From Streptomyces sp. SAI-127 (GTDB taxonomy: Bacteria; Actinomycetota; Actinomycetes; Streptomycetales; Streptomycetaceae): a stretch of 64,000 nucleotides of DNA. Both the position numbers and the translations under genes were made by a program. The stretch spans positions 62,001 to 126,000 of the forward strand of contig NZ_JARXYJ010000002.1 of the NCBI RefSeq assembly GCF_029894425.1. The letters are read 5' to 3'. A model generated the notes under the pieces. The model did no database searches, was not told the origin of the DNA, and was given only the letters and a program-made list of their open reading frames with translations. Position 1 is the stretch's first letter. Each line of letters begins with the position of its first letter. Below, piece after piece: positions 1 through 64,000 of this stretch.

Positions 1-1272
1 CTTACGGGCCAGCTGCAGCAATCGGTCACGACGCTCGGCGTCGAACAGTTCTGCGGCGGCGCGTTGGTCGGGTCGTCCGAGAGTGAAGTTCGGCGAGCTG
101 CCTACGGCGGTCCCGGACCAGCGGGCCAACAGTTCATCCTGCAGCGCCCGCGCACTTGCCGCGTTCGGCTTGGTTGTCGGGGATACCACACACAGCAGGT
201 ACATCGCCTCGCGGTGGCTGACTGCGTTCGGCACCCTCGGCGGAGTGGACAGCGCCCCACCGAGATGACGTACCGAAATGATGGAGCGAACCGACCGGCC
301 TGGCGCTGACAGGGCGATGGCGTCGCGGAGACGTTCCTCGTCGATCGCCCGCAGCAGGACATTGTCGGCGACATACGCGTGCGGCTGATCCGGTTCGCTG
401 AAGACGGTGTCGGACCGCCGGTACGGGATCTCCCGCAAACCGTCGTACGCAGGTCTCAACGCCCGCAACGGGGCCACCAACTCGTCTGCCTCCGCAGCCG
501 AACCCAGGTAGGCGATCTGGACATGGGCCATGTGCCGCTTGGAAACCTCAAGCGTGGTCATCGCCGAGGTCATCTCCGAGGGCATTGTCGCCGTCCAATG
601 CAACCAGGTTGAGACAACCTCCGGCGTCTCGCCCAGGTCGAAGATCAGGCCGCCCCCGACCAGCCCGGCGACCGGCATCAAAGCCATCTCCAGCGCGGTC
701 ACGATGCCGAAGCTCCCGCCACCGCCGCGGAGCGCCCAGAACAGGTCCGGCTCCTCGTGTTCCGAAACCGTCAGCAGGGAGCCGTCGACGGTGACCAGCT
801 CCAAGCGCGTGACATGGTCCGCGGCGAAGCCGTAGCGACGAGCCATCAGCCCGATGCCGCCGCCGAGCGTGTAGGAGACAGCGCCGACCCCCGGCATGCT
901 CCCGGACAGCGGTGCCAGATCGTGGCGTGCGGCGGCCTCGATCACGTCGCGCCACCGCGCTCCAGCGCCCACCCATGCGGTGCCGGCACCGGGGTCGACA
1001 TCGACACTGTCCATCCTTCGCGTCGACACCAATACACCTTCACCGGCGAGCGGGTTGGCGAGTCCATGTCCCGTGGCCTGGACCGCGATCGGCATACCTG
1101 ACTCCGCGGCGTGCCGGACGGCCGCCACGACGTCGCCGGCGGCCCCTGCCGCCACCACCTGGGCCGGCTGATGTTGCTCCCGCAACTGGAAGCCGGCACG
1201 GTGCTCGTCGTACTCGGCAGACCCTGGGTGGTACGCCACCGGTGATGCGGCGTCGGTCGTGTGGGCACTCAT
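1..1272 (-). CDS. FAD-binding oxidoreductase, berberine-bridge type (3' end outside window)
   Basis: Reading leftward from ATG at 1272 the frame stays open to base 1, giving 424 residues without a stop, so the C-terminus is lost at the window edge. The N-terminal half is a PCMH-type FAD domain: an early Thr-Gly-His-Gly is where family members attach FAD covalently through histidine. The stretch Gly-Ser-Met-Pro-Gly-Val-Gly followed by Gly-Gly-Gly has Met where bicovalent enzymes carry Cys, so single His attachment is expected. Leu-Arg-Gly-Gly-Gly-Gly-Ser-Phe-Gly-Ile is the second typical FAD motif. No signal peptide is visible, so it is probably cytoplasmic. The family oxidises alcohols, sugars or aromatic amines; the substrate cannot be told here. 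It is divergent from the WYL regulator at 1405, a likely controller. Confidence 0.82.
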   Translation of the reverse strand, partial: MSAHTTDAASPVAYHPGSAEYDEHRAGFQLREQHQPAQVVAAGAAGDVVAAVRHAAESGMPIAVQATGHGLANPLAGEGVLVSTRRMDSVDVDPGAGTAWVGAGARWRDVIEAAARHDLAPLSGSMPGVGAVSYTLGGGIGLMARRYGFAADHVTRLELVTVDGSLLTVSEHEEPDLFWALRGGGGSFGIVTALEMALMPVAGLVGGGLIFDLGETPEVVSTWLHWTATMPSEMTSAMTTLEVSKRHMAHVQIAYLGSAAEADELVAPLRALRPAYDGLREIPYRRSDTVFSEPDQPHAYVADNVLLRAIDEERLRDAIALSAPGRSVRSIISVRHLGGALSTPPRVPNAVSHREAMYLLCVVSPTTKPNAASARALQDELLARWSGTAVGSSPNFTLGRPDQRAAAELFDAERRDRLLQLARK

Positions 1273-1404
1273 CGCGAGCACCTTTCTGGATCGGGGGGTG
1301 CGTGCGCGTACCCACTCGGCGAACAGGCAGGTGGTAGGTACGCATCCACCAGCCTCACCGGGATATGCGCCGTATCGTGTCGCAATTCTTGAAAAGATCG
1401 GTGT

Positions 1405-2370
1405 GTGACCCCAGACCGCTTCTTCAGCCTGATGCTGCTCCTCGAATCGAGGGATGCCGTGACCACACAGGAACTTGCCTCAGCGCTCGGGGTGTCCCTT
1501 CGAACCATCACCCGGGATCTGAACTGGCTCCGCGACGCCGGTCTGCCGGTGACCGCACACCGGGGCCGCCTCGGAGGCGTGACCATGCTGCCCGGATCCG
1601 GACTCGACCTCACGCGCCTCACACCGGGCGAGCGTGATCATCTGTCGCTCACCGGGCTGGATGAGAGGCAACGTGCGGAGCTCAACGCATCGGTCGAGAG
1701 CCGGCGCGCGCTCTCCAAGATCGCCGCTACACAGCCACGTCGAGTCGATGAGCTTCTGCCGCTCGCCGACGTAGTGCACGTGGACAGCCGTTCCTGGCGT
1801 CAGGCCCGAGCTTCCGGCACGACTCCGGCTTCGCTGATCGGCCCAGTGCGGCGAGGTCGCCGGCTACGGATCGCGTACGACAGCCCACGCGCGTCATGCC
1901 CACGCGACCTGGTCGTGGATCCCTACGGGCTGTTGGCCAAGGCCGGCATCTGGTATCTCGTCGCCGACTGTGCCCGGGTGCCGCGGATGTACCGACTCGA
2001 ACGGATCACGACGTGGAAAGAAGTCGACCAGCCACGACGGATCCGCGAGAGCCAGACCCTGGCCACCGTCGCTGCGGCGCTCATTGATCAGTGGGAACAC
2101 AACCATGCGATAGAGGTAAGCGCCACCATCGACCAGACCCAGATCGAGCGAGCGCAACGGATCTTTGGCCTACGACTCGTCTGGGACGACCATGAAGAAT
2201 CCGCCACCGGCAGCAAGGTAATAATCCGCTTCCTGCATCTGGAGGACGTGCGAGCACTACTGCCGTTCGGGAACGCCATCACGGTGCACGGCCCCACCGA
2301 AGCCAGGGCTCACCTTCGCGACCTCGCCACCAATCTTGCCCACCACTATGCGCCGTCACCAACGTCCTGA
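1405..2370 (+). CDS. HTH/WYL-domain transcriptional regulator
   Basis: A 321-residue protein from a GTG start. The N-terminal 60 residues form a DeoR-like winged helix (TTQELASALGVSLRTITRDL is the recognition region). The middle and C-terminus form a WYL domain containing the literal Trp-Tyr-Leu (GIWYLVAD), followed by a WCX-like extension. The family senses ligands, often nucleic acid or small molecules, through the WYL barrel. It is separated by 132 bp from the divergent flavin oxidase, an arrangement typical of a regulator and its target. The shared gap contains a short inverted repeat (GGTGG/CCACC near 1330-1350) that could be an operator. The ribosome-binding site is weak. Confidence 0.88.
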   Translation: MTPDRFFSLMLLLESRDAVTTQELASALGVSLRTITRDLNWLRDAGLPVTAHRGRLGGVTMLPGSGLDLTRLTPGERDHLSLTGLDERQRAELNASVESRRALSKIAATQPRRVDELLPLADVVHVDSRSWRQARASGTTPASLIGPVRRGRRLRIAYDSPRASCPRDLVVDPYGLLAKAGIWYLVADCARVPRMYRLERITTWKEVDQPRRIRESQTLATVAAALIDQWEHNHAIEVSATIDQTQIERAQRIFGLRLVWDDHEESATGSKVIIRFLHLEDVRALLPFGNAITVHGPTEARAHLRDLATNLAHHYAPSPTS

Positions 2371-2533
2371 CCCGCAACACCTAGTCGGCGCCATCCGACG
2401 TGGACTGGCTCCAGCGGCTGCTCAACCGAACTACCCGCCCCGGCCGGGGCGTGACCAGCCCGCGGCGGCAGCCACTTTGATGCGGCTGACGCTGCGGCAG
2501 CCCGGCGGACTCATGCGCCCAGCCCAAGGGTGA

Positions 2534-2896
2534 TCACTGCGGCGACTGACGCCCTTCCTTGATCATCTTGCGGAGGCTTCCCCGAGCAGCCGCCAAGTCG
2601 TCCTGGGTCTCGGCGAGTTGGGCCTCCAAGGCGCGAACTCGCTCGCGGGCCTGAGCGAGATCGCGGTTCACCTGCTGGTTGTCGCCGACGAGTTCATCGA
2701 CCCGAGCTGTCAGATCCGCCGTGCCGAGGCGGTCGAAGCGGTCCAGCGCAATCTCGGACAGGTACCCCAGTCGCGCACCGCCCGCATCCTGGGTGCGTCC
2801 GGTGCCTGGCGGTGGCCGCAAGCCGTCGGCGCTTGGGATGCCCGCGCCTCCGTCTGCCTTTACCTCCAGCACCTCGCGTACATCGTCGCCGAACAC
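2534..2896 (-). CDS. hypothetical coiled-coil protein, possibly truncated
   Basis: A 120-residue frame from GTG at 2896. The last 60 residues are a heptad-rich coiled coil (DNQQVNRDLAQARERVRALE and onward) ending in a basic tail. No catalytic family is recognised. The same frame stays open about 50 codons upstream of the GTG, back to a stop near 3056, and that stretch has protein-like composition (Gly-Leu-Tyr-Glu-Gln-Glu-Arg-Tyr-His-Arg-Ala-Ala-Ile-Ala-Glu). There is no good start codon and no convincing ribosome-binding site, so this may be the 3' part of a larger truncated gene. Coiled-coil partners of integrases look similar, but that comparison is only impressionistic. Confidence 0.45.
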   Translation of the reverse strand: MFGDDVREVLEVKADGGAGIPSADGLRPPPGTGRTQDAGGARLGYLSEIALDRFDRLGTADLTARVDELVGDNQQVNRDLAQARERVRALEAQLAETQDDLAAARGSLRKMIKEGRQSPQ

Positions 2897-3082
2897 CGAC
2901 CGCTCGGGCTTCAGTGAGGTGCCGTAGGAGCCCTTGAGTGCCTGCTCGGCGATCGCGGCGCGGTGATAACGCTCCTGTTCATACAGCCCGTGTCGGCATG
3001 CCGGCGGACGCCGGTCAGCTCCACCTGACGACAGCCGGTGACGCGGCGCCCGGGATCAGTTCCCTGCTTCGGCTTGTGCTTG

Positions 3083-3098
3083 GAAACCGATCAGTTTA
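3083..3098. promoter_or_regulatory. TetR-type operator, copy A (imperfect)
   Basis: GAAACCGATCAGTTTA is a near match to the 16-bp palindrome GAAACCGATCGGTTTC found perfectly at 3113 and 6439. Its centre lies exactly 30 bp (about three helical turns) from copy B, so two dimers could bind on one DNA face in front of the SDR gene. Confidence 0.72.
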
Positions 3099-3112
3099 CA
3101 GTGAGGTGAAGC

Positions 3113-3128
3113 GAAACCGATCGGTTTC
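3113..3128. promoter_or_regulatory. TetR-type operator, copy B (perfect palindrome)
   Basis: GAAACCGATCGGTTTC is a perfect 16-bp palindrome ending 22 bp before the SDR start codon, where bound repressor would block initiation. The same sequence lies in front of the TetR gene at 6486, which is therefore the likely repressor. Confidence 0.82.
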
Positions 3129-3150
3129 CAAGAGGGGTTGGGAGTGCATG

Positions 3151-3963
3151 ATGGCGACAAATCGACCGGTGGCGCTGGTGACGGGCGCGTCCTCCGGTAT
3201 CGGGAAGGAAACCGCGCTCGCGCTGGTCGCAGCGGGTTTCGACGTGGCCGGCACAGGCCGGGACACCTCACGTGTCACGCCGCTGGGCGGCGTGACGTTC
3301 CTCGACCTCGACGTGGCCGGCGACAAGTCGGTCAGCGCCGTGGTCCAGCAGGTGATCGAGCGGTTCGGGCGGATCGACGTCCTGGTCAACAACGCCGGCA
3401 TCGGCTCGATTGGTGCGGCTGAGGAAACCTCCGTCGAGCAGGCCCAGAGCGTCTTCGACATCAACGTCTTCGGGGTCATGCGCATGGTGAAGGAGGTCCT
3501 CCCGCACATGCGCGCCCAGGGGCGCGGGCGCATCATCAACCTCTCGTCCGTGCAGGGGTTCATCCCCGCTCCCTACATGGCCGTCTACGGCGCGTCGAAG
3601 CATGCGATCGAGGGCTACTCCGAGTCCCTGGACCATGAGGTCCGGGAGTACGGGGTCCGGTCGGTTCTCGTCGAACCCGCGTACACCAGAACCGGATTCG
3701 AGTCCAACAGTGCGAAGCCCGACACGCCCCTGCAGCCCTACGCTGAGCAGCGGCGCGTCTTCGACCGCCTGATGGCGGATGCGATCGAGGACGGCGACGA
3801 CCCCGCCGTTGTCGCCAAGGCGGTCGTCGCGGCAGCGACCGACGCGAAGCCGAAACTGCGCTATGCTGCCGGCCCCATGGCAGGACGCGCGCGCCTACTC
3901 CGCTTTGTTCCTGCCTGGGTCGTCGACAGGCAGATCCGCAAGATGAACAAGCTCGCCGGCTGA
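3151..3963 (+). CDS. short-chain dehydrogenase/reductase
   Basis: A 270-residue classical SDR. The Rossmann glycine motif TGASSGIG is at the N-terminus, NNAG lies in the middle, and the catalytic pair is Tyr-x3-Lys in YGASKHA, preceded by the Ser of NLSS. The family reduces or oxidises alcohol/carbonyl groups with NAD(P)H; the substrate is not evident. Start choice: GGGAG at 3140-3144 sits 6 nt before ATG 3151; ATG 3148 is also in frame but too close. Two copies of a 16-bp palindrome lie just upstream, so it should be repressed by the TetR at 6486. An NTF2-like gene follows after 51 bp and is probably co-transcribed. Confidence 0.9.
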   Translation: MATNRPVALVTGASSGIGKETALALVAAGFDVAGTGRDTSRVTPLGGVTFLDLDVAGDKSVSAVVQQVIERFGRIDVLVNNAGIGSIGAAEETSVEQAQSVFDINVFGVMRMVKEVLPHMRAQGRGRIINLSSVQGFIPAPYMAVYGASKHAIEGYSESLDHEVREYGVRSVLVEPAYTRTGFESNSAKPDTPLQPYAEQRRVFDRLMADAIEDGDDPAVVAKAVVAAATDAKPKLRYAAGPMAGRARLLRFVPAWVVDRQIRKMNKLAG

Positions 3964-4014
3964 CACCCGCCCCCCCCCCGCAGCCCCATCGCGCCGTCGA
4001 TACCGGGAGAGACC

Positions 4015-4527
4015 ATGTCCGAGACGCTGCACTCCGCCGCCGCCACCGTGGCGAACTGGCGCTCCGCCGAGGAACGCGGTGACGTCGACGCCGCGGTCGC
4101 GTGTCTGAGCCGGGACGTCGTGCTCAGCTCGCCGCTCACCGAGCAGTTCCGCTACGAGGGATCCGATCAGCTGCGCTCCTTCCTGACCTCGGCGTTCGCG
4201 GCGGTCGAGGGCGTCCGCTACCACACCCAGACCGGCGAGGGAGACACGTACGCGCTGGTCTACCGGGCGCGGGTGGGGTCCCAGACGTTCGAGGAGGTGC
4301 AGTTGCTGCGGCTCGACGACGAGGCACAGATCAGGGAGATCACGCTCTTCGGGCGTCCGATGCCGGCCCTCACCGCCCTGATGACCACCCTGGGGCCGGA
4401 GCTCGCCCGCCAACAGGGCCGCCGGGGCCTCGCGGCGCTCATGCGCGCCAGCACCATGCCCGTGCACGCGATGGTCACCTTCGGGGACCGCAGCGTGATT
4501 CCGAAGACCCGGCCGACGGCCCCGTAG
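4015..4527 (+). CDS. SnoaL/NTF2-like small protein
   Basis: A 170-residue cone-fold protein of the NTF2-like superfamily. It has an N-terminal helix (VANWRSAEERGDVDAAVACL), the conserved aromatic/basic strand region (FRYEGSDQLRSFL) and alternating beta strands ending in EITLFGRPMPAL. Such domains act as small isomerases or hydrolases or bind hydrophobic ligands. GGGAGA 5 nt before ATG 4015 is a good ribosome-binding site. It follows the SDR in the same direction and probably belongs to the same TetR-controlled unit. The last 40 residues are longer than usual for the fold. Confidence 0.78.
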   Translation: MSETLHSAAATVANWRSAEERGDVDAAVACLSRDVVLSSPLTEQFRYEGSDQLRSFLTSAFAAVEGVRYHTQTGEGDTYALVYRARVGSQTFEEVQLLRLDDEAQIREITLFGRPMPALTALMTTLGPELARQQGRRGLAALMRASTMPVHAMVTFGDRSVIPKTRPTAP

Positions 4528-4598
4528 ATCTGAGAAGACCAGGTCCACTGGGCGTTTGGCCCGGCCACTCTTCCGGGAGTTGGCGGTAGCCCCGGGCG

Positions 4599-4988
4599 AT
4601 GAAGCCGGAAGAGACCGGGTTTCCGGCGCAGCGGAGACGCGGCCCGCACTCGGGCGATCGGTTGACATCTCTGGGAGAGCGGCTGCCGGAGGCGCTGGCC
4701 TCCGCCGGCCACCACACTGTCCGGCCATCTCCTCCACGTGCCGAGGTGATGCGGCAACTCGCCGCGCTCTCCGGTGACTTGACCCGACACGGAGACGCTC
4801 GCATGAAGCGACGTACGTTCCTTACGGCGACCACCGCGTCGCTGGCCTCCACCCAACTCGCCGGGCCCGCCTACGCCGCCGGTTCAACGGCCAGAAACTA
4901 CGAAGTCGGAAACCGATCGGTTTACGATGGCGTCGAGTCCGACCGGCTTCCGAGATCGAACATTCCGAGGGCCGCCGCTCCGCAATGA
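4599..4988 (+). pseudogene. stub with Tat-like signal peptide, possible gene remnant
   Basis: An ATG at 4803 begins Met-Lys-Arg-Arg-Thr-Phe-Leu followed by a short hydrophobic segment and Ala-Tyr-Ala-Ala, a textbook Tat-like or lipophilic export signal. The mature part stops after about 35 residues and runs straight through the TetR operator at 4909-4924. The frame is open back to 4599, but that stretch resembles nothing I know. The likeliest reading is the 5' end of an exported protein whose body was lost when the downstream operator and transporter gene were joined to it. A tiny functional exported peptide cannot be excluded. The rest of 4528-5044 shows no other gene. Confidence 0.35.
4909..4924. 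promoter_or_regulatory. TetR-type operator, copy C
   Basis: GAAACCGATCGGTTTA matches 15 of 16 positions of the palindrome at 3113 and 6439. It lies about 120 bp upstream of the YhgE/Pip-like gene, leaving room for that gene's promoter. Confidence 0.75.
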
Positions 4989-5044
4989 AGCTGTCCGGCC
5001 GTCTCCGGATACGAGTGCGTCAACCCAGACCGGAGTAACAAGTC

Positions 5045-6343
5045 ATGAGTGGGATTCCCCCCTTCCGCGTACTGCGCGCCAAACCCTTGTGGATCGCCAA
5101 CGGCGTGATCACGGGCGTCCTCGCGCTGCTGTTCACCGTGTTCTACGTCGGCGCCAACATCGATCCCGTCGACCACATGAAGAATCTGCCCGTCGGCCTG
5201 GTCAACGCCGACAAGGGGGCTGCTGTCGGTGGCAAGCAGGTGAACCTGGGGGCTCGGATCTCGGGGTCGATCACGAGGTCCAGTGCGAGCGAGGACAAGA
5301 TCGACTGGAAGGTGATGGACGAGAAGGAGGTGAAGGAGGAACTCGGCAAGGGCAAGCTGTACGGCGCTCTCGTCGTCCCCGCCGACTTCACCTCCTCCAC
5401 CGTCGCGCTGACCGGCGCCGCGACCGCCGGCACCCCGGCCCGCCCGACGCTGACGGTGCTGACCAACCAGTCCGCCGGCAGCGTGGGCTCCGCCCTGGCC
5501 CGTACGGCAACGACACAGGCGGCCGAGAGTGCCTCGCTCCAGGTGGGCAGGGAGCTCAACGCGCAGAGCGGGGCAGGGCAGGCGAAGCTGCCCGCCGCGG
5601 CACGCGTCCTGCTCGCCGACCCCGTCACCGTCACCGTCAAGGACGGACATCCGCTCGACTCGCACAGCGGCCTGGGCCTGACGGCGTTCTACTACGCGCT
5701 CGTCCTGGTGGTCTGCGGCATGCTCTCCGCCAACGTCATCAGCGGCCAGGTGGATCACGCCCTCGGCTACACCCACAACGACATGGGACCGCTGCGCCTG
5801 CACCGTCCGCTGATCCGGGCGACGCGGGTGCAGACCCTCGCCATCGCCGGCACCCTCATGGCCGGGCTGTCCCTGCTGATGGGCACGCTGGTCATGGCGG
5901 GCGCGGTCGGCCTCATGGGCATGGACGCCTCCCACTTGCCGCTGCTGTGGCTGTACTCGGTGTGCGCCATCGCGGTCTCCGGCATCGGCGCCCTCACTCT
6001 GCTCGCCGTGTTCGGCACGCCGGGCATGCTGGTGGTCACTCTGGTCTTCATCGGGATGGCGGTGCCGACGGCCAACGCCACCACGCCGCTTCAGGCACTG
6101 CCCGGGTTCTACCGCTTCCTCGCGGAGTTCGAGCCGCTGCGCCAGATCACCGGCGGCATCCGCGCGATCCTCTACTACGACGCCCAGGCCGACGCCGGCC
6201 TGACCCGGGGCTGGGTCATGATGGCCGTCGGCCTCGCACTGGCCGCCCTCTTCGGCTTCGGCGTGCTGGGCTGGTACGACCGCAAGGGGCTGCACCGCAT
6301 CCCCGCCGAGACGGAGCCCGAGAAGACCGCTGCCCCGGCGTAG
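5045..6343 (+). CDS. YhgE/Pip-type membrane protein (DUF3533/ABC-2 permease-like)
   Basis: A 432-residue integral membrane protein. One transmembrane helix lies near residues 15-40. A large extracytoplasmic region of about 170 residues contains the conserved Leu-Pro-Val-Gly-Leu-Val-Asn-Ala-Asp (NLPVGLVNAD). A cluster of five to six helices fills the C-terminal half. This is the layout of YhgE/Pip and ABC-2-type permease-like proteins, linked to phage reception or to export of small toxic molecules. GGAG lies 9 nt before the ATG. It is flanked by a TetR operator upstream and the TetR gene downstream, the usual arrangement for a regulated efflux function. Substrate unknown. Confidence 0.82.
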   Translation: MSGIPPFRVLRAKPLWIANGVITGVLALLFTVFYVGANIDPVDHMKNLPVGLVNADKGAAVGGKQVNLGARISGSITRSSASEDKIDWKVMDEKEVKEELGKGKLYGALVVPADFTSSTVALTGAATAGTPARPTLTVLTNQSAGSVGSALARTATTQAAESASLQVGRELNAQSGAGQAKLPAAARVLLADPVTVTVKDGHPLDSHSGLGLTAFYYALVLVVCGMLSANVISGQVDHALGYTHNDMGPLRLHRPLIRATRVQTLAIAGTLMAGLSLLMGTLVMAGAVGLMGMDASHLPLLWLYSVCAIAVSGIGALTLLAVFGTPGMLVVTLVFIGMAVPTANATTPLQALPGFYRFLAEFEPLRQITGGIRAILYYDAQADAGLTRGWVMMAVGLALAALFGFGVLGWYDRKGLHRIPAETEPEKTAAPA

Positions 6344-6438
6344 CGGAACCAACGCGGCTTACTGGGATGGGGTCATTGCCCCGGGTGGCGCCGGTGTGTG
6401 TCGCCCCGGGGGGCGTGTGCAGCGTCTGTCCCTCCTCG

Positions 6439-6454
6439 GAAACCGATCGGTTTC
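6439..6454. promoter_or_regulatory. TetR-type operator, copy D (autoregulatory)
   Basis: A perfect GAAACCGATCGGTTTC palindrome ending 31 bp before the TetR start at 6486. The position fits autorepression and identifies this TetR as the likely reader of all four copies. Confidence 0.82.
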
Positions 6455-6485
6455 TATTTCGTCCGATTGGAGTTAACCTCGCGGT

Positions 6486-7055
6486 ATGACCACCAAAGTG
6501 AAGCCAAGTCCCAGAGAGCGGCTGCTGGAGGCAGCGGCCACGCTCACCTACCGAGACGGTGTCGGCATCGGCGTCGAGGCGCTGTGCAAGGCGGCGGGGG
6601 TGTCCAAGCGCTCCATGTACCAGCTGTTCGAGAGCAAGGACGAACTGCTGGCCGCGAGCCTGCAGGAACGCGCCGCTGACTTCGTGGCCGCGCTCCTGCC
6701 GCCGGCGGACGACGGCCGATCACCGCGCGAGCGGATCCTGCACGTCTTCGAGCGGGTGGAGTCGCAGGCGGGTCTCCCCGAGTTCCGGGGCTGCCGGTAC
6801 CTGGCTGTGCAGATCGAGCTCAAGAATCAGAGCCACCCCGCGAGCCAGGTGGCCCACCGGATCAAAGCGGACCTGACCGGCTTTTTCCGTTCCGAGGCCG
6901 AACAGGGCGGCGCGAGCGATCCCGACCTGCTGGCCCGGCAGCTCATCCTGGTCTTCGACGGCGCCAGCGCCCGCGCGGGAATCCAGGCCGACAACCTGAC
7001 CGGGCTCGTCGCGCCCACGGTGACGACCCTGCTCGACACGGCAGGTGTGCGCTGA
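6486..7055 (+). CDS. TetR/AcrR family repressor
   Basis: A 189-residue regulator. The N-terminal 55 residues are the TetR helix-turn-helix (ALCKAAGVSKRSMYQLFESKDELL); the rest is an all-helical ligand-binding and dimerisation domain. One perfect copy of the 16-bp palindrome lies immediately upstream, and the others precede the SDR (two copies) and the YhgE-like gene, defining a small local regulon. The inducer is unknown, probably a lipophilic compound that the SDR modifies and the membrane protein exports. ATG 6486 is preceded by TTGGAG at 6467-6472. Confidence 0.92.
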   Translation: MTTKVKPSPRERLLEAAATLTYRDGVGIGVEALCKAAGVSKRSMYQLFESKDELLAASLQERAADFVAALLPPADDGRSPRERILHVFERVESQAGLPEFRGCRYLAVQIELKNQSHPASQVAHRIKADLTGFFRSEAEQGGASDPDLLARQLILVFDGASARAGIQADNLTGLVAPTVTTLLDTAGVR

Positions 7056-7156
7056 CGCGCCCCGCCCTCGAGCAGGTCCGGTGACCGAAGCGCTCTTGCA
7101 GTAGCCGTACGCGTGTAGCCGAGCATTTGCCGTCGGCGAAGAGGCAGACGGCCGTG

Positions 7157-7318
7157 GAAGCGCGTGAGGACGTCCTGGTCTTCACCACGGAACCGTTCGC
7201 CGAGGACCTGGGGGTGACCGGCCGCGTCCGGGTGGTGGTCTTCGCGGCCACGGACGGGCCCTCGACCGACTGGGTGGCCCGCCTCTGCGATGTCGACGAA
7301 AGCGGCGTTTTCCGCAAC
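7157..7318 (+). pseudogene. internal fragment of a CocE/NonD-family hydrolase
   Basis: About 54 codons encode EDVLVFTTEPFAEDLGVTGR through APSTDW-like and ARLCDVDESGVFRN motifs. This matches the start of the C-terminal jelly-roll domain of CocE/NonD (X-Pro dipeptidyl peptidase-like) hydrolases. The catalytic alpha/beta domain is absent upstream, and the reading frame degenerates into the antisense of the next gene downstream. It is a relic; no start or ribosome-binding site belongs to it. It is the only recognisable content of the 342-bp gap 7056-7397. Confidence 0.68.
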
Positions 7319-7397
7319 ATGTGGTCGAGCGCACGACCCCTCCCGGCCGTCCCGCATTTTGCGCCCGCATTCGATGACCGTCCTGCCGTCCCGGACC

Positions 7398-8477
7398 TCA
7401 GCAGCAGCCTGCCGTATGCGCGCCCGTGGCCGGCATCGTCGTCCCCGAGGGGGTGGCGGCCTCCTGATCCTGGGCGATGCGGCCGCGCAGCATGGTCTCC
7501 ACGATCTTCATGAAGCGCTGTGCTGTCGAGGTGCCCACGACGAACGGGTTCTCGCGACGGTTCGGCGCGCTGCGCAGCTGCTCCATGCGCTCGAGGCCGT
7601 AGTCGGCGAAGCCGTGGTTGCTCAGCTCGATGTCGACGCCGGCCCGCCTCGTCCGGGAGGCGAAGGTGAGGGCGGAGGAGAGGTAGGTCTCCTTGCTCGC
7701 GGTGGCCGCGGGCGGGTTGGTCCCGCCCCACAGCATCGCGGTGTGGGTGCGGCCCCGCCAGCGGGCCGGGAAGATCGGCGACACGGTGCCGGGTGTGTGG
7801 CCCGGGGAGTGGTTGAGCGTCACGGTGGTGCCGCCCAGCGTCAGCTTCTGGCCGTCGGCGATGTCCAGGTCGCGGGTGGGGGCATTGGCCGGGGACGTGG
7901 AGGCGAGGAGGTCCCAGTCGGCCGGGGCCATCATGACCCGGGCGCCGTACTGGTCGGCCAGGTACTGGGCGCCGCCGAAGTGGTCGCCGTGGCCGTGGGT
8001 GACCACGACGTACCTGATCGTCGAAGGGTCGGCCCCCAGGCTGCGCAGTCCGGAGACGATGTACTGCTCTGCCTCGTCCGGGTTGTCGAGGGCGTCGACG
8101 AGGATGATGCCGCGTGGGGTGAGGATCGCCGTGGCGGACACGAAACCGACGCTGAGCACGGCGACGTTGTCGAAGATCCGCAGGGGCGCGGGGGCGGCGG
8201 GCCTCGGTGGGGTGTAACCGGCGGTGAGCGCGCTGACGATGCTCTTGAGGACCGGGTTGTCGCCGGCCAGTTCGGTGGCGCGGTCGAAGTAGTCCTGTGC
8301 GGTGGGGTCAGCGGACACCGAGGTGTCGGCGGAGGCGCGTCCGGGAAGCAGCGACGCAGCGCCGGCGGTGAGTGCCGCGGCGGCGCCGAGCTGCCACAGG
8401 CGGCGGCGCGTCAGGGCTCCATGAGGGTGGTCTTCGGGCGATGCCTGATGGATGAGGCCGGGTTGCGGCTCGTTCAT
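7398..8477 (-). CDS. Tat-exported MBL-fold metallo-hydrolase
   Basis: 359 residues. Residues 22-50 form a twin-arginine-type signal (LTRRRLWQLGAAAALTAGAA, cleavage near ASADTS). The metallo-beta-lactamase fold follows, with the zinc motif His161-x-His163-x-Asp165-His166 (THGHGDH) and a later His in HSPGHTPG. The sequence is closer to the SDS-hydrolase/alkylsulfatase side of the superfamily than to true beta-lactamases, so an ester, lactone or sulfate ester substrate is possible. GAGGAG lies 7 nt before ATG 8477. It is last in a leftward group with an MFS transporter, a class II aldolase and a PucR regulator. Confidence 0.86.
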   Translation of the reverse strand: MNEPQPGLIHQASPEDHPHGALTRRRLWQLGAAAALTAGAASLLPGRASADTSVSADPTAQDYFDRATELAGDNPVLKSIVSALTAGYTPPRPAAPAPLRIFDNVAVLSVGFVSATAILTPRGIILVDALDNPDEAEQYIVSGLRSLGADPSTIRYVVVTHGHGDHFGGAQYLADQYGARVMMAPADWDLLASTSPANAPTRDLDIADGQKLTLGGTTVTLNHSPGHTPGTVSPIFPARWRGRTHTAMLWGGTNPPAATASKETYLSSALTFASRTRRAGVDIELSNHGFADYGLERMEQLRSAPNRRENPFVVGTSTAQRFMKIVETMLRGRIAQDQEAATPSGTTMPATGAHTAGCC

Positions 8478-8582
8478 GCGGGAGCTCCTCGATGTGTGGG
8501 GGACGGGAGTGGAGTGGTGGGGCCGAACGGGCCGAACCGCCTTTCGCCATGGCGTGGGTTGCGTCGGCCGGTCCGAGGGTGC

Positions 8583-9941
8583 TCAGGCGGTCGCGACCGC
8601 CTGCTCGTCCTTCTTGCCGGCCTCGGCCTCGGCCTCGCTGAGCGGCGCGTCCTGGCGCTCGTTCAGGACGAAGGTGACGACGAGTCCGATCACCGTCACT
8701 CCCGCGAGGTAGACGGCGACGGAGTACACGGTGCCGGTGCCGGACTGCAGGGCTTCGGCGATCATGGGGGCGAAGGCGCCGCCGAGGACGGCTCCGATGG
8801 CGTACGACAGGGCCGCACCGCTGTACCGGACGGCGGTGGGGTACAGCTCCGCGAACAGCGCGGCCTGCGGACCGTAAGTGAGCCCCAAGCCGATGCTGTA
8901 GAGGACGAGCGCCACCACGACGAGACCGGTGTTCGCCGTGTTCAGCAGCGCGAAGAACGGGAACATCCAGGCGAGTTGGATGACGAAACCGACTCGGTAG
9001 ACAAGGAGGCGGCCGAACCGGTCGGACAACCGACCGCCCGCCAAGGTGCTGGCCAGCCAGCCGACCGCGGCGACCATGACGCAGATGAGGATCAGCGTCG
9101 GGCCCATGCCCAGATGGTTCACGGAGTAGCTCTGGACGTAGCCGCCGGTGGTCATGTAGCCGACGGCGTTGTTCGCGGCGAAGAGCAGGGCACCGGCCAC
9201 GACGAGCGGCCAGTGGTTCTTGAACAGCACGGCGATCGGGGCACGCGACTGGTGCCCGGACTCCTTCAGCTCCCGGTAGACCGGGCTTTCCTCGACCTTG
9301 CGGCGGATGACGAACCCGGCGGCGACGAGGACGACGCTGAGCAGGAAGGGGATGCGCCAGCCCCAGGCGAGGAACTGGTCGTCCGTGGTGAGCGCGGTGA
9401 CCGCGGCGAGGGCGCCGTTGGCCAGCAGCAGGCCGAGCGGTGCGCCGAGTTGCGGGTAGGAACCGAACCTTCCACGCTGTCCCGGTGGTGCGTGCTCCAC
9501 GGAGATCAGCGCGGCGCCGCCCCACTCGCCGCCCGCCGACAGGCCCTGGAGGATCCTCAGGAACACGAGGATGACCGGGGCGCTCATGCCGATGGCGGCG
9601 GACGACGGCACGAGGCCGATCAGGGTGGTGGAGATGCCCATGAGCAGCAGGGTGGCGATCAGCATCGCGCGGCGGCCGAGCCGGTCACCGAGGTGGCCGG
9701 CGAGTGCGGCTCCGACCGGCCGGAAGAAGAAGCTGATGCCGATGGTCGCGAAGGAGATGACCAGCGAGTCCTCGCCGAGCCCGTCGAAGAACTGGCTGCC
9801 GAACACCAGTCCGGTGCACAGGGCGTAGATGAAGAAGTCGTACCACTCGATGGTGGTGCCCGCCATGGCGGCGAGCGCGACCGTGCGGTGCTGACTCCGC
9901 GTGCCGGTTGTCCGAGCGGATGCCTGAGCGGATGGGGACAT
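8583..9941 (-). CDS. MFS transporter, metabolite:H+ symporter (MHS) type
   Basis: 452 residues with twelve predicted helices. The MHS-type N-terminus (GTTIEWYDFFIYALCTGLVF) precedes the loop 2-3 motif GDRLGRRAML and a Gly-rich LSAGGEWGGAA segment, all characteristic of the ProP/KgtP/ShiA subfamily that imports organic acids with protons. The neighbours are a class II aldolase and the divergent homoprotocatechuate genes, so import of an aromatic or short organic acid is the likely role. It is transcribed leftward between the aldolase and the metallo-hydrolase with short gaps. Confidence 0.88.
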   Translation of the reverse strand: MSPSAQASARTTGTRSQHRTVALAAMAGTTIEWYDFFIYALCTGLVFGSQFFDGLGEDSLVISFATIGISFFFRPVGAALAGHLGDRLGRRAMLIATLLLMGISTTLIGLVPSSAAIGMSAPVILVFLRILQGLSAGGEWGGAALISVEHAPPGQRGRFGSYPQLGAPLGLLLANGALAAVTALTTDDQFLAWGWRIPFLLSVVLVAAGFVIRRKVEESPVYRELKESGHQSRAPIAVLFKNHWPLVVAGALLFAANNAVGYMTTGGYVQSYSVNHLGMGPTLILICVMVAAVGWLASTLAGGRLSDRFGRLLVYRVGFVIQLAWMFPFFALLNTANTGLVVVALVLYSIGLGLTYGPQAALFAELYPTAVRYSGAALSYAIGAVLGGAFAPMIAEALQSGTGTVYSVAVYLAGVTVIGLVVTFVLNERQDAPLSEAEAEAGKKDEQAVATA

Positions 9942-10017
9942 GGGGAGTCCGTTCGTCGGCGGGTCGTCGTTGGCCCGGGGGAGTGGGAGGTGCTGGACAG
10001 CGCCGTTCGGTAGGGGG

Positions 10018-10797
10018 TCAGACGGCGTAGTCGGGGGCGATGCGGTCGATCCTGCGGCGCAGCGCGTCGAACAAGGTCCTGCCCGCCTCCGTACGGTCGC
10101 CCATCTGGAAGGACTCCTTGGCCGAGCGCACCGCCGCCTCCCGGCTCACCGGGGTCAGTGGCTGCCCGGACTGCTGGGCGGCGAGCTGGATCTCGCAGGC
10201 CCGTTGCATCGTCCACAGGGCGGCGAAGGCGGCGGGGACGGTCGGTCCCACCGCCAGCAGGCCGTGGTTGCGCAGGATCATCAGATCGCGGTCGGCGAGG
10301 TCGGCCACCAGCCGTGGCTTCTCCTCGGGGTCGACGGTGATGCCCTCGAAGTCGTGGTAGGCGACCATGTCGTGCAGTTGGGCGGCGTAGAAGTTGTCGG
10401 GGTCGAGGCCGTCGCGCAGACAGGCGACTCCGGTGCCGGCGGTGGTGTGGGTGTGCATGACGCAGTGCGCGTCGGGCCGATTGGCGTGGATCACCGAGTG
10501 GATCAGCAGCCCCGCCTCGTTGATGGGCCACTCCGAGTCCGACAGGACGTTGCCGTCGAGGTCGATCTTCACCAGGTTCGACGCGGTCACCTCGTCGTAC
10601 ATGAGACCGAACGGGTTGATCAGGAGGTGCCCGTCCTCGCCGGGCACCCCGACGGTGATGTGGTTGAAGATCATCTCCACCCATCCGAGGTGGTGGAAGA
10701 CGCGGTAGCAGGCGGCGAGTTCGAGCCGCGCCCGCCACTCCGCATCGCTCATGTACGCCGGTTTCGCCGTGCTCGTCGGGGTGTCCAGAACGGTCAC
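10018..10797 (-). CDS. class II aldolase/adducin family protein
   Basis: 259 residues from GTG 10797, chosen because AAGGAG lies 7 nt upstream; the longer frame to 10890 has no comparable site. Zinc ligands are visible in MHTHTTAGTG (His-x-His) and the later RNHGLLAVG; the Asn of FNHITV belongs to the active site. Members split sugar phosphates or act on hydroxy-acids as aldolases or decarboxylases. In this context it may process a product of aromatic ring cleavage rather than a sugar phosphate. It sits between PucR and the MHS transporter in one leftward unit. Confidence 0.85.
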   Translation of the reverse strand: MTVLDTPTSTAKPAYMSDAEWRARLELAACYRVFHHLGWVEMIFNHITVGVPGEDGHLLINPFGLMYDEVTASNLVKIDLDGNVLSDSEWPINEAGLLIHSVIHANRPDAHCVMHTHTTAGTGVACLRDGLDPDNFYAAQLHDMVAYHDFEGITVDPEEKPRLVADLADRDLMILRNHGLLAVGPTVPAAFAALWTMQRACEIQLAAQQSGQPLTPVSREAAVRSAKESFQMGDRTEAGRTLFDALRRRIDRIAPDYAV

Positions 10798-10936
10798 TGC
10801 CGTGCTCCTTGATTGCTGCGTGGGCATCGCCGGTACCGGGTGAAGGCCTCGGTGTGCAGGAGCATGGGTGCGCGACCGCTCGCCGGCCAATGTCGGGATC
10901 GACAGTGAATTCGATGGAGCGGTGGCCGATACGACA

Positions 10937-12559
10937 TCAGCCTCTCGTGGGCGGCTCCGACAGGCCGGCCAGGGCCGTCAGTTCCAGCGTCAGCAGAAGG
11001 CGCCGTGTCGGATCGGCGAGCGCTACGTCGAAGAGTTCCTCGGCCCGGCGCAGCCGCAGCCGCAACGTGTTCTGGTGAATGTGCAACTCGGCGCTGGACG
11101 CGCCGACATCGCCGAAATTCCGCAGATAGGTGAGCAGCGTGGCGCAGTAGTCGGTGGCGTGTTGGGCGTCGTGTGCCCGCAGGCGTTCCGCGATGCCGGT
11201 GCGCAGTTCCGCGTCCTCGCGTACGGCGCCGACGAGCCGTCGCAGTACCAGCTCCGGACGCAGGTCCCCGGCGTGGTACGCGCCGGGGTCGGCGCGCCGC
11301 TCCCGTAGGTGGTCGAGCGCGGCGTCGATGTCGCGGCGGGCCGCGAGCAGGCCGGAAGTCGTTTCGACCGTGCGGGAGTCGACCGCCATGAACGACCGGT
11401 GCAGACTGTGCCGTGCCCGGTCCAGGAGGTGGTCCAGCAGGACACCGGTGGACACGGAGCCGGAACCGGCGGCCGGCAGCAGCACGTAGACGCGGTCGCC
11501 GAGCAGGGCCGCCGCGGGTTCGTACCCGAGGGAGCGTCCGTCGAGGACGGCCAGATCCAGCGCCCGAAGCAGAGCGGCGCGGCGTCGGGCCGCGGTGCCC
11601 GTTTCCCACGACTCCTCGTCGCCGCGCTCTTGTACCGCCTCGGCCAGCCCGACCAGCACGGCGGGAAGGCGGCCACCGCCGGGCGGGTCCTCCTGCCCCG
11701 ACCGTCCTTCCAGCGCGTGACGCAGCGCGAGGTCACGGCTCTCCTGCTCGGCGTCGACCTGGCGGCGCAGCGCCAGCATGTGCAGCGCCGCGACCCGGGC
11801 CGCCTCCTGCAGAGTGGGTCCGCAGTCGGAGGCCGCGGTCTCGTCGGGAAACGCGACCCAGAGGGAACCGAGTACGTCCTCGCCCGCCCTGATCACCACG
11901 GCCATGCGCGGCAGATCACCGGGCCTGTGCCGGCGTACGACCGTGTCGCTCACCCACACCTCACGGTCCAGGTGATCGGCGATCGCCTCCTCGGGCACCC
12001 GCCTGCCCAGGATGCCGCGTCGCCGGGTCTCGTCGATGGGCTGGTCGGGCAGGTTCGAGTAGGCGACCACGACCTGCTGGGTGTCCATGATCGCGACAGC
12101 GCCGCCGACGATTCCGGCGACCGCGTTGGCCAGGGAGAAGAGGTCGCCGCCCGTCGCTCCGCCACTCGGTTCCGCGACCGCCGCGCGCGCGGCCAGGATG
12201 GTCGTGACCAGGCGCTGCACACGCGTCCACGGCATCTGCGGATCGACGGCCAGGACGGGGACGCGGGTCGTGGCGACCTGTGCCGACACCTCCGGCGGTG
12301 GGGGAGTGGGGCACTTGACGGCGAGTGCGCAGGACTGGCCTGCCGCCGTGCGAAGCGCAGCGCCCAATGCGTCACGGTCGGCGATGTCCAGGCCGACCCC
12401 GAGCAACAGGTGTCCGGGTGCGGTGGTCGCAAGCGCCTCCGGGTGGTCCAGCAACTCGGCGCCGGTGACGTGCCATTCACCCGCACCGCCGTCGGACAGC
12501 AGGCTGATGACACCCCCTCGCAGGGCCTCGACGAGCTGCTCGAGAGGCATCGCGGTCAT
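10937..12559 (-). CDS. PucR/CdaR-type transcriptional regulator
   Basis: 540 residues. A PucR-like N-terminal sensing region precedes a GAF-like middle portion (AGIVGGAVAIMDTQQVVVAY). The C-terminal PucR helix-turn-helix follows, seen in LLTYLRNFGDVGASSAELHI and the adjacent HQNTLRLRLRR. GGAGG lies 5 nt before ATG 12559. The gene is divergent from the rightward aromatic-degradation operon at 12713, and the 153-bp gap holds a clear inverted repeat at 12576-12599. It probably activates both operons in response to the aromatic substrate or an intermediate. Confidence 0.9.
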   Translation of the reverse strand: MTAMPLEQLVEALRGGVISLLSDGGAGEWHVTGAELLDHPEALATTAPGHLLLGVGLDIADRDALGAALRTAAGQSCALAVKCPTPPPPEVSAQVATTRVPVLAVDPQMPWTRVQRLVTTILAARAAVAEPSGGATGGDLFSLANAVAGIVGGAVAIMDTQQVVVAYSNLPDQPIDETRRRGILGRRVPEEAIADHLDREVWVSDTVVRRHRPGDLPRMAVVIRAGEDVLGSLWVAFPDETAASDCGPTLQEAARVAALHMLALRRQVDAEQESRDLALRHALEGRSGQEDPPGGGRLPAVLVGLAEAVQERGDEESWETGTAARRRAALLRALDLAVLDGRSLGYEPAAALLGDRVYVLLPAAGSGSVSTGVLLDHLLDRARHSLHRSFMAVDSRTVETTSGLLAARRDIDAALDHLRERRADPGAYHAGDLRPELVLRRLVGAVREDAELRTGIAERLRAHDAQHATDYCATLLTYLRNFGDVGASSAELHIHQNTLRLRLRRAEELFDVALADPTRRLLLTLELTALAGLSEPPTRG

Positions 12560-12575
12560 GTCGGCCTCCGTTCAC

Positions 12576-12599
12576 GGTGATGTCGGAATCTACATCACC
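12576..12599. promoter_or_regulatory. inverted repeat, likely PucR operator
   Basis: GGTGATGT, 8 nt, then ACATCACC: perfect 8-bp arms spaced about one and a half helical turns centre to centre. It lies 17 bp from the PucR start codon inside the promoter gap shared by the two divergent operons. Confidence 0.65.
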
Positions 12600-12712
12600 C
12601 AACCCCCGCGACTGGAGGCACCGACATTGTTGCGGGGCCGTGAGGCGGCGCATGCTCGCTGCGAACGGTCACACCGGCCCATGGACCCACCCGAAAAGGA
12701 GGTGCGAAGGCG

Positions 12713-13750
12713 ATGTCTCATCCGCCCGCATCCCCGCCGCGCAGCCTGCCACCGCGGATCACCGTCGTGGGCCCGGGTGCCGTCGGCGCCACCCTCGCCG
12801 GGGCGTTCGCCGCCTCGGGCGCCGAGGTCTGTCTGCTCGGACGGCCGGGCCCGCACCTCGATGCGATCGCCGCGCAGGGGCTCCTGCTGCGCGGCCGTCA
12901 GACGGGAGACGAGGTCCGCCACCGCTTTCCCACGGCATCCGACGCCGCCCGGCTCCCCGTCCCGGACCTGGCCGTCGTCTGCGTCAAGAGCCAGTACCTG
13001 CTGTCAGCCGCCCGTAGCGTCCGGACCTGGATCGAGCATGGCGTGGACGTGCTGGTCGTGGCCAACGGAGTGCCCTGGTGGCTGCTGTCCACCGTCGAGC
13101 ACACCGGTCAGGACCCCGTGCTGCGGTCGGTCGACCCCGAGGGGGAGCTGCTGCGGCTCCTGCCCGCGGAGCGGGCGATGTCCGGGGTGGCGCACTTCAG
13201 CAGCGCGGTCGACGGACCGGGCCGGGTGACGCATGTCAGCGGTACCCGCCTGATCATCGGCGATCCGGTGGGCGGCGTCTCCCAGCGCGTCACACAGTGC
13301 GCCGAAGCCCTGTCCATGGGTCCCGTCCGCCCCGAAACCAGCACCGACATCCGCCGGGACATCTGGGAGAAGCTCCTGGGCAACGTCAACCTCAACCCCG
13401 TCAGCGCACTCACCGGCGCCACCGTCCTGGACATCCTCGACGACCCGGACGTACGGCAGGTCTGTGCCGCCATGTTCGACGAGACGGCGGCCGTCGGCGC
13501 CGCTCTCGGCATCGAAAGCGCCATGACGGCCGAAGACCGGCTCGACATCGCCCGCAAGCTCGGCGCGTTCCGCACCTCGATGCTGCAGGACGCGGACCGC
13601 GGCCGGCCCCTCGAACTCGACGCCCTCATCGGCGCCGTACGCGAACTCGCGCGCCGCACCGGTGTCCTGTCACCCTCCCTCGACGCGGTGCACGCACTGC
13701 TCGCGCTCCGCGAGCGCGTCCGCGGCGGCGGCGAGACGGCCGGCAGCTGA
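12713..13750 (+). CDS. ketopantoate reductase-family protein (ApbA/PanE-like)
   Basis: 345 residues. The N-terminal Rossmann motif is GPGAVGATLAGAF and the conserved lysine region is VKSQYL. The C-terminal helical domain contains the family signature WEKLLGNVNLNPVSALTGAT. AAAAGGAGG upstream of ATG 12713 is a strong ribosome-binding site. The family reduces 2-keto acids with NADPH. As first gene of a catabolic operon it more likely acts on a keto- or hydroxy-acid from ring cleavage than in pantothenate synthesis. The next gene starts 10 bp after the stop. Confidence 0.88.
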   Translation: MSHPPASPPRSLPPRITVVGPGAVGATLAGAFAASGAEVCLLGRPGPHLDAIAAQGLLLRGRQTGDEVRHRFPTASDAARLPVPDLAVVCVKSQYLLSAARSVRTWIEHGVDVLVVANGVPWWLLSTVEHTGQDPVLRSVDPEGELLRLLPAERAMSGVAHFSSAVDGPGRVTHVSGTRLIIGDPVGGVSQRVTQCAEALSMGPVRPETSTDIRRDIWEKLLGNVNLNPVSALTGATVLDILDDPDVRQVCAAMFDETAAVGAALGIESAMTAEDRLDIARKLGAFRTSMLQDADRGRPLELDALIGAVRELARRTGVLSPSLDAVHALLALRERVRGGGETAGS

Positions 13751-13760
13751 AGGAGTCCCG

Positions 13761-15194
13761 TTGCCACACCCCCTGGGGAACCCCCCATCGAAGATCATCG
13801 CTGTCCACCTCAACTTCCGCAGCCGCGCCAAGGAGCGCGGCCGGACCCCCGCTCATCCCTCCTACTTCCTCAAGCCGCCGTCATCGCTCGCCGGCACCCA
13901 GGAGGCGATCGTCCGGCCGCGTGGCTGCCGGCTCATGGGCTTCGAAGGCGAGATCGCCCTCGTCATCGGCGCACGCGCCCGCCGGGTGCGGCCGGAGGAC
14001 GGCTGGCGCCACGTGCGCTGGGTGACCGCCGCCAACGACGCCGGCGTGTACGACCTGCGCCACGCCGACCGGGGCTCCAACCTGCGCTCCAAAGGCGCTG
14101 ACGGCTTCACCCCGATCGGCCCGCGGCTGCTGGACGCCACCGCACTCGACCCCGGCGCGCTGCGGTTGCGGACCTGGGTCAACGGCGAGCGGGTCCAGGA
14201 CGACACGACCGACACGCTGCTGTTCCCGTTCGGGGAGCTGGTCGCGGACCTGTCCAGGCTGGTCACCCTGGAACCCGGAGATGTGATCCTCACCGGCACA
14301 CCGGCCGGCGCCTCGGTCGTCCAGCCGGGGGACGTGGTCGAAGTGGAGGTGGACGACGGCCGGTTGAGCACCGGAAGGCTGCGCAGCCCGATCACCGACG
14401 CCGATCATGCCCTGGAGCCGTGGGGCGCGCAGCTCAGGACGGACCGGGCCGAGGAGGAATCGGCCTACGGGTCCGGGTACGTGCCCGACCCGTTGTTGGA
14501 CGTAGACCTCGCCGACGGCCTGCGCTCGGTTGCCGTGGCGACGGTCAGCGCGCAGCTGCGGCGGCGCGGCCTGCCGCACATGTCCCTCGACGGGGTGCAC
14601 CCGGCAGCGCCCGGCACTCGCATGGTGGGCGTGGCACACACCCTGCGCTATCTGCCGCTGCGCGAGGACCTGTTCGAGAAGTACGGCACCGGCATGAACG
14701 CCCAGAAGAGGGCCATCGAGGAACTCCGTCCCGGACACGTGCTGGTGATGGACGCCCGACGGGACACCTCCGCCGGAACGCTGGGCGACATCCTCGCCCT
14801 GCGCGCCCAGCAGCGCGGCGCGGCCGGGGTCGTGACCGACGGAGGGCTGCGGGACAGCGCGGTCGTCGCCACCCTCGGACTGCCCGTGTTCCACGGCGGA
14901 ACCCACCCGTCGGTGCTCGGCCGCCGTCATGTCCCGTGGGACACGGGTGTGCCGGTCGCCTGTGGCGGGGCGCTGATCCAGCCAGGGGACCTGATGGTCG
15001 GTGACGACGACGGTGTCGTGGTCGTTCCGCCGGAGCTGGCCGGGGAGCTGATCGCCGACTGCCGGGAGCAGGAGCGGCGGGAGCGGTTCATCACCGAGCA
15101 GGTGGCCGGGGGCGAGAGCGTCGACGGCCTGTACCCGCTGGGTCCGGCCTGGCGGGATGCATATGAGAACTGGTGCAAGGGAGAGACACAGTGA
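13761..15194 (+). CDS. fused FAH-domain isomerase/decarboxylase and RraA-like aldolase
   Basis: 477 residues from TTG 13761, with AAGGAG 5 nt upstream. Residues 1-215 are a fumarylacetoacetate hydrolase domain with metal ligands Glu62 and Glu64 (FEGEIALVIG) and Asp93 (NDAGVYDL), plus the signature LEPGDVILTGTPAG. Residues 250-445 are an RraA/HMG-aldolase domain with TDGGLRD at 359-365. HpaG-type FAH proteins decarboxylate and isomerise the ring-cleavage product of homoprotocatechuate. RraA-like enzymes cleave 4-hydroxy-4-methyl-2-oxoglutarate or decarboxylate oxaloacetate. One chain may thus carry two successive steps. It is joined to the next gene by a 4-bp GTGA overlap. Confidence 0.88.
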   Translation: MPHPLGNPPSKIIAVHLNFRSRAKERGRTPAHPSYFLKPPSSLAGTQEAIVRPRGCRLMGFEGEIALVIGARARRVRPEDGWRHVRWVTAANDAGVYDLRHADRGSNLRSKGADGFTPIGPRLLDATALDPGALRLRTWVNGERVQDDTTDTLLFPFGELVADLSRLVTLEPGDVILTGTPAGASVVQPGDVVEVEVDDGRLSTGRLRSPITDADHALEPWGAQLRTDRAEEESAYGSGYVPDPLLDVDLADGLRSVAVATVSAQLRRRGLPHMSLDGVHPAAPGTRMVGVAHTLRYLPLREDLFEKYGTGMNAQKRAIEELRPGHVLVMDARRDTSAGTLGDILALRAQQRGAAGVVTDGGLRDSAVVATLGLPVFHGGTHPSVLGRRHVPWDTGVPVACGGALIQPGDLMVGDDDGVVVVPPELAGELIADCREQERRERFITEQVAGGESVDGLYPLGPAWRDAYENWCKGETQ

Positions 15195-16117
15195 AGTTCC
15201 GTAGCGATCCGTCCATGATCCGCGGCTCGATCGCCCCGGTCGTCACCCCCTTCACGGCCGAGGGAGCCGTCGACCACGAGTCCCTGCGGGAACTGATCCG
15301 CTGGCAGTTGGAGTCCGGGTCGCACGGCATCTCGCTGGGTGGCTCGACCGGTGAGCCCAGTGCCCAGTCCGTCGCCGAGCGGATCGCCGGGATGCGTACG
15401 GCGGTCGAGGTGATCGCCGACCGGGTGCCGTTCCTGCCCGGCACCGGCTCGCACAAGCTCGACGAGACCCTCGAAATGACGGCGGCCGCACGGGAGTTGG
15501 GAGCGGACGCGGCTCTGGTCATCACCCCGTACTACGCCCGTCCCACCCAGGAGGCGCTCTACACCTGGTACGCCACGGTGGCCCGGGAGTTTCCCGACCT
15601 GCCGATCGTCGCCTACAACGTGCCCTCCCGCACGGCGGTGGACATCGCGCCGGAGACGGTCAAGCGGCTGTTCACCGACTTCGACAACTTCGTCGGCGTC
15701 AAGGAGACGACGAAGGACTTCGAGCACTTCTCCCGCGTGCTGCACGCCTGCGGACGCTCGCTGCTGGTGTGGTCGGGCATCGAGCTGCTGTGCCTGCCGC
15801 TACTGGCGCTGGGCGGGGCCGGGTTCGTCTCCGCCGTCGCCAACCTCGCGCCCACCGCCGTGGCGCGAATGTACGAGCTGTGGGAGGCGGGCGACTTCGA
15901 TGCCGCCCGCGACCTGCACTACCGCCTGCACCCGCTCGTCGACCTGCTGTTCGTCGAGACCAACCCGGCACCCGCCAAGTGGGTCCTCGCCCAGCAGGGC
16001 CGGACCGCCTCCGCCCACGTCCGCCCACCGTTGACGACGCCCACCGAGGCGGGCCTGACGAAGATCCGCGCGCTGCTGGCCGAGGGCGGCGACCTCACCG
16101 CACAGATCGGAGCATGA
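15191..16117 (+). CDS. DapA/dihydrodipicolinate synthase-family aldolase or lyase
   Basis: 308 residues from GTG 15191, overlapping the upstream stop. It is a TIM-barrel class I aldolase: Schiff-base Lys171 (GVKETTKD), Tyr142 (AYNVPSR) and the carboxylate-binding GGSTGEP at 50-56. True DapA belongs to lysine synthesis, but this copy sits inside a homoprotocatechuate operon. It may stand in for HpaI, cleaving 2,4-dihydroxyhept-2-enedioate to pyruvate and succinate semialdehyde, or act on a related keto acid; that is inference from context. It overlaps the next gene by 4 bp (ATGA). Confidence 0.88.
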   Translation: MKFRSDPSMIRGSIAPVVTPFTAEGAVDHESLRELIRWQLESGSHGISLGGSTGEPSAQSVAERIAGMRTAVEVIADRVPFLPGTGSHKLDETLEMTAAARELGADAALVITPYYARPTQEALYTWYATVAREFPDLPIVAYNVPSRTAVDIAPETVKRLFTDFDNFVGVKETTKDFEHFSRVLHACGRSLLVWSGIELLCLPLLALGGAGFVSAVANLAPTAVARMYELWEAGDFDAARDLHYRLHPLVDLLFVETNPAPAKWVLAQQGRTASAHVRPPLTTPTEAGLTKIRALLAEGGDLTAQIGA

Positions 16118-17607
16118 CCATGAGCATGCCCATCGAGGACCTGCCTCCTGTCATCCGGCACTGGATCGGCGGCGAGTTGGTCGACAGCGCCGACGGGCGG
16201 ACGATCCCCGTGGCGGATCCGGTGTCCAACACGCCCTACGCCGAGGCCGCGGCCGGCGGCCCCGCCGACGTCGAACGGGCGGTGGCGGCTGCCAGTTCAG
16301 CCTTCCCCGCCTGGTCGTCCCTCGGCAACCGGGAGCGTGCCAACGTTCTGGTCAGGGTCGCGGACGCCGTCGAGGCCCGCCACGACCGGCTGGCGTCCTT
16401 CGAGTCGTACGACACGGGGCTGCCCATCACCCAGGCGAGGGGCCAGGCCCGCCGGGCGGCGGAGAACTTCCGCTACTTCGCCGACGTGATCGTCGCCCTC
16501 GGGGAGGAGGCCTTCCGGCAGGGGGACGAGCAGTTCAGTTACGTGGTGCGCAAGCCGGTCGGCGTGGCCGGACTGATCACGCCGTGGAACACCCCGTTCA
16601 TGCTGGAGAGCTGGAAGCTGGCCCCGGCCCTGGCCTCCGGCTGCACGCTGGTCCTCAAGCCCGCCGAGTGGACTCCCCTGTCCGCCTCGCTGTGGCCGGA
16701 GATCTTCGCCGAGGCAGGAGTGCCCGGCGGGGTGGTCAACATCGTCCACGGCTTGGGGGAGGAGGCCGGGCAGGCTCTGGTGGACCACCCGGACGTACCG
16801 CTGATCTCCTTCACCGGCTCCACCGACACGGGCCGCCACATCATCCGCTCCAGCGCCCAGCACCTGAAGACCACCTCGATGGAACTGGGCGGCAAGTCCC
16901 CGGCCGTCGTCTTCGCGGACGCCGGCCTCGAAGCCGCCCTCGACTCGGTCGTCTTCGGGGTGTTCTCCCTCAACGGCGAGCGCTGCACGGCCGGTTCACG
17001 CGTCCTTGTGGAGCGCCCGGTGTACGAGGAGTTCACCCGCCGGCTGGCGGAGCGGGCGGACGCAGTCCGCGTGGGGCTGCCCTCCGACCCGGCCACCGAG
17101 GTCGGCGCGCTGGTACACCCCGAGCACTACGAACGCGTCCTGAACTACGTCGAGATCGGCAGGAAGGAGGCCCGCCTGGTCGCCGGCGGCACTCGGCCGG
17201 TCCACCTCGCCGACGGCAACTACCTCCAGCCGACGGTCTTCGCGGACGTCGAGCGTGACGCCCGGATCTTCCAGGAGGAGATCTTCGGCCCCGTAGTCGC
17301 CGTCGCCCCCTTCGACGACGAGTCCGAGGCGATCGAGCTGGCCAACGCCACGCAGTACGGTCTCGCCGCCTACATCTGGACCTCGAACCTCAAGCGCGGC
17401 CACCGCATCGCCCACGCCGTCGAGTCCGGCATGGTCTGGCTCAACTCGCACAACGTCCGCGATCTGCGGACTCCCTTCGGCGGGGTCAAGGCGTCCGGAG
17501 TGGGCCGCGAGGGCGGCGCCCACTCCATCGACTTCTACACCGAATCCAAGATCGTCCACGTCGCCCTCGGCGACGTACACACCCCCCGCTTCGGAGCCGC
17601 CTCGTGA
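16114..17607 (+). CDS. hpaE: aldehyde dehydrogenase, 5-carboxymethyl-2-hydroxymuconate semialdehyde type
   Basis: 497 residues. Catalytic Cys291 lies in NGERCTAGSR and general-base Glu257 in MELGGKSPA; the cofactor loop is FTGSTDTG and the oxyanion Asn is in PWNTPF. ATG 16114 overlaps the preceding stop; ATGs at 16120 and 16126 are also in frame. Placed directly before the homoprotocatechuate dioxygenase and overlapping it by 4 bp, it should oxidise the semialdehyde that the dioxygenase produces, the HpaE step. Family membership is certain; the specific substrate rests on the operon. Confidence 0.9.
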   Translation: MTMSMPIEDLPPVIRHWIGGELVDSADGRTIPVADPVSNTPYAEAAAGGPADVERAVAAASSAFPAWSSLGNRERANVLVRVADAVEARHDRLASFESYDTGLPITQARGQARRAAENFRYFADVIVALGEEAFRQGDEQFSYVVRKPVGVAGLITPWNTPFMLESWKLAPALASGCTLVLKPAEWTPLSASLWPEIFAEAGVPGGVVNIVHGLGEEAGQALVDHPDVPLISFTGSTDTGRHIIRSSAQHLKTTSMELGGKSPAVVFADAGLEAALDSVVFGVFSLNGERCTAGSRVLVERPVYEEFTRRLAERADAVRVGLPSDPATEVGALVHPEHYERVLNYVEIGRKEARLVAGGTRPVHLADGNYLQPTVFADVERDARIFQEEIFGPVVAVAPFDDESEAIELANATQYGLAAYIWTSNLKRGHRIAHAVESGMVWLNSHNVRDLRTPFGGVKASGVGREGGAHSIDFYTESKIVHVALGDVHTPRFGAAS

Positions 17608-18599
17608 CCGCGCCGGATGTGATCCGCTCCGCCTACGCCCAGCTCGCCGTCACCGACCTCGCGGCGGCCCGCTGGTTCTGGGTCGACATGCTCGGCTTCC
17701 ACGTCCAGTACGAGGACTCCGGCACTCTGTGCCTGCGCGGCACCGACGAGTTGACCCACCACTCCCTCGTCCTGCGCAAGGGCGACCTCGCCGCCCTCGA
17801 CCACATCGCCTACCGGGTCCGCACCCCCGAGGACGTCGACAAGGCGGAGAAGTTCTTCGCAGACCTGGGCCTAGCCGTGCGGCGCCTCCGGAAGGGCGAA
17901 GGCACGCCCGGTGTCGGCGACGCCGTCCGCGTCATCGACCCGCTCGGCTTCCCGGTCGAGTTCTTCCACGACATCGAGCGTGCCGAACGCCTCATCCAGC
18001 GCTACGACCTGCGCCACGGCGCCGAGGTGGCCCGCCTGGACCACTTCAACATCTGCACCCCGGACATCCCGGCCGCCTACGCCCACTACCGGTCCCTCGG
18101 CTTCGGCTGCTCGGAGACCATCGAGGGCGACGAGCACGAGCTGTACGCCGCCTGGATGTACCGCAAGCAGACCGTCCACGACGTCGCCTTCACCGGCGGG
18201 GCCGGCCCCCGCCTGCACCATCTCGGTGTCGCCACCCACGAGTCCCACCAAGTGCTGCGCTGCGCCGACCTGTTCGGCTCGATCCGCAAGGAACACCACA
18301 TCGAACGCGGCCCGGGACGGCACGGCGTCTCCAACGCCTTCTATCTCTACCTGCGCGATCCCGACGGCCACCGGGTGGAGATCTACACCTCCGACTACTA
18401 CACCGGCGACCCCGACCACGAGACGTACCGCTGGAACGTCAACGACGACCGCCGCCGCGACTTCTGGGGCAACGCCGTCATCGAGTCCTGGTACAAGGAG
18501 GCCACCCCCGTCCTCGACCTCGACGGGAAACCGCAGCCCGTCTCCGACGCCGTACTGGACGAGTCCGCAGCGCAGGTCGGAGCGGACGGCCTCGGCTGA
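17604..18599 (+). CDS. hpaD: 3,4-dihydroxyphenylacetate 2,3-dioxygenase (VOC extradiol type)
   Basis: 331 residues from GTG 17604. It has two vicinal-oxygen-chelate modules. The metal triad is His147 (RLDHFN), His206 (LHHLGV) and Glu259 (VEIYTSD). The spacings of 59 and 53 residues equal those of the characterised Brevibacterium homoprotocatechuate dioxygenase (His155, His214, Glu267). The C-terminal extension DYYTGDPDHETYRWN is also typical of that group. It opens the ring of homoprotocatechuate between C2 and C3. It is the last gene of the operon and is followed by a strong stem-loop. Confidence 0.93.
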   Translation: MTAPDVIRSAYAQLAVTDLAAARWFWVDMLGFHVQYEDSGTLCLRGTDELTHHSLVLRKGDLAALDHIAYRVRTPEDVDKAEKFFADLGLAVRRLRKGEGTPGVGDAVRVIDPLGFPVEFFHDIERAERLIQRYDLRHGAEVARLDHFNICTPDIPAAYAHYRSLGFGCSETIEGDEHELYAAWMYRKQTVHDVAFTGGAGPRLHHLGVATHESHQVLRCADLFGSIRKEHHIERGPGRHGVSNAFYLYLRDPDGHRVEIYTSDYYTGDPDHETYRWNVNDDRRRDFWGNAVIESWYKEATPVLDLDGKPQPVSDAVLDESAAQVGADGLG

Positions 18600-18670
18600 C
18601 CCGGGCGACCACACAGGGCTTTGGCGGAAGTCGTCAGGACGTTACCGGGCAGCAGCGAGGAGAACGGGGC

Positions 18671-18696
18671 GGCAGGGCCTCGTCCGAGGCCCTGCC
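18671..18696. terminator. stem-loop between convergent genes
   Basis: GGCAGGGCCTCG, 2 nt, CGAGGCCCTGCC: a perfect 12-bp inverted repeat (loop opens to about 4 nt). It sits between the ends of hpaD and of the convergent AAHS transporter and probably works in both directions. There is no T-run, as is usual in Streptomyces. Confidence 0.75.
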
Positions 18697-18762
18697 CCTA
18701 TGCGCGGTTCTATCGGTGGCGAGGGTGAGGCGGCTGTACGGCCGTCACGCCAGGCGCGTTTC

Positions 18763-20148
18763 TCACGTCTGTCCCGCGAGGGGACGCGCGGTCCCGCCGA
18801 CGCCCCCGTGACCTGCGGCCGCTTCCGCCTGCGGGGTGCGGGGAACCAGCCCGACCAGCAGGGCGCCGAGGACGCCGGGTACGGCGAGTGCGTAGAAGTT
18901 CCACTGGAACGCCATCCCGGCTCCGATGATGAGCCCGAGCAGCGGCGGGGCGAGCATCGAACCGAGGCGGCCGAACCCCAGTGTCCAGCCCATCGCCGTG
19001 GCTCCCATACGAGCCGGATAGTGCTTGGAGACATAGGCGAGGACGAACGACTGCGTGCCCATCGCCCCGACACCACCCAGTGCGACGGCCACGTACAGCA
19101 CCGCCGTGGGCAGCCGCAGGCTGAGCAGTATGACGGCCACGCTGGACACCAGGTAGGTGGTGGTGATGACCGGTTTGGAGCCGAATCGGTCGGCCGCCAG
19201 AGAGATGATGAGCGTGCCGACGACGGCTCCGATGTTGAACACCAGAAGGAATCCGAGTGAGGAGCCCGCGGAGTGGCCGGCTCGGCGCATGATCTCCGGG
19301 AGCCAGGTGTTGAAGCCGTAGATCATGAACAGGCACAGGCACGTCATCACCAGGAAGCAGACCGTCGCCACGACGTAGCTGCGCGAGAAGAGGGCACGTA
19401 CCGGCGACATGCTGCCCGAGTCGGTACCGGACGGGCTCTGCTCCGGTGCCGGTACGCCGTGCTGTGCGTCGTCCGAGGCGATGTCCCAGCGGTCGGCGAT
19501 CCTGTCCGCCTCGGCGTGCCGCCCCTTCGCCCGGAGGAATGTGATCGACTCCGGCAGAAACCTGACGGCCGGCGGCAGGACGAGGAGAAGCGGGAGGAGA
19601 CCTACGAGGAACATCACCTGCCAGCCGAACCGGGGCAGTACGAAGATTCCGGTGAGGGCGGCGATGATGCCGCCTACCGGGAAGCCGCTGAAGAGGGTCG
19701 CGAAGACGAGGTTGCGTGTCTTGGGGTGCGAGTACTCACCCACGAGCGCGCTCGCGGTCGGCAGCACGCCGCCGAGGCCGAGGCCGGCGAGGAACCGCAA
19801 GAGGCCGAAGACCTGCGGAGAGGTGGCCGTCGCACACAGGCCCGTCATCACCGAGAACCAGATCAGGCAGCCGATCAGCGTCCTGCGCCGGCCCAGGGTG
19901 TCGGTGAGCGTGCCGACGGTCGTGGCTCCGATGAGCATCCCGACCAGGGCGAATGAACCGATCAGACCGGCACCTGCGGGAGTGAGGTGCCACCCGGGTT
20001 CGTGGAGCAGGGGCGGAATCACCGCGCCGTAGACGACGACGTCGTACCCGTCGGCTATGACGGTGATCCCACAGATCGCGAGGACCAGCAGTGTCACGGG
20101 GGGCCAGGTGGCGTTGCCACGACTTCCTCTGCGGCTGTCTTCGTGCAT
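18763..20148 (-). CDS. MFS transporter, aromatic acid:H+ symporter (AAHS) type
   Basis: 461 residues from ATG 20148, with GAGAGGAA upstream; the longer frame to 20163 lacks a site. Twelve helices are predicted. Helix 1 carries Asp-Gly-Tyr-Asp (ADGYDVVVYGAVIP), the substrate-binding signature of PcaK/BenK-type transporters, and the 2-3 loop is DTLGRRRTLIG. It imports an aromatic carboxylate with protons. A GTG-N4-CAC site 106 bp upstream suggests control by the GntR at 21546. It is divergent from the NMT1-like gene. Confidence 0.9.
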   Translation of the reverse strand: MHEDSRRGSRGNATWPPVTLLVLAICGITVIADGYDVVVYGAVIPPLLHEPGWHLTPAGAGLIGSFALVGMLIGATTVGTLTDTLGRRRTLIGCLIWFSVMTGLCATATSPQVFGLLRFLAGLGLGGVLPTASALVGEYSHPKTRNLVFATLFSGFPVGGIIAALTGIFVLPRFGWQVMFLVGLLPLLLVLPPAVRFLPESITFLRAKGRHAEADRIADRWDIASDDAQHGVPAPEQSPSGTDSGSMSPVRALFSRSYVVATVCFLVMTCLCLFMIYGFNTWLPEIMRRAGHSAGSSLGFLLVFNIGAVVGTLIISLAADRFGSKPVITTTYLVSSVAVILLSLRLPTAVLYVAVALGGVGAMGTQSFVLAYVSKHYPARMGATAMGWTLGFGRLGSMLAPPLLGLIIGAGMAFQWNFYALAVPGVLGALLVGLVPRTPQAEAAAGHGGVGGTARPLAGQT

Positions 20149-20253
20149 GACGGTTCCTCTCACATGGCTGTGCTGTTGCGGTGAGGGTTCTCTCGCTCGG
20201 GTGTGGCGCCTCGATGTACGGGAGACATCGTGTGTGCTCGCCTCGCACCGCTA

Positions 20254-20265
20254 AGTGTGCACACT
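20254..20265. promoter_or_regulatory. GntR-type operator (perfect palindrome)
   Basis: AGTGTGCACACT is a perfect 12-bp palindrome containing GTG-N4-CAC. It is about 106 bp before the AAHS transporter start, in the 370-bp divergent gap 20149-20518, which otherwise shows no gene. Confidence 0.68.
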
Positions 20266-20339
20266 GTCACGGGCCTGTAAAGGCTTGAGGGCAAGAAACG
20301 GCTCCATGTGTCCAGTTTGATGCGGTGCTATAAACTAAG

Positions 20340-20349
20340 GTGTATTCAC
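20340..20349. promoter_or_regulatory. GntR-type operator candidate
   Basis: GTGTATTCAC keeps the GTG-N4-CAC spacing of the sites at 20254 and 24742. It lies in the divergent gap on the side of the NMT1-like gene, about 170 bp before its start. Confidence 0.5.
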
Positions 20350-20518
20350 ATCGGGGGCTGCTGTGACGCTTCCAGGTCGGCTGCAGTCACCTCGCCACTT
20401 GCAGACAAGGCAGGGCCCAGCTCGGTGACGTGGTGCAGCGTCTCCACGACGAAGGTGCGAAGTGGCCGACCGGTGCCTGCGCGCCGGGGCATCCCCATTG
20501 ACCCGAAGGAACGGTGTC

Positions 20519-21397
20519 ATGCAAGGCTCAGAAGGCTCTGTCATGCGACGGCTGACCGTGGGAATCTTCCCCGGCGCGGGTGCCGTCCATCTCTACCACG
20601 CCCTCGACTCCGGGTACTTCCAGAAGGCGGGACTGGAGGTGAACCTCGTCCAGGTCGTCTCCTCCGACCAGCAGATGGCCGGCTGGAACGACGGCGCCTA
20701 CGACGTCATGCACACCTCTCCCGACCACCTCCTGCGCGGCCTGCTGAAGCGGGACCCGGTGGCCGTCCAGGCCGAGGGCATGGGCGAACTCGCCGTGCAC
20801 CGACGTCCCGGCCGCCCGGCGGCGACGGACCGATGGGCGGTCGACAACGCGCAGAGCGCCTTCGCGTTCGTCCTGCGTGCCGTACTCGCCGACGTCGCCG
20901 GCGCGCCGGTCACCGACGGCCAGCTCGTTCCGGTGGGCGGCACCCTGCAGAGGTTCCAGGCCCTGGCGACGGGCTCCGTCGACGGGACCACACTCCATCC
21001 GCCCTTCGACGTCCTCGCCGCGGAGAAGGGATATCCGCGCCTCGGCGGCCACCTTCAGGTGGCACCGGACATCCTCACCGGTGTGGTGGTGGCGCCGCGC
21101 ACCGACGCCACCAAGCGCCACGTCGGCGCCTACCTCGACGTCTGCCGCCTGAGCACGACGGAGCTCCTGACCTCGGGGGCATCGGGCATCGAGGCGGCGC
21201 TGGTACGGCACGGCCTGCCGGAGAGTGCCGCCCGGGCCGCGGCGCCCGGCCTGCTCGGCCCCGCGGGACTGCCCACCTCACCCGACGTGACCCTGCGCCG
21301 CCTTGAGGCGGTGGCCGACCTGCGCCGTCGCTTCACTCCGGACTGGCAGCCCTCGTGCCCGCTCGAGTCGCTGATCGGCCTCGGCCCGGAGCGCTGA
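20519..21397 (+). CDS. NMT1/THI5-like (SsuA-type) substrate-binding protein without signal peptide
   Basis: 292 residues from ATG 20519 (AAGGA 8 nt upstream). The fold is that of periplasmic-binding-like NMT1 proteins: GIFPGAGAVHLYHALDSGYF opens the first lobe, YDVMHTSPDH forms the ligand loop, and DGTTLHPPFDVLA lies in the second lobe. No export signal or lipobox is present, and no ABC permease or ATPase is nearby. It may therefore act inside the cell as an enzyme or ligand-binding protein rather than as a transporter subunit. It is co-directional with the GntR regulator and flanked by GTG-N4-CAC sites. Confidence 0.72.
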   Translation: MQGSEGSVMRRLTVGIFPGAGAVHLYHALDSGYFQKAGLEVNLVQVVSSDQQMAGWNDGAYDVMHTSPDHLLRGLLKRDPVAVQAEGMGELAVHRRPGRPAATDRWAVDNAQSAFAFVLRAVLADVAGAPVTDGQLVPVGGTLQRFQALATGSVDGTTLHPPFDVLAAEKGYPRLGGHLQVAPDILTGVVVAPRTDATKRHVGAYLDVCRLSTTELLTSGASGIEAALVRHGLPESAARAAAPGLLGPAGLPTSPDVTLRRLEAVADLRRRFTPDWQPSCPLESLIGLGPER

Positions 21398-21528
21398 GCT
21401 CCCCGACGGCCGCGCGGCGATTGTTCTGGTAGTGGATACAGTGCGCCCTCATTCCAGGGCGGTCGACATGGGATCGAACCGGCAGGGACTCCTTCCTGCC
21501 GGTTTCCGCGTACGACAGCTGCATACAC

Positions 21529-21538
21529 CTGGGTAGAC
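21529..21538. promoter_or_regulatory. GntR-type operator candidate near its own gene
   Basis: CTGCATACAC differs in one base from GTGCATACAC at 24742 and ends 7 bp before the GntR start, where it could mediate autorepression. A weaker relative, GTGGATACAG, lies at 21432. Confidence 0.45.
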
Positions 21539-21545
21539 TCCGGGT

Positions 21546-22361
21546 ATGAGCAGGAGGAGGGGCGAGGCCCCTGAGGAACCACGGTCGGAAGCGTCGGCAG
21601 CTGATGGCAGCGACGCGTCGCAGGTCCCGGTCGAACCGACGGTCGGGGCACCCGGGCCGGCCGCAGGCGGACGCCGACTCGCCCTTGACGTCCACGGACG
21701 CCTGCGGGAGATGATCCTCAGCGGTGCACTGCCGCCGGGATCCGCGCTGCTCCAGGCCGAGATGGCGCGGAAGCTGGGCGTCAGCCGCACGCCGATGCGT
21801 GAGGCGTTCCGGCTTCTCCAGGAAGAGGGGCTCATCGACGCACAGCCTGACCAGCGGGCGAGGGTGCGGACCGTGGACCCCGAGGACCTGGACGGCGTCT
21901 ACGGGGCCCGCATCATGCTCGAATCGCTCGCTGTGAGTGTGACGGCCAAGTCGCTCGCGCCCGGCGACCTGGAGCGCATGAGCGAAGCACTGAAGCGTAT
22001 GCAGGAACTGTCGGTCGACGACCGTCCCGACGACTGGCATGCGGCACACAGGGAATTCCACCGCATCGCCACGCAGGCGGTGGCACCGCATCTGCAGCGG
22101 ATGCTCGTCTCGCTCGGCGAGCACAGCGAGCGCTACATCCGGCTGGCGCAACTGGGCCTGCACAACTCGTGGGCCCGGGCGCACTCCGAGCACGAGGCAC
22201 TGCTGGAGGCGCTGCGTCTGAGTGACAAGGACGAAGCGGTACGCGTGATCTCCCGCCATCTCGCGCGCACCGCCCTGAACGTGCTGGCGGACATCGCCCC
22301 GGAGTACGAACCCGCGGCCACGCGCACCGCGCTGGGGATCGCGGGCAACGGCCAGGCTTGA
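21546..22361 (+). CDS. GntR-family regulator with FCD domain
   Basis: 271 residues. After a 40-residue charged leader comes a GntR winged helix (LREMILSGALPPGSALLQAE, MARKLGVSRTPMREAFRLL). An FCD ligand-binding domain follows, with metal-site residues expected around HREFHRIA and HSEHEALLEAL. FadR/FCD regulators respond to organic acids. GTG-N4-CAC palindromes lie before the AAHS transporter, the NMT1-like gene, the FAH gene, the dioxygenase and this gene, indicating that it controls the surrounding ring-cleavage cluster. Its ribosome-binding site is poor. Confidence 0.9.
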   Translation: MSRRRGEAPEEPRSEASAADGSDASQVPVEPTVGAPGPAAGGRRLALDVHGRLREMILSGALPPGSALLQAEMARKLGVSRTPMREAFRLLQEEGLIDAQPDQRARVRTVDPEDLDGVYGARIMLESLAVSVTAKSLAPGDLERMSEALKRMQELSVDDRPDDWHAAHREFHRIATQAVAPHLQRMLVSLGEHSERYIRLAQLGLHNSWARAHSEHEALLEALRLSDKDEAVRVISRHLARTALNVLADIAPEYEPAATRTALGIAGNGQA

Positions 22362-22430
22362 GGTCCGGTCCGCGCGATCAGGCGCGGTTCTGTCCGACGG
22401 GAGAGATCGGGCCCGGTAACGCGCCGGTCT

Positions 22431-22571
22431 GCCTCCCTCCCCAACGTCGGCTGTGCGGACGGGACTTGGATGCTTCCGGCGGATACGATCGCCGCGCGGG
22501 ACTGGGAACGGGTCGAGAAGCTGGCCCGTGGCGGCGTCGGGGCTACGGGCGCAGGTGCGAGGTGTCGTTGA
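22431..22571 (+). pseudogene. 3' fragment of a KDPG/KHG aldolase gene
   Basis: In one frame the DNA reads Leu-Pro-Asn-Val-Gly-Cys-Ala-Asp-Gly-Thr-Trp-Met-Leu-Pro-Ala-Asp, then Thr-Ile-Ala-Ala-Arg-Asp-Trp-Glu-Arg-Val-Glu-Lys-Leu-Ala-Arg, and stops at 22569. This matches the C-terminal end of 2-keto-3-deoxy-6-phosphogluconate aldolases, which read LPNV-x-x-x-GGSW-(L/M)-x-P and then a DW-x-x-I/V-x-x-LA helix. The TIM barrel upstream, including the Schiff-base lysine, is gone. It is the only recognisable content of the 334-bp gap 22362-22695. Confidence 0.6.
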
Positions 22572-22695
22572 GGAGCCGCACGCTCGCGTTGCCGTCCGCT
22601 CCGGGCACTGCTCGACCGGAGCACGTCACCGGCTGCCCCGGCTGGCGTGACCCGGTCGAACTCAGCCGTCCCACTCGGGGAGCTGCCCGGAATTC

Positions 22696-23805
22696 TTACG
22701 CTTCCCAGTCCCCGGGGCCCAGGGTGAGTGCCACCCGCCCGAGGTTGCTGTCGTCCTCCATGTAGCGGTGAGCGTCGGCAGCGCGGGCGATGGGGAACGT
22801 ACGGTCGACGACGGCGCGGAATCCGTGCTCGACCTCGGTCCACAGTGCGTTGACCGCGGCGGCGTTTCCGGTGCGTACTCCGATGATGCGGTGGCAGGCG
22901 GAGTAGAGGCGCCGCAGATCGACCTGGACCTTGCCGCCGAGGAACGCACCCGAGGTGACCACGGTGCCGCCGTGGGCCAGGGTGTCGAGGGTGGCGTCCC
23001 AGATCGCCGGGTCACCGAGGTTGTCCACGGCGATGTCCACCCCGTGCCCACCGGTGGCCTCGCGTACCCGGATCACGAAGTCCGGGTCGTTGGCGTCGAG
23101 CACGAGCTCGGCACCCGCCGCGGCCAGAGCCTTGCGCTTCTCCGCCGAGCGCGAGGTGGCGATGATCCTCGCGCCGAGATGCTGGGCGTAGACGGCGGTG
23201 GTGGAGCCGAGGGCGGAGGCCGCGCCCTGGACAAGAACCCACTGTCCGGGGCGCAGCCCCGCCTGGGTCAGCTGGTTGGCGGCCACCGCGCCCACGAGCG
23301 CCAGGGAGGCCGCCATGGAGGCGGGGATGTCGTCCGGGACCCGGTGGACGTTGCGCGCGGGCACCGCACAGTACTGGGCGTACGCACCGGGGCGGTGGGT
23401 GCCTATCACCCCCAGGTCGGGGCATGCCTCCTCGCGGCCCTCCAAGCAGAAGGCGCAGCTGCCGCAGGCGACCGCGGGAAACACTGCCACGCGCTCCCCG
23501 ACCCGGACGGAGTCCACACCGGCTCCCAGCGCGGCGACGACGCCGGCATGGTCGGCGCCCAGCACGTGGGGCGGCTGGATCTTGGCGTAGGGGTGGTTGC
23601 CGGCGCGGGCCGTGAGGTCGAGCAGTCGGCCGATGCCGACCGCGCCGACCTGCACGAGGACCTCGCCCGGGCGGGGCCGGGGCGTGTCGATCGTGGCCTG
23701 CTCCAGGACCTCGGGCGGTCCGAACCGGTTGAACACCATGGCCCGCATCGTCCCGGGCACGGGCAGCAGGTCCGGCCAGCCCAGTTCAGTAGCCGTGCTG
23801 TTCAT
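22696..23805 (-). CDS. zinc-type alcohol dehydrogenase-like protein
   Basis: 369 residues of the MDR superfamily. The structural-zinc cluster is intact (CGSCAFCLEGREEAC). The catalytic-zinc Cys normally in a GICGSD-type motif is replaced (GAVGIGRLLDL), and the usual GHE reads GADHAG, so catalysis may be zinc-independent or altered. The cofactor motif GAASALGSTTAVYA suggests an NADPH quinone-reductase-like Rossmann domain. ATG 23805 overlaps the stop of the upstream FAH gene by 4 bp, so the two are translationally coupled. A role in reducing or oxidising a ring-cleavage intermediate is inferred. Confidence 0.85.
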   Translation of the reverse strand: MNSTATELGWPDLLPVPGTMRAMVFNRFGPPEVLEQATIDTPRPRPGEVLVQVGAVGIGRLLDLTARAGNHPYAKIQPPHVLGADHAGVVAALGAGVDSVRVGERVAVFPAVACGSCAFCLEGREEACPDLGVIGTHRPGAYAQYCAVPARNVHRVPDDIPASMAASLALVGAVAANQLTQAGLRPGQWVLVQGAASALGSTTAVYAQHLGARIIATSRSAEKRKALAAAGAELVLDANDPDFVIRVREATGGHGVDIAVDNLGDPAIWDATLDTLAHGGTVVTSGAFLGGKVQVDLRRLYSACHRIIGVRTGNAAAVNALWTEVEHGFRAVVDRTFPIARAADAHRYMEDDSNLGRVALTLGPGDWEA

Positions 23806-24698
23806 GACGCCACCACCGGGTTCTCCAGGCGACCGATCCGCTCGATCTCTACGACGACCTCGTCGCCGGCGGTCAGGAACTCCCCGCGCGCCGCGCCGAC
23901 GCCGGCCGGTGTGCCGGTGAGGATGACGTCCCCGGGCTCGAGTCGGGTGAGGCGGCTGGCCGCCGCGACCACTTCATGTATCGGCACCATCATCTGCGCC
24001 GTCGAGGAGTCCTGCTTGACCACACCGTTGACGCTCAGCCGGATCCGCAGGTTCTGCGGGTCGGGAATCAGCCAGGCGGGAACGACTCCCGGGCCGAGCG
24101 GGCAGAAGCCGTCCTGGCCCTTGTGGCCGACCCAGTCGTAGGCGAACGGTTTGCCCACCGGCTTGGGCGCGGTGAGCCGGTCTCTGGCCGAGATGTCGTT
24201 CGCCGCCAGGTAGCCGGCCACGTGATCGAGGGCCTCGTCGGGGGAGAGGTTGCGGCCGGTGCGGCCGATGACGACGGCGAGTTCTGCCTCCCAGTCGACG
24301 CGCGCGCCCGGGTAGGACGGCAGCGGCACAGGGTCGCCCGGTCCGGTCACGGTCGTCGTGGGCGGCTTGAGGAAGAAGAACGGTTCACCCAGCTCGTCGG
24401 GGGGCTCGACGCCCATCTCGGCGCAGTGGTCCCAGTAGTTGGCGCCCGCGCAGAGCACCTTGCCCGGATATGTGAGCGGGGTGGCGAGTCGGGCCTCGGC
24501 GATGACGTCCGAAGGCGCGGGAACCCATTCCCGCAGGAGCGGGGCGAGTGAGTCCCATCGGCCCAGCACCTCCATCAGCGTCAGACCTTCCGTCCCGGGT
24601 GGCCCCGGTACGACGCTCCCCTCGACGCTCACGCCTACGGAGAGCTTCTCCGAGTCGTCGACCCGGTACTGCACCAGTGACCATTCAAGGCGTTTCAT
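23802..24698 (-). CDS. fumarylacetoacetate hydrolase-family protein
   Basis: 298 residues from ATG 24698, chosen because GGAGG lies 5 nt upstream; the frame continues to 24740 without a site. An N-terminal FAH-N region precedes the catalytic fold: Glu pair in VDWEAELAVVIG, Asp in AANDISARD, and terminal signature LEPGDVILTGTPAGVG. Members hydrolyse C-C bonds of acylpyruvates or meta-cleavage products. It is divergent from the extradiol dioxygenase at 24896, whose product it probably hydrolyses, and is coupled to the dehydrogenase at 23805. Confidence 0.9.
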   Translation of the reverse strand: MKRLEWSLVQYRVDDSEKLSVGVSVEGSVVPGPPGTEGLTLMEVLGRWDSLAPLLREWVPAPSDVIAEARLATPLTYPGKVLCAGANYWDHCAEMGVEPPDELGEPFFFLKPPTTTVTGPGDPVPLPSYPGARVDWEAELAVVIGRTGRNLSPDEALDHVAGYLAANDISARDRLTAPKPVGKPFAYDWVGHKGQDGFCPLGPGVVPAWLIPDPQNLRIRLSVNGVVKQDSSTAQMMVPIHEVVAAASRLTRLEPGDVILTGTPAGVGAARGEFLTAGDEVVVEIERIGRLENPVVAS

Positions 24699-24741
24699 GT
24701 GTTCCTCCATCACGCGGCTCTCTGAGGGCAGCAGAACCATA

Positions 24742-24751
24742 GTGCATACAC
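24742..24751. promoter_or_regulatory. GntR-type operator candidate
   Basis: GTGCATACAC, with conserved GTG-N4-CAC, lies 44 bp before the FAH start, on the leftward side of the divergent promoter region between the FAH and dioxygenase genes. Confidence 0.6.
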
Positions 24752-24824
24752 ATTGGACGCGGAAGAGGTGGCCTGCGGGTCAAGAGCTGCAAAATGTCCG
24801 CTGCTCCACTAGACGCAGCGCCCG

Positions 24825-24840
24825 AAGGGTGTACACACTT
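24825..24840. promoter_or_regulatory. GntR-type operator (near-perfect 16-bp palindrome)
   Basis: AAGGGTGTACACACTT is palindromic except for one base pair and contains GTG-TACA-CAC. It ends 56 bp before the dioxygenase start at 24896. Confidence 0.65.
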
Positions 24841-24895
24841 AAAGAGGTGTGGTGCGTGAGGGACGCGGATCCACCGGAACCATGAGGAGTACAGA

Positions 24896-25810
24896 ATGTT
24901 GCGTGTCAAAGGCCTCCTGCACTACGGACTCCAAGTGCCCTCGCTGGATACGGGCGCGAGCTTCTACGGCGCGTTCGGACTGGAGACGGCGGAGCGCGGC
25001 AACGCGGTCGTGATCCGTTGCGACGGCCGGGAGCAGGACCAGACAGTGCTCATGGAAGGGCCGGTCAAGCGGCTCCATCACGTGGCCTTCGCGGTCGACC
25101 CGGGCTCACTGCCGGAGTGGCAGCGCCACATCGAGGGCATGGGGCTGAAGCTGCTGGACGCGCCCGCCGAGGTGCCCGGCGGCCTGTGGCTGCGGGATCA
25201 CGAGGGCAACCTGATCAACCTCCGTGACGAGGGAATCGCGTCCTGGCGCGACTTCGGCACCACGGACGCGCAGGATGCCAACGTCGGAGACCGCGTCCGG
25301 CGGATCGACCAGGCGCGCTGGCTGACCGCGAGGGAGAAGACCCGCCCCCAGCGTCTGGGGCACATGCTGATCTTCAGTACCGACGTGGGCGCCTCCGAGG
25401 CCTTCTACGCCCGCACGCTCGGGCTGCGCCTGTCGGACCGCATCATCGGCGGGCCGGTCTTCATGAATTCGGGGCCCGGCGACCACCATGTATTCGGTTT
25501 CGTCCCGGCGACGCACCCCGGCCTGCACCACTCCAGCTGGATGGTGTCCGACATCGACCAGATCGCCCGGGGCGCGCGGAACATGGCCTCCGTGGGCTAC
25601 CGGAAGGGCTGGGGCCTGGGCCGCCACACCCTCGGCTCGAACCTGTTCCACTACATCCAGGACCCTTGGGGCAGCTGGATCGAGTACTCCAGCGACATGG
25701 ACTGCATCACCGAGAACTGGCAGGCCAACGACTGGGACTGCCCGGAAGCCATCTGGAGTCCCGAGGTGCCGGCCGACTTCATCACCAACCAGGAGGAGAA
25801 GCCCGCCTGA
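24896..25810 (+). CDS. VOC-family extradiol ring-cleavage dioxygenase
   Basis: 304 residues, two VOC modules. The iron ligands in the second module are His156 (RLGHML), His212 (GLHHSSW) and Glu263 (WIEYSSD), the catechol 2,3-dioxygenase/biphenyl-diol dioxygenase arrangement. It cleaves a catechol-type ring next to one hydroxyl. The C-terminal AIWSPEVPADF extension resembles those of 2,3-dihydroxybiphenyl- and protocatechuate-like enzymes, but the substrate is not clear. The ribosome-binding site is ATGAGGAG. The FAH hydrolase is divergent across a 197-bp promoter region with two GntR-type sites. Confidence 0.9.
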   Translation: MLRVKGLLHYGLQVPSLDTGASFYGAFGLETAERGNAVVIRCDGREQDQTVLMEGPVKRLHHVAFAVDPGSLPEWQRHIEGMGLKLLDAPAEVPGGLWLRDHEGNLINLRDEGIASWRDFGTTDAQDANVGDRVRRIDQARWLTAREKTRPQRLGHMLIFSTDVGASEAFYARTLGLRLSDRIIGGPVFMNSGPGDHHVFGFVPATHPGLHHSSWMVSDIDQIARGARNMASVGYRKGWGLGRHTLGSNLFHYIQDPWGSWIEYSSDMDCITENWQANDWDCPEAIWSPEVPADFITNQEEKPA

Positions 25811-25981
25811 TCGGTCGCCTCCCTCGAACGCCCCGCGCTTGTGCCGTTTGCCGGTCCGGCAACTTTGTGTGCGCATCGGCACGGCGCCGAGCACCATCGA
25901 CAACGCGTCCTGCACGCCGGTTGGGGATGGCTGATCAGCGGGGCGGCGAGGCACAGCATCACGAGCAACGGGAGGCATCCG

Positions 25982-26653
25982 GTGTCAGGTCACCACGAGC
26001 ACGGCCGAAGCGGCGAGCAGGACGAGCAGGCGGCAGCCGCGATGTTCGAGCCGGCGGGCTGGGACGAGCGGTACGCGGGACAGGAGCGGTTCTGGAGCGG
26101 CGAGCCCAATCCGCAGCTCGTCGCTACCGCCGGTGAGCTCAGCCCTGGCACGGCGCTGGACGTCGGATGCGGCGAGGGCGGCGACGTCGTCTGGCTGGCC
26201 GGTCAGGGCTGGCGCGTTACCGGCGCCGACTTCTCGGCCGAGGGCCTGGCCCGCGCCGCCCGCCACGCCGAGCAGGCCGGCGTGGCCGACCGCGTCGACT
26301 GGTGGCAGGTGGACGCCCGGACCTTCGATGCCGGCGACCGCTCGTACGGCCTGGTCACCAGCCACTATCTGCACGCCCCCGACGGCGGGATGGTCGAGGT
26401 GACCCGCCGGCTCGCCGCAGCCGTCGCCCCGGGCGGATTGCTCCTGGTGGTCGGGCATGCGCCGTCCCATGAGTTCACGCAGCTCTCGGAGAGCCACCGC
26501 AAGGCGATGTTCCTGGCCGCGGAACTCCTCCCCGGTCTGCCGGACGACTTCGAGCCCGTCGTCGTGGAACAGCGCACCCGCACGCTCAAGCGGGACAGTG
26601 GGCCGGTCGAGGCCGAGGACTCGGTCCTGCTGGCCCGCCGAGCGGAGCGCTGA
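25982..26653 (+). CDS. class I SAM-dependent methyltransferase
   Basis: 223 residues from GTG 25982 with GGGAGG 6 nt upstream; the longer frame back to 25841 has no such signal. Motif I is ALDVGCGEGGDVVWLA, followed by the acidic strand end VTGADFS and motif III APGGLLLVVGH. The layout is that of TehB-like or thiol/tellurite methyltransferases with a short N-terminal arm (WDERYAGQERFWSGEPN). Methyl acceptor unknown. It is not clearly part of the ring-cleavage cluster, being 171 bp beyond it. Confidence 0.86.
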   Translation: MSGHHEHGRSGEQDEQAAAAMFEPAGWDERYAGQERFWSGEPNPQLVATAGELSPGTALDVGCGEGGDVVWLAGQGWRVTGADFSAEGLARAARHAEQAGVADRVDWWQVDARTFDAGDRSYGLVTSHYLHAPDGGMVEVTRRLAAAVAPGGLLLVVGHAPSHEFTQLSESHRKAMFLAAELLPGLPDDFEPVVVEQRTRTLKRDSGPVEAEDSVLLARRAER

Positions 26654-26679
26654 AACCAAGCCTTCCTCGGCGGGTCGGC

Positions 26680-28326
26680 TCAGCGGACCCGGATGAAGAC
26701 CACGTCGTAACCGCTGTTCGTGGAACGGGACTTGACGTAGACGCCGTCGCTGCCGCCGTTGGGGTTGCCGGTGTTGCCCTCGACGGTGGTGAAGGACGAC
26801 CCCGTGGGCGCCGTGCGCACGATGCCTATGTGCTCGTTGCCACCGGTGAAGTCGCTTCCGCCGTCCCAGTCGAAGGCCACGATGTCACCCGGCTGCGGGC
26901 TGGTCGTCACGGACAGGTGGTAGTTGCCGGCCCGCGCCTGCTTGACCCAGCCCGAGACGTAGGAGTTGCGGTAGGAGCTGGCTCCGGTCTGCTTGGCCAC
27001 CCAGCTCACGAAGGTCGCGCACCAGGCGTAGTTGCTGGTGGACAGTGAGAGCCCCACGGACGCGCCGTAGCTGTTCGCGCGGGCGCTGCCCTCGACCGTG
27101 CCCACCTCGGCCGCCGCCACGTCGAGGATCTTGGCGTACCCGCCACCGGGCGGGGGCGACGACGGCGGGGTGACCGCACCGTACAGGGCGGCCTTCGTGT
27201 TCGGCCCCACATGGCCGTCGACCGCGAGGCCCTTCTCGGCCTGGAAGTCCCTGACGGCACTGTCGGTGAGCGGACCGAAGTCGCCGTCGACGGCGAGATC
27301 GGCACCATGGTGGTTGAGCAGGCTCTGCAACTCGGTGACACAGCCGCTGCGCTGGCCCTGCACGACCTCGTTCGGGCAGGAGGCGGAGTTCAGGTTGATC
27401 GGCGCGGGCGCGCCGTTGCCGCCGCCACCGCCGATGTTCGAGTACAGCGCGGCCTTGGTGTTCGGCCCGACCTGACCGTCGGCGGTGAGTCCGCTCGAGG
27501 ACTGGAACGCCTTCACGGCCGCCAGTGTCTGCGGGCCGAAGCTGCCGTCGACGGCGAGGCTCTGCCCCTTGCCGTTCAGCAGGGACTGGAGCGTGGCGAC
27601 GCAACCGCCGCTCTGCCCCTCCACGATGTTCGCCGGGCAGGACGCCGACCTCAGGTCCAGGCCCGTCGACGGTGACTCGTCGGTGTCGTACAGCGCTCGC
27701 TTGGTGTTCGTGCCGACCTGGCCGTCGACCGTAAGACCGTGGGCGGACTGGAAGCTGCGGACGGCACTCGCGGTCCCTGCGCCGAAGTCGCCGTCCACGT
27801 CGACTGTGTAGCCGTGGTGGATGAGCAGCCGCTGGAGCTCGGTGACGCAACCGCCCTTGGCGCCCTGCACGATGTTCGCGGGGCACGAGGAGGAGTTGAG
27901 GTTGACGGGGGCGGGCGCCGAGCCGCCGGTCGCGTACAGCTTGCTCTTGGTCGCGGGGCCCACCCGCCCGTCCACGGCGATCGCGGTGGCGGCCTGGTAC
28001 TCGCGGACCGCGTAGAGAGTGGCCGACCCGAACTGACCGTCCACCACCAGACCGGCGCCGTGCGCGTTGAGCAGGGTCTGCAACTCGGTGACACAGCCGC
28101 TCGCCTGGCCCTGCACGATCTCGTTGGGGCAGGACGCGGAGGTCAGCCTGATGGGGGCCGGCGCCGCCGACGCCGGGCCGGCACCGAGCACGATGCCGGC
28201 CGAGACCATCGCCGCGGTGGCGGCGAATGTCCCGACGCGGATCCGCCAGCCCGGCGGGGTGCGGCGCGCGGCCGGATGCGGTGGGTTTTTGTCTTGGGCG
28301 CGAACGGGGAACGCGAGTCTTCCCAT
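26680..28326 (-). CDS. secreted protein with four peptidoglycan-binding repeats and a CHAP amidase domain
   Basis: 548 residues from ATG 28326 (AAGGAG is 12 nt upstream, slightly far). A signal peptide spans about residues 28-54 (cleavage near GPASAAPAP). Four PG_binding_1 repeats lie at about 61-131, 142-213, 224-295 and 311-382, each opening with Ser-Cys-Pro and holding a conserved Cys pair 12 residues apart, probably a disulfide. A Pro/Gly linker leads to a CHAP domain with Cys436 (YAWCATFVSW), His499 (NEHIGIV) and Glu516 (VEGNTG). It should bind and cleave peptide bonds in peptidoglycan, its own or a competitor's. Confidence 0.9.
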   Translation of the reverse strand: MGRLAFPVRAQDKNPPHPAARRTPPGWRIRVGTFAATAAMVSAGIVLGAGPASAAPAPIRLTSASCPNEIVQGQASGCVTELQTLLNAHGAGLVVDGQFGSATLYAVREYQAATAIAVDGRVGPATKSKLYATGGSAPAPVNLNSSSCPANIVQGAKGGCVTELQRLLIHHGYTVDVDGDFGAGTASAVRSFQSAHGLTVDGQVGTNTKRALYDTDESPSTGLDLRSASCPANIVEGQSGGCVATLQSLLNGKGQSLAVDGSFGPQTLAAVKAFQSSSGLTADGQVGPNTKAALYSNIGGGGGNGAPAPINLNSASCPNEVVQGQRSGCVTELQSLLNHHGADLAVDGDFGPLTDSAVRDFQAEKGLAVDGHVGPNTKAALYGAVTPPSSPPPGGGYAKILDVAAAEVGTVEGSARANSYGASVGLSLSTSNYAWCATFVSWVAKQTGASSYRNSYVSGWVKQARAGNYHLSVTTSPQPGDIVAFDWDGGSDFTGGNEHIGIVRTAPTGSSFTTVEGNTGNPNGGSDGVYVKSRSTNSGYDVVFIRVR

Positions 28327-28383
28327 GGCGGCGAGGTTCTCCTTCTCGAGGCGAGCGTGGGGCGTGGGAGCGGGAACACACAG

Positions 28384-28420
28384 CCGCGGCCCGTCCTTGC
28401 CGGGCAAGGACGGGCCGCGG
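28384..28420. terminator. strong stem-loop downstream of the small peptidoglycan-binding gene
   Basis: CCGCGGCCCGTCCTTGC, CGG, GCAAGGACGGGCCGCGG: a perfect 17-bp stem. It lies 79 bp beyond the stop of the leftward gene ending at 28499 and just before the start of the CHAP gene, so it should separate the two transcripts. Confidence 0.82.
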
Positions 28421-28441
28421 CCGGTCTCTCGACGATCAGCC

Positions 28442-28507
28442 CGGACAGGCAGGTCGTATCGGACAGGCGGGTCGTACCGGTCGGGCGGGTCCTACCGGTC
28501 AGGCGGC
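28442..28507. repeat. 18-bp tandem repeat, about 3.7 copies
   Basis: Units start at 28442, 28460, 28478 and 28496 (partial). The first is CGGACAGGCAGGTCGTAT and the third CGGTCGGGCGGGTCCTAC. The fourth unit contains the stop codon of the leftward gene 28499-28945. Divergence between units suggests an old slippage expansion. Confidence 0.7.
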
Positions 28508-28945
28508 GAATCGCTTGAACGCCGCCCGGGTGCCCGAACCGGCGATGCCGTCGATGGCGCCCGTGTAGCCGTAGGAGTCCTTCAGCAGACGCTGCAGCGC
28601 CTTGATGGTGTTGGGGCCCGGGTCCCCGTCGATGTCATCCGTGTAGCCCCAGTACGTCTTGAGGCAGCGCTGGAAGGCCTTCCAGCTGTTGGTGCCCAGC
28701 TGGCCGTCGATGGCGCCCGTGTAGCCCCAGTGGTCCGCGAGGAAGTCCTGGACGTTCTTGGCCTCGGCCGTGGTCAGACCGAAGTTCTGCGTCGCGGCCA
28801 CGGCGGCGGGCTGGGCGACAGCCGTCGTCCCCGCCGTGCTCGTGGTCGCCGCGAAGCTGGTACCGGCGGTCGCCACACTGCCGGCGGCGAGCCCGACAAC
28901 GGCGATGACGCCGGCGATGGTCCTGCCCAGAGCGTTCGGTCGCAT
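28499..28945 (-). CDS. small secreted peptidoglycan-binding protein
   Basis: 148 residues from ATG 28945 with AGAGGAA 3-4 nt upstream. A signal peptide (residues 1-32, cleavage near TSFAATT) precedes a Thr/Ala-rich linker. Three short repeats follow, each of the form WGYTG-AIDG-xxG-xxT-xxAxxRxL, the helix-turn pattern of PG_binding_1 domains. There is no catalytic domain, so it is probably a cell-wall ligand or structural protein. It is divergent from the HTH-transmembrane-PG-binding regulator at 29221, which carries the same kind of domain outside the cell. Confidence 0.82.
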   Translation of the reverse strand: MRPNALGRTIAGVIAVVGLAAGSVATAGTSFAATTSTAGTTAVAQPAAVAATQNFGLTTAEAKNVQDFLADHWGYTGAIDGQLGTNSWKAFQRCLKTYWGYTDDIDGDPGPNTIKALQRLLKDSYGYTGAIDGIAGSGTRAAFKRFAA

Positions 28946-29220
28946 GAGTTCCTCTTTCGTTTGTGGGGTCTGCACCTGTCACGCCGAGCGGGCCAGGTGG
29001 CGAGACCAAGGTGCAGGGTGCCCGGGCACGGCGGCCACGGCTGCGGCCCAAGTGGCGGTCCAACGGGACGACCACCCTGCTGACCTGCGACGACAGCATC
29101 CGGCGGGACGGTGGTGTGGGACACCTGTGACAGATGTGGCGTGCTCATGCAGAATGCGCAGGAGCGGAGGGGGCCGCTGCTCACGCACACGACCATGCTG
29201 ATGACCGCTTTGGGGGAAAC

Positions 29221-30048
29221 ATGCCGCGCTCCAAAACGCTGCCCGCGGAACTCGACCCCAGCGCACGGCAGTTGGTGACCCGCTTACGCCGGCTGAAGGA
29301 CCACAGCGAGCTGACGATGCGGCAGCTCGCGGTCAAGACCGGCTACAGCGCCAAGTCGTGGGAGCGCTACCTGGGAGGCACGTCGCTGCCACCGCGGGAG
29401 GCGGTGGAGGCACTGGCCCGGATCACCGGCACCGACCCCGTCCCCCTGCTCGCGCTGCACGAGATCGCCGCCGACTCCCGGGACGGCCGCCGCGCAAGGC
29501 CCGCTCAGCAGCAGGACGAGCAGCGCGAGCGGGAACAGGAGCAACCGGCCAGTCCTACGCCCCCGCACCCCGGGCCACCAGCCGCAGCGACCGCACGCAC
29601 ACCACCCCGTGCGACCGAACCGGCCCCCGGTCGCTCTCCGCACGTCGCGCTCATAGCAGGCACCGCCGCCCTGGCCGTAGCCCTTTCGGCGGCGCTGCTG
29701 CTCGTGCTGCGCCTTGACGACGAAGCCGGCCAGGCAGCCGTCACCGCTTCGCCCCGCACCACCGCGGCCTCCCCACCGCCCTCCTACACATGCCGCATCA
29801 CACGGGTCGACGGCCGCTGGTCGGCGGGCATCAACAAGGGCCGCAACACCGAGATCGTCTACGGCGCCACCGGCGCCGACGTCGCCGAGGCGCAGTGTCT
29901 GCTGCGCCGGGCAGGCATCTCACCCGGCGGGATCGACGGCATGTTCGGCCCGTTGACGCTGCGGGCGGTCAAGACGTTCCAGGACCGCGCGGGCCTCACC
30001 GTCGACGGCATGCTGGGGCCGCGCTCGTGGAAGGCCTTGCGCGGATGA
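29221..30048 (+). CDS. transmembrane XRE-family regulator with extracytoplasmic peptidoglycan-binding domain
   Basis: 275 residues from ATG 29221 (GGGGGAA upstream). Residues 15-85 are an XRE-type helix-turn-helix (LTMRQLAVKTGYSAKSWERY). Residues 95-140 are a charged, proline-rich linker, 141-164 a single transmembrane helix, and 215-273 a PG_binding_1 domain (GGIDGMFGPLTLRAVKTFQD). Cys191 and Cys226 lie outside and could pair. The topology puts the DNA-binding part in the cytoplasm and the wall-binding part outside, a one-component cell-wall sensor. It is coupled by an ATGA overlap to the related gene at 30045 and divergent from two secreted wall-binding proteins. Confidence 0.85.
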   Translation: MPRSKTLPAELDPSARQLVTRLRRLKDHSELTMRQLAVKTGYSAKSWERYLGGTSLPPREAVEALARITGTDPVPLLALHEIAADSRDGRRARPAQQQDEQREREQEQPASPTPPHPGPPAAATARTPPRATEPAPGRSPHVALIAGTAALAVALSAALLLVLRLDDEAGQAAVTASPRTTAASPPPSYTCRITRVDGRWSAGINKGRNTEIVYGATGADVAEAQCLLRRAGISPGGIDGMFGPLTLRAVKTFQDRAGLTVDGMLGPRSWKALRG

Positions 30049-31056
30049 GAGCCGGCGCATCCTCACCGCCGGGCGCGCGACTGGCCGCCGTACTCCAGCA
30101 GTTGCGACAGCGCACCGGACTGAGCCTCGCGCAGCTCGCGAACGAGACCACCTACAGCAAGTCGTCCTGGGAGCGCTACCTCAACGGCAAGAGCCTGCCA
30201 CCGCGCAGCGCGGTCAAAGAGCTGTGCCGTCTCGCCGACGAACCCGCCGACCATGCGCTGGCACTCCTGGACATCGCCCGCACGGACCGGACGGAGGACA
30301 CCGGGCCGACACGGGGGACACCGGTTCGACAGCGCACGGCCACCGGGACGGACACACCGGCCCCGGGCTTCACCGCTGTCCTACCCGACACCGCCACCGG
30401 CGAGACAGCTCCGGTCCACACGCTCTTGCCCGCCACCGGCCCGAGTGTGACGGTCCCGAGCGACGCCGACCACGCCCGCACCAGCCCAACCGGCCACCGG
30501 GCGCGTGAACGTCGTCACCGCCCTCGTGTCGACCTGTGCCGTCGTCCTCGGGGCGCTCGTACTCACCCACCTTCCCCCCACGCACCGCGAGGAGGCGCCG
30601 CCGTCGCCCATACCCTCCGCGGCCACCGGGGCGCTCTGCCGGCACACGGCCTGTCAGAACAAGGACCCGATCGCGACGCGATGCGCTGCCGAGCCGCTGA
30701 CCCTGGCAGAGCACGAGACCGCCACCGGTGCCTTCATCCAGATCCGCTACAGCCAGGAGTGCGGGACGAGTTGGACCCGGATGTGGGGCGCCGTCGTGAA
30801 GGACCGCGTCGAGATGCGGGTGGGAGGCCGGCACGGTTCCCTCCACAGCGCCCGGGTCACCACCCGCAACGAGGCGGACACCTACGTCCACACCCTCATG
30901 AGCGTGGTCAGCCCCGGAACGCCCGTGCAAGCCTGCTTCAGCCCTGCGGCCGGCGGCGAAGAAGAGTGCTTCAAGGTCCTGGGCCGGGCAGGGTCACCGT
31001 CTGCGGGCGCCCCGGGCCGAGCCGCCCGCGCACGTACTGCCAGCGTGAGGGCGTGA
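30045..31056 (+). pseudogene. XRE-transmembrane-DUF2690 regulator, frameshifted
   Basis: From ATG 30045 (overlapping the previous stop) an XRE domain reads LSLAQLANETTYSKSSWERY, closely similar to the gene before it. A Pro/Thr linker follows. The expected continuation, a transmembrane helix (VVTALVSTCAVVLGALVLTHL in the next frame from 30505) and a Cys-rich DUF2690 domain (CRHTACQNKDPIATRC to 31056), is in frame +1. The first frame has no stop until 32591, deep inside the antisense of the next gene, so it did not evolve as a separate end. The shift must lie between about 30450 and 30505. A sequencing error, a recent mutation or programmed frameshifting are all possible; a separate gene from GTG 30505 is less likely. 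Confidence 0.75.
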
Positions 31057-31071
31057 ACCGGAGCGAGTGGT

Positions 31072-31097
31072 GCGGCAGCACGAGATCAGGCTGCCGC
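31072..31097. terminator. stem-loop between convergent genes
   Basis: GCGGCAGC, 10 nt, GCTGCCGC: a perfect 8-bp stem in the 101-bp gap between the DUF2690 gene and the convergent arsenic flavoprotein gene. Confidence 0.5.
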
Positions 31098-31157
31098 GTG
31101 CCCTCTTCCTTCGACCCACGGCCGGTCAGGCCGCCGCGCTCGGCGAGGGTGGGGAGT

Positions 31158-32531
31158 TCAGCAGCCGCCGGAGGAGGCCGGGGCGCCGATGCCGATCTGG
31201 AGGGTGGCGGGGGCCGCGCAGCAGCCGCCGCCCTCAGCGTCCTGTGCGGCCTCGGGGTCGTCGAAGAGGCCCGCTCCGCCGCAGACTCCGGTCTCCGGGA
31301 GGGTCAGCTCGACGCGCTCGGCGGCCTCTTGGTCTCCGGCGATGGCGGCGGCGACGGAGCGGACCTGCTCGTAGCCGGTCATCGCGAGGAACGTGGGGGC
31401 GCGGCCGTAGGACTTCATGCCCACCAGGTAGGCGTCCTTCTCCGGGTGGGAGAGCTCGTTCACGCCGTGCGGGTAGACGGTGCCGCACGAGTGCTGGTTG
31501 GGGTCGATGAGCGGGGCCAGCGCGGTCGGGGCCTGCAGGCGCTCATCGAGGCCGAGGCGCAGCTCGGAGAGGAAGGAGAGGTCAGGGCGGAAGCCGGTGA
31601 GGACGATGACCTCGTCGACCGGGTTCAGGCGGCGACCGTCCTCGCCGACGAGCACCAGGCGGCCGTCGGCGTCGCGCTCAATGGCGTCGGTGCGGAAGCC
31701 GGTGACCGCGTCGGCGTGGCCGTCGTCGACGGCGGCCTTGGCGGCGAGTCCGAGGGCGCCGCGGGCGGGCAGCTGGTCGGCGGTGCCGCCGCCGAAGGTG
31801 GAGCCGGAGATGCCGCGGCGCAGGATCCACACCGCCTTGGTGCCGGTGCCTTCGTCGGACGTGGCGAGGTCGGCGAGGTACGCGAGCGCGGTGAAAGCGG
31901 AGGCGCCGGAGCCGATGACCGCGGTGCGCTTGCCCGCGTAACGGGCGCGCACGGCCGGGTCCTTGAAGTCAGGTACGCGGTAGGCGATCCGGTCGGACGC
32001 GGCCTTCTCACCGAGGGCCGGAAGGCCGCTACCGCCGGCCGGACTCGGGGTGGTCCAGGTGCCGGAGGCGTCGATCACCGCGCGGGCGAACAACCGCTCC
32101 TCGCGGCCGTCCGCGTGGGCGACGTGGACGACGAACGGCTGGTCCTCGCGGTCGGCGTCCACGACCCGGTCCCGGCCCGCGCGGGAGACACCGGTGACCG
32201 TGGCCCCGAAGCGCACCTGCTCGCCGAGGACATCGGCGAGCGGCTGGAGGTACTGCTCGGCCCAGTCCCCGCCCGAGGGATAGGTGGCACCGTCCGGCTT
32301 CACCCAGCCGGTGGGGGCCAGCAGCTTCTCGGCGGCCGGGTCGGTGACCTCGTCCCAGGTGGAGAACAGCCGCACGTGCGCCCACTCGCGCACCGCCGCC
32401 GCGGCGACCGGGCCGGCTTCCAGGACCAGCGGGGTGAGGCCGCGGTCGACCAGGTGGGCGGCGGCAGCGAGTCCGGCGGGACCGGCTCCGATCACGACGA
32501 CGGGCAGCTCTGTGGTGGCAGGCGCGTTCAC
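31158..32531 (-). CDS. FAD-dependent oxidoreductase of the arsenic operon (ArsO-like)
   Basis: 457 residues. Two dinucleotide-binding motifs are seen: VVIGAGPAGLAAAAHL at the N-terminus for FAD and AVIGSGASAFTAL mid-protein for NAD(P)H. The later FAD motif is IVLTGFRPDLSFL. The C-terminus is rich in cysteine (GVCGGAG, GGGCCAAP, final Cys), plausible for arsenic or thiol chemistry. Proteins of this type are regularly found in actinobacterial ars operons beside ArsR and are proposed flavin monooxygenases or thioredoxin-reductase-like partners. It is divergent from arsR at 32779, with the same 24-bp sequence element near each start. Confidence 0.84.
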   Translation of the reverse strand: MNAPATTELPVVVIGAGPAGLAAAAHLVDRGLTPLVLEAGPVAAAAVREWAHVRLFSTWDEVTDPAAEKLLAPTGWVKPDGATYPSGGDWAEQYLQPLADVLGEQVRFGATVTGVSRAGRDRVVDADREDQPFVVHVAHADGREERLFARAVIDASGTWTTPSPAGGSGLPALGEKAASDRIAYRVPDFKDPAVRARYAGKRTAVIGSGASAFTALAYLADLATSDEGTGTKAVWILRRGISGSTFGGGTADQLPARGALGLAAKAAVDDGHADAVTGFRTDAIERDADGRLVLVGEDGRRLNPVDEVIVLTGFRPDLSFLSELRLGLDERLQAPTALAPLIDPNQHSCGTVYPHGVNELSHPEKDAYLVGMKSYGRAPTFLAMTGYEQVRSVAAAIAGDQEAAERVELTLPETGVCGGAGLFDDPEAAQDAEGGGCCAAPATLQIGIGAPASSGGC

Positions 32532-32600
32532 GGTCGACTCCTAGTTGTTTCGACATCTGTCGATGGCTTGCGCGGTCAGCATGGCACCTGATTCGATAAG

Positions 32601-32624
32601 CGTCAACATAGACATTCATCGAAT
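32601..32624. promoter_or_regulatory. ArsR operator candidate, copy 1
   Basis: A 24-bp element beginning CGTCAACATAGAC and ending ATCGAAT is nearly repeated at 32764-32787. It lies about 70 bp before the flavoprotein start in the divergent ars promoter region 32532-32778. A further imperfect TCGACA/TGTCGA repeat lies around 32550-32565. Confidence 0.65.
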
Positions 32625-32763
32625 CTGCGGGTTCTGTGGTGGAGCGGTTCGACGGCGTGGTGTCGCGCTGCTCCGGCCGTCTCACGCTGTTCCCGCCCGC
32701 GGGCGGGTGCACCGCCATACCCGAGGCTGACGATGCCGGGCCTCGACCGCTTGGTTCGATGTG

Positions 32764-32787
32764 TGTCAACATAGACGTATGTCGAAT
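32764..32787. promoter_or_regulatory. ArsR operator candidate, copy 2, overlapping arsR start
   Basis: TGTCAACATAGAC then GTCGAAT: about 20 of 24 positions equal copy 1. It covers the arsR start codon at 32779, so bound repressor would block its own expression. Confidence 0.62.
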
Positions 32788-33156
32788 GCCGAGGTGCTGC
32801 CGCTGATAGAGCCCGCCGACAGCCAGGCCGTGGCGCCGTGCTGCCCGCCGCTGACCGAGCGACCGTTCAGCGCGGAGGAGGCCGAGGCGGCCGCGCGGAT
32901 GTTCAAGGCGCTCGGCGACCCGGTGCGGCTGCGGCTGTTCTCCGCGGTCGCCTCACACGAGGGCGGCGAGGCGTGTGTCTGCGACATCTCCGATGTCGGC
33001 GTCTCCCAGCCGACCGTCTCCCACCACCTGAAGAAGCTCAAGGAGGCCGGGCTGCTCACCTCCGAGCGGCGCGGGACCTGGGTCTACTACCGCGTCGAGC
33101 CGTCCGTGCTGGCCGCGATGGGACAGCTGCTGACCAGCGCGTCGGCTGTGGCCTGA
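32779..33156 (+). CDS. arsR: ArsR-family metalloregulator
   Basis: 125 residues from ATG 32779. Winged helix with recognition segment VSQPTVSHHLKKLKEAG. The As(III)-sensing motif Cys-Val-Cys-Asp sits in the DNA-binding helix (GEACVCDIS), as in classical ArsR, and a second Cys-Cys pair lies near the N-terminus (VAPCCPP). Arsenite binding should release it from the operators at 32601 and 32764. It is divergent from the flavoprotein gene. Confidence 0.92.
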   Translation: MSNAEVLPLIEPADSQAVAPCCPPLTERPFSAEEAEAAARMFKALGDPVRLRLFSAVASHEGGEACVCDISDVGVSQPTVSHHLKKLKEAGLLTSERRGTWVYYRVEPSVLAAMGQLLTSASAVA

Positions 33157-33260
33157 CCACAGCACTGTTTACGGCCCATCGCTGGACCTGGGTGGTGAGC
33201 AGGCCCCGCCGAACGGCAGGTCAGCCGATCGTGGACGTTACCCCGTCCGGGGCCGGGGCC

Positions 33261-33329
33261 AAGGTGGTAGCCGGCCGCGAGCCCCGCTTGGCCGCCGCCG
33301 ATGACCACCACCTGCGTCCTGTTGGTCAC
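33261..33329 (-). pseudogene. N-terminal stub of a second flavoprotein, coupled to the aquaporin gene
   Basis: Starting at ATG 33329, which overlaps the aquaporin stop by 4 bp, about 23 codons encode MTNRTQVVVIGGGQAGLAAG, the FAD-binding beta-alpha-beta start of a flavin oxidoreductase. The frame then loses similarity and ends at 33087 within the antisense of arsR. It is probably the remaining 5' end of an ArsO-like gene that once followed the aquaporin gene in its operon. Confidence 0.6.
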
Positions 33330-34108
33330 TCGGCCGATCGTCCGCGCATGAAGATGAGGGCCACCAGCGCCAGTCCGACCACACCGCCGACGACTTGCAT
33401 GCCGATGAAGCCCAGGAGCGAACCCGGCGCGATGCCCGCGAAGGTGTCGGTGAAGGCGCGGCCGATGGACACCGCCGGGTTGGCGAAGGACGTCGACGAG
33501 GTGAACCAGTAGGCGGCGCCGATGTAGGAGGCGACGGCCACCGGGGCGAAGCGCAGCTGGTCGGTGCGGGCCAGGCCGAAGATGAGCAGGATGAGGCCGG
33601 CCGTGGCGACGACCTCGCCCAGCAGCAGGTGCCCCGCCGACCGGTCATGCGTGGACCACTCCACCAGCGGCTTGCCGAACATCGCGTCCGCCAGGATGGC
33701 GCCCGCGATCGCGCCGACGATCTGCGCGGGCACGTACACCGCCGCCTCGCGCAGGGTGACCCCGGCGCCGCCGCGTCGGGCGGTCCACCACTCGGCGAGG
33801 GTGACGACCGGGTTGAAGTGGGCGCCGGAGACCGGACCGAGCAGGAGGATCAGGATGCCGAGGCCGAAGACGGTGGCCGTGGAGTTGGCCAGCAGTTGCA
33901 GGCCGACGTCCTTGGTCAGTTCGGTCGCCTGGATGCCCGAGCCGACCACGACCGCCACCAGCAGCGCCGTGCCGATGAGCTCGGCGGCGGCCCGGGCGAC
34001 CAGGGGGTTACGAGGCGGGGTGGCACCCGGCGCGGGCTGCGGCTCGGCGCCGGAGGCTGAGGCGGACTCCCCGGCTCCGTCGTGCTCGGTGGCCTCGGTG
34101 GCGGTCAA
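33326..34108 (-). CDS. aqpS: aquaporin/MIP-family channel of the arsenic operon (AqpS-like)
   Basis: 260 residues, six helices and two half-helix pores. The first pore motif is Asn-Pro-Val (AHFNPVVTLAEWW), the second Asn-Pro-Ala (SFANPAVSIGRAF). It lies between two arsR genes and next to arsC. In Sinorhizobium, AqpS lets arsenite formed by ArsC leave down its gradient; the absence of an Acr3 or ArsB pump here suggests the same strategy. The first 35 residues are an acidic, proline-rich cytoplasmic tail. It follows arsR2 by 37 bp in the same direction. Confidence 0.88.
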   Translation of the reverse strand: MTATEATEHDGAGESASASGAEPQPAPGATPPRNPLVARAAAELIGTALLVAVVVGSGIQATELTKDVGLQLLANSTATVFGLGILILLLGPVSGAHFNPVVTLAEWWTARRGGAGVTLREAAVYVPAQIVGAIAGAILADAMFGKPLVEWSTHDRSAGHLLLGEVVATAGLILLIFGLARTDQLRFAPVAVASYIGAAYWFTSSTSFANPAVSIGRAFTDTFAGIAPGSLLGFIGMQVVGGVVGLALVALIFMRGRSAE

Positions 34109-34145
34109 CAGGACTCCTTGGTGCAGGTCGCCACAGGGGCGGGGA

Positions 34146-34460
34146 TCAGGGGCAGGACCGCTTGACGTTGTTCTCGGCGGTGGCGCGCGCGGTCTCCGCG
34201 AGGTCGGCGAACTGACCGGCGAGGGTGGCGATGACGTCGGGCTTGAGCCGGTAGTAGGTGAACCGGCCGCAGGGTTCCGTCTCCACGACCCCGGCCTCGC
34301 GCAGCACCTTGAGATGGTTGGAGAGGTTGGTCTGTCTGGCCCCCGTCTCCTCGATCAGGTGCGTGCTGCAGAGCGTCTCCTTGGCGAGCAGGGTGACGAT
34401 CCGGAGGCGGAGCGGGTCTGCCAGGACCCGCATCAGATCAGTGTCGACTGACGTCAGCAT
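34146..34460 (-). CDS. arsR: ArsR-family regulator, second copy
   Basis: 104 residues. Winged helix LIEETGARQTNLSNHLKVLREAG. It lacks the Cys-x-Cys motif of the first ArsR; its cysteines are in TLCSTH, EPCGR and the terminal SCP, so the metal site is built differently, as in several actinobacterial ArsR/SmtB variants. It starts a leftward unit with the aquaporin and is divergent from arsC. The 103-bp promoter gap holds a TCAGT/ACTGA inverted repeat. Confidence 0.9.
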   Translation of the reverse strand: MLTSVDTDLMRVLADPLRLRIVTLLAKETLCSTHLIEETGARQTNLSNHLKVLREAGVVETEPCGRFTYYRLKPDVIATLAGQFADLAETARATAENNVKRSCP

Positions 34461-34477
34461 GCGCTGATACTCTCACA

Positions 34478-34491
34478 TCAGTGGTGACTGA
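34478..34491. promoter_or_regulatory. inverted repeat, probable ArsR operator
   Basis: TCAGTGGTGACTGA: 5-bp arms around GGTG, 18 bp before the arsR2 start and in front of arsC. Related TGAC/GTCA motifs surround it (CTGACGTCAG at 34448). Confidence 0.5.
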
Positions 34492-34563
34492 CACCATCGG
34501 GTGCTGATGCGCCCGTGCCCTCCTCTGCCGCCCGACAGGCGCGAGATCAAGAGAGACCTCCTG

Positions 34564-34977
34564 ATGTCCGACAAGCCCTCCGTGCTCTTCGTCTGTGTCC
34601 ACAACGCCGGCCGTTCCCAGATGGCCGCCGCGTGGCTGACCCACCTGGCCGGGGCCCGCGTCGAGGTCCGCTCCGCCGGCTCCAACCCGGGTGACAACGT
34701 CAACCCGGCCGCCGTCGAGGCCATGGCCGAGGTCGGCATCGACATCTCCGCCGAGGTCCCCAAGATGCTCACGGTCGACGCCGTGAAGGAGTCGGACGTC
34801 TGCGTCACCATGGGCTGCGGCGACACCTGCCCGGTCTTCCCCGGCAAGCGGTACCTGGACTGGCAGCTGGAGGACCCGGCCGGCCAGGGCGTCGAGGCCG
34901 TTCGCCCCATCCGCGACGACATCGAGCGCCGCGTCCGCGGACTCCTCGACGAGCTCGGCGTCCCGACACAGCACTGA
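34564..34977 (+). CDS. arsC: arsenate reductase, low-molecular-weight phosphatase type
   Basis: 137 residues from ATG 34564; the upstream in-frame ATG at 34507 would add 19 atypical residues. The phosphatase loop is Cys11-x5-Arg17 (CVHNAGRS), and further cysteines at 80, 85 and 89 (MGCGDTCP) form the relay disulfide used by thioredoxin- or mycothiol-coupled ArsC. It reduces arsenate to arsenite, which the aquaporin can release. It is divergent from arsR2. Confidence 0.92.
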   Translation: MSDKPSVLFVCVHNAGRSQMAAAWLTHLAGARVEVRSAGSNPGDNVNPAAVEAMAEVGIDISAEVPKMLTVDAVKESDVCVTMGCGDTCPVFPGKRYLDWQLEDPAGQGVEAVRPIRDDIERRVRGLLDELGVPTQH

Positions 34978-35011
34978 CCGCACGCGGAGGACAGCTCGTT
35001 GGCCGTACGGA

Positions 35012-36541
35012 TCAACCGTGCTGTGCGGGCAGCCAACGCTCCAGGTAAGCCCGGAGCCCTCCGAGATGTGCACCGCGCGCGACATAGCCGAGGTAGCCGT
35101 CAGGGCGTACAAGCCCCTGGACCGCGTCCGGCCACGGGCTCTCCCCGCCAAGCCGGTGCGCGGTGACCAGATCCTCCCGTCCGCGCAGGACCGAGGCCAG
35201 GCGTTCGGCGGGCCAGAGCGCGGGCGGTCCGGACAGCAGCAGGTGCCAGCTCGGCCCCGCGCTCCGCGCCTGGAGCCCGCGCGGCAGGTCGGGTAGCCGG
35301 TCGCCCGCTCGTGGCCCCTTCCTCGGTGGCCGGGAGCCCGCGGTGGCGGCGGGACTTCGTCGGTAGCCGATGCCCAGCTCGGAGACCGTACGGAAGACCC
35401 GCGATCTCAGTCCCGTCGCGCGCAGCGCCAACGGGGCCAGACGCGGGGCGAGTCGGGCGCGGGCGAAGCGGAAGAGCGGGTGGCGGCTGGTGCCGATCGT
35501 GAAGGCGCGGTCGGTGAAACGCAGCACGCTGCGGCCGACCGGGGCGCGCTCGATCTCGTACGTGTCCAAAAGCTCCGCCGGCGCCCTGCCCTGGCAGACG
35601 AGGGCGAGTTTCCAGCCCAGATTGAGGGAGTCCTGGATGCCGGTGTTCATGCCCTGGGCGCCGGCCGGACTGTGAATCTGGGCCGCGTCGCCGGCGAGGA
35701 AGAAGGGGCCCGAGCGGTAGTGGGCGGCCCCGCGGTTGTGGAGCCGGAAGTCGGTCATCCAGACCGGGTCCCGCAGGACCAGCCCGTCAGGGACGTACAA
35801 GTCGGCGATCTTCTGCAGGAATCCGAGATTCACGTCGGTGTCCGGGGCGCCCGGCGGACGCATCGCGAGCATCCGCCAGGTCGCCGGCGAGCCGAGCGGG
35901 AAGAAGAACAGCATCCCGGACCCGGTCATGTACGTGTGCACGGCATCCGGCTCCAGGCCGTCGACCTCCAGGTCGGCGAGCAGGAACGTCTGCGGATAGG
36001 CGTGACCCTCGAAGCCGATGCCCGCCTGGGCGCGGACGGTGCTGTGCGCGCCGTCGCAGCCCACGACGTACCGAGCGTCCACGCTCTCCTCACCACCGTC
36101 GCCACGCCGAAGCCGGCAGGTGACGGCCGGCCCCTCACGCTCCAGCCGGACCAGCTCCGTGCCCCGCTCGACGACCACGTCCCGCCTGGCCAGATGCTCC
36201 GCGAGGATGCTCTCCGTCTCCGCCTGCGAGAGGAACAGCACAAAGGGATACGCAGTGTCGGCCAGCCCGATGTCGAACAACGGCAACTGCACCACTCGTC
36301 GCGGCAGATGCATCCTCAACCGCATCGCGGGGTTGCCACGTGTGACCAGCTCATCCGTCACCCCGAACCCGGCGAGCACTTCCAGGGTGCGCGGCTGGAT
36401 ACCCAGTGCGCGCGACTCATGGACCCGGTCGGGAGATCGGTCGACGATCCGGAATGACACGCCGTACGTACGCAGCTGTGCGGCGAGCGCGAGCCCGGTG
36501 GGCCCCGCGCCGACCACCAGCACGTCCAGGGGCGCCGTCAT
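35012..36541 (-). CDS. FAD-dependent aromatic monooxygenase (PheA/TfdB type)
   Basis: 509 residues. The group A flavin monooxygenase motifs are all visible: GAGPTGLALA near the N-terminus, Asp-Gly motif GCDGAHSTVR, and LAGDAAQIHSPAGAQGMNTG for FAD ribityl binding, followed by a C-terminal thioredoxin-like domain. Members hydroxylate phenols or polyketide rings with NAD(P)H and oxygen. It stands alone, convergent with arsC, and is not clearly part of either ring-cleavage cluster although its chemistry would suit them. Confidence 0.88.
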   Translation of the reverse strand: MTAPLDVLVVGAGPTGLALAAQLRTYGVSFRIVDRSPDRVHESRALGIQPRTLEVLAGFGVTDELVTRGNPAMRLRMHLPRRVVQLPLFDIGLADTAYPFVLFLSQAETESILAEHLARRDVVVERGTELVRLEREGPAVTCRLRRGDGGEESVDARYVVGCDGAHSTVRAQAGIGFEGHAYPQTFLLADLEVDGLEPDAVHTYMTGSGMLFFFPLGSPATWRMLAMRPPGAPDTDVNLGFLQKIADLYVPDGLVLRDPVWMTDFRLHNRGAAHYRSGPFFLAGDAAQIHSPAGAQGMNTGIQDSLNLGWKLALVCQGRAPAELLDTYEIERAPVGRSVLRFTDRAFTIGTSRHPLFRFARARLAPRLAPLALRATGLRSRVFRTVSELGIGYRRSPAATAGSRPPRKGPRAGDRLPDLPRGLQARSAGPSWHLLLSGPPALWPAERLASVLRGREDLVTAHRLGGESPWPDAVQGLVRPDGYLGYVARGAHLGGLRAYLERWLPAQHG

Positions 36542-36623
36542 GGATCCACCGTAGTGCTAGACCGCCTCCGGGAGCCTGAGCGGGGGCTCGTCCTCGCCGA
36601 GCGCCGCCACCCGAGCCCCGTCT

Positions 36624-36881
36624 TCAGCCGCGAAGCGAGCCCGAGGGTTGAGCGAGGATCTCGCCGCACAGCGTGGCGCCGTCGGTGCAGATCCACACGT
36701 CGGGGCGGGCGGCCAGGCGGCATCCGGCCCGGTCACCGAGCCCCGGCGACGTCTGCGCCACCCGTGTCGGTCTCGGACGTGGGGTCTGTCCGTACGCGGT
36801 GGCGGCGAGCGAGGCGTCCACCGGCAGCGACGTCGTGCCCTCCGGCGGGGACAAGGGCATGCTGCCGGGCCACGCGAACAC
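36624..36881 (-). CDS. small hypothetical protein
   Basis: An 85-residue frame from ATG 36881, directly downstream (42 bp) of the DUF574 methyltransferase in the same direction. It ends in WICTDGATLCGEILAQPSG, with two Cys 7 residues apart. No family recognised and no signal peptide. The coding evidence is only position and composition; it may be spurious. No other gene is visible in 36542-36923. Confidence 0.3.
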   Translation of the reverse strand: MFAWPGSMPLSPPEGTTSLPVDASLAATAYGQTPRPRPTRVAQTSPGLGDRAGCRLAARPDVWICTDGATLCGEILAQPSGSLRG

Positions 36882-36923
36882 CGGCGTGATCGGCCATGGA
36901 GACGCCGTTGCCCTGCGCGGCGG

Positions 36924-37742
36924 TCAGGGTTTGCGGGCGAGGGCGGCGGCGATGAGGTGTTCCCAGACCGTGAGTTGCCGTTCCCCGCTGTTGTTCCACG
37001 GGGTTTCGGTTTGGTCGGGGCGCCACAGCGGTGCGGGGACGATACCGGGTTCGAGGATCTCCAGGCCGTCGAGGAGGGAAGCGATCTCGGCGTCGGTGCG
37101 CCACCGGCCGCGACCGAACGTCTGCTGGAGGACTGCCTCGGCCTCCCGTGTCTCCGGGTTGTTCCCTGAACGGAAGTGGCTGATGAAGAAGTAGCTTCCG
37201 GAGGGCACATGGTCGCGCCAGTAGCGGACGATGCCGGCCGGGTCCTCGTCGTCGTTGACGTGGTGGAGGATCGCGCTGAAGATCACGGCGACGGGACGAG
37301 TGAAGTCGATCATGTCGAGGGTGTCGGGGTGCGTGCGGATGCCTTCGGGGTCGCGTACGTCGACCGCGACGACCCGGGTCCGCTCGTCCTTCTCCAGCAG
37401 CGCCCGGCCGTGGACGAGGACTTGAGGGTCGATGTCGACGTAGACGACGCGGGCCTCGGGCGCGTGGCGTTGTGCGACCTGGTGGACGTTGTCGGCGGTC
37501 GGCAGGCCGCTGCCGAGATCGATGAACTGCCGGATGCCGGTGGTTTTCACGATCTCCCCGACCGCGCGGGTCAGTGCTGTGCGGTTGGCGAAGGCGATGG
37601 CCACCGAGCCGGGCAGGTCGCGTTTGAACACGTCGCCGATCTCTCGGTCCACGGCGTAGTTGTCCTTGCCGCCCAGCAGGTAGTCGTACACGCGGGCGAT
37701 GCTGGGCTTGGACGGGTCGATGGGGGAGCCTTCGTACGTCAT
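36924..37742 (-). CDS. SAM-dependent methyltransferase of the DUF574 family
   Basis: 272 residues from ATG 37742, which starts MTYEGSPIDPSKPSIARVYD, the typical N-terminus of this actinobacterial family; the frame to 37817 adds an atypical leader. The SAM-binding region is IDLGSGLPTADNVHQVA with VVYVDIDPQVL, and AVIFSAILHHV is motif IV. These proteins are abundant in Streptomyces and their targets are mostly unknown. GGGGAAAA precedes the start at some distance. Confidence 0.88.
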   Translation of the reverse strand: MTYEGSPIDPSKPSIARVYDYLLGGKDNYAVDREIGDVFKRDLPGSVAIAFANRTALTRAVGEIVKTTGIRQFIDLGSGLPTADNVHQVAQRHAPEARVVYVDIDPQVLVHGRALLEKDERTRVVAVDVRDPEGIRTHPDTLDMIDFTRPVAVIFSAILHHVNDDEDPAGIVRYWRDHVPSGSYFFISHFRSGNNPETREAEAVLQQTFGRGRWRTDAEIASLLDGLEILEPGIVPAPLWRPDQTETPWNNSGERQLTVWEHLIAAALARKP

Positions 37743-37908
37743 GGCGCCATTTTCCCCGCAACACCGCCCGGTGACCATGGTTTTGGGATGCTTGGGCCGT
37801 AGTCCCGCGTCCACCATCGCGGTTCTGCCCGAGCGAACCTGCCCGCCACCCGAGCCAACACCGACGCCAACTCGGCGGCTCAGCAGGCGACTTCAGCTAC
37901 CCCCTTCC

Positions 37909-37943
37909 CCCCAGCGCCGGCACACCGGCGGCAAGCGCTGGGG
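37909..37943. terminator. stem-loop downstream of the fucosidase gene
   Basis: CCCCAGCGC, 17 nt, GCGCTGGGG: a 9-bp stem about 35 bp beyond the fucosidase stop. The large loop makes this a moderate candidate. Confidence 0.4.
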
Positions 37944-37977
37944 AGTGCGGTCATCATCGGAAGGACTGCACAGGACG

Positions 37978-40326
37978 TCAGGAGTTCCACGTCACCTTGA
38001 AGACCCAGACGTGCTGTCCCGCTTTGCGGGCCGCCGCGGGAACGTCGATCACCAGCGCTCCCTTGCTGACGGTCCAGGTCAGTGGCCGGTCGTGGCCCAG
38101 CATGGTCACTGTGTCACCGTTGCGGATCGGGATCGGCGCCTCAATGGTGAGCCGTGAGCCCGGCTGTGCCAGGGAGTGGATGTAGAAGGCTCTGTTCGGG
38201 CGGACGGTGAAGCGGATGTCGTCGCCGAGTTCGGCCATCTTCGACCAGTACGTGGTGTCGTAGACGGCCTCGCCGTTCGTCCGCAGCCATTGCCCCGTCT
38301 CGCGCAGTCGCGTCTGCATGATCTCCGGGACGGTGCCGTCGGCGCGTGGGCCGATGTCGAGCAGGAAGTTGCCGTTCTTGGAGACGATGTCCACCAGGCT
38401 CTGCACGACCTGTTCCGTCGTCATGTAGGAACCGTCCGGGGTGGCCTGGTTGTAGCCGTAGCTGAAGGGGTCCAGGCCGCGGCTGGACTCCCATTTGGCG
38501 ATCACGGTGTTGTCGTACGTCGTGTACTCGGGCGTCGTGAAGTCGTGGAAGGAGATGCCCGAGCGGTTGTTGACGGTGACGTCGATGGGGCGGGACCGGT
38601 TCTTGGCGTGGTTGAAGTACTCGGCGAGCACGTGCACGCTGTCGTTGGCGCCGCCGATGTCGCACCAGATGAGCTCCGGGTCGTAACCGTGGATCAGCTC
38701 CAGCATCTGCGGGGCCTGATAGTCCTTCACGAAGTCCTTGCCCGCGCTGTATCCGGTGTAGGGCACGGGGGCGAGGGTGTACGGGTTGCGCGGGGCGTGG
38801 CCCATCCAGGGGTTGTCCGGGTTGAACCACTCGGGCATCGAGAAGTAGAGGCCGCGGTGGAGCTCGGGCGTGTAGCGCCGGGACGCCTCGAACAGCTCCT
38901 TGACCAGGTCCCGCTTCGGGCCCATCTTCACGGCGTTGCGGTCGGAGACCTTGGTGTCCCAGAGGGCGAATCCCTCGTGGTGCTTGGAGGTCAGCACGTG
39001 GTACTGGGCACCGGCGTCCCGGAACAGCTCGACCCAGGCTCGCGGGTCGAACCTCTCCGCCGTGAAGCGCGGGATGAAGTCGTCGTAGGCGAAGTCCTCG
39101 CCGTAGGTGTCCCGGTGGTGGGCGTACGTGGGGTTGTTCGGGTCCTGCATCTGGTCCCAGTACCACTCGGCGTACTGCGTGCCGACCGGCGCCCAGGCGG
39201 GCACCGAGTACACGCCCCAGTGGATGAAGATGCCGAACTTGGCGCTGTGGAACCAGTACGGCGCCTGGTGACCGGAGAGGGAGGTCTCGGTCGGCTGGTA
39301 GTCGGCGACGCCGAGGGACAGTCGGCTGCGCTGGGTGGCGGCCGTGGCGCCGCGGCCGGTGACGGTCACCACGCCGTCCTGGGAGGTGCCGGGTGCCGTC
39401 CCCGTGCGGTTGCGGATGCCGATGCGGACGCGAGCCTGCTCGCCGGGGTCGAGGCGGCGGACGGTGCCGGGCTCCACGGTTCGGGCGCCCGGCACCGTGA
39501 CCTGTACCGACACGGCGTCGCCGGCCAGGACGGCGGCGGTACCCGCGTTGACGACGGTGGCCTCGACGCTCTGGGCGCCGGTGGACGGCAGGAGCGAGTT
39601 CGTGGAGTGGGCGTCGCGCAGGATCAGGGCGCGTCCCTGGGCGACCGGCTGGAGGGACAGTGCGAACACGTGCAGCGAGGTCTGGTTCGGCGCGGGTGTG
39701 TTGGTGGTCGGCAAGGTGATGGCGATCGCCTCGCGCTGCGGATCGACCCACACCTCCGATGTGCCGATGCCGACGCTGTGTTCGTCCTTCGCGCCGCTCG
39801 GACCGTAGCGGTACGGCGCCGACAGGGAACCGCCCGCCGCGTACCAGTCGGCTCCGGTGAGGCCGGCCGTCGTGGTCGAACCGTCCGCGTAGTGCACCGT
39901 TGCCTTGCCCGAGGCGTTGCCGTAACTCCCCGAGGTGAGGAAGTAGGCCGCCATGTAGCGGCCCTTGGGCAGGTCGATGCGTTGACCGAGCGCGACGACG
40001 TTGTTCTTGGCGCCTGCGGCCGAGGACGGGAAGGCGAAGGGGACTCCGTCCACCTCCACCTGGCCTGCCGGGAGTTCCTCGCCCGGGAACGTGTAGCCGG
40101 AGCCGTCGAAGTCGCCGTCTCGCGCGGAGGCGGTGTCGATGCCGTCGTTGTCGTAGAGGCTGTCGAGGGGGACGGGAACCGGTGCGGGCACGGGCGCCCA
40201 TGTCCCGCTCTGCTCTGTGCCCGCCTCAGCAGCGTGGGCGTCGGTCGTGGAGGCGAAGGAAAGAGCGGCTGAGGCAGCGACACCCGCCGTGACGCCGAGG
40301 ACATGACGTCTTGGAAACGTACTCAT
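37978..40326 (-). CDS. secreted GH29 alpha-L-fucosidase
   Basis: 782 residues from ATG 40326 (GGGAG 5 nt upstream). A Tat-like signal (PRRHVLGVTAGVAASAALSF, cleavage after AHA) precedes an N-terminal beta-sandwich region of about 300 residues. The GH29 barrel starts near residue 350 (WFHSAKFGIFIHWGVYSVPA) and carries the nucleophile Asp556 in YDPELIWCDIGG; KHHEGFALWDT holds conserved active-site histidines. A C-terminal beta domain completes it. It removes terminal alpha-L-fucose from glycans outside the cell. A 10-bp-arm inverted repeat lies just upstream of the start. Confidence 0.92.
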   Translation of the reverse strand: MSTFPRRHVLGVTAGVAASAALSFASTTDAHAAEAGTEQSGTWAPVPAPVPVPLDSLYDNDGIDTASARDGDFDGSGYTFPGEELPAGQVEVDGVPFAFPSSAAGAKNNVVALGQRIDLPKGRYMAAYFLTSGSYGNASGKATVHYADGSTTTAGLTGADWYAAGGSLSAPYRYGPSGAKDEHSVGIGTSEVWVDPQREAIAITLPTTNTPAPNQTSLHVFALSLQPVAQGRALILRDAHSTNSLLPSTGAQSVEATVVNAGTAAVLAGDAVSVQVTVPGARTVEPGTVRRLDPGEQARVRIGIRNRTGTAPGTSQDGVVTVTGRGATAATQRSRLSLGVADYQPTETSLSGHQAPYWFHSAKFGIFIHWGVYSVPAWAPVGTQYAEWYWDQMQDPNNPTYAHHRDTYGEDFAYDDFIPRFTAERFDPRAWVELFRDAGAQYHVLTSKHHEGFALWDTKVSDRNAVKMGPKRDLVKELFEASRRYTPELHRGLYFSMPEWFNPDNPWMGHAPRNPYTLAPVPYTGYSAGKDFVKDYQAPQMLELIHGYDPELIWCDIGGANDSVHVLAEYFNHAKNRSRPIDVTVNNRSGISFHDFTTPEYTTYDNTVIAKWESSRGLDPFSYGYNQATPDGSYMTTEQVVQSLVDIVSKNGNFLLDIGPRADGTVPEIMQTRLRETGQWLRTNGEAVYDTTYWSKMAELGDDIRFTVRPNRAFYIHSLAQPGSRLTIEAPIPIRNGDTVTMLGHDRPLTWTVSKGALVIDVPAAARKAGQHVWVFKVTWNS

Positions 40327-40333
40327 GGCGGCT

Positions 40334-40362
40334 CCCAATCATCGGATGTCTTGATGATTGGG
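40334..40362. promoter_or_regulatory. inverted repeat upstream of the fucosidase
   Basis: CCCAATCATC, 9 nt, GATGATTGGG: perfect 10-bp arms whose centre is about 22 bp from the fucosidase start. It partly covers the ribosome-binding region, so it could be a repressor operator or an mRNA hairpin affecting translation. Confidence 0.6.
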
Positions 40363-40474
40363 GAGGCGTAGGGGAGTGTCAATGGGGGGTGCGTGGAAGA
40401 AAGTCGAAGCAGAGGTCGGATGGATGGGTGTCTCTGGAAGAGGTGGCCTCAGACCTACCGGGCGCGGGCGAGAG

Positions 40475-41100
40475 TGGCGGCTCGACATCTTCCAGCTCTT
40501 CCGTTACTTCAAGGAGGAGTTCTGGCTGATCCTCGGCACCTCGACCGCCGAGCCCGCGGTTCCGGGGCTGATGCGCAAGCTGCAGTTCATGGGGGCCGAG
40601 CGGTCCACGGTCGGTCTCGTCGTGCCGACCGGCTACAGCTTCAACCTCGACGGCGCGGCGATCCACCTCTCGCCGGCCACCCTGTACATCGCCCAGGCCA
40701 CCGACACCTCCCTCTCCCTGGGGCAGCAACTCGGGCTGCCGGCCGTCATGTTGCTGACGTCCAAGGGAGCCGCGGGCGTCGCGGGTGGCGGTTCATCGCG
40801 CTCACCGCGACCCTGTCGACGGTCGGCTCCGTCCCGGCGGCGGGCATCATGCTCATCTTCGGCATCGACAAGTTCATGTCGGAGTGCCGGGCGCTGGTCA
40901 ACTTCTTCGGCAACGCCGTGGCCACGCTGTCCGTCGCCAAGTGGGAGAACGGCCTCGATCTGGAGCGGGCCCGGGCGGTGCTGTCCGGCAAGGCGGGCGA
41001 GCCGCCTCTGACAACCGAGGCCGAAACCGAGGCCGAGACCGAAGACGTACGGCCGGTCGCCGCGTTGCCCGCCCCGCAGACCGCCGAGGTGCCGTCCTGA
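40475..41100 (+). pseudogene. dctA: DctA-type C4-dicarboxylate transporter, 5'-truncated and frameshifted
   Basis: Only the C-terminal half of a dicarboxylate/amino acid:cation symporter remains. [37 protein letters not shown] and [14 protein letters not shown] lie in one frame. From about 40790 the protein continues in another frame as [40 protein letters not shown] and an acidic tail to 41100. A single missing base near 40788-40791 explains the shift. The first ~230 residues of a normal DctA are absent; the upstream DNA to the fucosidase shows no trace of them. It would have imported C4-dicarboxylates or tartrate. Confidence 0.85.
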
Positions 41101-41915
41101 TGGTGTCCGTACTGATATCCCCGGACAAGTTCAAGGGCTCCCTCAGCGCCGACGAAGCCGCCCGCGCACTGGAACGCGGCCTGCTGGAGGCCGCTCCCCG
41201 GATCCAGGTCGACCGACTCGCGCTCTCGGACGGGGGAGAGGGGAGCGTGGCCGCTGCCTGCGCGGGCCGGTTCAGCCCCGAGAAGATCACGGTGACCGGG
41301 CCGAACGGCAGGTCCGTCACGGCCGAGGTCGCGGTGCACGGCCGTATCGTGCTCATCGAGGCGGCGGCCATCTGCGGACTCGCCATGCTGCCGGGTGGGC
41401 GCAAGATGCCGCTCACGGCCACGAGCCGCGGCATCGGTCAGACCACCGACGGCGCCGCGGGCATGCTGCAATCCCTCGGTGCGATGCTGGCCCGGGAGGA
41501 CGGCACACCGATCGGCCCGGGCGGCGCCAAGTTCGTCCTGCGCCCCGAGGACCTCTCGGTCGTCGTCGCCTCCAACCTCAACGCCGACATCCTCTCCGAC
41601 CTCGGCAGCGCACTGGCCGGCAGCCTGGGCCTGGCCGCCAGCGCCAACCTCAACCCCGAGCGCCGCTTCCCCAGCATGTTCGAGCCGGTCCACGGCTCCG
41701 CCCCGGACATCGCCGGCCAGGGCCTGGCCAACCCGATCGGCGCGGTCGGCAGCGCCGCGCTGATGCTGGAGCACTTCGGTCTGCCCGACCAGGCGGCGCG
41801 TCTGAACAAGGCGATCGAGGCCACGACCGGTGCGGGCATCCTCACCCGCGACGTCGGCGGCACGGCCACGACGGACGACGTGGTCAAGGCGCTGATCGAC
41901 GCGCTCGAGGCCTGA
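41100..41915 (+). CDS. chimeric ORF: glycerate kinase N-terminus fused to tartrate/isopropylmalate dehydrogenase C-terminus
   Basis: 271 residues in one uninterrupted frame. Residues 1-143 are a GarK/GlxK glycerate kinase (ISPDKFKGSLSADEAA, LALSDGGEGSV, PLTATSRGIGQ, TTDGAAGMLQSLGA). About 22 residues are missing between GIGQ and TTDG, where the family has its glycine-rich GIGGSA strand. From about residue 145 the sequence is the C-terminal half of a beta-decarboxylating dehydrogenase (VVVASNLNADILSDLGSALA, NPERRFPSMFEPVHGSAPDI). Neither enzyme is complete, so catalysis is doubtful. ATG 41100 shares a base with the dctA stop. It looks like a deletion product of a dctA-glycerate kinase-tartrate dehydrogenase operon. 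Confidence 0.85.
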   Translation: MVSVLISPDKFKGSLSADEAARALERGLLEAAPRIQVDRLALSDGGEGSVAAACAGRFSPEKITVTGPNGRSVTAEVAVHGRIVLIEAAAICGLAMLPGGRKMPLTATSRGIGQTTDGAAGMLQSLGAMLAREDGTPIGPGGAKFVLRPEDLSVVVASNLNADILSDLGSALAGSLGLAASANLNPERRFPSMFEPVHGSAPDIAGQGLANPIGAVGSAALMLEHFGLPDQAARLNKAIEATTGAGILTRDVGGTATTDDVVKALIDALEA

Positions 41916-41968
41916 CGGTCCGAAAGGGAGCGGACTTCCGGTACTCGGGGATGCGGTGCCACGAGACG

Positions 41969-42784
41969 TCACAGACGTTGCCGCGCCTCGCGCCGCCGCC
42001 GCTGTTCGGTCGGGTCCGCGACCGGGGCGGCGAGCAACAGGCGTCGGGTATAGGGGTGTTCGGGGGCCGTGGTGACCTCGCCCGCCGGTCCGGTCTCGAC
42101 GATGTCGCCCCGGTGGATGACGCTCACGCGGTGGCTGACGTGCCGGATGACCGTGAGGTCGTGCGAGATGAACAGGTAGGCGACGCCGGTGCGCCGCTGG
42201 ATGTCGACGAGGAGATCGAGGACGAGGGCCTGGGTGGTGAGGTCGAGAGCCGAGACGGGTTCGTCGCAGACGATGAGCCGCGGGGCGGGTGCGAGGGCGC
42301 GGGCGATCGCGACGCGCTGTCGCTGACCGCCGCTGAACTCCCGCGGCAGCCGCTGTGAGGCATCCCTCGGCAGCCCCACCTGGTCGAGCAGCTCCGCCAC
42401 CCGGAGCCGGGCCTCACCCGCCGCCGTGCCCTGCACGACCAGCGGTTCGCTGAGGATGTCCCCGATGGTGAGGGCCGGGTTGAGGGAGGAGTACGGGTCC
42501 TGGAAGACCACCTGGATGTCCCGGGCCAAAGCACGGCGTTCCTTGCGTCCGGCGCGGGTGATGTCGTTCCCCTGGAAGCGGACGGTGCCGCCGCTGGGCG
42601 CGACCAGGCCGAGCACGGAGCGGCCGATGGTCGTCTTCCCGGAGCCCGACTCGCCGACGACGCCCAGCGTCTCGCCCTGCCCCACGGTGAGCGACACACC
42701 GTGCAGGACCTCGAGCGGGCGGGCTCTGAAGCCCCGCCCCGGGTAGGCGACGCGCAGGTCGCTCACCTCCAGCACTGATGTCAT
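41969..42784 (-). CDS. ABC transporter ATPase, oligopeptide/dipeptide (OppF/DppF) type
   Basis: 271 residues. Walker A GESGSGKT, signature SGGQRQR, Walker B LIVCDEPVSALD, H-loop LFISHDLTV, and the Opp-type C-terminal region (EHPYTRRLLLAAP). ATG 42784 overlaps the stop of the fused permease-ATPase by 4 bp. It is the last gene of a leftward four-gene importer operon and supplies the second nucleotide-binding domain of the complex. Confidence 0.93.
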   Translation of the reverse strand: MTSVLEVSDLRVAYPGRGFRARPLEVLHGVSLTVGQGETLGVVGESGSGKTTIGRSVLGLVAPSGGTVRFQGNDITRAGRKERRALARDIQVVFQDPYSSLNPALTIGDILSEPLVVQGTAAGEARLRVAELLDQVGLPRDASQRLPREFSGGQRQRVAIARALAPAPRLIVCDEPVSALDLTTQALVLDLLVDIQRRTGVAYLFISHDLTVIRHVSHRVSVIHRGDIVETGPAGEVTTAPEHPYTRRLLLAAPVADPTEQRRRREARQRL

Positions 42785-44541
42785 CGCCTCTCCGTTTCGA
42801 GTGCGTCCGCGGAGGCGGCCGGCGGGTCGGTGCGCAGCGTGGTCTCGTCGAGGATGGAGTTCAGGAGCCCCCGCGTGTACGGGTGCTTCGGCGCGGCGAA
42901 CAGCTGCTCCGTCGCGCCTGTCTCGACGACCGTGCCCTCCCGCATGACGGCCACGCGGCCGCAGATGTCCGCGACCACACCGAAGTTGTGGGTCACGAGC
43001 AGTACGGCCATGTTCAGCTCCTTCTGCAGGTCACGCAGCAGGTCGAGGACCTCCGCCTGGACGGTGACGTCGAGGGCGGTGGTCGGTTCGTCGGCGATGA
43101 GCAGCCGGGGCCCGCCGGCGACGGCGCCGGCGATGAGAACGCGCTGTGCCATGCCGCCGGAGATCTGGTGGGGATACGAGCGGAAGGTGCGTTCGGGGTC
43201 GGGTATGCCGCACCTGGCGAGCAGCGCCAGGACCCGCTCGCGGGCCTCACCCCTGGACATGGGCGTCGCGGCCCGCACGCCCTCGACGAGCTGGGCGCCC
43301 ACCGTGCAGGACGGGTCCAGGTTGGACATCGGTTCCTGGGGGACGTACGCGATGGACGTGCCCCGCAGTGCCCGCAGTTCGCGCTCGCTCAGGCCGAGCA
43401 ACTCGCGGCCGTCGAGCCGGATCGAGCCACGGGTGACGACCGCTTCGGCGGGCAGCACCCCGAGCGCGGCGAACGCGGTCTGTGTCTTGCCGGAGCCGGA
43501 CTCGCCGACCAGGCCGAGGGTCTCCCCGGCGGCCACGCTCAGGGTGACGCCACTGACGACTTCCTTCAGTTCGCCGGTCGGGGTCGGATAAGCGATCGCC
43601 AGGTCGTCCACGCTGAGCAGTTGGGTGACGGCCTCGCCCTCCGCGGCCGGTGGCCGGTACCCGGTGGCGGTCACGATCCGGACCGGCTTGGGACGCCCGC
43701 CCTCCAAGGCGTCCCGCAGCGCGTTACCCAGGAGTACCAGCGAAGCGGTGATGATCCCGAGCACGAGGCTCGGCCACAGGAACTGCAGTGGCTCCTCGTA
43801 CAGGTTGGTGAAGCCCTCGGAGATCATCGCGCCGAAGCTGGGCACGGTGCTCGAGCCCAGGCCCAGGAAGGCCAGGCCCGACTGGACGGCGATGGAGGAA
43901 CCGGCGAGGAACGCGGTGGCGATGATCACCGGGCCGCGCACCACGGTGAACACGTGCCGTCGCAGGATGCGCCGGTCGGGCAGTCCGGAGACCCGGGCGG
44001 CGTCGACGTAGAGCTCGTTCTTCACGCCGAGGACGAGATTGCGCACGAGCCGGTAGATGCCGGGAGAGAGGAGCACCCCGAAGACGACCATCGTGGCCCG
44101 GTAGTCGCCCTTGGTGACAGGCATCAGAATGATGAGCAGGAGAAGCCCGGGGAACGTCATGATCAGGCTGAAGAGCCATTCGGTGACACCGCGGACCCGC
44201 CTTGCGAAGTATCCGCCGATCAGCCCGGACGTGATCCCGATCGCGAGGGCGATGCTCGCGCCGATGAGCGCCGACACCACGCTGGTGTTGATGGAGTACA
44301 GGAGCCTGGCGAGGATGTCGCGGCCGCTTTTGTCCCCGCCGAGCAGGTAGCCGTGGTCGCCGATGCCTGCGTTGACCGCGTCCAGGTTCGCCTGGTTGGC
44401 AGTGTGATCGGTGAGGACCGGCGCGAGCAGACCGAGCAGGACGACGACGATCAGCAGGCTCGCGCTGACCACTGCCTGGGGGTCGGTGAGGAGGCGCCGC
44501 AGGGCCGGCCTGCGCCGCGCATCCGTACGCGCTGTGGTCAA
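42781..44541 (-). CDS. fused ABC permease (DppC/OppC) and ATPase (DppD/OppD)
   Basis: 586 residues from TTG 44541, overlapping the previous stop. Residues 1-290 are a DppC-like permease with six helices and the EAA-type loop (AARVSGLPDRRILRRHVFTV). After a short linker (RPPAAEGEAVTQLL), residues 312-570 are a DppD-like ATPase with GESGSGKT, QISGGMAQR and LLIADEPTTALD, ending HPYTRGLLNSILDE. Separate genes are the usual state; a fused pair fixes stoichiometry. No frameshift or internal start signals are apparent, so the fusion seems genuine. Confidence 0.92.
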   Translation of the reverse strand: MTTARTDARRRPALRRLLTDPQAVVSASLLIVVVLLGLLAPVLTDHTANQANLDAVNAGIGDHGYLLGGDKSGRDILARLLYSINTSVVSALIGASIALAIGITSGLIGGYFARRVRGVTEWLFSLIMTFPGLLLLIILMPVTKGDYRATMVVFGVLLSPGIYRLVRNLVLGVKNELYVDAARVSGLPDRRILRRHVFTVVRGPVIIATAFLAGSSIAVQSGLAFLGLGSSTVPSFGAMISEGFTNLYEEPLQFLWPSLVLGIITASLVLLGNALRDALEGGRPKPVRIVTATGYRPPAAEGEAVTQLLSVDDLAIAYPTPTGELKEVVSGVTLSVAAGETLGLVGESGSGKTQTAFAALGVLPAEAVVTRGSIRLDGRELLGLSERELRALRGTSIAYVPQEPMSNLDPSCTVGAQLVEGVRAATPMSRGEARERVLALLARCGIPDPERTFRSYPHQISGGMAQRVLIAGAVAGGPRLLIADEPTTALDVTVQAEVLDLLRDLQKELNMAVLLVTHNFGVVADICGRVAVMREGTVVETGATEQLFAAPKHPYTRGLLNSILDETTLRTDPPAASADALETERR

Positions 44542-45482
44542 CGGACCATCCTCGCCTTCGGGTTGAGCCAGCCGCCCAGCAGGTCGACGACGAGGTTGAC
44601 GAGCACGACGAGCAGCACTCCGAACAGGCTGATGCCCATGATGATCGGCACGTCGCCCTGCAGGGAGGCGTTGAACGCGTACTGACCGAAGCCGGGCAGT
44701 GCGAAGATCTGCTCGATGATCAGGGCTCCGCCGAGCATCTGGATGAACTCCAGGGAGAGGACCGTGAGGGCCGGTCCCGCGGCGTTGCGCAGGGCGTGCC
44801 GCAGGACGATGGAGCGGGTGGGGATACCCCGGGTGCGCAGCGTGCGGACGTAGTCCTTGCGCAGTTCGCCGATCATGGCGCCGCGGATCTGCGAGGTCAG
44901 ACTGGCGACTCCGCCCATCATCAGGGCGACCACCGGGATGGCGATGCTGCCGGCCCAGCGGCTCGGGCTCTCGCTGAAATCCGTGTATCCGGTGGCCGGG
45001 AACACATGCAGCTTGATGGCGAACACGTAGACCAGAGCGATGGCGACGAGCAGACTCGGGACGAGATAACCGATCATCGCGGCGCCCTGCGCGAACCGGT
45101 CGACGGCGCCGCCGCGCGCGGCGGCGGCCACGCCGAGCGCGACGCTGATGACCGAGGTGGCCAACAGGGCGACCACGACGATGGACAGGGTGACGCCCAG
45201 CCGGGCGGTGATGGCCGAGCGGACCGGTTCGCTGGTGAAGTAGGAGGCGCCGAGGTCGCCGCTGACGGCGTGCGTGAGCCAGTCGGCGTACTGGACCGCC
45301 ACGGGCCGGTCGAGGCCCATCTGTGCCTTTTGCGCGGCGACTTGATGCGGAGTGGCGCCGTTGCCGAGGACGCTGCTCGCGACGTCGTCGAAGGACGTGC
45401 TGAGCAGCAGAAACGTGATCATGGTCACCAGGACCGCGAGCACGAGGCCCGCGGTCAGGCGCCGCAGCAGATAGACCGTCAT
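44538..45482 (-). CDS. ABC transporter permease, DppB/OppB type
   Basis: 314 residues, six helices. The N-terminus (YLLRRLTAGLVLAVLVTMIT) is typical of DppB proteins, and the EAA-like loop is YVRTLRTRGIPTRSIVLRHAL. It forms the membrane channel with the fused permease. ATG 45482 lies 10 bp beyond the binding-protein stop, and its own stop overlaps the next start. The periplasmic-loop content FPATGYTDFSESPSRW is normal for the family. Confidence 0.92.
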   Translation of the reverse strand: MTVYLLRRLTAGLVLAVLVTMITFLLLSTSFDDVASSVLGNGATPHQVAAQKAQMGLDRPVAVQYADWLTHAVSGDLGASYFTSEPVRSAITARLGVTLSIVVVALLATSVISVALGVAAAARGGAVDRFAQGAAMIGYLVPSLLVAIALVYVFAIKLHVFPATGYTDFSESPSRWAGSIAIPVVALMMGGVASLTSQIRGAMIGELRKDYVRTLRTRGIPTRSIVLRHALRNAAGPALTVLSLEFIQMLGGALIIEQIFALPGFGQYAFNASLQGDVPIIMGISLFGVLLVVLVNLVVDLLGGWLNPKARMVR

Positions 45483-45492
45483 GGGCGCGGAC

Positions 45493-47088
45493 TCACTCTC
45501 CGGACTGCTGCGAGGAGCCGGCCACGCCGAACTGGCGGATGGTGGACATCGTGGAGGAGCCGTCGCCGAGGTAGGTGATGCCCTTCTTGGTGGCCCAGTC
45601 GCTGCCGAGATAGAAGACGGGCGCCAGCCAGGCGTTCTCGACGCCGAACTCGTTGATCTCCCGGTAGATTCCGGCGGCCTTCGCCGGGTCGAGTTCCCGG
45701 GCGGCCCGGCCGAGGAGTCCGGTCAGCTTCGGGTCGGTGGTGCGGAACACGTTGCGGAAGCCGGTCGGGGTGTAGAAGCTGCGGGTCATGATCGCGTCGG
45801 AGGCGAGGCCCTCCACGAGCAGGAACATCGGGTACTTGCCCGACGCGACGGCTGACGCGGTCTGCTGCGCGGGCACCGGCTCCCAGGTCACCTTGATGCC
45901 GATGTCGGCGAGCGCCTGCGTGAAGATCGGCTCGAAGCTCTTGGTGAAGACCAGGCTCGGCATGGTGACGGAGAAGCCGTTCGGGTAACCGGCCTCGGCA
46001 AGCAGCTTCTTGGCCCCGGCGACGTCGTAGGGGTACAGCTTGTTGAGCGTTTCGTCATAGGCCCCGCTCTGGGGATTGAACAACTGGTCGGTGGCCTTGC
46101 CGGAGCCTCGCAGTACCTGTGTGACGATCTTCTGCCGGTCGAAGGCCATGTTGATGGCCTTGCGGACGCGCAGGTCGCCGAGTGGCTTCAGCTTGGTGCC
46201 GGCGCGGTCGGCGAGGACGAGGAAGGCGCCCGCGGTGGCCTTCACGTGCGTGATCCGGAAGCCGGCCGCCTTGAGGGCGGGCAGCTGGGAGACGTCGGCG
46301 GTGCCGGCGTTGGTCTCGCCCGCCTTGAGGGCGTTGGCCGAGGCGGTCGGGTCGGTGATCACGCGGATCTTGACCGTCCGGAACGGATAGGCCTTCTTGT
46401 TCCAGTAGTCGTCGCGCCGCTTGAGGACGTAGACGGAGCCGTTGACCGTGGCCTTCGTGTCCAGGGTGTACGGGCCCGAGCCGACCGGGTTCAGGGTGGT
46501 GCTCTTGTTCGTCATCGTCTTCGGGTCGCCGATCACGCCGGGCGACGTCGACAGGGCGCCGAGCAGCGAGGCGTCGGGCTGCTTGAGCTTGATGACCACC
46601 GTCGAGGCGTCGGGGGCTTCGACCGCGGAGACGGAGGCCAGCGACAGCTGGCTCTGACCCGGCGTCGACCGGATGCGCTCCAGGGTGGCCTTCACCGCGT
46701 TCGCGTCCACCGGATCGCCCGAGCTGAACTTCATGCCCTGGCGGATCTTCAGCGTCAGCGTGCGCCCGTCCTTCGTGTACGACCAGCTCTGCGCGGCGCC
46801 GGGATGCAGCTCGCCCTTGTTGTCCTGGAGGAGGAGCGTGTCGAAGATCGAGTCCCAGACGTAGGTCTGCTGGCCCTCGATGAGCTGGGCGGGGTCGAAC
46901 GAGTTGGGTGTGCCGAGGATGGACAGTGCGAGGGTCGCGTCGGTGCCGGAGCCCGACGTGGCGGCCGGGGTGCTGTCGCACGCCGCTGTTGCCGTTGCCA
47001 GCAGGGCGACGGCCACAGCGGCCGTCAGGGCCTGCGAGCGGTGTCGCGGCCGTGGGCTGGGCCGGGAGTGCGAGGAGCGGATGCGCAT
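45493..47088 (-). CDS. ABC transporter substrate-binding lipoprotein, family 5
   Basis: 531 residues from ATG 47088 (GAAGGAA 7 nt upstream). Lipoprotein signal with lipid-attachment Cys37 (ALLATATAACDST). Family 5 solute-binding motifs follow: FDPAQLIEGQQTYVWDSIFD, LTLKIRQGMKFSSGDPVDAN and the long DppA-like second lobe. The family binds peptides but also oligosaccharides and plant glycosides. The gene shares a two-part promoter signature with the glycosidase operon headed by GH1 at 56720, which points to a glycoside or its sugar products as ligand. Confidence 0.92.
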   Translation of the reverse strand: MRIRSSHSRPSPRPRHRSQALTAAVAVALLATATAACDSTPAATSGSGTDATLALSILGTPNSFDPAQLIEGQQTYVWDSIFDTLLLQDNKGELHPGAAQSWSYTKDGRTLTLKIRQGMKFSSGDPVDANAVKATLERIRSTPGQSQLSLASVSAVEAPDASTVVIKLKQPDASLLGALSTSPGVIGDPKTMTNKSTTLNPVGSGPYTLDTKATVNGSVYVLKRRDDYWNKKAYPFRTVKIRVITDPTASANALKAGETNAGTADVSQLPALKAAGFRITHVKATAGAFLVLADRAGTKLKPLGDLRVRKAINMAFDRQKIVTQVLRGSGKATDQLFNPQSGAYDETLNKLYPYDVAGAKKLLAEAGYPNGFSVTMPSLVFTKSFEPIFTQALADIGIKVTWEPVPAQQTASAVASGKYPMFLLVEGLASDAIMTRSFYTPTGFRNVFRTTDPKLTGLLGRAARELDPAKAAGIYREINEFGVENAWLAPVFYLGSDWATKKGITYLGDGSSTMSTIRQFGVAGSSQQSGE

Positions 47089-47284
47089 GAGTGGATTCCT
47101 TCGTCCTGGAACCTGAAGAGCCGAGGCCTTCGTCAGTGCGTCGGTGTGTCGGTGCGGTCATGCACGGGTGCACGAGAGGGCCGGTGCACGTGTGGGGATG
47201 TGCGGCGGAGCCCGTGAGGCCGGCATGCGGGTGGGTCGAGGACGCTGCGGCGGTCGCGGATCCGCCGATGGGTCCAGTGGCGTG

Positions 47285-47380
47285 AACAGTTACCACGTGG
47301 TTGGATTTCACTCGGAAGGTAAGCCCCGGCGGGAGGTGCGGGAAGATGGGAGACTCTGTTCGTAATCAGAGCGTTACCTG
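47285..47380. promoter_or_regulatory. two-part promoter signature before the ABC importer operon and TetR gene
   Basis: Element 1 (47285-47309) contains GTTACCACGTGGTTGG with the perfect 10-bp palindrome ACCACGTGGT. Element 2 (47360-47380) contains CGTAATCAGAGCGTTACC, a GTAA/TTAC inverted motif. Both recur before the GH1 operon (56743-56767 and 56818-56838; 23 of 25 and 18 of 21 bases equal) with the same 50-bp spacer. This implies one regulator or promoter type for both operons; the TetR at 47513 is the obvious candidate. The remaining parts of the 424-bp gap 47089-47512 show no gene. Confidence 0.78.
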
Positions 47381-47512
47381 GCGCGAAATCGCCTCGGTGT
47401 GCCCCTTGCGCTCGCGACGAGTGCCACCCACACTGCCGAGCAGGCATCGAAATGCTAAGCCTTGGAAGGTTTTGAGATTCGTGATGCGGGATTCGAGAAG
47501 AGGAAGCGCACT

Positions 47513-48130
47513 GTGACCCAGGCCAAGGCCCGCGGCCCGTACACTAAGACCCCCGCCAGACGGGCCGAGATCGTCCGGGCGGCTCGTGAGAGCTTCGCGG
47601 AACACGGATTCACGAAGGCTTCGCTGCGCGACATCGCCGAGCGGGCCGGCATCACCCACGCCGGGCTGCTGCACCACTTCCGCAACAAGGACGACCTGCT
47701 GGCCGCCGTGCTCGCCGAACGCGACGCCGAGGAGCGGCAGTACGCCGAGTCACAGGTGCCGGACATGGACCATCTGGCGCCCTACCTCGGCGACCTGCTG
47801 CGCCACCACCAGAAGGCCCCCGAACTGATGCGCCTGTGGATCGAGCTCGCGGCGGCCGCCTCCCGCCCGGAGCACCCCGCGCACGACTACTTCGCGCAGC
47901 GCTATGCCTGGGGACGCGAACAGTTCGCCCAAGGCATGAGCGGGAAGGCCGAGCGCGGAGAACTGAACGAGGCGCTCGCCCCCGAACATGCGGCCACGCT
48001 GCTCCAAGCCGTGCTCAACGGCCTGCAGTTGCAGTGGCTGCTGGACCAGGATCTCGACATCGTCGGGCCGGTCCGGGCCTTCATGCGGATGACCTTCCCG
48101 CAGGTCGCAGAGCCAGAGGCCGAAGAATGA
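47513..48130 (+). CDS. TetR-family regulator of the glycoside/ABC regulon
   Basis: 205 residues from GTG 47513, chosen for AGAGGAAG 6 nt upstream; the frame back to 47462 adds an atypical leader. The helix-turn-helix is SLRDIAERAGITHAGLLHHF, followed by a C-terminal TetR_C-like helical domain (LWIELAAAASRPEHPAHDYF). It lies between, and is oriented against, the ABC importer operon and the glycosidase operon, both of which carry the same promoter elements. It probably represses both until a glycoside, aglycone or sugar binds. Confidence 0.9.
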   Translation: MTQAKARGPYTKTPARRAEIVRAARESFAEHGFTKASLRDIAERAGITHAGLLHHFRNKDDLLAAVLAERDAEERQYAESQVPDMDHLAPYLGDLLRHHQKAPELMRLWIELAAAASRPEHPAHDYFAQRYAWGREQFAQGMSGKAERGELNEALAPEHAATLLQAVLNGLQLQWLLDQDLDIVGPVRAFMRMTFPQVAEPEAEE

Positions 48131-48282
48131 GCCCCGGCCGGCCCGGCGTCCAGCCGTACAGCGTGATCGCGGCTCTGGACGCCGACCGCGCGGTGGCACA
48201 CGTCCCCTGACGAACTGGTCGCGGCCGCACGTGCGTTACGCGCGGATCTGAGTGAGGCCGGTCCCGGCGTCAGCTCCGTGCC

Positions 48283-48319
48283 CCGCCGACGGGCCCGCTG
48301 GAGGCGTCACCGTCGGCGG
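48283..48319. terminator. stem-loop between TetR and GH78 genes
   Basis: CCGCCGACGG, 17 nt, CCGTCGGCGG: a perfect 10-bp stem between convergent genes. The 207-bp gap 48131-48337 otherwise holds only a possible short remnant frame (DELVAAARALRADL near 48210-48250). Confidence 0.6.
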
Positions 48320-48337
48320 TTACGTTCCCCGGCCGTC

Positions 48338-51001
48338 TCAACTCGCCTTCCCCACGCGTCCGGTGGCGCTGAACCTGCCGGGGCCCACAGGCTCCTCGAT
48401 CGTGCCGTCGGGGAAGACGACGCGGGCGGTGGTGGCCGGGGGGACGTCGACCGTGATGGTGAGGGTGTCGCCGGTCGTGCGCCACTCGACGGCGATCGTG
48501 CCCTGCGGGGACTCGTGGGTGCCCCGGGCCCACGGCACGGACGGGTGCGGGACCGGCGCCACCTCGAAGGACTCCCAGGCGATCGATCCGGGCGTCTGCC
48601 GCAGCCCCAGGGTGTGGGTGTGGAGGAAGCGGATCGCGGCGCCCTTGCTGTAGTGATTGAGGGAGTCGTGGGCGGTGCCGGTGTCGTCGATGCCCTCCCA
48701 GTCCTCCCAGACGGTGGTCGCGCCGCGGTCGAGCATGTACAGCCAGGAGGGTGCGGTGCGCTGGAGGAGCAGCTCGTAGGCGACGTCGGCGTGGCCGGAG
48801 TCGGCCAGGACGGGGAGCAGATCGCCGGTCGAGAGGAAGCCGGTGGTGAGGTGGGTGCCGGCGGCGCGGATCAGCTCGACCAGCCGCGCGGCGGCGGCCT
48901 CGCGCAGTTCCTCGGGGACGAGCCCGAGGGACAGCGCACGAACGTAACCGGCCTGAGTGTCGCCGGCGGTGCGTCCGTCGGGGGAGAGGAACTCCGTACG
49001 CCAGGCGTCGCGGACCCGCTCGGCGATCACGGCGTAGCGGTCCGACTCCTCGCCGAGCCCCAGCACCCGGGCGACGCGGGCCACAGTCGCCGTCGAGCGG
49101 TACAGGAACCCCGTGCCGACCTCGCCCTTGTCGGCCATGAACCAGGCGACGGGATCGTCCTTGACCGGGTCGACACGGGTGCCGTCGGCCGCCCTCGCCT
49201 TGGGCTCGGTCCACTCTCCCCAGTGGAAAGAACCGTCCCAGAGGTACTGCTCGTGCGGCAGCGGTGCAGCCGAACGCTCGACCCGGGACGGATGGCGGGC
49301 GGTGCGGGCGGTCGTGAGGGCCCACTCCACCCAGCGGACCATCGCCTCCCAGTTCTCGGCGAGGATCTCCCGGTCGCCGTACGACTCGTACAGCTCCCAC
49401 GGGACGGCGACGACGGCGTCCCCCCAGCCGGCCGAGCCGGTCATCATGGCGAACTGGTCGTCCAGGTGGTGTTTGATACGGCGCCCGTCCGGTGAGAAGT
49501 TGGCGACCCGGCCGTCGGGCAGCTGGTCGTCGCGCACGGAGCGCAGCCATTTGCGGTTGAACCCCAGGACGTCGTACAGGCGTGTCGCGGTGGGGGCGAA
49601 GACCTGGTAGTCGCCGGTCCAGGCGAGGCGTTCGCGGGTCGGGCAGTCCGTGGGCACGTCGACGGCGTTGCCGCGGAAGCTCCACTCGGCGATCTCGTGG
49701 AGGCGGTCGAGGTCGGCGTGACCGCACGCGAAAGTGCCGGTGCGGCGCAGGTCGGAGTGGACGACCCGCATGACGAGGCTCGCCGGGTCGAGCGGGGCGC
49801 CGTCGCGCCGGAGGCGGGCGTACCGGAAACCGTGCACGGTGTGACGCGGCTCGAACGTCTCGCCCCCTCCCGCGGAGACGGCGACATCGCGCTGGACGAA
49901 GGGGATCGGGGCCTGGCCGGGGCGTGTGGAGTCCAGGTGAGCGGTCGTCAGGTCGCCGTCGGGGCCGAGGTGTTCGCCGTGATCGACGATCGTGCGGGTG
50001 CCGGCCGGTCCGAGGTCGCCCAGCGCGATCCACCCCGAGGCGTTCTGGCCGAAGTCGGCGATCCACACGCCGTCTTCGAGCTGTTCGACCGACTGCGCCG
50101 GGCGGGACTCGACCACTCGCACCGGGGGTGCCGGCGACCAGTCGACCGGGGGTGCCTCCACCTGGTCGACGAGGACTGGTAGCCCGGTCCCGGGGCGCAC
50201 GCGGAAGTCGGTGGTCTGCCCGTCCATGAGGTCGGCCCGGGTGATGGCCGACTCGGCGCTCGTCCACGTCCCGTCGGTGCGGACGACCTGCCGAGCGCCG
50301 TCCTCGTAGAGAAGGTGCAGTTCGGCCCGCGCTCCGGGCACCGTGCCCCAGCCGGCCGGGAGGCGGAAGGCGCCGACCTGGCCCCGGTACCAGCCGTCGG
50401 ACAGCAGGAACTCCAAGCGGTTGTCGCCCGCTTTGAGGGCGGACGTGACGTCGGACGCCTGGGCGTAGAGCGTGCGGTCGTACGAGGTGGACCCCGGCGA
50501 CAGTTCCGCGGTGCCGGCCCGCACGCCGTTGACGTACGCCTCGTACACCCCGAGCGCCGTCGCGTACAGCCGCGCCGAACGCACCCCGGAGCGTGCCGCG
50601 AACCGGGCCGACAGGACGTACGCGGGCCGCCTGCCGTAGCCGCGGTCACCGGACTCGGCGGGACTGATCCACCGCGCCCGCCAGTCGGCGGCCAGCAGAC
50701 CGCTCTCGAACGTGTGCCATCGCGACCAGGGCGAGCTGCCGTCGGTGTCGAGCGCCCGGACCCGCCAGACCACTCGGCGCCCGCTGTCCAGCGCCGCCCA
50801 CGGCCAGGGGAGGAAGCGGTGCCCGCCCACGGCGGTGGTCACGGCGGGATGCGCCTCGTCGTCGACGGCGCACTCCACCTCGTACGACACCGGGCGTGCC
50901 GCGTCCGACGGCGGCTTCCACGACAGCCGGGGCGTGGGCCCGGACACGGGGAAGGCGTCCCCGCCGCTGTCGATGGCCAGGTCGTACGGTGCGTCGAGCA
51001 T
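48338..51001 (-). CDS. GH78 alpha-L-rhamnosidase
   Basis: 887 residues. N-terminal fibronectin-like and carbohydrate-binding beta domains (PTPRLSWKPPSDAARPVSYE; RWISPAESGDRGYGRRPAYV) precede the (alpha/alpha)6 barrel. The barrel carries the family signature VDVPTDCPTRERLAWTGDYQ, with the catalytic Glu and flanking Asp residues, and a C-terminal beta domain. There is no signal peptide, so it works in the cytoplasm on imported rhamnosides. It is last in the glycoside operon, 97 bp after the GPH transporter. GAGAAGG lies upstream of ATG 51001. Confidence 0.93.
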   Translation of the reverse strand: MLDAPYDLAIDSGGDAFPVSGPTPRLSWKPPSDAARPVSYEVECAVDDEAHPAVTTAVGGHRFLPWPWAALDSGRRVVWRVRALDTDGSSPWSRWHTFESGLLAADWRARWISPAESGDRGYGRRPAYVLSARFAARSGVRSARLYATALGVYEAYVNGVRAGTAELSPGSTSYDRTLYAQASDVTSALKAGDNRLEFLLSDGWYRGQVGAFRLPAGWGTVPGARAELHLLYEDGARQVVRTDGTWTSAESAITRADLMDGQTTDFRVRPGTGLPVLVDQVEAPPVDWSPAPPVRVVESRPAQSVEQLEDGVWIADFGQNASGWIALGDLGPAGTRTIVDHGEHLGPDGDLTTAHLDSTRPGQAPIPFVQRDVAVSAGGGETFEPRHTVHGFRYARLRRDGAPLDPASLVMRVVHSDLRRTGTFACGHADLDRLHEIAEWSFRGNAVDVPTDCPTRERLAWTGDYQVFAPTATRLYDVLGFNRKWLRSVRDDQLPDGRVANFSPDGRRIKHHLDDQFAMMTGSAGWGDAVVAVPWELYESYGDREILAENWEAMVRWVEWALTTARTARHPSRVERSAAPLPHEQYLWDGSFHWGEWTEPKARAADGTRVDPVKDDPVAWFMADKGEVGTGFLYRSTATVARVARVLGLGEESDRYAVIAERVRDAWRTEFLSPDGRTAGDTQAGYVRALSLGLVPEELREAAAARLVELIRAAGTHLTTGFLSTGDLLPVLADSGHADVAYELLLQRTAPSWLYMLDRGATTVWEDWEGIDDTGTAHDSLNHYSKGAAIRFLHTHTLGLRQTPGSIAWESFEVAPVPHPSVPWARGTHESPQGTIAVEWRTTGDTLTITVDVPPATTARVVFPDGTIEEPVGPGRFSATGRVGKAS

Positions 51002-51042
51002 GGGGTGCCTTCTCGGAACTCGGTGGAACGGGATGCTTCTCA

Positions 51043-51088
51043 GGACGCCGGGACGCCGGGACGCCGGGACGCCGGGACGCCGGGACGC
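51043..51088. repeat. 8-bp tandem repeat, 5.75 copies
   Basis: GGACGCCG repeated head to tail from 51043, ending in a partial GGACGC. It fills much of the gap between the GPH transporter stop and the GH78 start. Such arrays vary by slippage and could alter spacing or mRNA structure between the two genes. Confidence 0.85.
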
Positions 51089-51097
51089 GCGCGGCGG

Positions 51098-52450
51098 CTA
51101 CCGCACCGACTTGATCTTGAACTTGACGATGAGGCCGCCGACCAGGGCCAGGACCGCGCCGATCAGATAGAGCTGGGTGTAGTTCTTCTCGCCCCCGGCG
51201 CCGACGCCCAGGGTGATGACGAGCGGGGCGATCAGCGGGGCGACGGCGCTGGGGATCTTCTGCGCGAAACCGACGACGGCGAGGTAGCGGCCCGCCTCGG
51301 CCCGGTCCGGCAGGACGGCGAACACGATCGCCTGGTCGACGGCGCCGAACACCGCGATGGCAAACTGCATCAGTACGGCGCCGACGACCAGTTGGGGCAG
51401 CGAGTGGGCGAACGCCTCGGTGACGGCCCCGGCGACGAACACCGCTGAGCCGATCAGGGCGAACAGCTTGCGCCGGCCGAGCTTGTCGGAGAGGAAGCCG
51501 CCCCCGATGGCGCCGCCCGCCGCGGCCACCACGCCGATGGTCCCGATGACCGCCACGATCCCGGCGACCTCCTTGACCGGCAGGTCGAGCCGCTGCGCGT
51601 AGAAGAAGGTGCCGAACGTCGTGTTGAAGTACAGCCCCATGAAGAACACGAAGCGGCCGAGCCAGTTCCAGCCGAAGTCCGGGTACTTGCGCGGGTTGAA
51701 GCCGTAGCTGGTGACCATGCTCCGCAGCGTCACGCCGGCGGTGTGCACCAGCGCGCGGGAGTCGCCCTCGGGCCTGAACACCGGGAAGAGCACCACCAGG
51801 GCGGCGCCCAGGACGCCCGGGACCAGGAACACCAGGAACGTGCTGGAGGCCACCGCGTAGGCGAGGCCGATGCCGACCACCGGGGCGATCTGGGTCATGA
51901 CGCTGGTCAGGGCGGAGACCCGGCCCCGCTGCTCCTCGGGCACCCGGTCGGCCTGGACGTTCTGGATGGCCTGCCCGGTCGTGGCCCAGCCGATCATGCC
52001 GAGCACCCATGCCAGGCCGAGCAGGAGAACGGACGGCGCGAGGGCGACCCCGACGAGCGCGATGGTGCCGAGCAGAGTGCCGCCGATCATGAAGGGGGTC
52101 CGGCGGCCGAGCCGGGAACGGGTCCGGTCGCTCCAGAGGCCGATCAGGGGGCTGAGAACCAGGTAGACGACCTGGGCGGAGCCGGTGACGTACCCGAGTT
52201 GCTCCTCGTGCCCGGGGGCGAGGTCGTCGATCCGCACCGCGAGCGAGTAGGACAGGGGGACCATGAGGGCCAGGGAGCCACCGAAACTGGCGGTCATCAG
52301 CCACAGGAGATAGCCCCTGCCCACCCTCCGCAGCGGCGGTGCCTCGATCTCGGGCGCGGCGGGGGGCTCGCTGGGACCCCCCACGGCGTCCTGCGGTGCT
52401 GTCTTCGCGAGGGGAACCACCACGCTGACGTCCGGGTCGTCGTGAGGCAT
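51098..52450 (-). CDS. GPH-family (MFS) glycoside transporter
   Basis: 450 residues, twelve helices. The loop after helix 2 reads LIGLWSDRTRSRLGRRTPFM, a signature of the glycoside-pentoside-hexuronide cation symporters and relatives, and DKLGRRKLFALIGSA is its repeat in the second half. GPH carriers include the glucuronide transporter UidB. Located between a beta-glucuronidase and a rhamnosidase, it most likely imports the glycoside. The first 45 residues are an acidic/proline-rich cytoplasmic tail. Confidence 0.88.
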   Translation of the reverse strand: MPHDDPDVSVVVPLAKTAPQDAVGGPSEPPAAPEIEAPPLRRVGRGYLLWLMTASFGGSLALMVPLSYSLAVRIDDLAPGHEEQLGYVTGSAQVVYLVLSPLIGLWSDRTRSRLGRRTPFMIGGTLLGTIALVGVALAPSVLLLGLAWVLGMIGWATTGQAIQNVQADRVPEEQRGRVSALTSVMTQIAPVVGIGLAYAVASSTFLVFLVPGVLGAALVVLFPVFRPEGDSRALVHTAGVTLRSMVTSYGFNPRKYPDFGWNWLGRFVFFMGLYFNTTFGTFFYAQRLDLPVKEVAGIVAVIGTIGVVAAAGGAIGGGFLSDKLGRRKLFALIGSAVFVAGAVTEAFAHSLPQLVVGAVLMQFAIAVFGAVDQAIVFAVLPDRAEAGRYLAVVGFAQKIPSAVAPLIAPLVITLGVGAGGEKNYTQLYLIGAVLALVGGLIVKFKIKSVR

Positions 52451-52805
52451 GAGGACTCCTTTGTCACATGATCGCTAGGGGCGGGCGGTGGCAACCCGTG
52501 GGGGAGAAGGCGGGCTCGCGGCACCCGGGGTGCGGGTCGGACTGGGCGGGGCTGGAACACCGGCCGTCTTGGGCGCCGGGGGACCCGGTCGCGGTCGACG
52601 CGGGCCGGACGTTGCCGCGGGACCGGTCGGTGTACGTCGCCGATGACGGGTCGCCGTACGGCCCCGGGACCTGCGGACGGCATCGGGCCACGGCGCCGGG
52701 ATTCCGTGAGGACGCCCCTGCGCGTCTTGCGGCCCCCTCACCGCCGCTGCTGAACCTGTGTCCAGAGCGCCGACGCCGACAGCGCGCGGCACGCAGTCGC
52801 AGCTG
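52451..52805. other. 355-bp intergenic region inside the glycoside operon
   Basis: No gene is recognised. A plus-strand frame from 52468 has a protein-like stretch (DPVAVDAGRTLPRDRSVYVA) but overlaps the GH2 gene antisense and has no family. The gap may hold an internal promoter for the GPH and GH78 genes; AGGAG at 52452-52456 (opposite strand) is the transporter's ribosome-binding site. No copy of the two-part promoter signature was found here. Confidence 0.4.
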
Positions 52806-54617
52806 TCAGTCGGCCGCGACCTGCCCGGGCTTTCGGCCGCCCAGTCCGAGCCAGCGCCCCCGCAGGGCGAACGCCGCCGACTTCGGCTTGCGGTCGCGGG
52901 TGAACACCCCCTTCTTGTTGCCGTCGACCCGGTGGATGCCGGGCGAGGTCTGGAAGTCGGCGAAGTTCCACACGTGCTCGCCGACGAACTCGGGGATGCG
53001 GTCGAACACCCGGTGGTACATGGCGAGGAAGTCGCTCTGGTACTCCTCGCTCCACGGGGTGTCCCAGACGGAGTGCAGGCCGGGCTGGGTGTCGGCGCCG
53101 TACTCGGACATCATGACCGGCTTGCCGAAGCGCTGGACCCAGCCGCGCAGATCCTGCTCCAGATATCCCTCGGCGGTCGCGAGGTCGCCCGTGAACAGGT
53201 ACCAGCCGTAGTAGCGGTTGATGCTCAGGACGTCGAACAGGTCGCCGATCTGGTCGTTCTGCGGGGTCGCGAACATGACGGCGGCGTAGGTGAGGGGCCG
53301 GGTCGGGTCGAGCTTGCGGGCCAGTTCGACCAGCGGCTCGAAGTAGTCACGCGCGCCGTCCTCGTTGGAGGCCGGTTCGTTGGCGAGGCACCACATCACC
53401 ACGCTCGGGTGGTTCCTGTCCCGCTCGATCAACTCCCGCAGGTGCTGGGCGTGGACGTCCCGCGTGGCCCCGCCGAAGTTCTCCGGCGCGAAGGTCGGGG
53501 TCGGCGGCACGCCGGTGAGACCGCCCTGGACCCCCAGGTTGAGGCCGACGGCGGCGGTCTCGTCGATGACGACGATGCCGTGCCGGTCGGCGAAGTCCAG
53601 GACCTCCTCGGCGTAGGGGTAGTGGGAGGTGCGGAAGGAGTTGGCGCCGGTCCACTGCATGAGCTGGAAGTCGTGGACGAGGTAGGCGTCGTCGTGGCCC
53701 TTGCCCCGGACGGGGGTGTCCTCGTGCTTGCCGAAGCCGGTGAAGTAGAAGGGCTCGCCGTTGATGAGGAAGTCGGTGCCGCGCACCTCGACGGTACGGA
53801 CGCCGAAGGGCTGGGTGTAGCTGTCGACGGTCTCGCCGTCCACGGCCAACTCCACGACGAGGTCGTAGAGGTAGGCCGCGCCCGGCTGCCAGAGCGTGAC
53901 GTCCTCGATGCGCAGGGCGCCCTCGGGGCCGTCTCCCTCCGCGACGGTCCGTCCGTCCTCGTCCACCGCGCGCACCCGCACGGTGACCGTGTCGGCGTGC
54001 TCGCCGGCGACCTCCACGCGGTAGCCGACGGTACCGGCCGCGGCGTCCCGTCCGGTCACGACGGTGACGTCCTCGACGAAGGTCGTCGGCGTGCTGTACA
54101 GGCGGACCGGGCGCGCGATGCCCGCGTAGTTGTAGAAGTCGTGCAGGTACGACTGCCGCTCGCGGCCGTCGGGCCCTGTCATGACGGTGCCGGGCGGGAT
54201 CGTCACGTTCGTCAGCCGGTTGTCGACGCCGACCGTCAGCCGGAACACCGCGCCGGGCTCGACGACATCGGTCAGGTCCGCCTCGAACGGCGTGTAGCCG
54301 CCGGTGTGTTCGGCCACGAGCCGCTCGTCGACGTAGACCTGAGCGGCGTGGGTGACCGAGCCGAAACGCAGGACCACGCGCTCGCCGGTCCAGCCGCGTG
54401 GCACGCGCACGTCGCGCTGGTACCAGACGACTCCGACGTGGTCCCGGATCTCCGGGTCCACGAACAGGTCGTTGTAGCTGGCGGGCACGGGCACTTCGAG
54501 CGGTGGGGCGAGCCGTGACGCCCAGGGGGTGGCGCCGGCGCGGGTGCCGGGAGCGAACCGCCACAGGCCGTCGAGGCCGACGAGGTCGCGGGTGGGGGTG
54601 GTACGGGGCGAGAGCAT
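52806..54617 (-). CDS. uidA: GH2 beta-glucuronidase
   Basis: 603 residues from ATG 54617 (TAGGAA upstream), the same length as E. coli UidA. The sugar-binding, immunoglobulin-like and barrel domains are in standard order. The acid/base is Glu414 (WCLANEPAS) and the nucleophile Glu505 (MMSEYGAD). The glucuronate-specific Asn-x-Lys motif is present as Asn567-Lys568-Lys569 (VDGNKKGVF), so it should prefer glucuronides over galactosides. No signal peptide. It sits between an SDR and a GPH transporter, resembling a uidA-uidB arrangement. Confidence 0.93.
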   Translation of the reverse strand: MLSPRTTPTRDLVGLDGLWRFAPGTRAGATPWASRLAPPLEVPVPASYNDLFVDPEIRDHVGVVWYQRDVRVPRGWTGERVVLRFGSVTHAAQVYVDERLVAEHTGGYTPFEADLTDVVEPGAVFRLTVGVDNRLTNVTIPPGTVMTGPDGRERQSYLHDFYNYAGIARPVRLYSTPTTFVEDVTVVTGRDAAAGTVGYRVEVAGEHADTVTVRVRAVDEDGRTVAEGDGPEGALRIEDVTLWQPGAAYLYDLVVELAVDGETVDSYTQPFGVRTVEVRGTDFLINGEPFYFTGFGKHEDTPVRGKGHDDAYLVHDFQLMQWTGANSFRTSHYPYAEEVLDFADRHGIVVIDETAAVGLNLGVQGGLTGVPPTPTFAPENFGGATRDVHAQHLRELIERDRNHPSVVMWCLANEPASNEDGARDYFEPLVELARKLDPTRPLTYAAVMFATPQNDQIGDLFDVLSINRYYGWYLFTGDLATAEGYLEQDLRGWVQRFGKPVMMSEYGADTQPGLHSVWDTPWSEEYQSDFLAMYHRVFDRIPEFVGEHVWNFADFQTSPGIHRVDGNKKGVFTRDRKPKSAAFALRGRWLGLGGRKPGQVAAD

Positions 54618-54669
54618 GGAGTTCCTACCGGGGGCTCGGTGTGGTCGGGATGGTCGGGGCGATGTGCGG

Positions 54670-55491
54670 TTACGTCGTCTCACCGGCGTCCGCGAGGAGC
54701 GTGCTGCCCGTCATGAAGGCCGAGAGGTCGCTCGCGCAGAACAGCACCACCCGGGCGATGTCGTCCGGCACACCGAGCCGGCCGAGGGGCCCTGGCCTCA
54801 TCACGGAGAGGAGCGCCTCGGAGTCCAAGGGGACCCCGGCCGCCGCGGCCGCCGCCATGTTCCCCTCGGTCGGCACGAAGGTCGGTGCGACCCCCAGCAC
54901 GCGGATGCCGAACGGGGCGAACTCCAGGGCGAGTTGACGGGTGAGGCCGCGTGCCGCGTGCTTGGAGCCGACGTACGCGGCGAGCCCGGGGGCCGTCCCG
55001 CGGAACCCGGCCGTGGACACGACGTTGACGATGACGCCCCCGCGCCCGGCCTCGCTCATCCGGCGCGCGGCCTCCCGGGAGCCGAGGAAGACGCCGCGGG
55101 TGTTGACGGCGAACACCTCGTCGAAGGCCTTGTCGGACATCTCCAGCGCGGGGACGCTGGGGAAGACCCCGGCGTTGTTCACCCAGATGTCGATCCCGCC
55201 GAGCTCCCGGACCGCGAGGTCGGCGGCGGCCACGACACTGTCGGGGTCGGTGACGTCAAGAGGGGCGGCCAGGGCGCGGCCCTGACCCCGGGCGCCGAGG
55301 TCCTCGGCGACGGCCGTGGCGAGCTCGTGCTGGATGTCGGCGACGAGCACGTCCGCGCCCGCCTCGGTCAGCCGTTCGGCGACGGCCCGGCCGAGCCCCC
55401 GGCCCGCGCCGGTCACGACGGCGCGCCGCCCGGACAGCGAGACGAGTTCGGTCAGGGACTTCGACGAGACGTCGGGTACGGATATCTGCAC
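54670..55491 (-). CDS. short-chain dehydrogenase/reductase of the glycoside operon
   Basis: 273 residues from GTG 55491 (AGAGGA upstream). Classical SDR: VTGAGRGLGRAVAERL, NNAGVFPS, catalytic Tyr-x3-Lys in YVGSKHA. It resembles gluconate/3-oxoacyl-type SDRs. Between GH1 and GH2 it may oxidise the released sugar or the steroid/triterpenoid aglycone. It starts 25 bp after the GH1 stop. Confidence 0.9.
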   Translation of the reverse strand: MQISVPDVSSKSLTELVSLSGRRAVVTGAGRGLGRAVAERLTEAGADVLVADIQHELATAVAEDLGARGQGRALAAPLDVTDPDSVVAAADLAVRELGGIDIWVNNAGVFPSVPALEMSDKAFDEVFAVNTRGVFLGSREAARRMSEAGRGGVIVNVVSTAGFRGTAPGLAAYVGSKHAARGLTRQLALEFAPFGIRVLGVAPTFVPTEGNMAAAAAAGVPLDSEALLSVMRPGPLGRLGVPDDIARVVLFCASDLSAFMTGSTLLADAGETT

Positions 55492-55516
55492 GATGCGTCC
55501 TCTGAGTGCGGTGCGG

Positions 55517-56720
55517 TCAGATCCGGCCGCGGCGGGCGGTCTCGCCCAGCCAGGCCAGCGAGGGCTTGGGTCGGCGCTCGAAGGTCTCGCGGTCCACCGC
55601 GACCAGGCCGAACGTCGGCGCCCAGTGGCCCCACTCGTAGTTGTCGAGCAGGCTCCAGTGCAGATAGCCGCGTACGTCCACCCCGTCGGCGATCACCTTG
55701 CCGAGATGCTCCAGGGCCTCGCCCGTGTAGGCGATACGGCGCCTGTCGTCGCCGGTGGCGATGCCGTTCTCGGTGACCAGGATCGGCAGGCCGTCGGTGA
55801 CCTCGGCGGTGTGCCGTACCGCGATGCTCAGGGCGTCGGGCCGGTAGGCGGTCCCGACGAGCGTGTTGTCCGGGTGCGGAGGGTAGGGCTCGATGCCCTC
55901 CGGGCCGACCCACTGGCTGGAGTACGACTGCACGCCCACGAAGTCGTCGCCGCGCGCCCCTTCCAGGTAGAGGTCCTCCCAGATGTACTCGAGCTCCCGC
56001 TTCTTCTCCTCCGCCCCGGGACGGGCGACGAAGGCGCGGTTGGCGACCGTCCATCCGACCTTGGCGCCGGTGCGCTCGCGCAGCACCTCCCGCGCGGCGT
56101 GGTGCGCCTCGACGAACCGCGCGCCGATGGCCGGATCGGGGGCCGGCAGCGGCGGACGCGGACCCTCGTTGTCGAGGGTGGGGCTCTGCCACTCCCCGTC
56201 GGCCTGCGGGTTCTGCAGGGCCCGCGCCATGCCGGCCATGATGGCCAGCATGTTCGGCTCGTTCATGGTGACGGTCCACTCGACGCCTTCGAGGATCGGC
56301 GCGACCGTCTCGACGTACGTCCGGAACCGGTCGACCGCGCGCTCGCCGAGCCAGCCGCCCTCCTGGGCGAACCAGAGCGGGCTGGTGAAGTGGTGCAGGG
56401 TCACGACCGGCGTCAGACCGAGCTCGAACGCCGTGTCGATCATGCGCCGGTAGTGAGCGAGTTCGGCGCGCGAGACCAGGCTGGGGACGGGCTCGATGCG
56501 GCGCCCACTCGATGCCGAAACGGTAGGCGTTGAGTCCGGCGTCCGCGAGCAGCCGCATGTCCTCGCGGTACCGGTGGTAGCTGTCGCAGGCGTCGCCGCT
56601 GCGCTCCATGCCCGGGATGCGTCCCTCGTTCGCCCAGAAGTCGCTGTTGAGGTTGTTGCCTTCGATCTGGTGCGGTGCGGTGGATGCGCCCCAGAGGAAT
56701 CCGGGAGCGAGTTCGGTCAT
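55517..56720 (-). pseudogene. GH1 beta-glycosidase with a single-base frameshift
   Basis: From ATG 56720 the protein begins MTELAPGFLWGASTAPHQIE and continues to YRFGIEW. One extra base near 56500-56505 (in the GC run coding the following Ala-Arg) shifts the frame. The remainder, from PSLVSRAELAHYRRMIDTAF to the stop at 55517, is intact, with acid/base in TMNEPN and nucleophile in LVTENGIA. Without the extra base the gene would encode about 400 residues, normal for GH1. A sequencing or assembly error in the homopolymer-rich stretch is as likely as a true mutation. It heads the operon, with the two-part signature upstream. Confidence 0.85.
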
Positions 56721-56742
56721 CGTCGAGTGCCTTCCTGACGCC

Positions 56743-56838
56743 AACAGTTACCATGTGGTTGGTTTTCGCTGGAACGTAGACCGGGATCGCGAGGCGGGGA
56801 AGGGCGCAGGGGGGTTTCGTAACCTGAGCGTTACATGA
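56743..56838. promoter_or_regulatory. two-part promoter signature before the glycoside operon
   Basis: Element 1 (56743-56767) contains GTTACCATGTGGTTGG; element 2 (56818-56838) contains CGTAACCTGAGCGTTACA, an inverted GTAAC/GTTAC motif. Sequence and 50-bp spacing copy the pair at 47285-47380. Element 1 starts 23 bp before the GH1 start codon, so it could sit over the start of the transcript. Confidence 0.78.
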
Positions 56839-56960
56839 GGGGGGTGTGTTTACGCCTGCTTGGGCGCGGCTGGGCCGGCCGGGCAAGGGGGGCTGGGGTG
56901 TGGGCGGCGACGACCGGACCACTCAAGGTCAGCAACTCGTCTGGCAACCCGGCCGCGCGA

Positions 56961-57542
56961 TCAAGCGCTGCTACTGCCCGGAGGGCGACGGAGCAGGTGC
57001 AGACACACGACCGAGGCGATGACGGTCCGCCGCTCCGATGCGTCCAGGCCGGGGGCCGTTTCGACAACGTACTGCTGCAACCCGATCCACGTGTCGTGGG
57101 TACTCGCCGTGACCCGGCCGAGGACATCCGGTGCTGGACTGCGATGCGGATCGGTCTCCGTGAGCTGCCATTCGGTGGACAGATGGCCCCGCCGTGTGAG
57201 GAGGAGCCGGCGTCCTTGCTCCGTCTCAAGGCTCAGCTGCCAGGTCTTGATGAAGTGTCCGGCACGCGCGGTGCCGACCTCCCGTGCCGTGTCGTCGGTG
57301 AAGCGGAACCTCGCCGACCGGAACCGCTCGATACGGACGAGGCACTCTCCGGACGCCTTCGTGAGGAGGGAGTGCGTGTCGTCGGTGTGTGTGACATGGG
57401 CGAGAAGGGTTCCCTCCACGGTCGAGACGGCCAGCGCCGGTCCCGCGTCCCTGCGCCACCGCGAACGCTTCGGCTGCCCCACGACGACGGCTTCCAGTGC
57501 GAACAGATCGGCTTCCGCCGACGGTCTTCCTTCCCCCGCCAC
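56961..57542 (-). CDS. hypothetical protein, LURP-one/scramblase-like
   Basis: 193 residues from GTG 57542 (AGGGGG 6-7 nt upstream); the frame to 57653 adds an Arg-rich leader. Alternating beta strands (LLAHVTHTDDTHSLLTKASG, VRIERFRSARFRFTDD, LLLTRRGHLSTEWQLTETDP) end in a hydrophobic C-terminal helix with TVIASVVCLHLL, the pattern of tubby/LURP-one-like barrels. The assignment is by pattern only. Function unknown; possibly membrane-associated. It stands alone downstream of nothing obvious. Confidence 0.6.
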   Translation of the reverse strand: MAGEGRPSAEADLFALEAVVVGQPKRSRWRRDAGPALAVSTVEGTLLAHVTHTDDTHSLLTKASGECLVRIERFRSARFRFTDDTAREVGTARAGHFIKTWQLSLETEQGRRLLLTRRGHLSTEWQLTETDPHRSPAPDVLGRVTASTHDTWIGLQQYVVETAPGLDASERRTVIASVVCLHLLRRPPGSSSA

Positions 57543-57731
57543 GGCTTCCCCCTTGACCGAGTACGAACACTGTGACCGACAACGCGTCCGAATCCCATCC
57601 CCGTAGCACCCACGACGACGCCCGTCGGCTCGGGATGAAGCGCGCGGACTCACCGAACCGCGGGCCCCGGTACGGCGGGGTCGCAGCCACCGCGACGAAC
57701 CCGCACCGACGCTGTCGCCGCCGCCCGGACG

Positions 57732-58706
57732 CTACCCGGCCTGTTCGCGCCGCGCGGTGGCGAACCGGCGCTGGTAGGCGGCGGGACTGATGGACAACTC
57801 CCGGGCGAAGACGCGGCGCAGGCTCTCGTAACTCGGGAAACCGGCCATGGACGCCGTCTGCGTGGCGGTGTACCCCTGATCCAGAAGGGATTTCGCGATG
57901 TCGAAGCGGATCGACTCGACGTACCGGGCCGGCGTGGTGCCCAGTTCCTCGCGGAACAGCCTGGTGAGGTGACGCGTACTGACGTTGAGCCGCCCCGCCA
58001 GTTCGGCCAGGGAGTAGGGGCCGGCCGGGTCCGCCGTGACCAGGTCTACGACCCGGCGCAGGGCGGGAGACCGGGGCGGCGGGCCCTGCAGGGGAGCGGA
58101 GAACTGCGATTGGCCGCCCGCTCGATGCAGATAGACCACAAGGGAGCGCGCCACCTGCCGACTGATGTCGGGACCGTGGTCCTCTTCGACGAGGGCGAGC
58201 GCGAGATCGATTCCCGCTGTGACGCCCGCTGACGTGTAGACAGTGCCGTCGCGCACGTAGATGGCGTCTGGCTCGACGCGTGCCTTCGGGTGCCGGGCGG
58301 CGAGTTCGCCGGTGATCTTCCAGTGGGTGGTCGCCCGTCTGCCGTCCAGAAGGCCCGTCGCGCCGAGGACGAAGGCACCGGAGCACACCGAGGCGACTCG
58401 GCCGGCGCGCCCCGCCAGCTCCCTGGCCGCTTCGGCGAGTTCGCGCGTCACGGGGGTCCTGGGATAGACGTCTCCGCCCGGGATCAGGAACGTGTCGGGA
58501 TCCGGCTGCGTGGTGGCGCTGCCGTCGACGGCGATCCGCATGCCGATCGAAGAGGTGACATCGGCGCCCGTCGTCGACACCAGGGCGATCCGGTAGTCGG
58601 CGCCGAGCAGGTTCGCCTCCCCGAACACCTCGGCGGGACCGGCGACGTCCAGCAGCTTGACGCCGTGGTAGACGAGGACGGCCACCCGGTGCGGGTCGGT
58701 GCTCAC
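57732..58706 (-). CDS. GlxA-type regulator (DJ-1/PfpI domain plus AraC helix-turn-helix)
   Basis: 324 residues. Residues 1-180 form a DJ-1/PfpI-like domain with the nucleophile-elbow Cys (VASVCSGAFVLGATG). Residues 220-320 are an AraC double helix-turn-helix (SLAELAGRLNVSTRHLTRLF; ATQTASMAGFPSYESLRRVF). Such proteins activate catabolic genes in response to small metabolites. It is divergent from the HD-domain gene at 58842 and the oxidoreductase after it, its likely targets. Confidence 0.92.
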   Translation of the reverse strand: MSTDPHRVAVLVYHGVKLLDVAGPAEVFGEANLLGADYRIALVSTTGADVTSSIGMRIAVDGSATTQPDPDTFLIPGGDVYPRTPVTRELAEAARELAGRAGRVASVCSGAFVLGATGLLDGRRATTHWKITGELAARHPKARVEPDAIYVRDGTVYTSAGVTAGIDLALALVEEDHGPDISRQVARSLVVYLHRAGGQSQFSAPLQGPPPRSPALRRVVDLVTADPAGPYSLAELAGRLNVSTRHLTRLFREELGTTPARYVESIRFDIAKSLLDQGYTATQTASMAGFPSYESLRRVFARELSISPAAYQRRFATARREQAG

Positions 58707-58841
58707 GGGCCCACCCTGGGATGACCGGATTCGAGGGGTTCATGGCCGGACGGAGGCGGCGCCGCGGACCGTGTGGTCGGCAGTGTGGAGAACGGACGCA
58801 CGGTCCCCTCGCAGCGCATCGCATCGGAAAGCAGGGACGTC

Positions 58842-59480
58842 ATGACGGACATCATCGCAGGGGTGGAGATACCCGAGACATCGGCTGTCGTGGAGGCCAC
58901 GGAATTTCTTCGGGCGAGGACGAGCCCCCTGATCTTCCACCACTCCCGGCGGGTATTTCTCTTCGGCTCTCTGCACGCGCGGGCAAGGGACCTTCTGCCT
59001 GATCCCGAGGTGCTCTACATCTCGGCGATGTTCCATGACGCGGGCCTTGTGATCCCGTTCTCCGAGACGCAGCAGCGCTTCGAGCTGGACGGCGCCGACC
59101 ATGCGCGGAAGTTCCTGCTCGACCGCGGGTTTTCCGAGAGCGCCGCCGAGGTCGCCTGGAAGGCGATCGCCCTGCACACCACGCCGGGGATTCCAGGCCG
59201 CATGGAGCCCGAGGTCGCCGCCACGAACTACGGCGTGCTGACCGACGCGATCGGCTGGGGGATGGACACGCTGGAAGTCGACCAGATGGACGAGATCGTC
59301 GCCGTTCACCCGCGGGGCGATTTCAAGAAGGAATTCCTGCAGGCATTCGTAGACGGCCTCAAAAACCGCCCAGACACCACTTACGGGACCGTCAACGCGG
59401 ATATTCTGGAACACTTCCTTCCCGGTTTTCGCCGTACGTCCATGGTGGAGCGCGTCATCGATGCTCCCTGGCCGCGATGA
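58842..59480 (+). CDS. HD-domain hydrolase, cyanamide hydratase-like
   Basis: 212 residues from ATG 58842; the frame back to 58773 is less likely. HD-superfamily metal ligands: His33/34 (IFHHSRRVFLFG), His65-Asp66 (AMFHDAGL), a later His (IALHTTPG) and Asp (LTDAIGWGMD). The sequence resembles cyanamide hydratase and related small HD proteins, which hydrate nitriles or act as phosphohydrolases. Combined with the divergent GlxA regulator, it may detoxify a small nitrogen compound; that is speculative. Confidence 0.78.
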   Translation: MTDIIAGVEIPETSAVVEATEFLRARTSPLIFHHSRRVFLFGSLHARARDLLPDPEVLYISAMFHDAGLVIPFSETQQRFELDGADHARKFLLDRGFSESAAEVAWKAIALHTTPGIPGRMEPEVAATNYGVLTDAIGWGMDTLEVDQMDEIVAVHPRGDFKKEFLQAFVDGLKNRPDTTYGTVNADILEHFLPGFRRTSMVERVIDAPWPR

Positions 59481-59558
59481 CCGGGCAGCAGCCGAAATCG
59501 AGTTACGCCATCGCTGCGTCTTGCACTGCCCACCCCACACACTGAGAAAGGAACGCTC

Positions 59559-60479
59559 ATGCGCGCCATCACTGTCCGGGGTCGCGAGGCCGGGCTCACG
59601 GGGTTGACCCTGGAGGATCTTCCCCACCCCCATGCCGCCGAGAACGACGTCATCGTCCGGGTGCACGCCGCCGGCTTCACCCGAGGCGAGCTCGACTGGC
59701 CCGCGACCTGGACCGACCGTGCCGGCCGCGACCGCACGCCGAGCGTGCCCGGCCACGAGGTCTCGGGGGTGGTGACGGAACTCGGGTACGGAACCACCGG
59801 CCTCACCGTCGGCCAGCGAGTCTTCGGACCGACCGACTGGACCCGCAACGGCTCGCTCGCCGAGTACGTCGCAGTGGAAGCCCGCAACCTCGCCCCGCTC
59901 CCCGCCGACGTCGACCACGCGGCGGCCGCCGCACTGCCGATCTCCGGACTGACCGCCTGGCAGGGCCTGTTCGACCACGCCCGTCTCACCACCGGCCAGA
60001 CCGTCCTGGTCCACGGAGCCGCCGGCGGCGTCGGCTCGATCGCCGTCCAGCTCGCTCACGAAGCGGGAGCCCGCGTGGTCGGCACGGGCCGCTCCGCCGA
60101 CCGGGACACCGTCCTTGGCCTGGGCGCGCACGCGTTCCTCGACCTGGAGGCCGACCGGTGGGAAGACATCGGCCAGGTCGATGTCGTGTTCGACGTGATC
60201 GGCGGCGACATCCTCGACCGCTCGGCCACCCTCGTGCGCCCCGGTGGCACGCTCGTCAGCATCGCGCATCAGCCCACCGTGCGCCCCGACGACGGACAGG
60301 CCGTGTTCTTCGTCGTGGAACCCGACCGCGTACGCCTCGCCGACCTCGCCCGGCGTCTGCGGGACGGCCGGCTGCGGGTGCGCGTCGGTGCGGTGCGGTC
60401 GCTTGCCGACGCGCCAGCCGCGTTCACCTCGCGAGAGCGTGTCCCCGGCCGCACGATCATTCGGGTCGCCGAGGACTGA
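59559..60479 (+). CDS. NADPH:quinone reductase-like oxidoreductase (zinc-independent MDR)
   Basis: 306 residues. GroES-like fold then a Rossmann domain with HGAAGGVGSIAVQLA and GTGRSAD. No zinc-ligand cysteines, as in quinone oxidoreductase-type MDR enzymes, which reduce quinones or activated double bonds. GAAAGGAA upstream of ATG 59559. It follows the HD-domain gene by 78 bp in the same direction and ends at a strong terminator. Confidence 0.9.
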   Translation: MRAITVRGREAGLTGLTLEDLPHPHAAENDVIVRVHAAGFTRGELDWPATWTDRAGRDRTPSVPGHEVSGVVTELGYGTTGLTVGQRVFGPTDWTRNGSLAEYVAVEARNLAPLPADVDHAAAAALPISGLTAWQGLFDHARLTTGQTVLVHGAAGGVGSIAVQLAHEAGARVVGTGRSADRDTVLGLGAHAFLDLEADRWEDIGQVDVVFDVIGGDILDRSATLVRPGGTLVSIAHQPTVRPDDGQAVFFVVEPDRVRLADLARRLRDGRLRVRVGAVRSLADAPAAFTSRERVPGRTIIRVAED

Positions 60480-60553
60480 GAGCGGGAGGGGCGACGTAGC
60501 CGACGGCGTCCAACGGTACGGGCCACCCCTGCCGCTGTACTGGGCAGCTTGCC

Positions 60554-60597
60554 GCCGGGCCGGACACGCCTGAACGGAAGGGCGTGTCCGGCCCGGC
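60554..60597. terminator. strong stem-loop between convergent genes
   Basis: GCCGGGCCGGACACGCC, 10 nt, GGCGTGTCCGGCCCGGC: a perfect 17-bp stem between the oxidoreductase and the convergent DHA2 transporter, likely acting on both. Confidence 0.85.
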
Positions 60598-60602
60598 GTG
60601 TG

Positions 60603-62996
60603 TCACTCGCCCGGGTGGGAGAGCTCGATGTCGTGGCTTTCCACACCGGAGCCGTGCACGGTCACCTGGGTGGCCTTCGGCGGGTAGCCGGCCGCCGTGA
60701 CCGTGTACTCGCCGCCGTCGAGGTCGGTGAAGGCATAGCCGCCGTCCTCGCCGGTGGTCGCGGTGGCCACCACGTTGCCGGCCGTGTCGATGAGCGTGAC
60801 CCGCGCGTCGTTCAGCGGTCGGCCCGCGGCTTGGACCAGGCCCCGCACGTGCAGGCCGGGGGAGAGTTCGAGCTCGGTCCTGGTGACGCCCTGCGCGGCG
60901 ATCTCGACGGGCAGCGCGAGCGGCCGGTGGCCGGCCGCGGTCACCGCGAGGGTCAACTGGCCGGGCACCAGTTCCGCGAAGCCGAAGGTGCCGTCCGTGT
61001 CGGAGAGCCCGGAGGCCAGCACATCGCCGCGCACGTCGGCCGCGACCACCATGGCGCCGGCGACCGGCTTCCCGAGGCCGGCCGACCTGACCGTGCCGAC
61101 CAGGCCGCTGGTGCCGGAGAGCAGGATGTCGTACGAGACCGGCTCGCCGCCGACCACGACCGTGGACGCCTGCGGCTGGTAGCCCTCGGCGGAGGCGATG
61201 AGCACGTAGCTTCCCGGTCCCGGCGCGTCCACCGCGTAGGCACCGTCCGAGTGGGCCACCATGCGGCCCACCTGCCGCCCGTCCAGCGAGATCAGGGTGA
61301 TGACCGCCCGCGGCACGGGTGCCGACTCGGCGCCGATGACGTGCCCGCTGACCGGGACGCCGGTGGAGGACCGGACAGCGGCCGGGCTCGGCACCTTCGC
61401 GTCGTGCTCGGTGTTCTCCTGGGTCCCGTCCTCCCGGCCTCGGAGGCCGAACGCAGCCAGAGCGGCGCCTACCAGGGCGAGGACGCCGGTGACCAGGACG
61501 GCGGTGTGGACGCCGTTCATGAACGCGGTGTGGCTGCCCTCCACCACGGCCGCCCTGAGCTGGGCCGGCATCGCGTCGGAGACCGGGGCGACGCCCATCG
61601 CGACCGCGTCCTTCGCCTCCTCGAAGCGCGCGGCCGCCGAGTGGGGCACGCCCGCGTCGGTCAGTGAGTCCGTGAGCGTGGAGCCGACACGGCTGCTGAT
61701 GAGGGAGACGAGCACCGAGGTGCCGAGCGCGCCGCCGACCTGAAGTGAGGTGGCCTGGAGGCCACCCGCGATACCGCCGTCCTTGACGGGGGCGTTGCCG
61801 ACGATCGCGTCGGAGGACGCGGCCATCACCATGCCGACGCCGAGACCGAGCGCGACGAACGGCGGCCACATGGCGGCGTACGAGGAGTCGGCGCTCCACG
61901 CGAGCATCGTGAACGCGGCGCCGGCCTGGAGCACCATCCCGAGCGGCATGGTCAGGCGCGGCCCGAACCTCTCGGTGAGCTTCGCGCCGAGCGGCGAGGC
62001 CACCATGGAGGCGAGGCTCAGCGGCAGGGTCCGCACACCGGACTCGACGGGCGTGAAGCCGTGCACGTTCTGCAGGTACAGCATCACGAAGAAGATCGCG
62101 CCGAGCAGGACGAAGAAGTTCAGCGCGGTGACGAACACACCGATGGTCAGGGCCGGGTTGCGGAACAGCCGCATCGGCAGGAGAGGGTGCGCGACGCGGG
62201 TCTCGTACCAGCCGAAGAGAACCAGGACGACGACACCGCCGACGATCGCGCCGAGGGTACCGGCCGAAGTCCAGCCCCACGTCTCGCCCTTGACGACGCC
62301 GAAGACGACGGCGATCAGTCCGAGCGCGAGCAGGACGACACCGGGCACGTCGAACTTCTCGCTCGCCGCCGCCTCGTTCCTGGACTGCGGCAGCACCACG
62401 AGACCGAAGACGAGGGCGATCACGCCGATAGGGGCGTTGATGTAGAAGACGGACTCCCAGTTGACATGCTGGACGAGCAGTCCGCCGACGATCGGGCCGA
62501 GCGCGGTGGCGACGGACGAGATCATCGCCCAGATGCCGACCGCCATGCCGAACTTCTTCGGCGGGAACACGGCACGCAGCAACGCCAGCGTGTTGGGCAT
62601 GAGCATCGCGCCGAAGAGGCCCTGCAGGGCCCGGAAGGCGATGACACCCTCGACCGAGCCGGCGAGGCCGATCGCGACGGACGCCACGGTGAACCCGACG
62701 ACGCCGACGAGGTAGACCGTGCGGCGCCCGAAGCGGTCGCCGAGCTTGCCGCCGAGGATGAGGGCGGCGGCGAGGGCGAGCAGGTAGGAGTTGGTGACCC
62801 ACTGCAGTTCGGCGGTCGTGGCGTTCAGGTCGCGAGCGATCTCGGCGTTGGCGATCGAGACGACGGAACCGTCGAGGCCGACCATGAACAGGCCGAGCCC
62901 GACGGCGATCAGCGTCAGCCAGGGATTGGCGCGAAGACCGCGGGGGTGGCGGTGGGATACGGGCGTGGGCGCTGTGGAAACAGCGGTGACAGACAT
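60603..62996 (-). CDS. DHA2-type MFS exporter fused to three beta-sandwich domains
   Basis: 797 residues from ATG 62996; the frame to 63113 lacks a site. Residues 25-540 are a 14-helix EmrB/QacA-type drug:H+ antiporter (GLDGSVVSIANAEIARDL, LGDRFGRRTVYLVG, LGPIVGGLLVQHVNWESVFY). The last ~250 residues are three tandem carboxypeptidase-regulatory/transthyretin-like repeats starting at VSGHVIGAESAPV, LVGTVRSAGLGKPV and VRGLVQAAGRPLND, each with a Gly-x-Tyr/Phe turn. With 14 helices the tail would be cytoplasmic. It is preceded by a MarR gene, its likely regulator. Confidence 0.9.
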   Translation of the reverse strand: MSVTAVSTAPTPVSHRHPRGLRANPWLTLIAVGLGLFMVGLDGSVVSIANAEIARDLNATTAELQWVTNSYLLALAAALILGGKLGDRFGRRTVYLVGVVGFTVASVAIGLAGSVEGVIAFRALQGLFGAMLMPNTLALLRAVFPPKKFGMAVGIWAMISSVATALGPIVGGLLVQHVNWESVFYINAPIGVIALVFGLVVLPQSRNEAAASEKFDVPGVVLLALGLIAVVFGVVKGETWGWTSAGTLGAIVGGVVVLVLFGWYETRVAHPLLPMRLFRNPALTIGVFVTALNFFVLLGAIFFVMLYLQNVHGFTPVESGVRTLPLSLASMVASPLGAKLTERFGPRLTMPLGMVLQAGAAFTMLAWSADSSYAAMWPPFVALGLGVGMVMAASSDAIVGNAPVKDGGIAGGLQATSLQVGGALGTSVLVSLISSRVGSTLTDSLTDAGVPHSAAARFEEAKDAVAMGVAPVSDAMPAQLRAAVVEGSHTAFMNGVHTAVLVTGVLALVGAALAAFGLRGREDGTQENTEHDAKVPSPAAVRSSTGVPVSGHVIGAESAPVPRAVITLISLDGRQVGRMVAHSDGAYAVDAPGPGSYVLIASAEGYQPQASTVVVGGEPVSYDILLSGTSGLVGTVRSAGLGKPVAGAMVVAADVRGDVLASGLSDTDGTFGFAELVPGQLTLAVTAAGHRPLALPVEIAAQGVTRTELELSPGLHVRGLVQAAGRPLNDARVTLIDTAGNVVATATTGEDGGYAFTDLDGGEYTVTAAGYPPKATQVTVHGSGVESHDIELSHPGE

Positions 62997-63146
62997 GTGT
63001 GAGCTGTCCTCGGGACGTGCGGCGCGCGGCTGGGGCGCGTGGACATGTGGGGGCGAGCCGTGAGTGGAGGCTGCGCAGGGGCAGCACATCCAGCCCTGCC
63101 GCAGCAGCGGCAAGGGCAGTAGGCGTACGGCGGCCGAACCGAACGG

Positions 63147-63629
63147 TCAGGCGGCGGAGTGGTCGCGCAGGCGCCGGGTGAGAGCCTCGAGAGCGCCGAG
63201 CGCCGAGCCGAGGGCGTCGCGGTCGCCGTCCGTGAGGGTACGCAGCGCGGCCGCGAGCTGTCGCGCCGCGACGTCCTCGGCCTGGACGATGCGCTGACGC
63301 GCCTTGGCGGTGACACGCAGGTGCGCGACACGCCGGTCGATGTCGTCCTGGTGGCGTTCCAGCAGACCCGCGTCGGTGAGGCGGGTGACCAGGGCGCTGA
63401 CGTTGTTCGGCATCATCCGCAGCGCTTCGGCCGCCTCGTGGACGGTCGCGTCGGCGTGCTCGGCGACGTACTGGAGCAGGGCCAACTGCCGCTCGGGGAG
63501 ACTGAGATGGGGCAGTCGCCGGTCGATGCTCTGCTTGACGTACCGGTTCAGTGTGGGCAGGCACGCCACGAGGCCCGCGGCCACCTGGTCGACGCCCTGG
63601 CTCGCAGGAGCCTCACTGATTCCGGTCAT
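63147..63629 (-). CDS. MarR-family regulator
   Basis: 160 residues. Winged helix TVHEAAEALRMMPNNVSALV followed by the wing DDIDRRVAHLRVT, with N- and C-terminal dimerisation helices. It lies 150 bp upstream of the DHA2 exporter in the same direction, typical of a repressor of drug efflux. A direct repeat of ACCTATG upstream of its start is a candidate operator. Confidence 0.92.
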   Translation of the reverse strand: MTGISEAPASQGVDQVAAGLVACLPTLNRYVKQSIDRRLPHLSLPERQLALLQYVAEHADATVHEAAEALRMMPNNVSALVTRLTDAGLLERHQDDIDRRVAHLRVTAKARQRIVQAEDVAARQLAAALRTLTDGDRDALGSALGALEALTRRLRDHSAA

Positions 63630-63640
63630 GGCACCAAGTT

Positions 63641-63661
63641 ACCTATGAAAAGAAACCTATG
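63641..63661. promoter_or_regulatory. direct repeat upstream of marR, candidate operator
   Basis: ACCTATG at 63641 and again at 63655, 14 bp apart, in an unusually AT-rich patch 12 bp before the MarR start. It probably covers promoter and autoregulatory site. Confidence 0.45.
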
Positions 63662-63692
63662 TCAAAATACTGAATCGCCAAGGGGCGGGGCG

Positions 63693-64000
63693 TCAGACGG
63701 TGGGGGTCGGTGGGGTCCACCGGTGGGTGCGGGGTACGCCGGTGATGCCGTAGTCCTTCTTGAGTGTTTCGGGGATCGCGTAGTGCATGACGCGTCCACG
63801 GGTGAGGGAGGACAGTTCGAGGACCGTGGTGAGGTGGCCGAGGCGGTTCAGGGCCCAGGCGCCGAGCGGGGAGCGGTCCTCGATGGTCTCCAGGACGCCG
63901 AGGAGGTGGGGCACGGCCTTGACGACGGTGTCCCACGAGGTGCGCGGCACATGGAGCCAGTCGGCGCAGGTGTCGCCGATGAGGTGGCGGATGAGGGCGG
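63693..64000 (-). CDS. C-terminal end of a probable MpaB-type oxygenase (start outside window)
   Basis: At least 101 residues are readable leftward from the window edge to the stop at 63693; an internal ATG at 63950 is not the true start. HLIGDTCADWLHVPRTSWDT, HLLGVLETIEDRSPLGAWAL and a conserved-looking tail with HYAIPETLKKDYGI resemble the C-terminus of MpaB/DUF2236-like haem oxygenases in Streptomyces. The haem-ligand region would lie outside the window, so the assignment is tentative. Confidence 0.42.
   Translation of the reverse strand, partial: ALIRHLIGDTCADWLHVPRTSWDTVVKAVPHLLGVLETIEDRSPLGAWALNRLGHLTTVLELSSLTRGRVMHYAIPETLKKDYGITGVPRTHRWTPPTPTV

Follow-up and report, generated by a model that had tools for sequence, protein, structure and literature searches.

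Streptomyces sp. SAI-127 carries, at positions 41,969 through 56,838 of the 64,000-nucleotide stretch of its DNA analyzed here (the window), two leftward operons and a gene for a TetR regulator. Do they form one system that imports a plant glycoside intact and strips it inside the cell and, if so, which glycoside? An initial annotation had proposed such a system, with the TetR gene between an operon for a family-5 ABC importer and an operon for a GH1 enzyme, an SDR, a GH2 enzyme, a GPH carrier, and a GH78 rhamnosidase. The open reading frames (ORFs), strands, and families agree with this layout (Table 1), except that the GH1 gene is not intact and the carrier, by curated models, is not of the GPH kind; the TetR gene and the ABC operon run divergently, the TetR gene and the enzyme operon convergently, and the promoter of the latter lies ∼9 kb from the TetR gene. 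Taken as a whole, the locus is probably a TetR-controlled, UidR/UidA-like regulon of two operons by which a glucuronide glycoside is imported and stripped in the cell, and its enzyme set would suit plant glycosides built as Rha-Hex-GlcA-aglycone.

Table 1. Features of the two-operon locus, in window coordinates
Feature	Position	Strand	Basis
OppF-type ATPase of family-5 ABC importer	41969..42784	-	Pfam ABC_tran 114.2 bits; oligo_HPY 26.4, slightly below cut-off 27.1
OppC permease and OppD ATPase, fused	42781..44541	-	Single ORF: Pfam BPD_transp_1, OppC_N, ABC_tran, oligo_HPY
OppB-type permease	44538..45482	-	Pfam BPD_transp_1, BPD_transp_1_N
Family-5 substrate-binding protein	45493..47088	-	SBP_bac_5 240 bits; hydrophobic N-terminal stretch ends in Cys (hydropathy)
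Box B, importer promoter	47285..47303	-	CAACCACGTGGTAACTGTT
Box A, importer promoter	47359..47377	-	GTAACGCTCTGATTACGAA
TetR regulator	47462..48130, alternative start 47513	+	Pfam TetR_N, TetR_C_6
GH78 alpha-L-rhamnosidase	48338..51001	-	Bac_rhamnosid6H 318.4 bits (cut-off 24.5) and four more rhamnosidase domains
MFS carrier	51098..52450	-	MFS_1 114.8 bits (cut-off 33.4)
GH2 beta-glucuronidase	52806..54683, probable start 54617	-	PRK10150 858.5 bits, cut-off 544
SDR-family dehydrogenase	54670..55491	-	adh_short_C2 182.4 bits
GH1 beta-glycosidase, frameshifted	55517..56720	-	Assembly has a surplus base near 56,490
Box B, enzyme-operon promoter	56743..56761	-	CAACCACATGGTAACTGTT
Box A, enzyme-operon promoter	56816..56834	-	GTAACGCTCAGGTTACGAA

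Enzymes and carrier of the enzyme operon

The GH2 protein had been called glucuronate-specific from a short motif, and this assignment holds: it passes the NCBIfam beta-glucuronidase equivalog model PRK10150 (Table 1), retains the NKK stretch, and shares 54% identity with UidA of E. coli. Judged by its sequence, it is a true UidA-type beta-glucuronidase (GUS). Solved glucuronidases related to it include 5c71 and 3k46, the closest being 5c70/5c71, which we take to be the Aspergillus oryzae enzyme studied on glycyrrhizin. A second GUS in the genome likewise has its own TetR gene and ABC importer. The best 80 of 366 GUS loci were surveyed for neighboring genes; the resulting family counts are approximate because the gene caller, trained on the codon usage of the window, may miss or shorten genes. 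The glucuronate isomerase UxaC (PF02614) occurs in 28 of these 80 loci and is absent from the genome of the window strain by family search, which leaves growth on the freed glucuronate in doubt.

The GH1 gene is broken by one base in the assembly. The N-terminal part (from the ATG at 56720) is out of frame with the C-terminal part (to 55517), there being one surplus base relative to the related loci L032 and L031, the latter from Streptomyces canus DSM 40017 and with an intact GH1 (Table 1); among other GH1 genes compared, 44 of 51 are single ORFs of 396 to 443 residues and 7 are shorter gene calls. A GH1 domain with the catalytic NEP and ENG motifs is nevertheless present, although not as a full-length single ORF, and homologs were scored with the C-terminal piece as the query (GH1C). 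The closest solved GH1 is SGR_2426 (420 bits, measured with the L031 relative), a beta-glucosidase from Streptomyces griseus that shares the NEP and ENG motifs and is reported to be specific for beta-1,2 links among glucooligosaccharides and to act on pNP-beta-Gal as well (PMC12369401). At the +1 site the contact Gln229 of SGR_2426 is replaced by Arg in the window GH1, and Trp291 by Thr; 26 of 52 GH1 genes from the GUS loci (best 80 of 366) have Arg at this +1 position, as the window GH1 does.

The best solved relative of the GH78 protein is 3w5m (410.7 bits); 3w5m/3w5n, presumably a SaRha78A-type GH78 rhamnosidase, has a chain of 1043 residues as against 887 in the window GH78, which shows no visible export signal. 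That the glycosidases lack signal peptides had been claimed from the sequence, and a simple hydropathy measure, which is not a signal-peptide predictor, agrees: the highest 12-residue Kyte-Doolittle mean at the N termini of GH78, GH2, the SDR, and the N-terminal GH1 piece is 0.92, compared with 2.49 for the binding protein as a control. The carrier, by contrast with its earlier GPH assignment, is a generic MFS protein that matches MFS_1 (Table 1) and falls below the cut-offs of both GPH models (TIGR00792 gph, 20.9 against 231.35; MFS_2, 19.2 against 27); a search of solved structures at E 0.01 returns none related to it. Some homologs of the carrier do match MFS_2.

The best solved relative of the SDR is the acetoin reductase 1geg, and nothing among its families and solved relatives points specifically to aglycone oxidation. 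Precedents for SDR action on an aglycone are reported from Aspergillus, with 3-oxo-glycyrrhetinic acid as an end product, and from Sphingobium, with candidate sapogenin 3beta-HSDs. The SDR might instead be an L-rhamnose 1-dehydrogenase, but there is less call for such an enzyme in a genome that already carries a rhamnose operon (G000:C1:1.44 Mb); RhaA (PF06134) is absent from the genome by family search, and rhamnose use is still possible.

Importer, regulator, and common promoter boxes

All components of a family-5 ABC importer were found by Pfam, in keeping with its earlier description as complete: an SBP_bac_5 protein, two permeases, and two ATPases, with OppC and OppD in one ORF. Foldseek searches with an AlphaFold2 model of the binding protein (mean pLDDT 87) return family-5 binding proteins as best matches, which gives the family and not the ligand. 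Close orthologs of the importer adjoin GUS at 6 of 8 places, the other two, both in one genome (G194), having no GUS within the 20 kb examined; distant homologs do so at 0 of 13 (13 of 19 distant binding-protein places examined). These distant relatives lie near GH43, GH42, and GH78 genes (83 of 151 neighboring ORFs scanned, the importer genes being among those left out). Of the 80 actinobacterial GUS loci surveyed (best 80 of 366), 36 also have the importer. By its neighborhoods, the clade is thus linked to GUS and sugar genes and is not tied to peptide use. Two residues set the GUS-linked binding proteins apart: R225 is present in 25 of 25, with no Arg in 12 controls, and R518 in 23 of 25, against 1 of 12 controls (12 of the 13 distant binding proteins). 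Both are candidate carboxylate contacts.

The regulator has UidR (6ayi) among its solved relatives (E 5.1e-9, residues 11 through 163 of the 205-residue form). Its best solved match is TtgR, which is restricted to the DNA-binding part and scores above UidR there; the best NCBIfam match, ScbR, is below cut-off.

The importer and enzyme-operon promoters have boxes A and B in common, 73 to 74 bp apart at both. Pattern searches of the whole 10.7 Mb genome find box A at these two promoters and nowhere else, and box B at the same two and at one further site with 3 mismatches. Among 246 Streptomyces genomes, box A has 10 matches, 9 of them at the system or where a copy of its GH1 has decayed, and box B has 5, all 5 at such places. 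The box patterns were derived from the same loci as the locus count, the genome-wide and 246-genome searches being the independent test, and the genome set overlaps the loci (G125 = L036, G182 = L037, G176 = L041, G179 = L040; G062 contains L050). Because such nearly unique boxes are common to both promoters, the two operons probably act together, which supports the reading of the locus as one import-and-strip system.

Conservation of the gene set and comparison with known systems

In the locus survey (best 80 of 366), clustering recovered the GUS family at 79 of 80 loci. All five enzyme-operon families (GH1, SDR, GUS, MFS, and GH78) occur together in 19 of the 80, and the five genes have the identical contiguous order in 12 of the 80, other orders occurring too. 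Where the order is identical, ABC genes lie inside the examined flank at just 4 of 12 loci; the importer is therefore not a constant partner of the enzyme set.

The E. coli glucuronide operon is laid out as uidR-uidABC (gus). The window resembles it in a UidA-type GUS, a TetR with a UidR relative, and an adjoining MFS carrier; it differs in its carrier, which unlike the GPH-family UidB falls short of the GPH models, and it adds GH78, GH1, an SDR, the family-5 ABC importer, and a second promoter with the same boxes. A GH2-GH3-GH78 cluster that strips glycoalkaloids is reported for Arthrobacter sp. S41 and Glutamicibacter halophytocola S2 (PMC10653915, PMC13039779). There too, neighboring glycosidases, GH2 and GH78 among them, take a mixed sugar chain off a plant compound, with a reported beta-galactosidase activity and a GH3 in place of the beta-glucuronidase GH2 and GH1 of the window; relative to that description, the importer and promoter boxes are new. 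The GH2-GH3-GH78 combination is not found in the window, where GH1 replaces GH3; GH3 occurs in 6 of 80 relatives' loci (best 80 of 366). In the open-licence literature we found no paper joining soyasaponin, beta-glucuronidase, and rhamnosidase and none on a glucuronide ABC importer in actinobacteria, which is no proof of novelty.

Proposed route and candidate substrates

As their linkage suggests, the family-5 ABC importer would take up the intact glycoside, with the MFS carrier as a second or alternative route. In the cell, enzymes whose types are assigned by homology would presumably act in turn: GH78 would take off the terminal rhamnose, GH1 would then remove beta-linked galactose or glucose, the UidA-type GH2 would release glucuronate, and the SDR might conceivably oxidize a hydroxyl of the freed aglycone. 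Freed rhamnose could be fed into the rhamnose operon that the genome carries. The UidR-like TetR would govern the two operons, probably as a repressor at box B, from which the glycoside or one of its first products may release it.

Soyasaponins had been named as the match for this enzyme set. The narrower reading, that the substrate is a soyasaponin-type triterpenoid saponin (Rha-Gal or Rha-Glc, beta-1,2 to GlcA, on the 3-OH), with GH1 reading hexose-beta-1,2-GlcA via the +1 Arg and the SDR oxidizing the freed 3-OH, is possible, though rather unlikely. The combination of GH78, GH1, and GUS speaks for it, as do the beta-1,2 specificity and pNP-beta-Gal activity of SGR_2426 together with the +1 Arg of the window GH1, a LacZ-type beta-galactosidase in 13 GUS loci (best 80 of 366), and the presumed glycyrrhizin connection of 5c70/5c71. 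However, Arg at +1 does not follow the presence of GH78: it occurs in L047, L055, L057, and L090, where no GH78 was seen, and GH78 occurs with Gln or another +1 residue in L052, L059, L061, L067, L081, and L096; moreover, soil treated with soyasaponin is reported to enrich Novosphingobium, and we found no such report for Streptomyces in the literature consulted. It is decidedly unlikely that the window encodes the central part of a full pathway for oleanane-type glucuronide saponins (intact import, removal of rhamnose, cleavage of hexose-beta-1,2-GlcA by a GH1 with an acidic-sugar acceptor site, removal of glucuronate, and oxidation of the aglycone 3-OH) whose importer is the first recognized member of an actinobacterial glucuronide-dedicated family-5 ABC clade.

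A simpler glucuronide (of a flavonoid, animal drug, or steroid), with GH78 and GH1 serving other glycosides under the same regulator, would suit the UidR-like TetR and the 29 of 36 importer-GUS loci that lack GH78 (best 80 of 366); it is nonetheless unlikely, since 19 of 80 loci (best 80 of 366) keep GH78, GH1, SDR, and MFS alongside GUS, other orders included, which argues for action on one compound. Arabinogalactan-protein and gum-arabic type glycans carry Rha-GlcA-Gal, and the same activities would serve on such an oligosaccharide (GH78 for Rha, GH2 for GlcA, GH1 for Gal), distant importer relatives lying near GH43, GH42, and GH78 genes; this is very unlikely given that no polymer-cutting gene adjoins the set within the window, that arabinogalactan-specific GH79 or PL27 domains occur in 0 of 21 neighbor families scanned (21 representatives), and that TetR control, like the UidA-type GUS, is reminiscent of systems for small glucuronides. 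Finally, the operons could be adjacent by chance, the importer carrying peptides or nickel chelates: its best NCBIfam matches are Gsi, Nik, and Opp types, all below cut-off, and its Foldseek matches include peptide binders. The almost unique boxes common to both promoters and the link of the importer clade to GUS make this extremely improbable.

The reading that we favor is thus a glucuronide-glycoside regulon. Its operons are tied by promoter boxes (10 and 5 matches in 246 genomes), so that regulon, inducer, and importer are directly testable; if the importer clade carries glucuronides, it would provide a predicted uptake route for 36 of 80 GUS loci (best 80 of 366).

Gene content of the locus and its glycosidases

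The genome containing the window (G000:C2:62001-126000) is 10.7 Mb in size, and the closest relatives of the window are from Streptomyces, with S. canus among the nearest. The ORFs and families listed in the initial annotation match our ORF listing and profile scans, with corrections to GH1 and the carrier. GH1 is split by one extra base in this assembly, its N-terminal and C-terminal parts lying in different frames with the NEP and ENG motifs in the latter. The extra base is absent from the relatives at loci L031 and L032; among 51 further GH1 genes compared, 44 are single ORFs of 396 through 443 residues, and relatives of the C-terminal piece at ≥85% identity have 400 through 405 residues (among 120 database relatives listed). 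The carrier, labeled GPH, passes Pfam MFS_1 and falls short of the GPH models; some of its homologs match MFS_2.

The assignment of the GH2 enzyme (GUS) as a glucuronidase holds, the β-glucuronidase equivalog being passed by a wide margin. GUS is 54% identical to Escherichia coli UidA, and its alignment with solved glucuronidases runs through the NKKGVFTRDRKPK stretch. The best solved matches are 5c71 (814 bits) and 5c70 (813 bits), structures of an Aspergillus oryzae enzyme whose action on glycyrrhizin has been studied; the E. coli enzyme follows at about 716. A second UidA-type GUS in the same genome (55% identity) stands behind a family-1 ABC binding protein and two permeases, with its own divergent TetR, and is a separate GUS, importer, and TetR pairing.

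Relative to the Streptomyces griseus β-glucosidase SGR_2426 (PMC12369401), the +1-site Gln229 is replaced by Arg in 26 of 52 GH1 genes and Trp291 by Thr or Asn in 51 of 52. An Arg here would be well placed to receive glucuronate as the acceptor sugar; it does not track with GH78 presence across loci.

Left of the importer operon lies an α-L-fucosidase gene, whose product is probably exported given its hydrophobic, Tat-like N terminus (twin Arg). The neighboring segment holds dicarboxylate symporter fragments and an ORF in which a partial glycerate kinase runs into the tail of an isocitrate/isopropylmalate-type dehydrogenase; it resembles the remnant of an operon that has decayed.

Coordinates and locus membership of the features discussed
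Feature	Location	Strand
α-L-fucosidase	window 37978-40338	-
Symporter fragments and joined ORF	window 40393-41915	+
ABC binding protein	window 45493-47088	-
GUS	window 52806-54683	-
Extra base in GH1	window, near 56,490	
Second GUS (L171)	G000:C1:7052000-7071999, at 7.06 Mb	
Third box A and B copy (L188, S. griseoruber)	G125:C1:992000-1011999	
Xylose-isomerase-like gene, scanned copy	L036:16768-17565	
Lar genes	L049, L051, L053, L058, L062, L069, L072, L076, L082, L086, L087, L096	
LacZ-type GH2	L049, L050, L051, L062, L065, L069, L077, L083, L089, L090, L094, L095, L107	

Conservation of the enzyme cassette and the importer

The family-5 ABC importer accompanies the enzyme cassette at some loci and not at others. 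GH1, SDR, GUS, MFS, and GH78 are all present at 19 of 80 GUS loci (best 80 of 366) and in the same contiguous order at 12; ABC genes accompany only 4 of these 12, a few flanks ending early (e.g., L033). The MFS carrier may therefore be the importer in loci lacking ABC genes. The five families also recur in different arrangements in Nonomuraea, Thermocatellispora, Actinoplanes, and S. flaveus (L059, L067, L061, L081, and L107), supporting the view that they form a functional set. In L033, L034, L036, L037, and L038, a small xylose-isomerase-like (AP_endonuc_2) gene separates GH78 from TetR; none was called in the window or L031.

Close orthologs of the binding protein (≥54% identity) occupy eight places in 7 of 246 genomes, separated by a similarity gap from the next relatives (19 places, ≤39%). 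At six of the eight, the window counted, the 20 kb retrieved around the gene includes GUS, which was not found in that span at the other two, both in genome G194. None of the 13 distant places fetched (of 19) has GUS within such a span, one (L163) carrying a 32% GH2 relative at the edge of its stretch (close versus distant, Fisher p = 0.0005, uncorrected for kinship). GUS at ≥55% identity occurs in 5 of 150 genomes, and the same five hold the close binding protein within G000 through G149. In a scan of 83 of 151 ORFs, the neighbors of the distant importers include GH43, GH78, GH42, ROK, and sugar-isomerase-like genes. From this GUS linkage and these sugar-gene neighbors, the importer is predicted by gene context to be of glycoside type. 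Two or more of OppB, OppC-D, and OppF occur at 36 of the 80 GUS loci (best 80 of 366), 29 of them without GH78.

Paired promoter sequences at the two operons

Comparison of the regions upstream of both operons gave a common 11-mer, which was extended to two colinear boxes, A (GTAACGCTCwGrTTACGAA) and B (CAACCACrTGGTAACTGTT), whose spacing is 74 bp in one promoter and 73 bp in the other. Across the genome, box A (≤2 mismatches) has two matches, both exact and at these promoters; box B (≤3 mismatches) has two exact matches, likewise here, and one elsewhere with three mismatches. Reversed-pattern controls gave none.

In 1.58 Mb from the 80 GUS loci (best 80 of 366; 3 and 4 mismatches allowed), boxes A and B have 29 and 35 matches (controls, 0 and 1), with spacings of 71 through 75 bp. 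Box A precedes GH1 in all 12 exact-order loci and both boxes do so in 10, box B being absent before GH1 in L038 and L044. Where ABC genes adjoin the cassette (L031, L034, L036, L037, and L038), both boxes precede the binding-protein gene in 5 of 5, as they do in L060 and L066; only box B is found there in L070, only box A in L078, and neither in L079.

Among 246 Streptomyces genomes (≤1 mismatch), box A has 10 matches in seven genomes (reversed control, 1) and box B has 5 in four (control, 0). Eight of the 10 box A matches lie at an enzyme or importer operon (G000 and G125:C15 twice each, G176, G179, G182, and G227); one precedes a decayed GH1 copy (L188) and one (L189) has no relative nearby. 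L188 carries a third copy of both boxes, its GH1 being 72% identical in part and continuing into a large ORF that is GH43-like by eye. Box B also stands upstream of TetR genes in L039, L048, L060, and L092, as expected of an autoregulated operator; we infer that TetR binds box B.

Fate of the released sugars and reading of the locus

The genome has a rhamnose operon, in which a bifunctional aldolase/dehydrogenase gene (1108.8 bits; cut-off 567.75) adjoins isomerase-like and kinase genes. A family search of the same genome found no UxaC; UxaC lies beside GUS at 28 of the 80 loci (best 80 of 366), 14 of which also have ABC genes. Within this set, LarA/B/C/E nickel-pincer cofactor genes lie beside glucuronate genes at 12 loci; a separate 16, with zero overlap, have an MR_MLE (mannonate-dehydratase-like) gene. 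This mutual exclusion points to an alternative branch that would run through a nickel-dependent mannonate-to-gluconate epimerase; epimerases of this kind are already known (PMC7583248). Thirteen loci of the set carry a LacZ-type GH2 β-galactosidase family, which would make up a different set of enzymes fitted to Gal-GlcA glycosides.

Taken as a whole, the locus is likely a UidR/UidA-like regulon that imports glucuronides and strips them, with a rhamnosidase, GH1, and SDR in addition. Nested within that reading, a substrate of the soyasaponin type fits as a tentative and rather less probable hypothesis.
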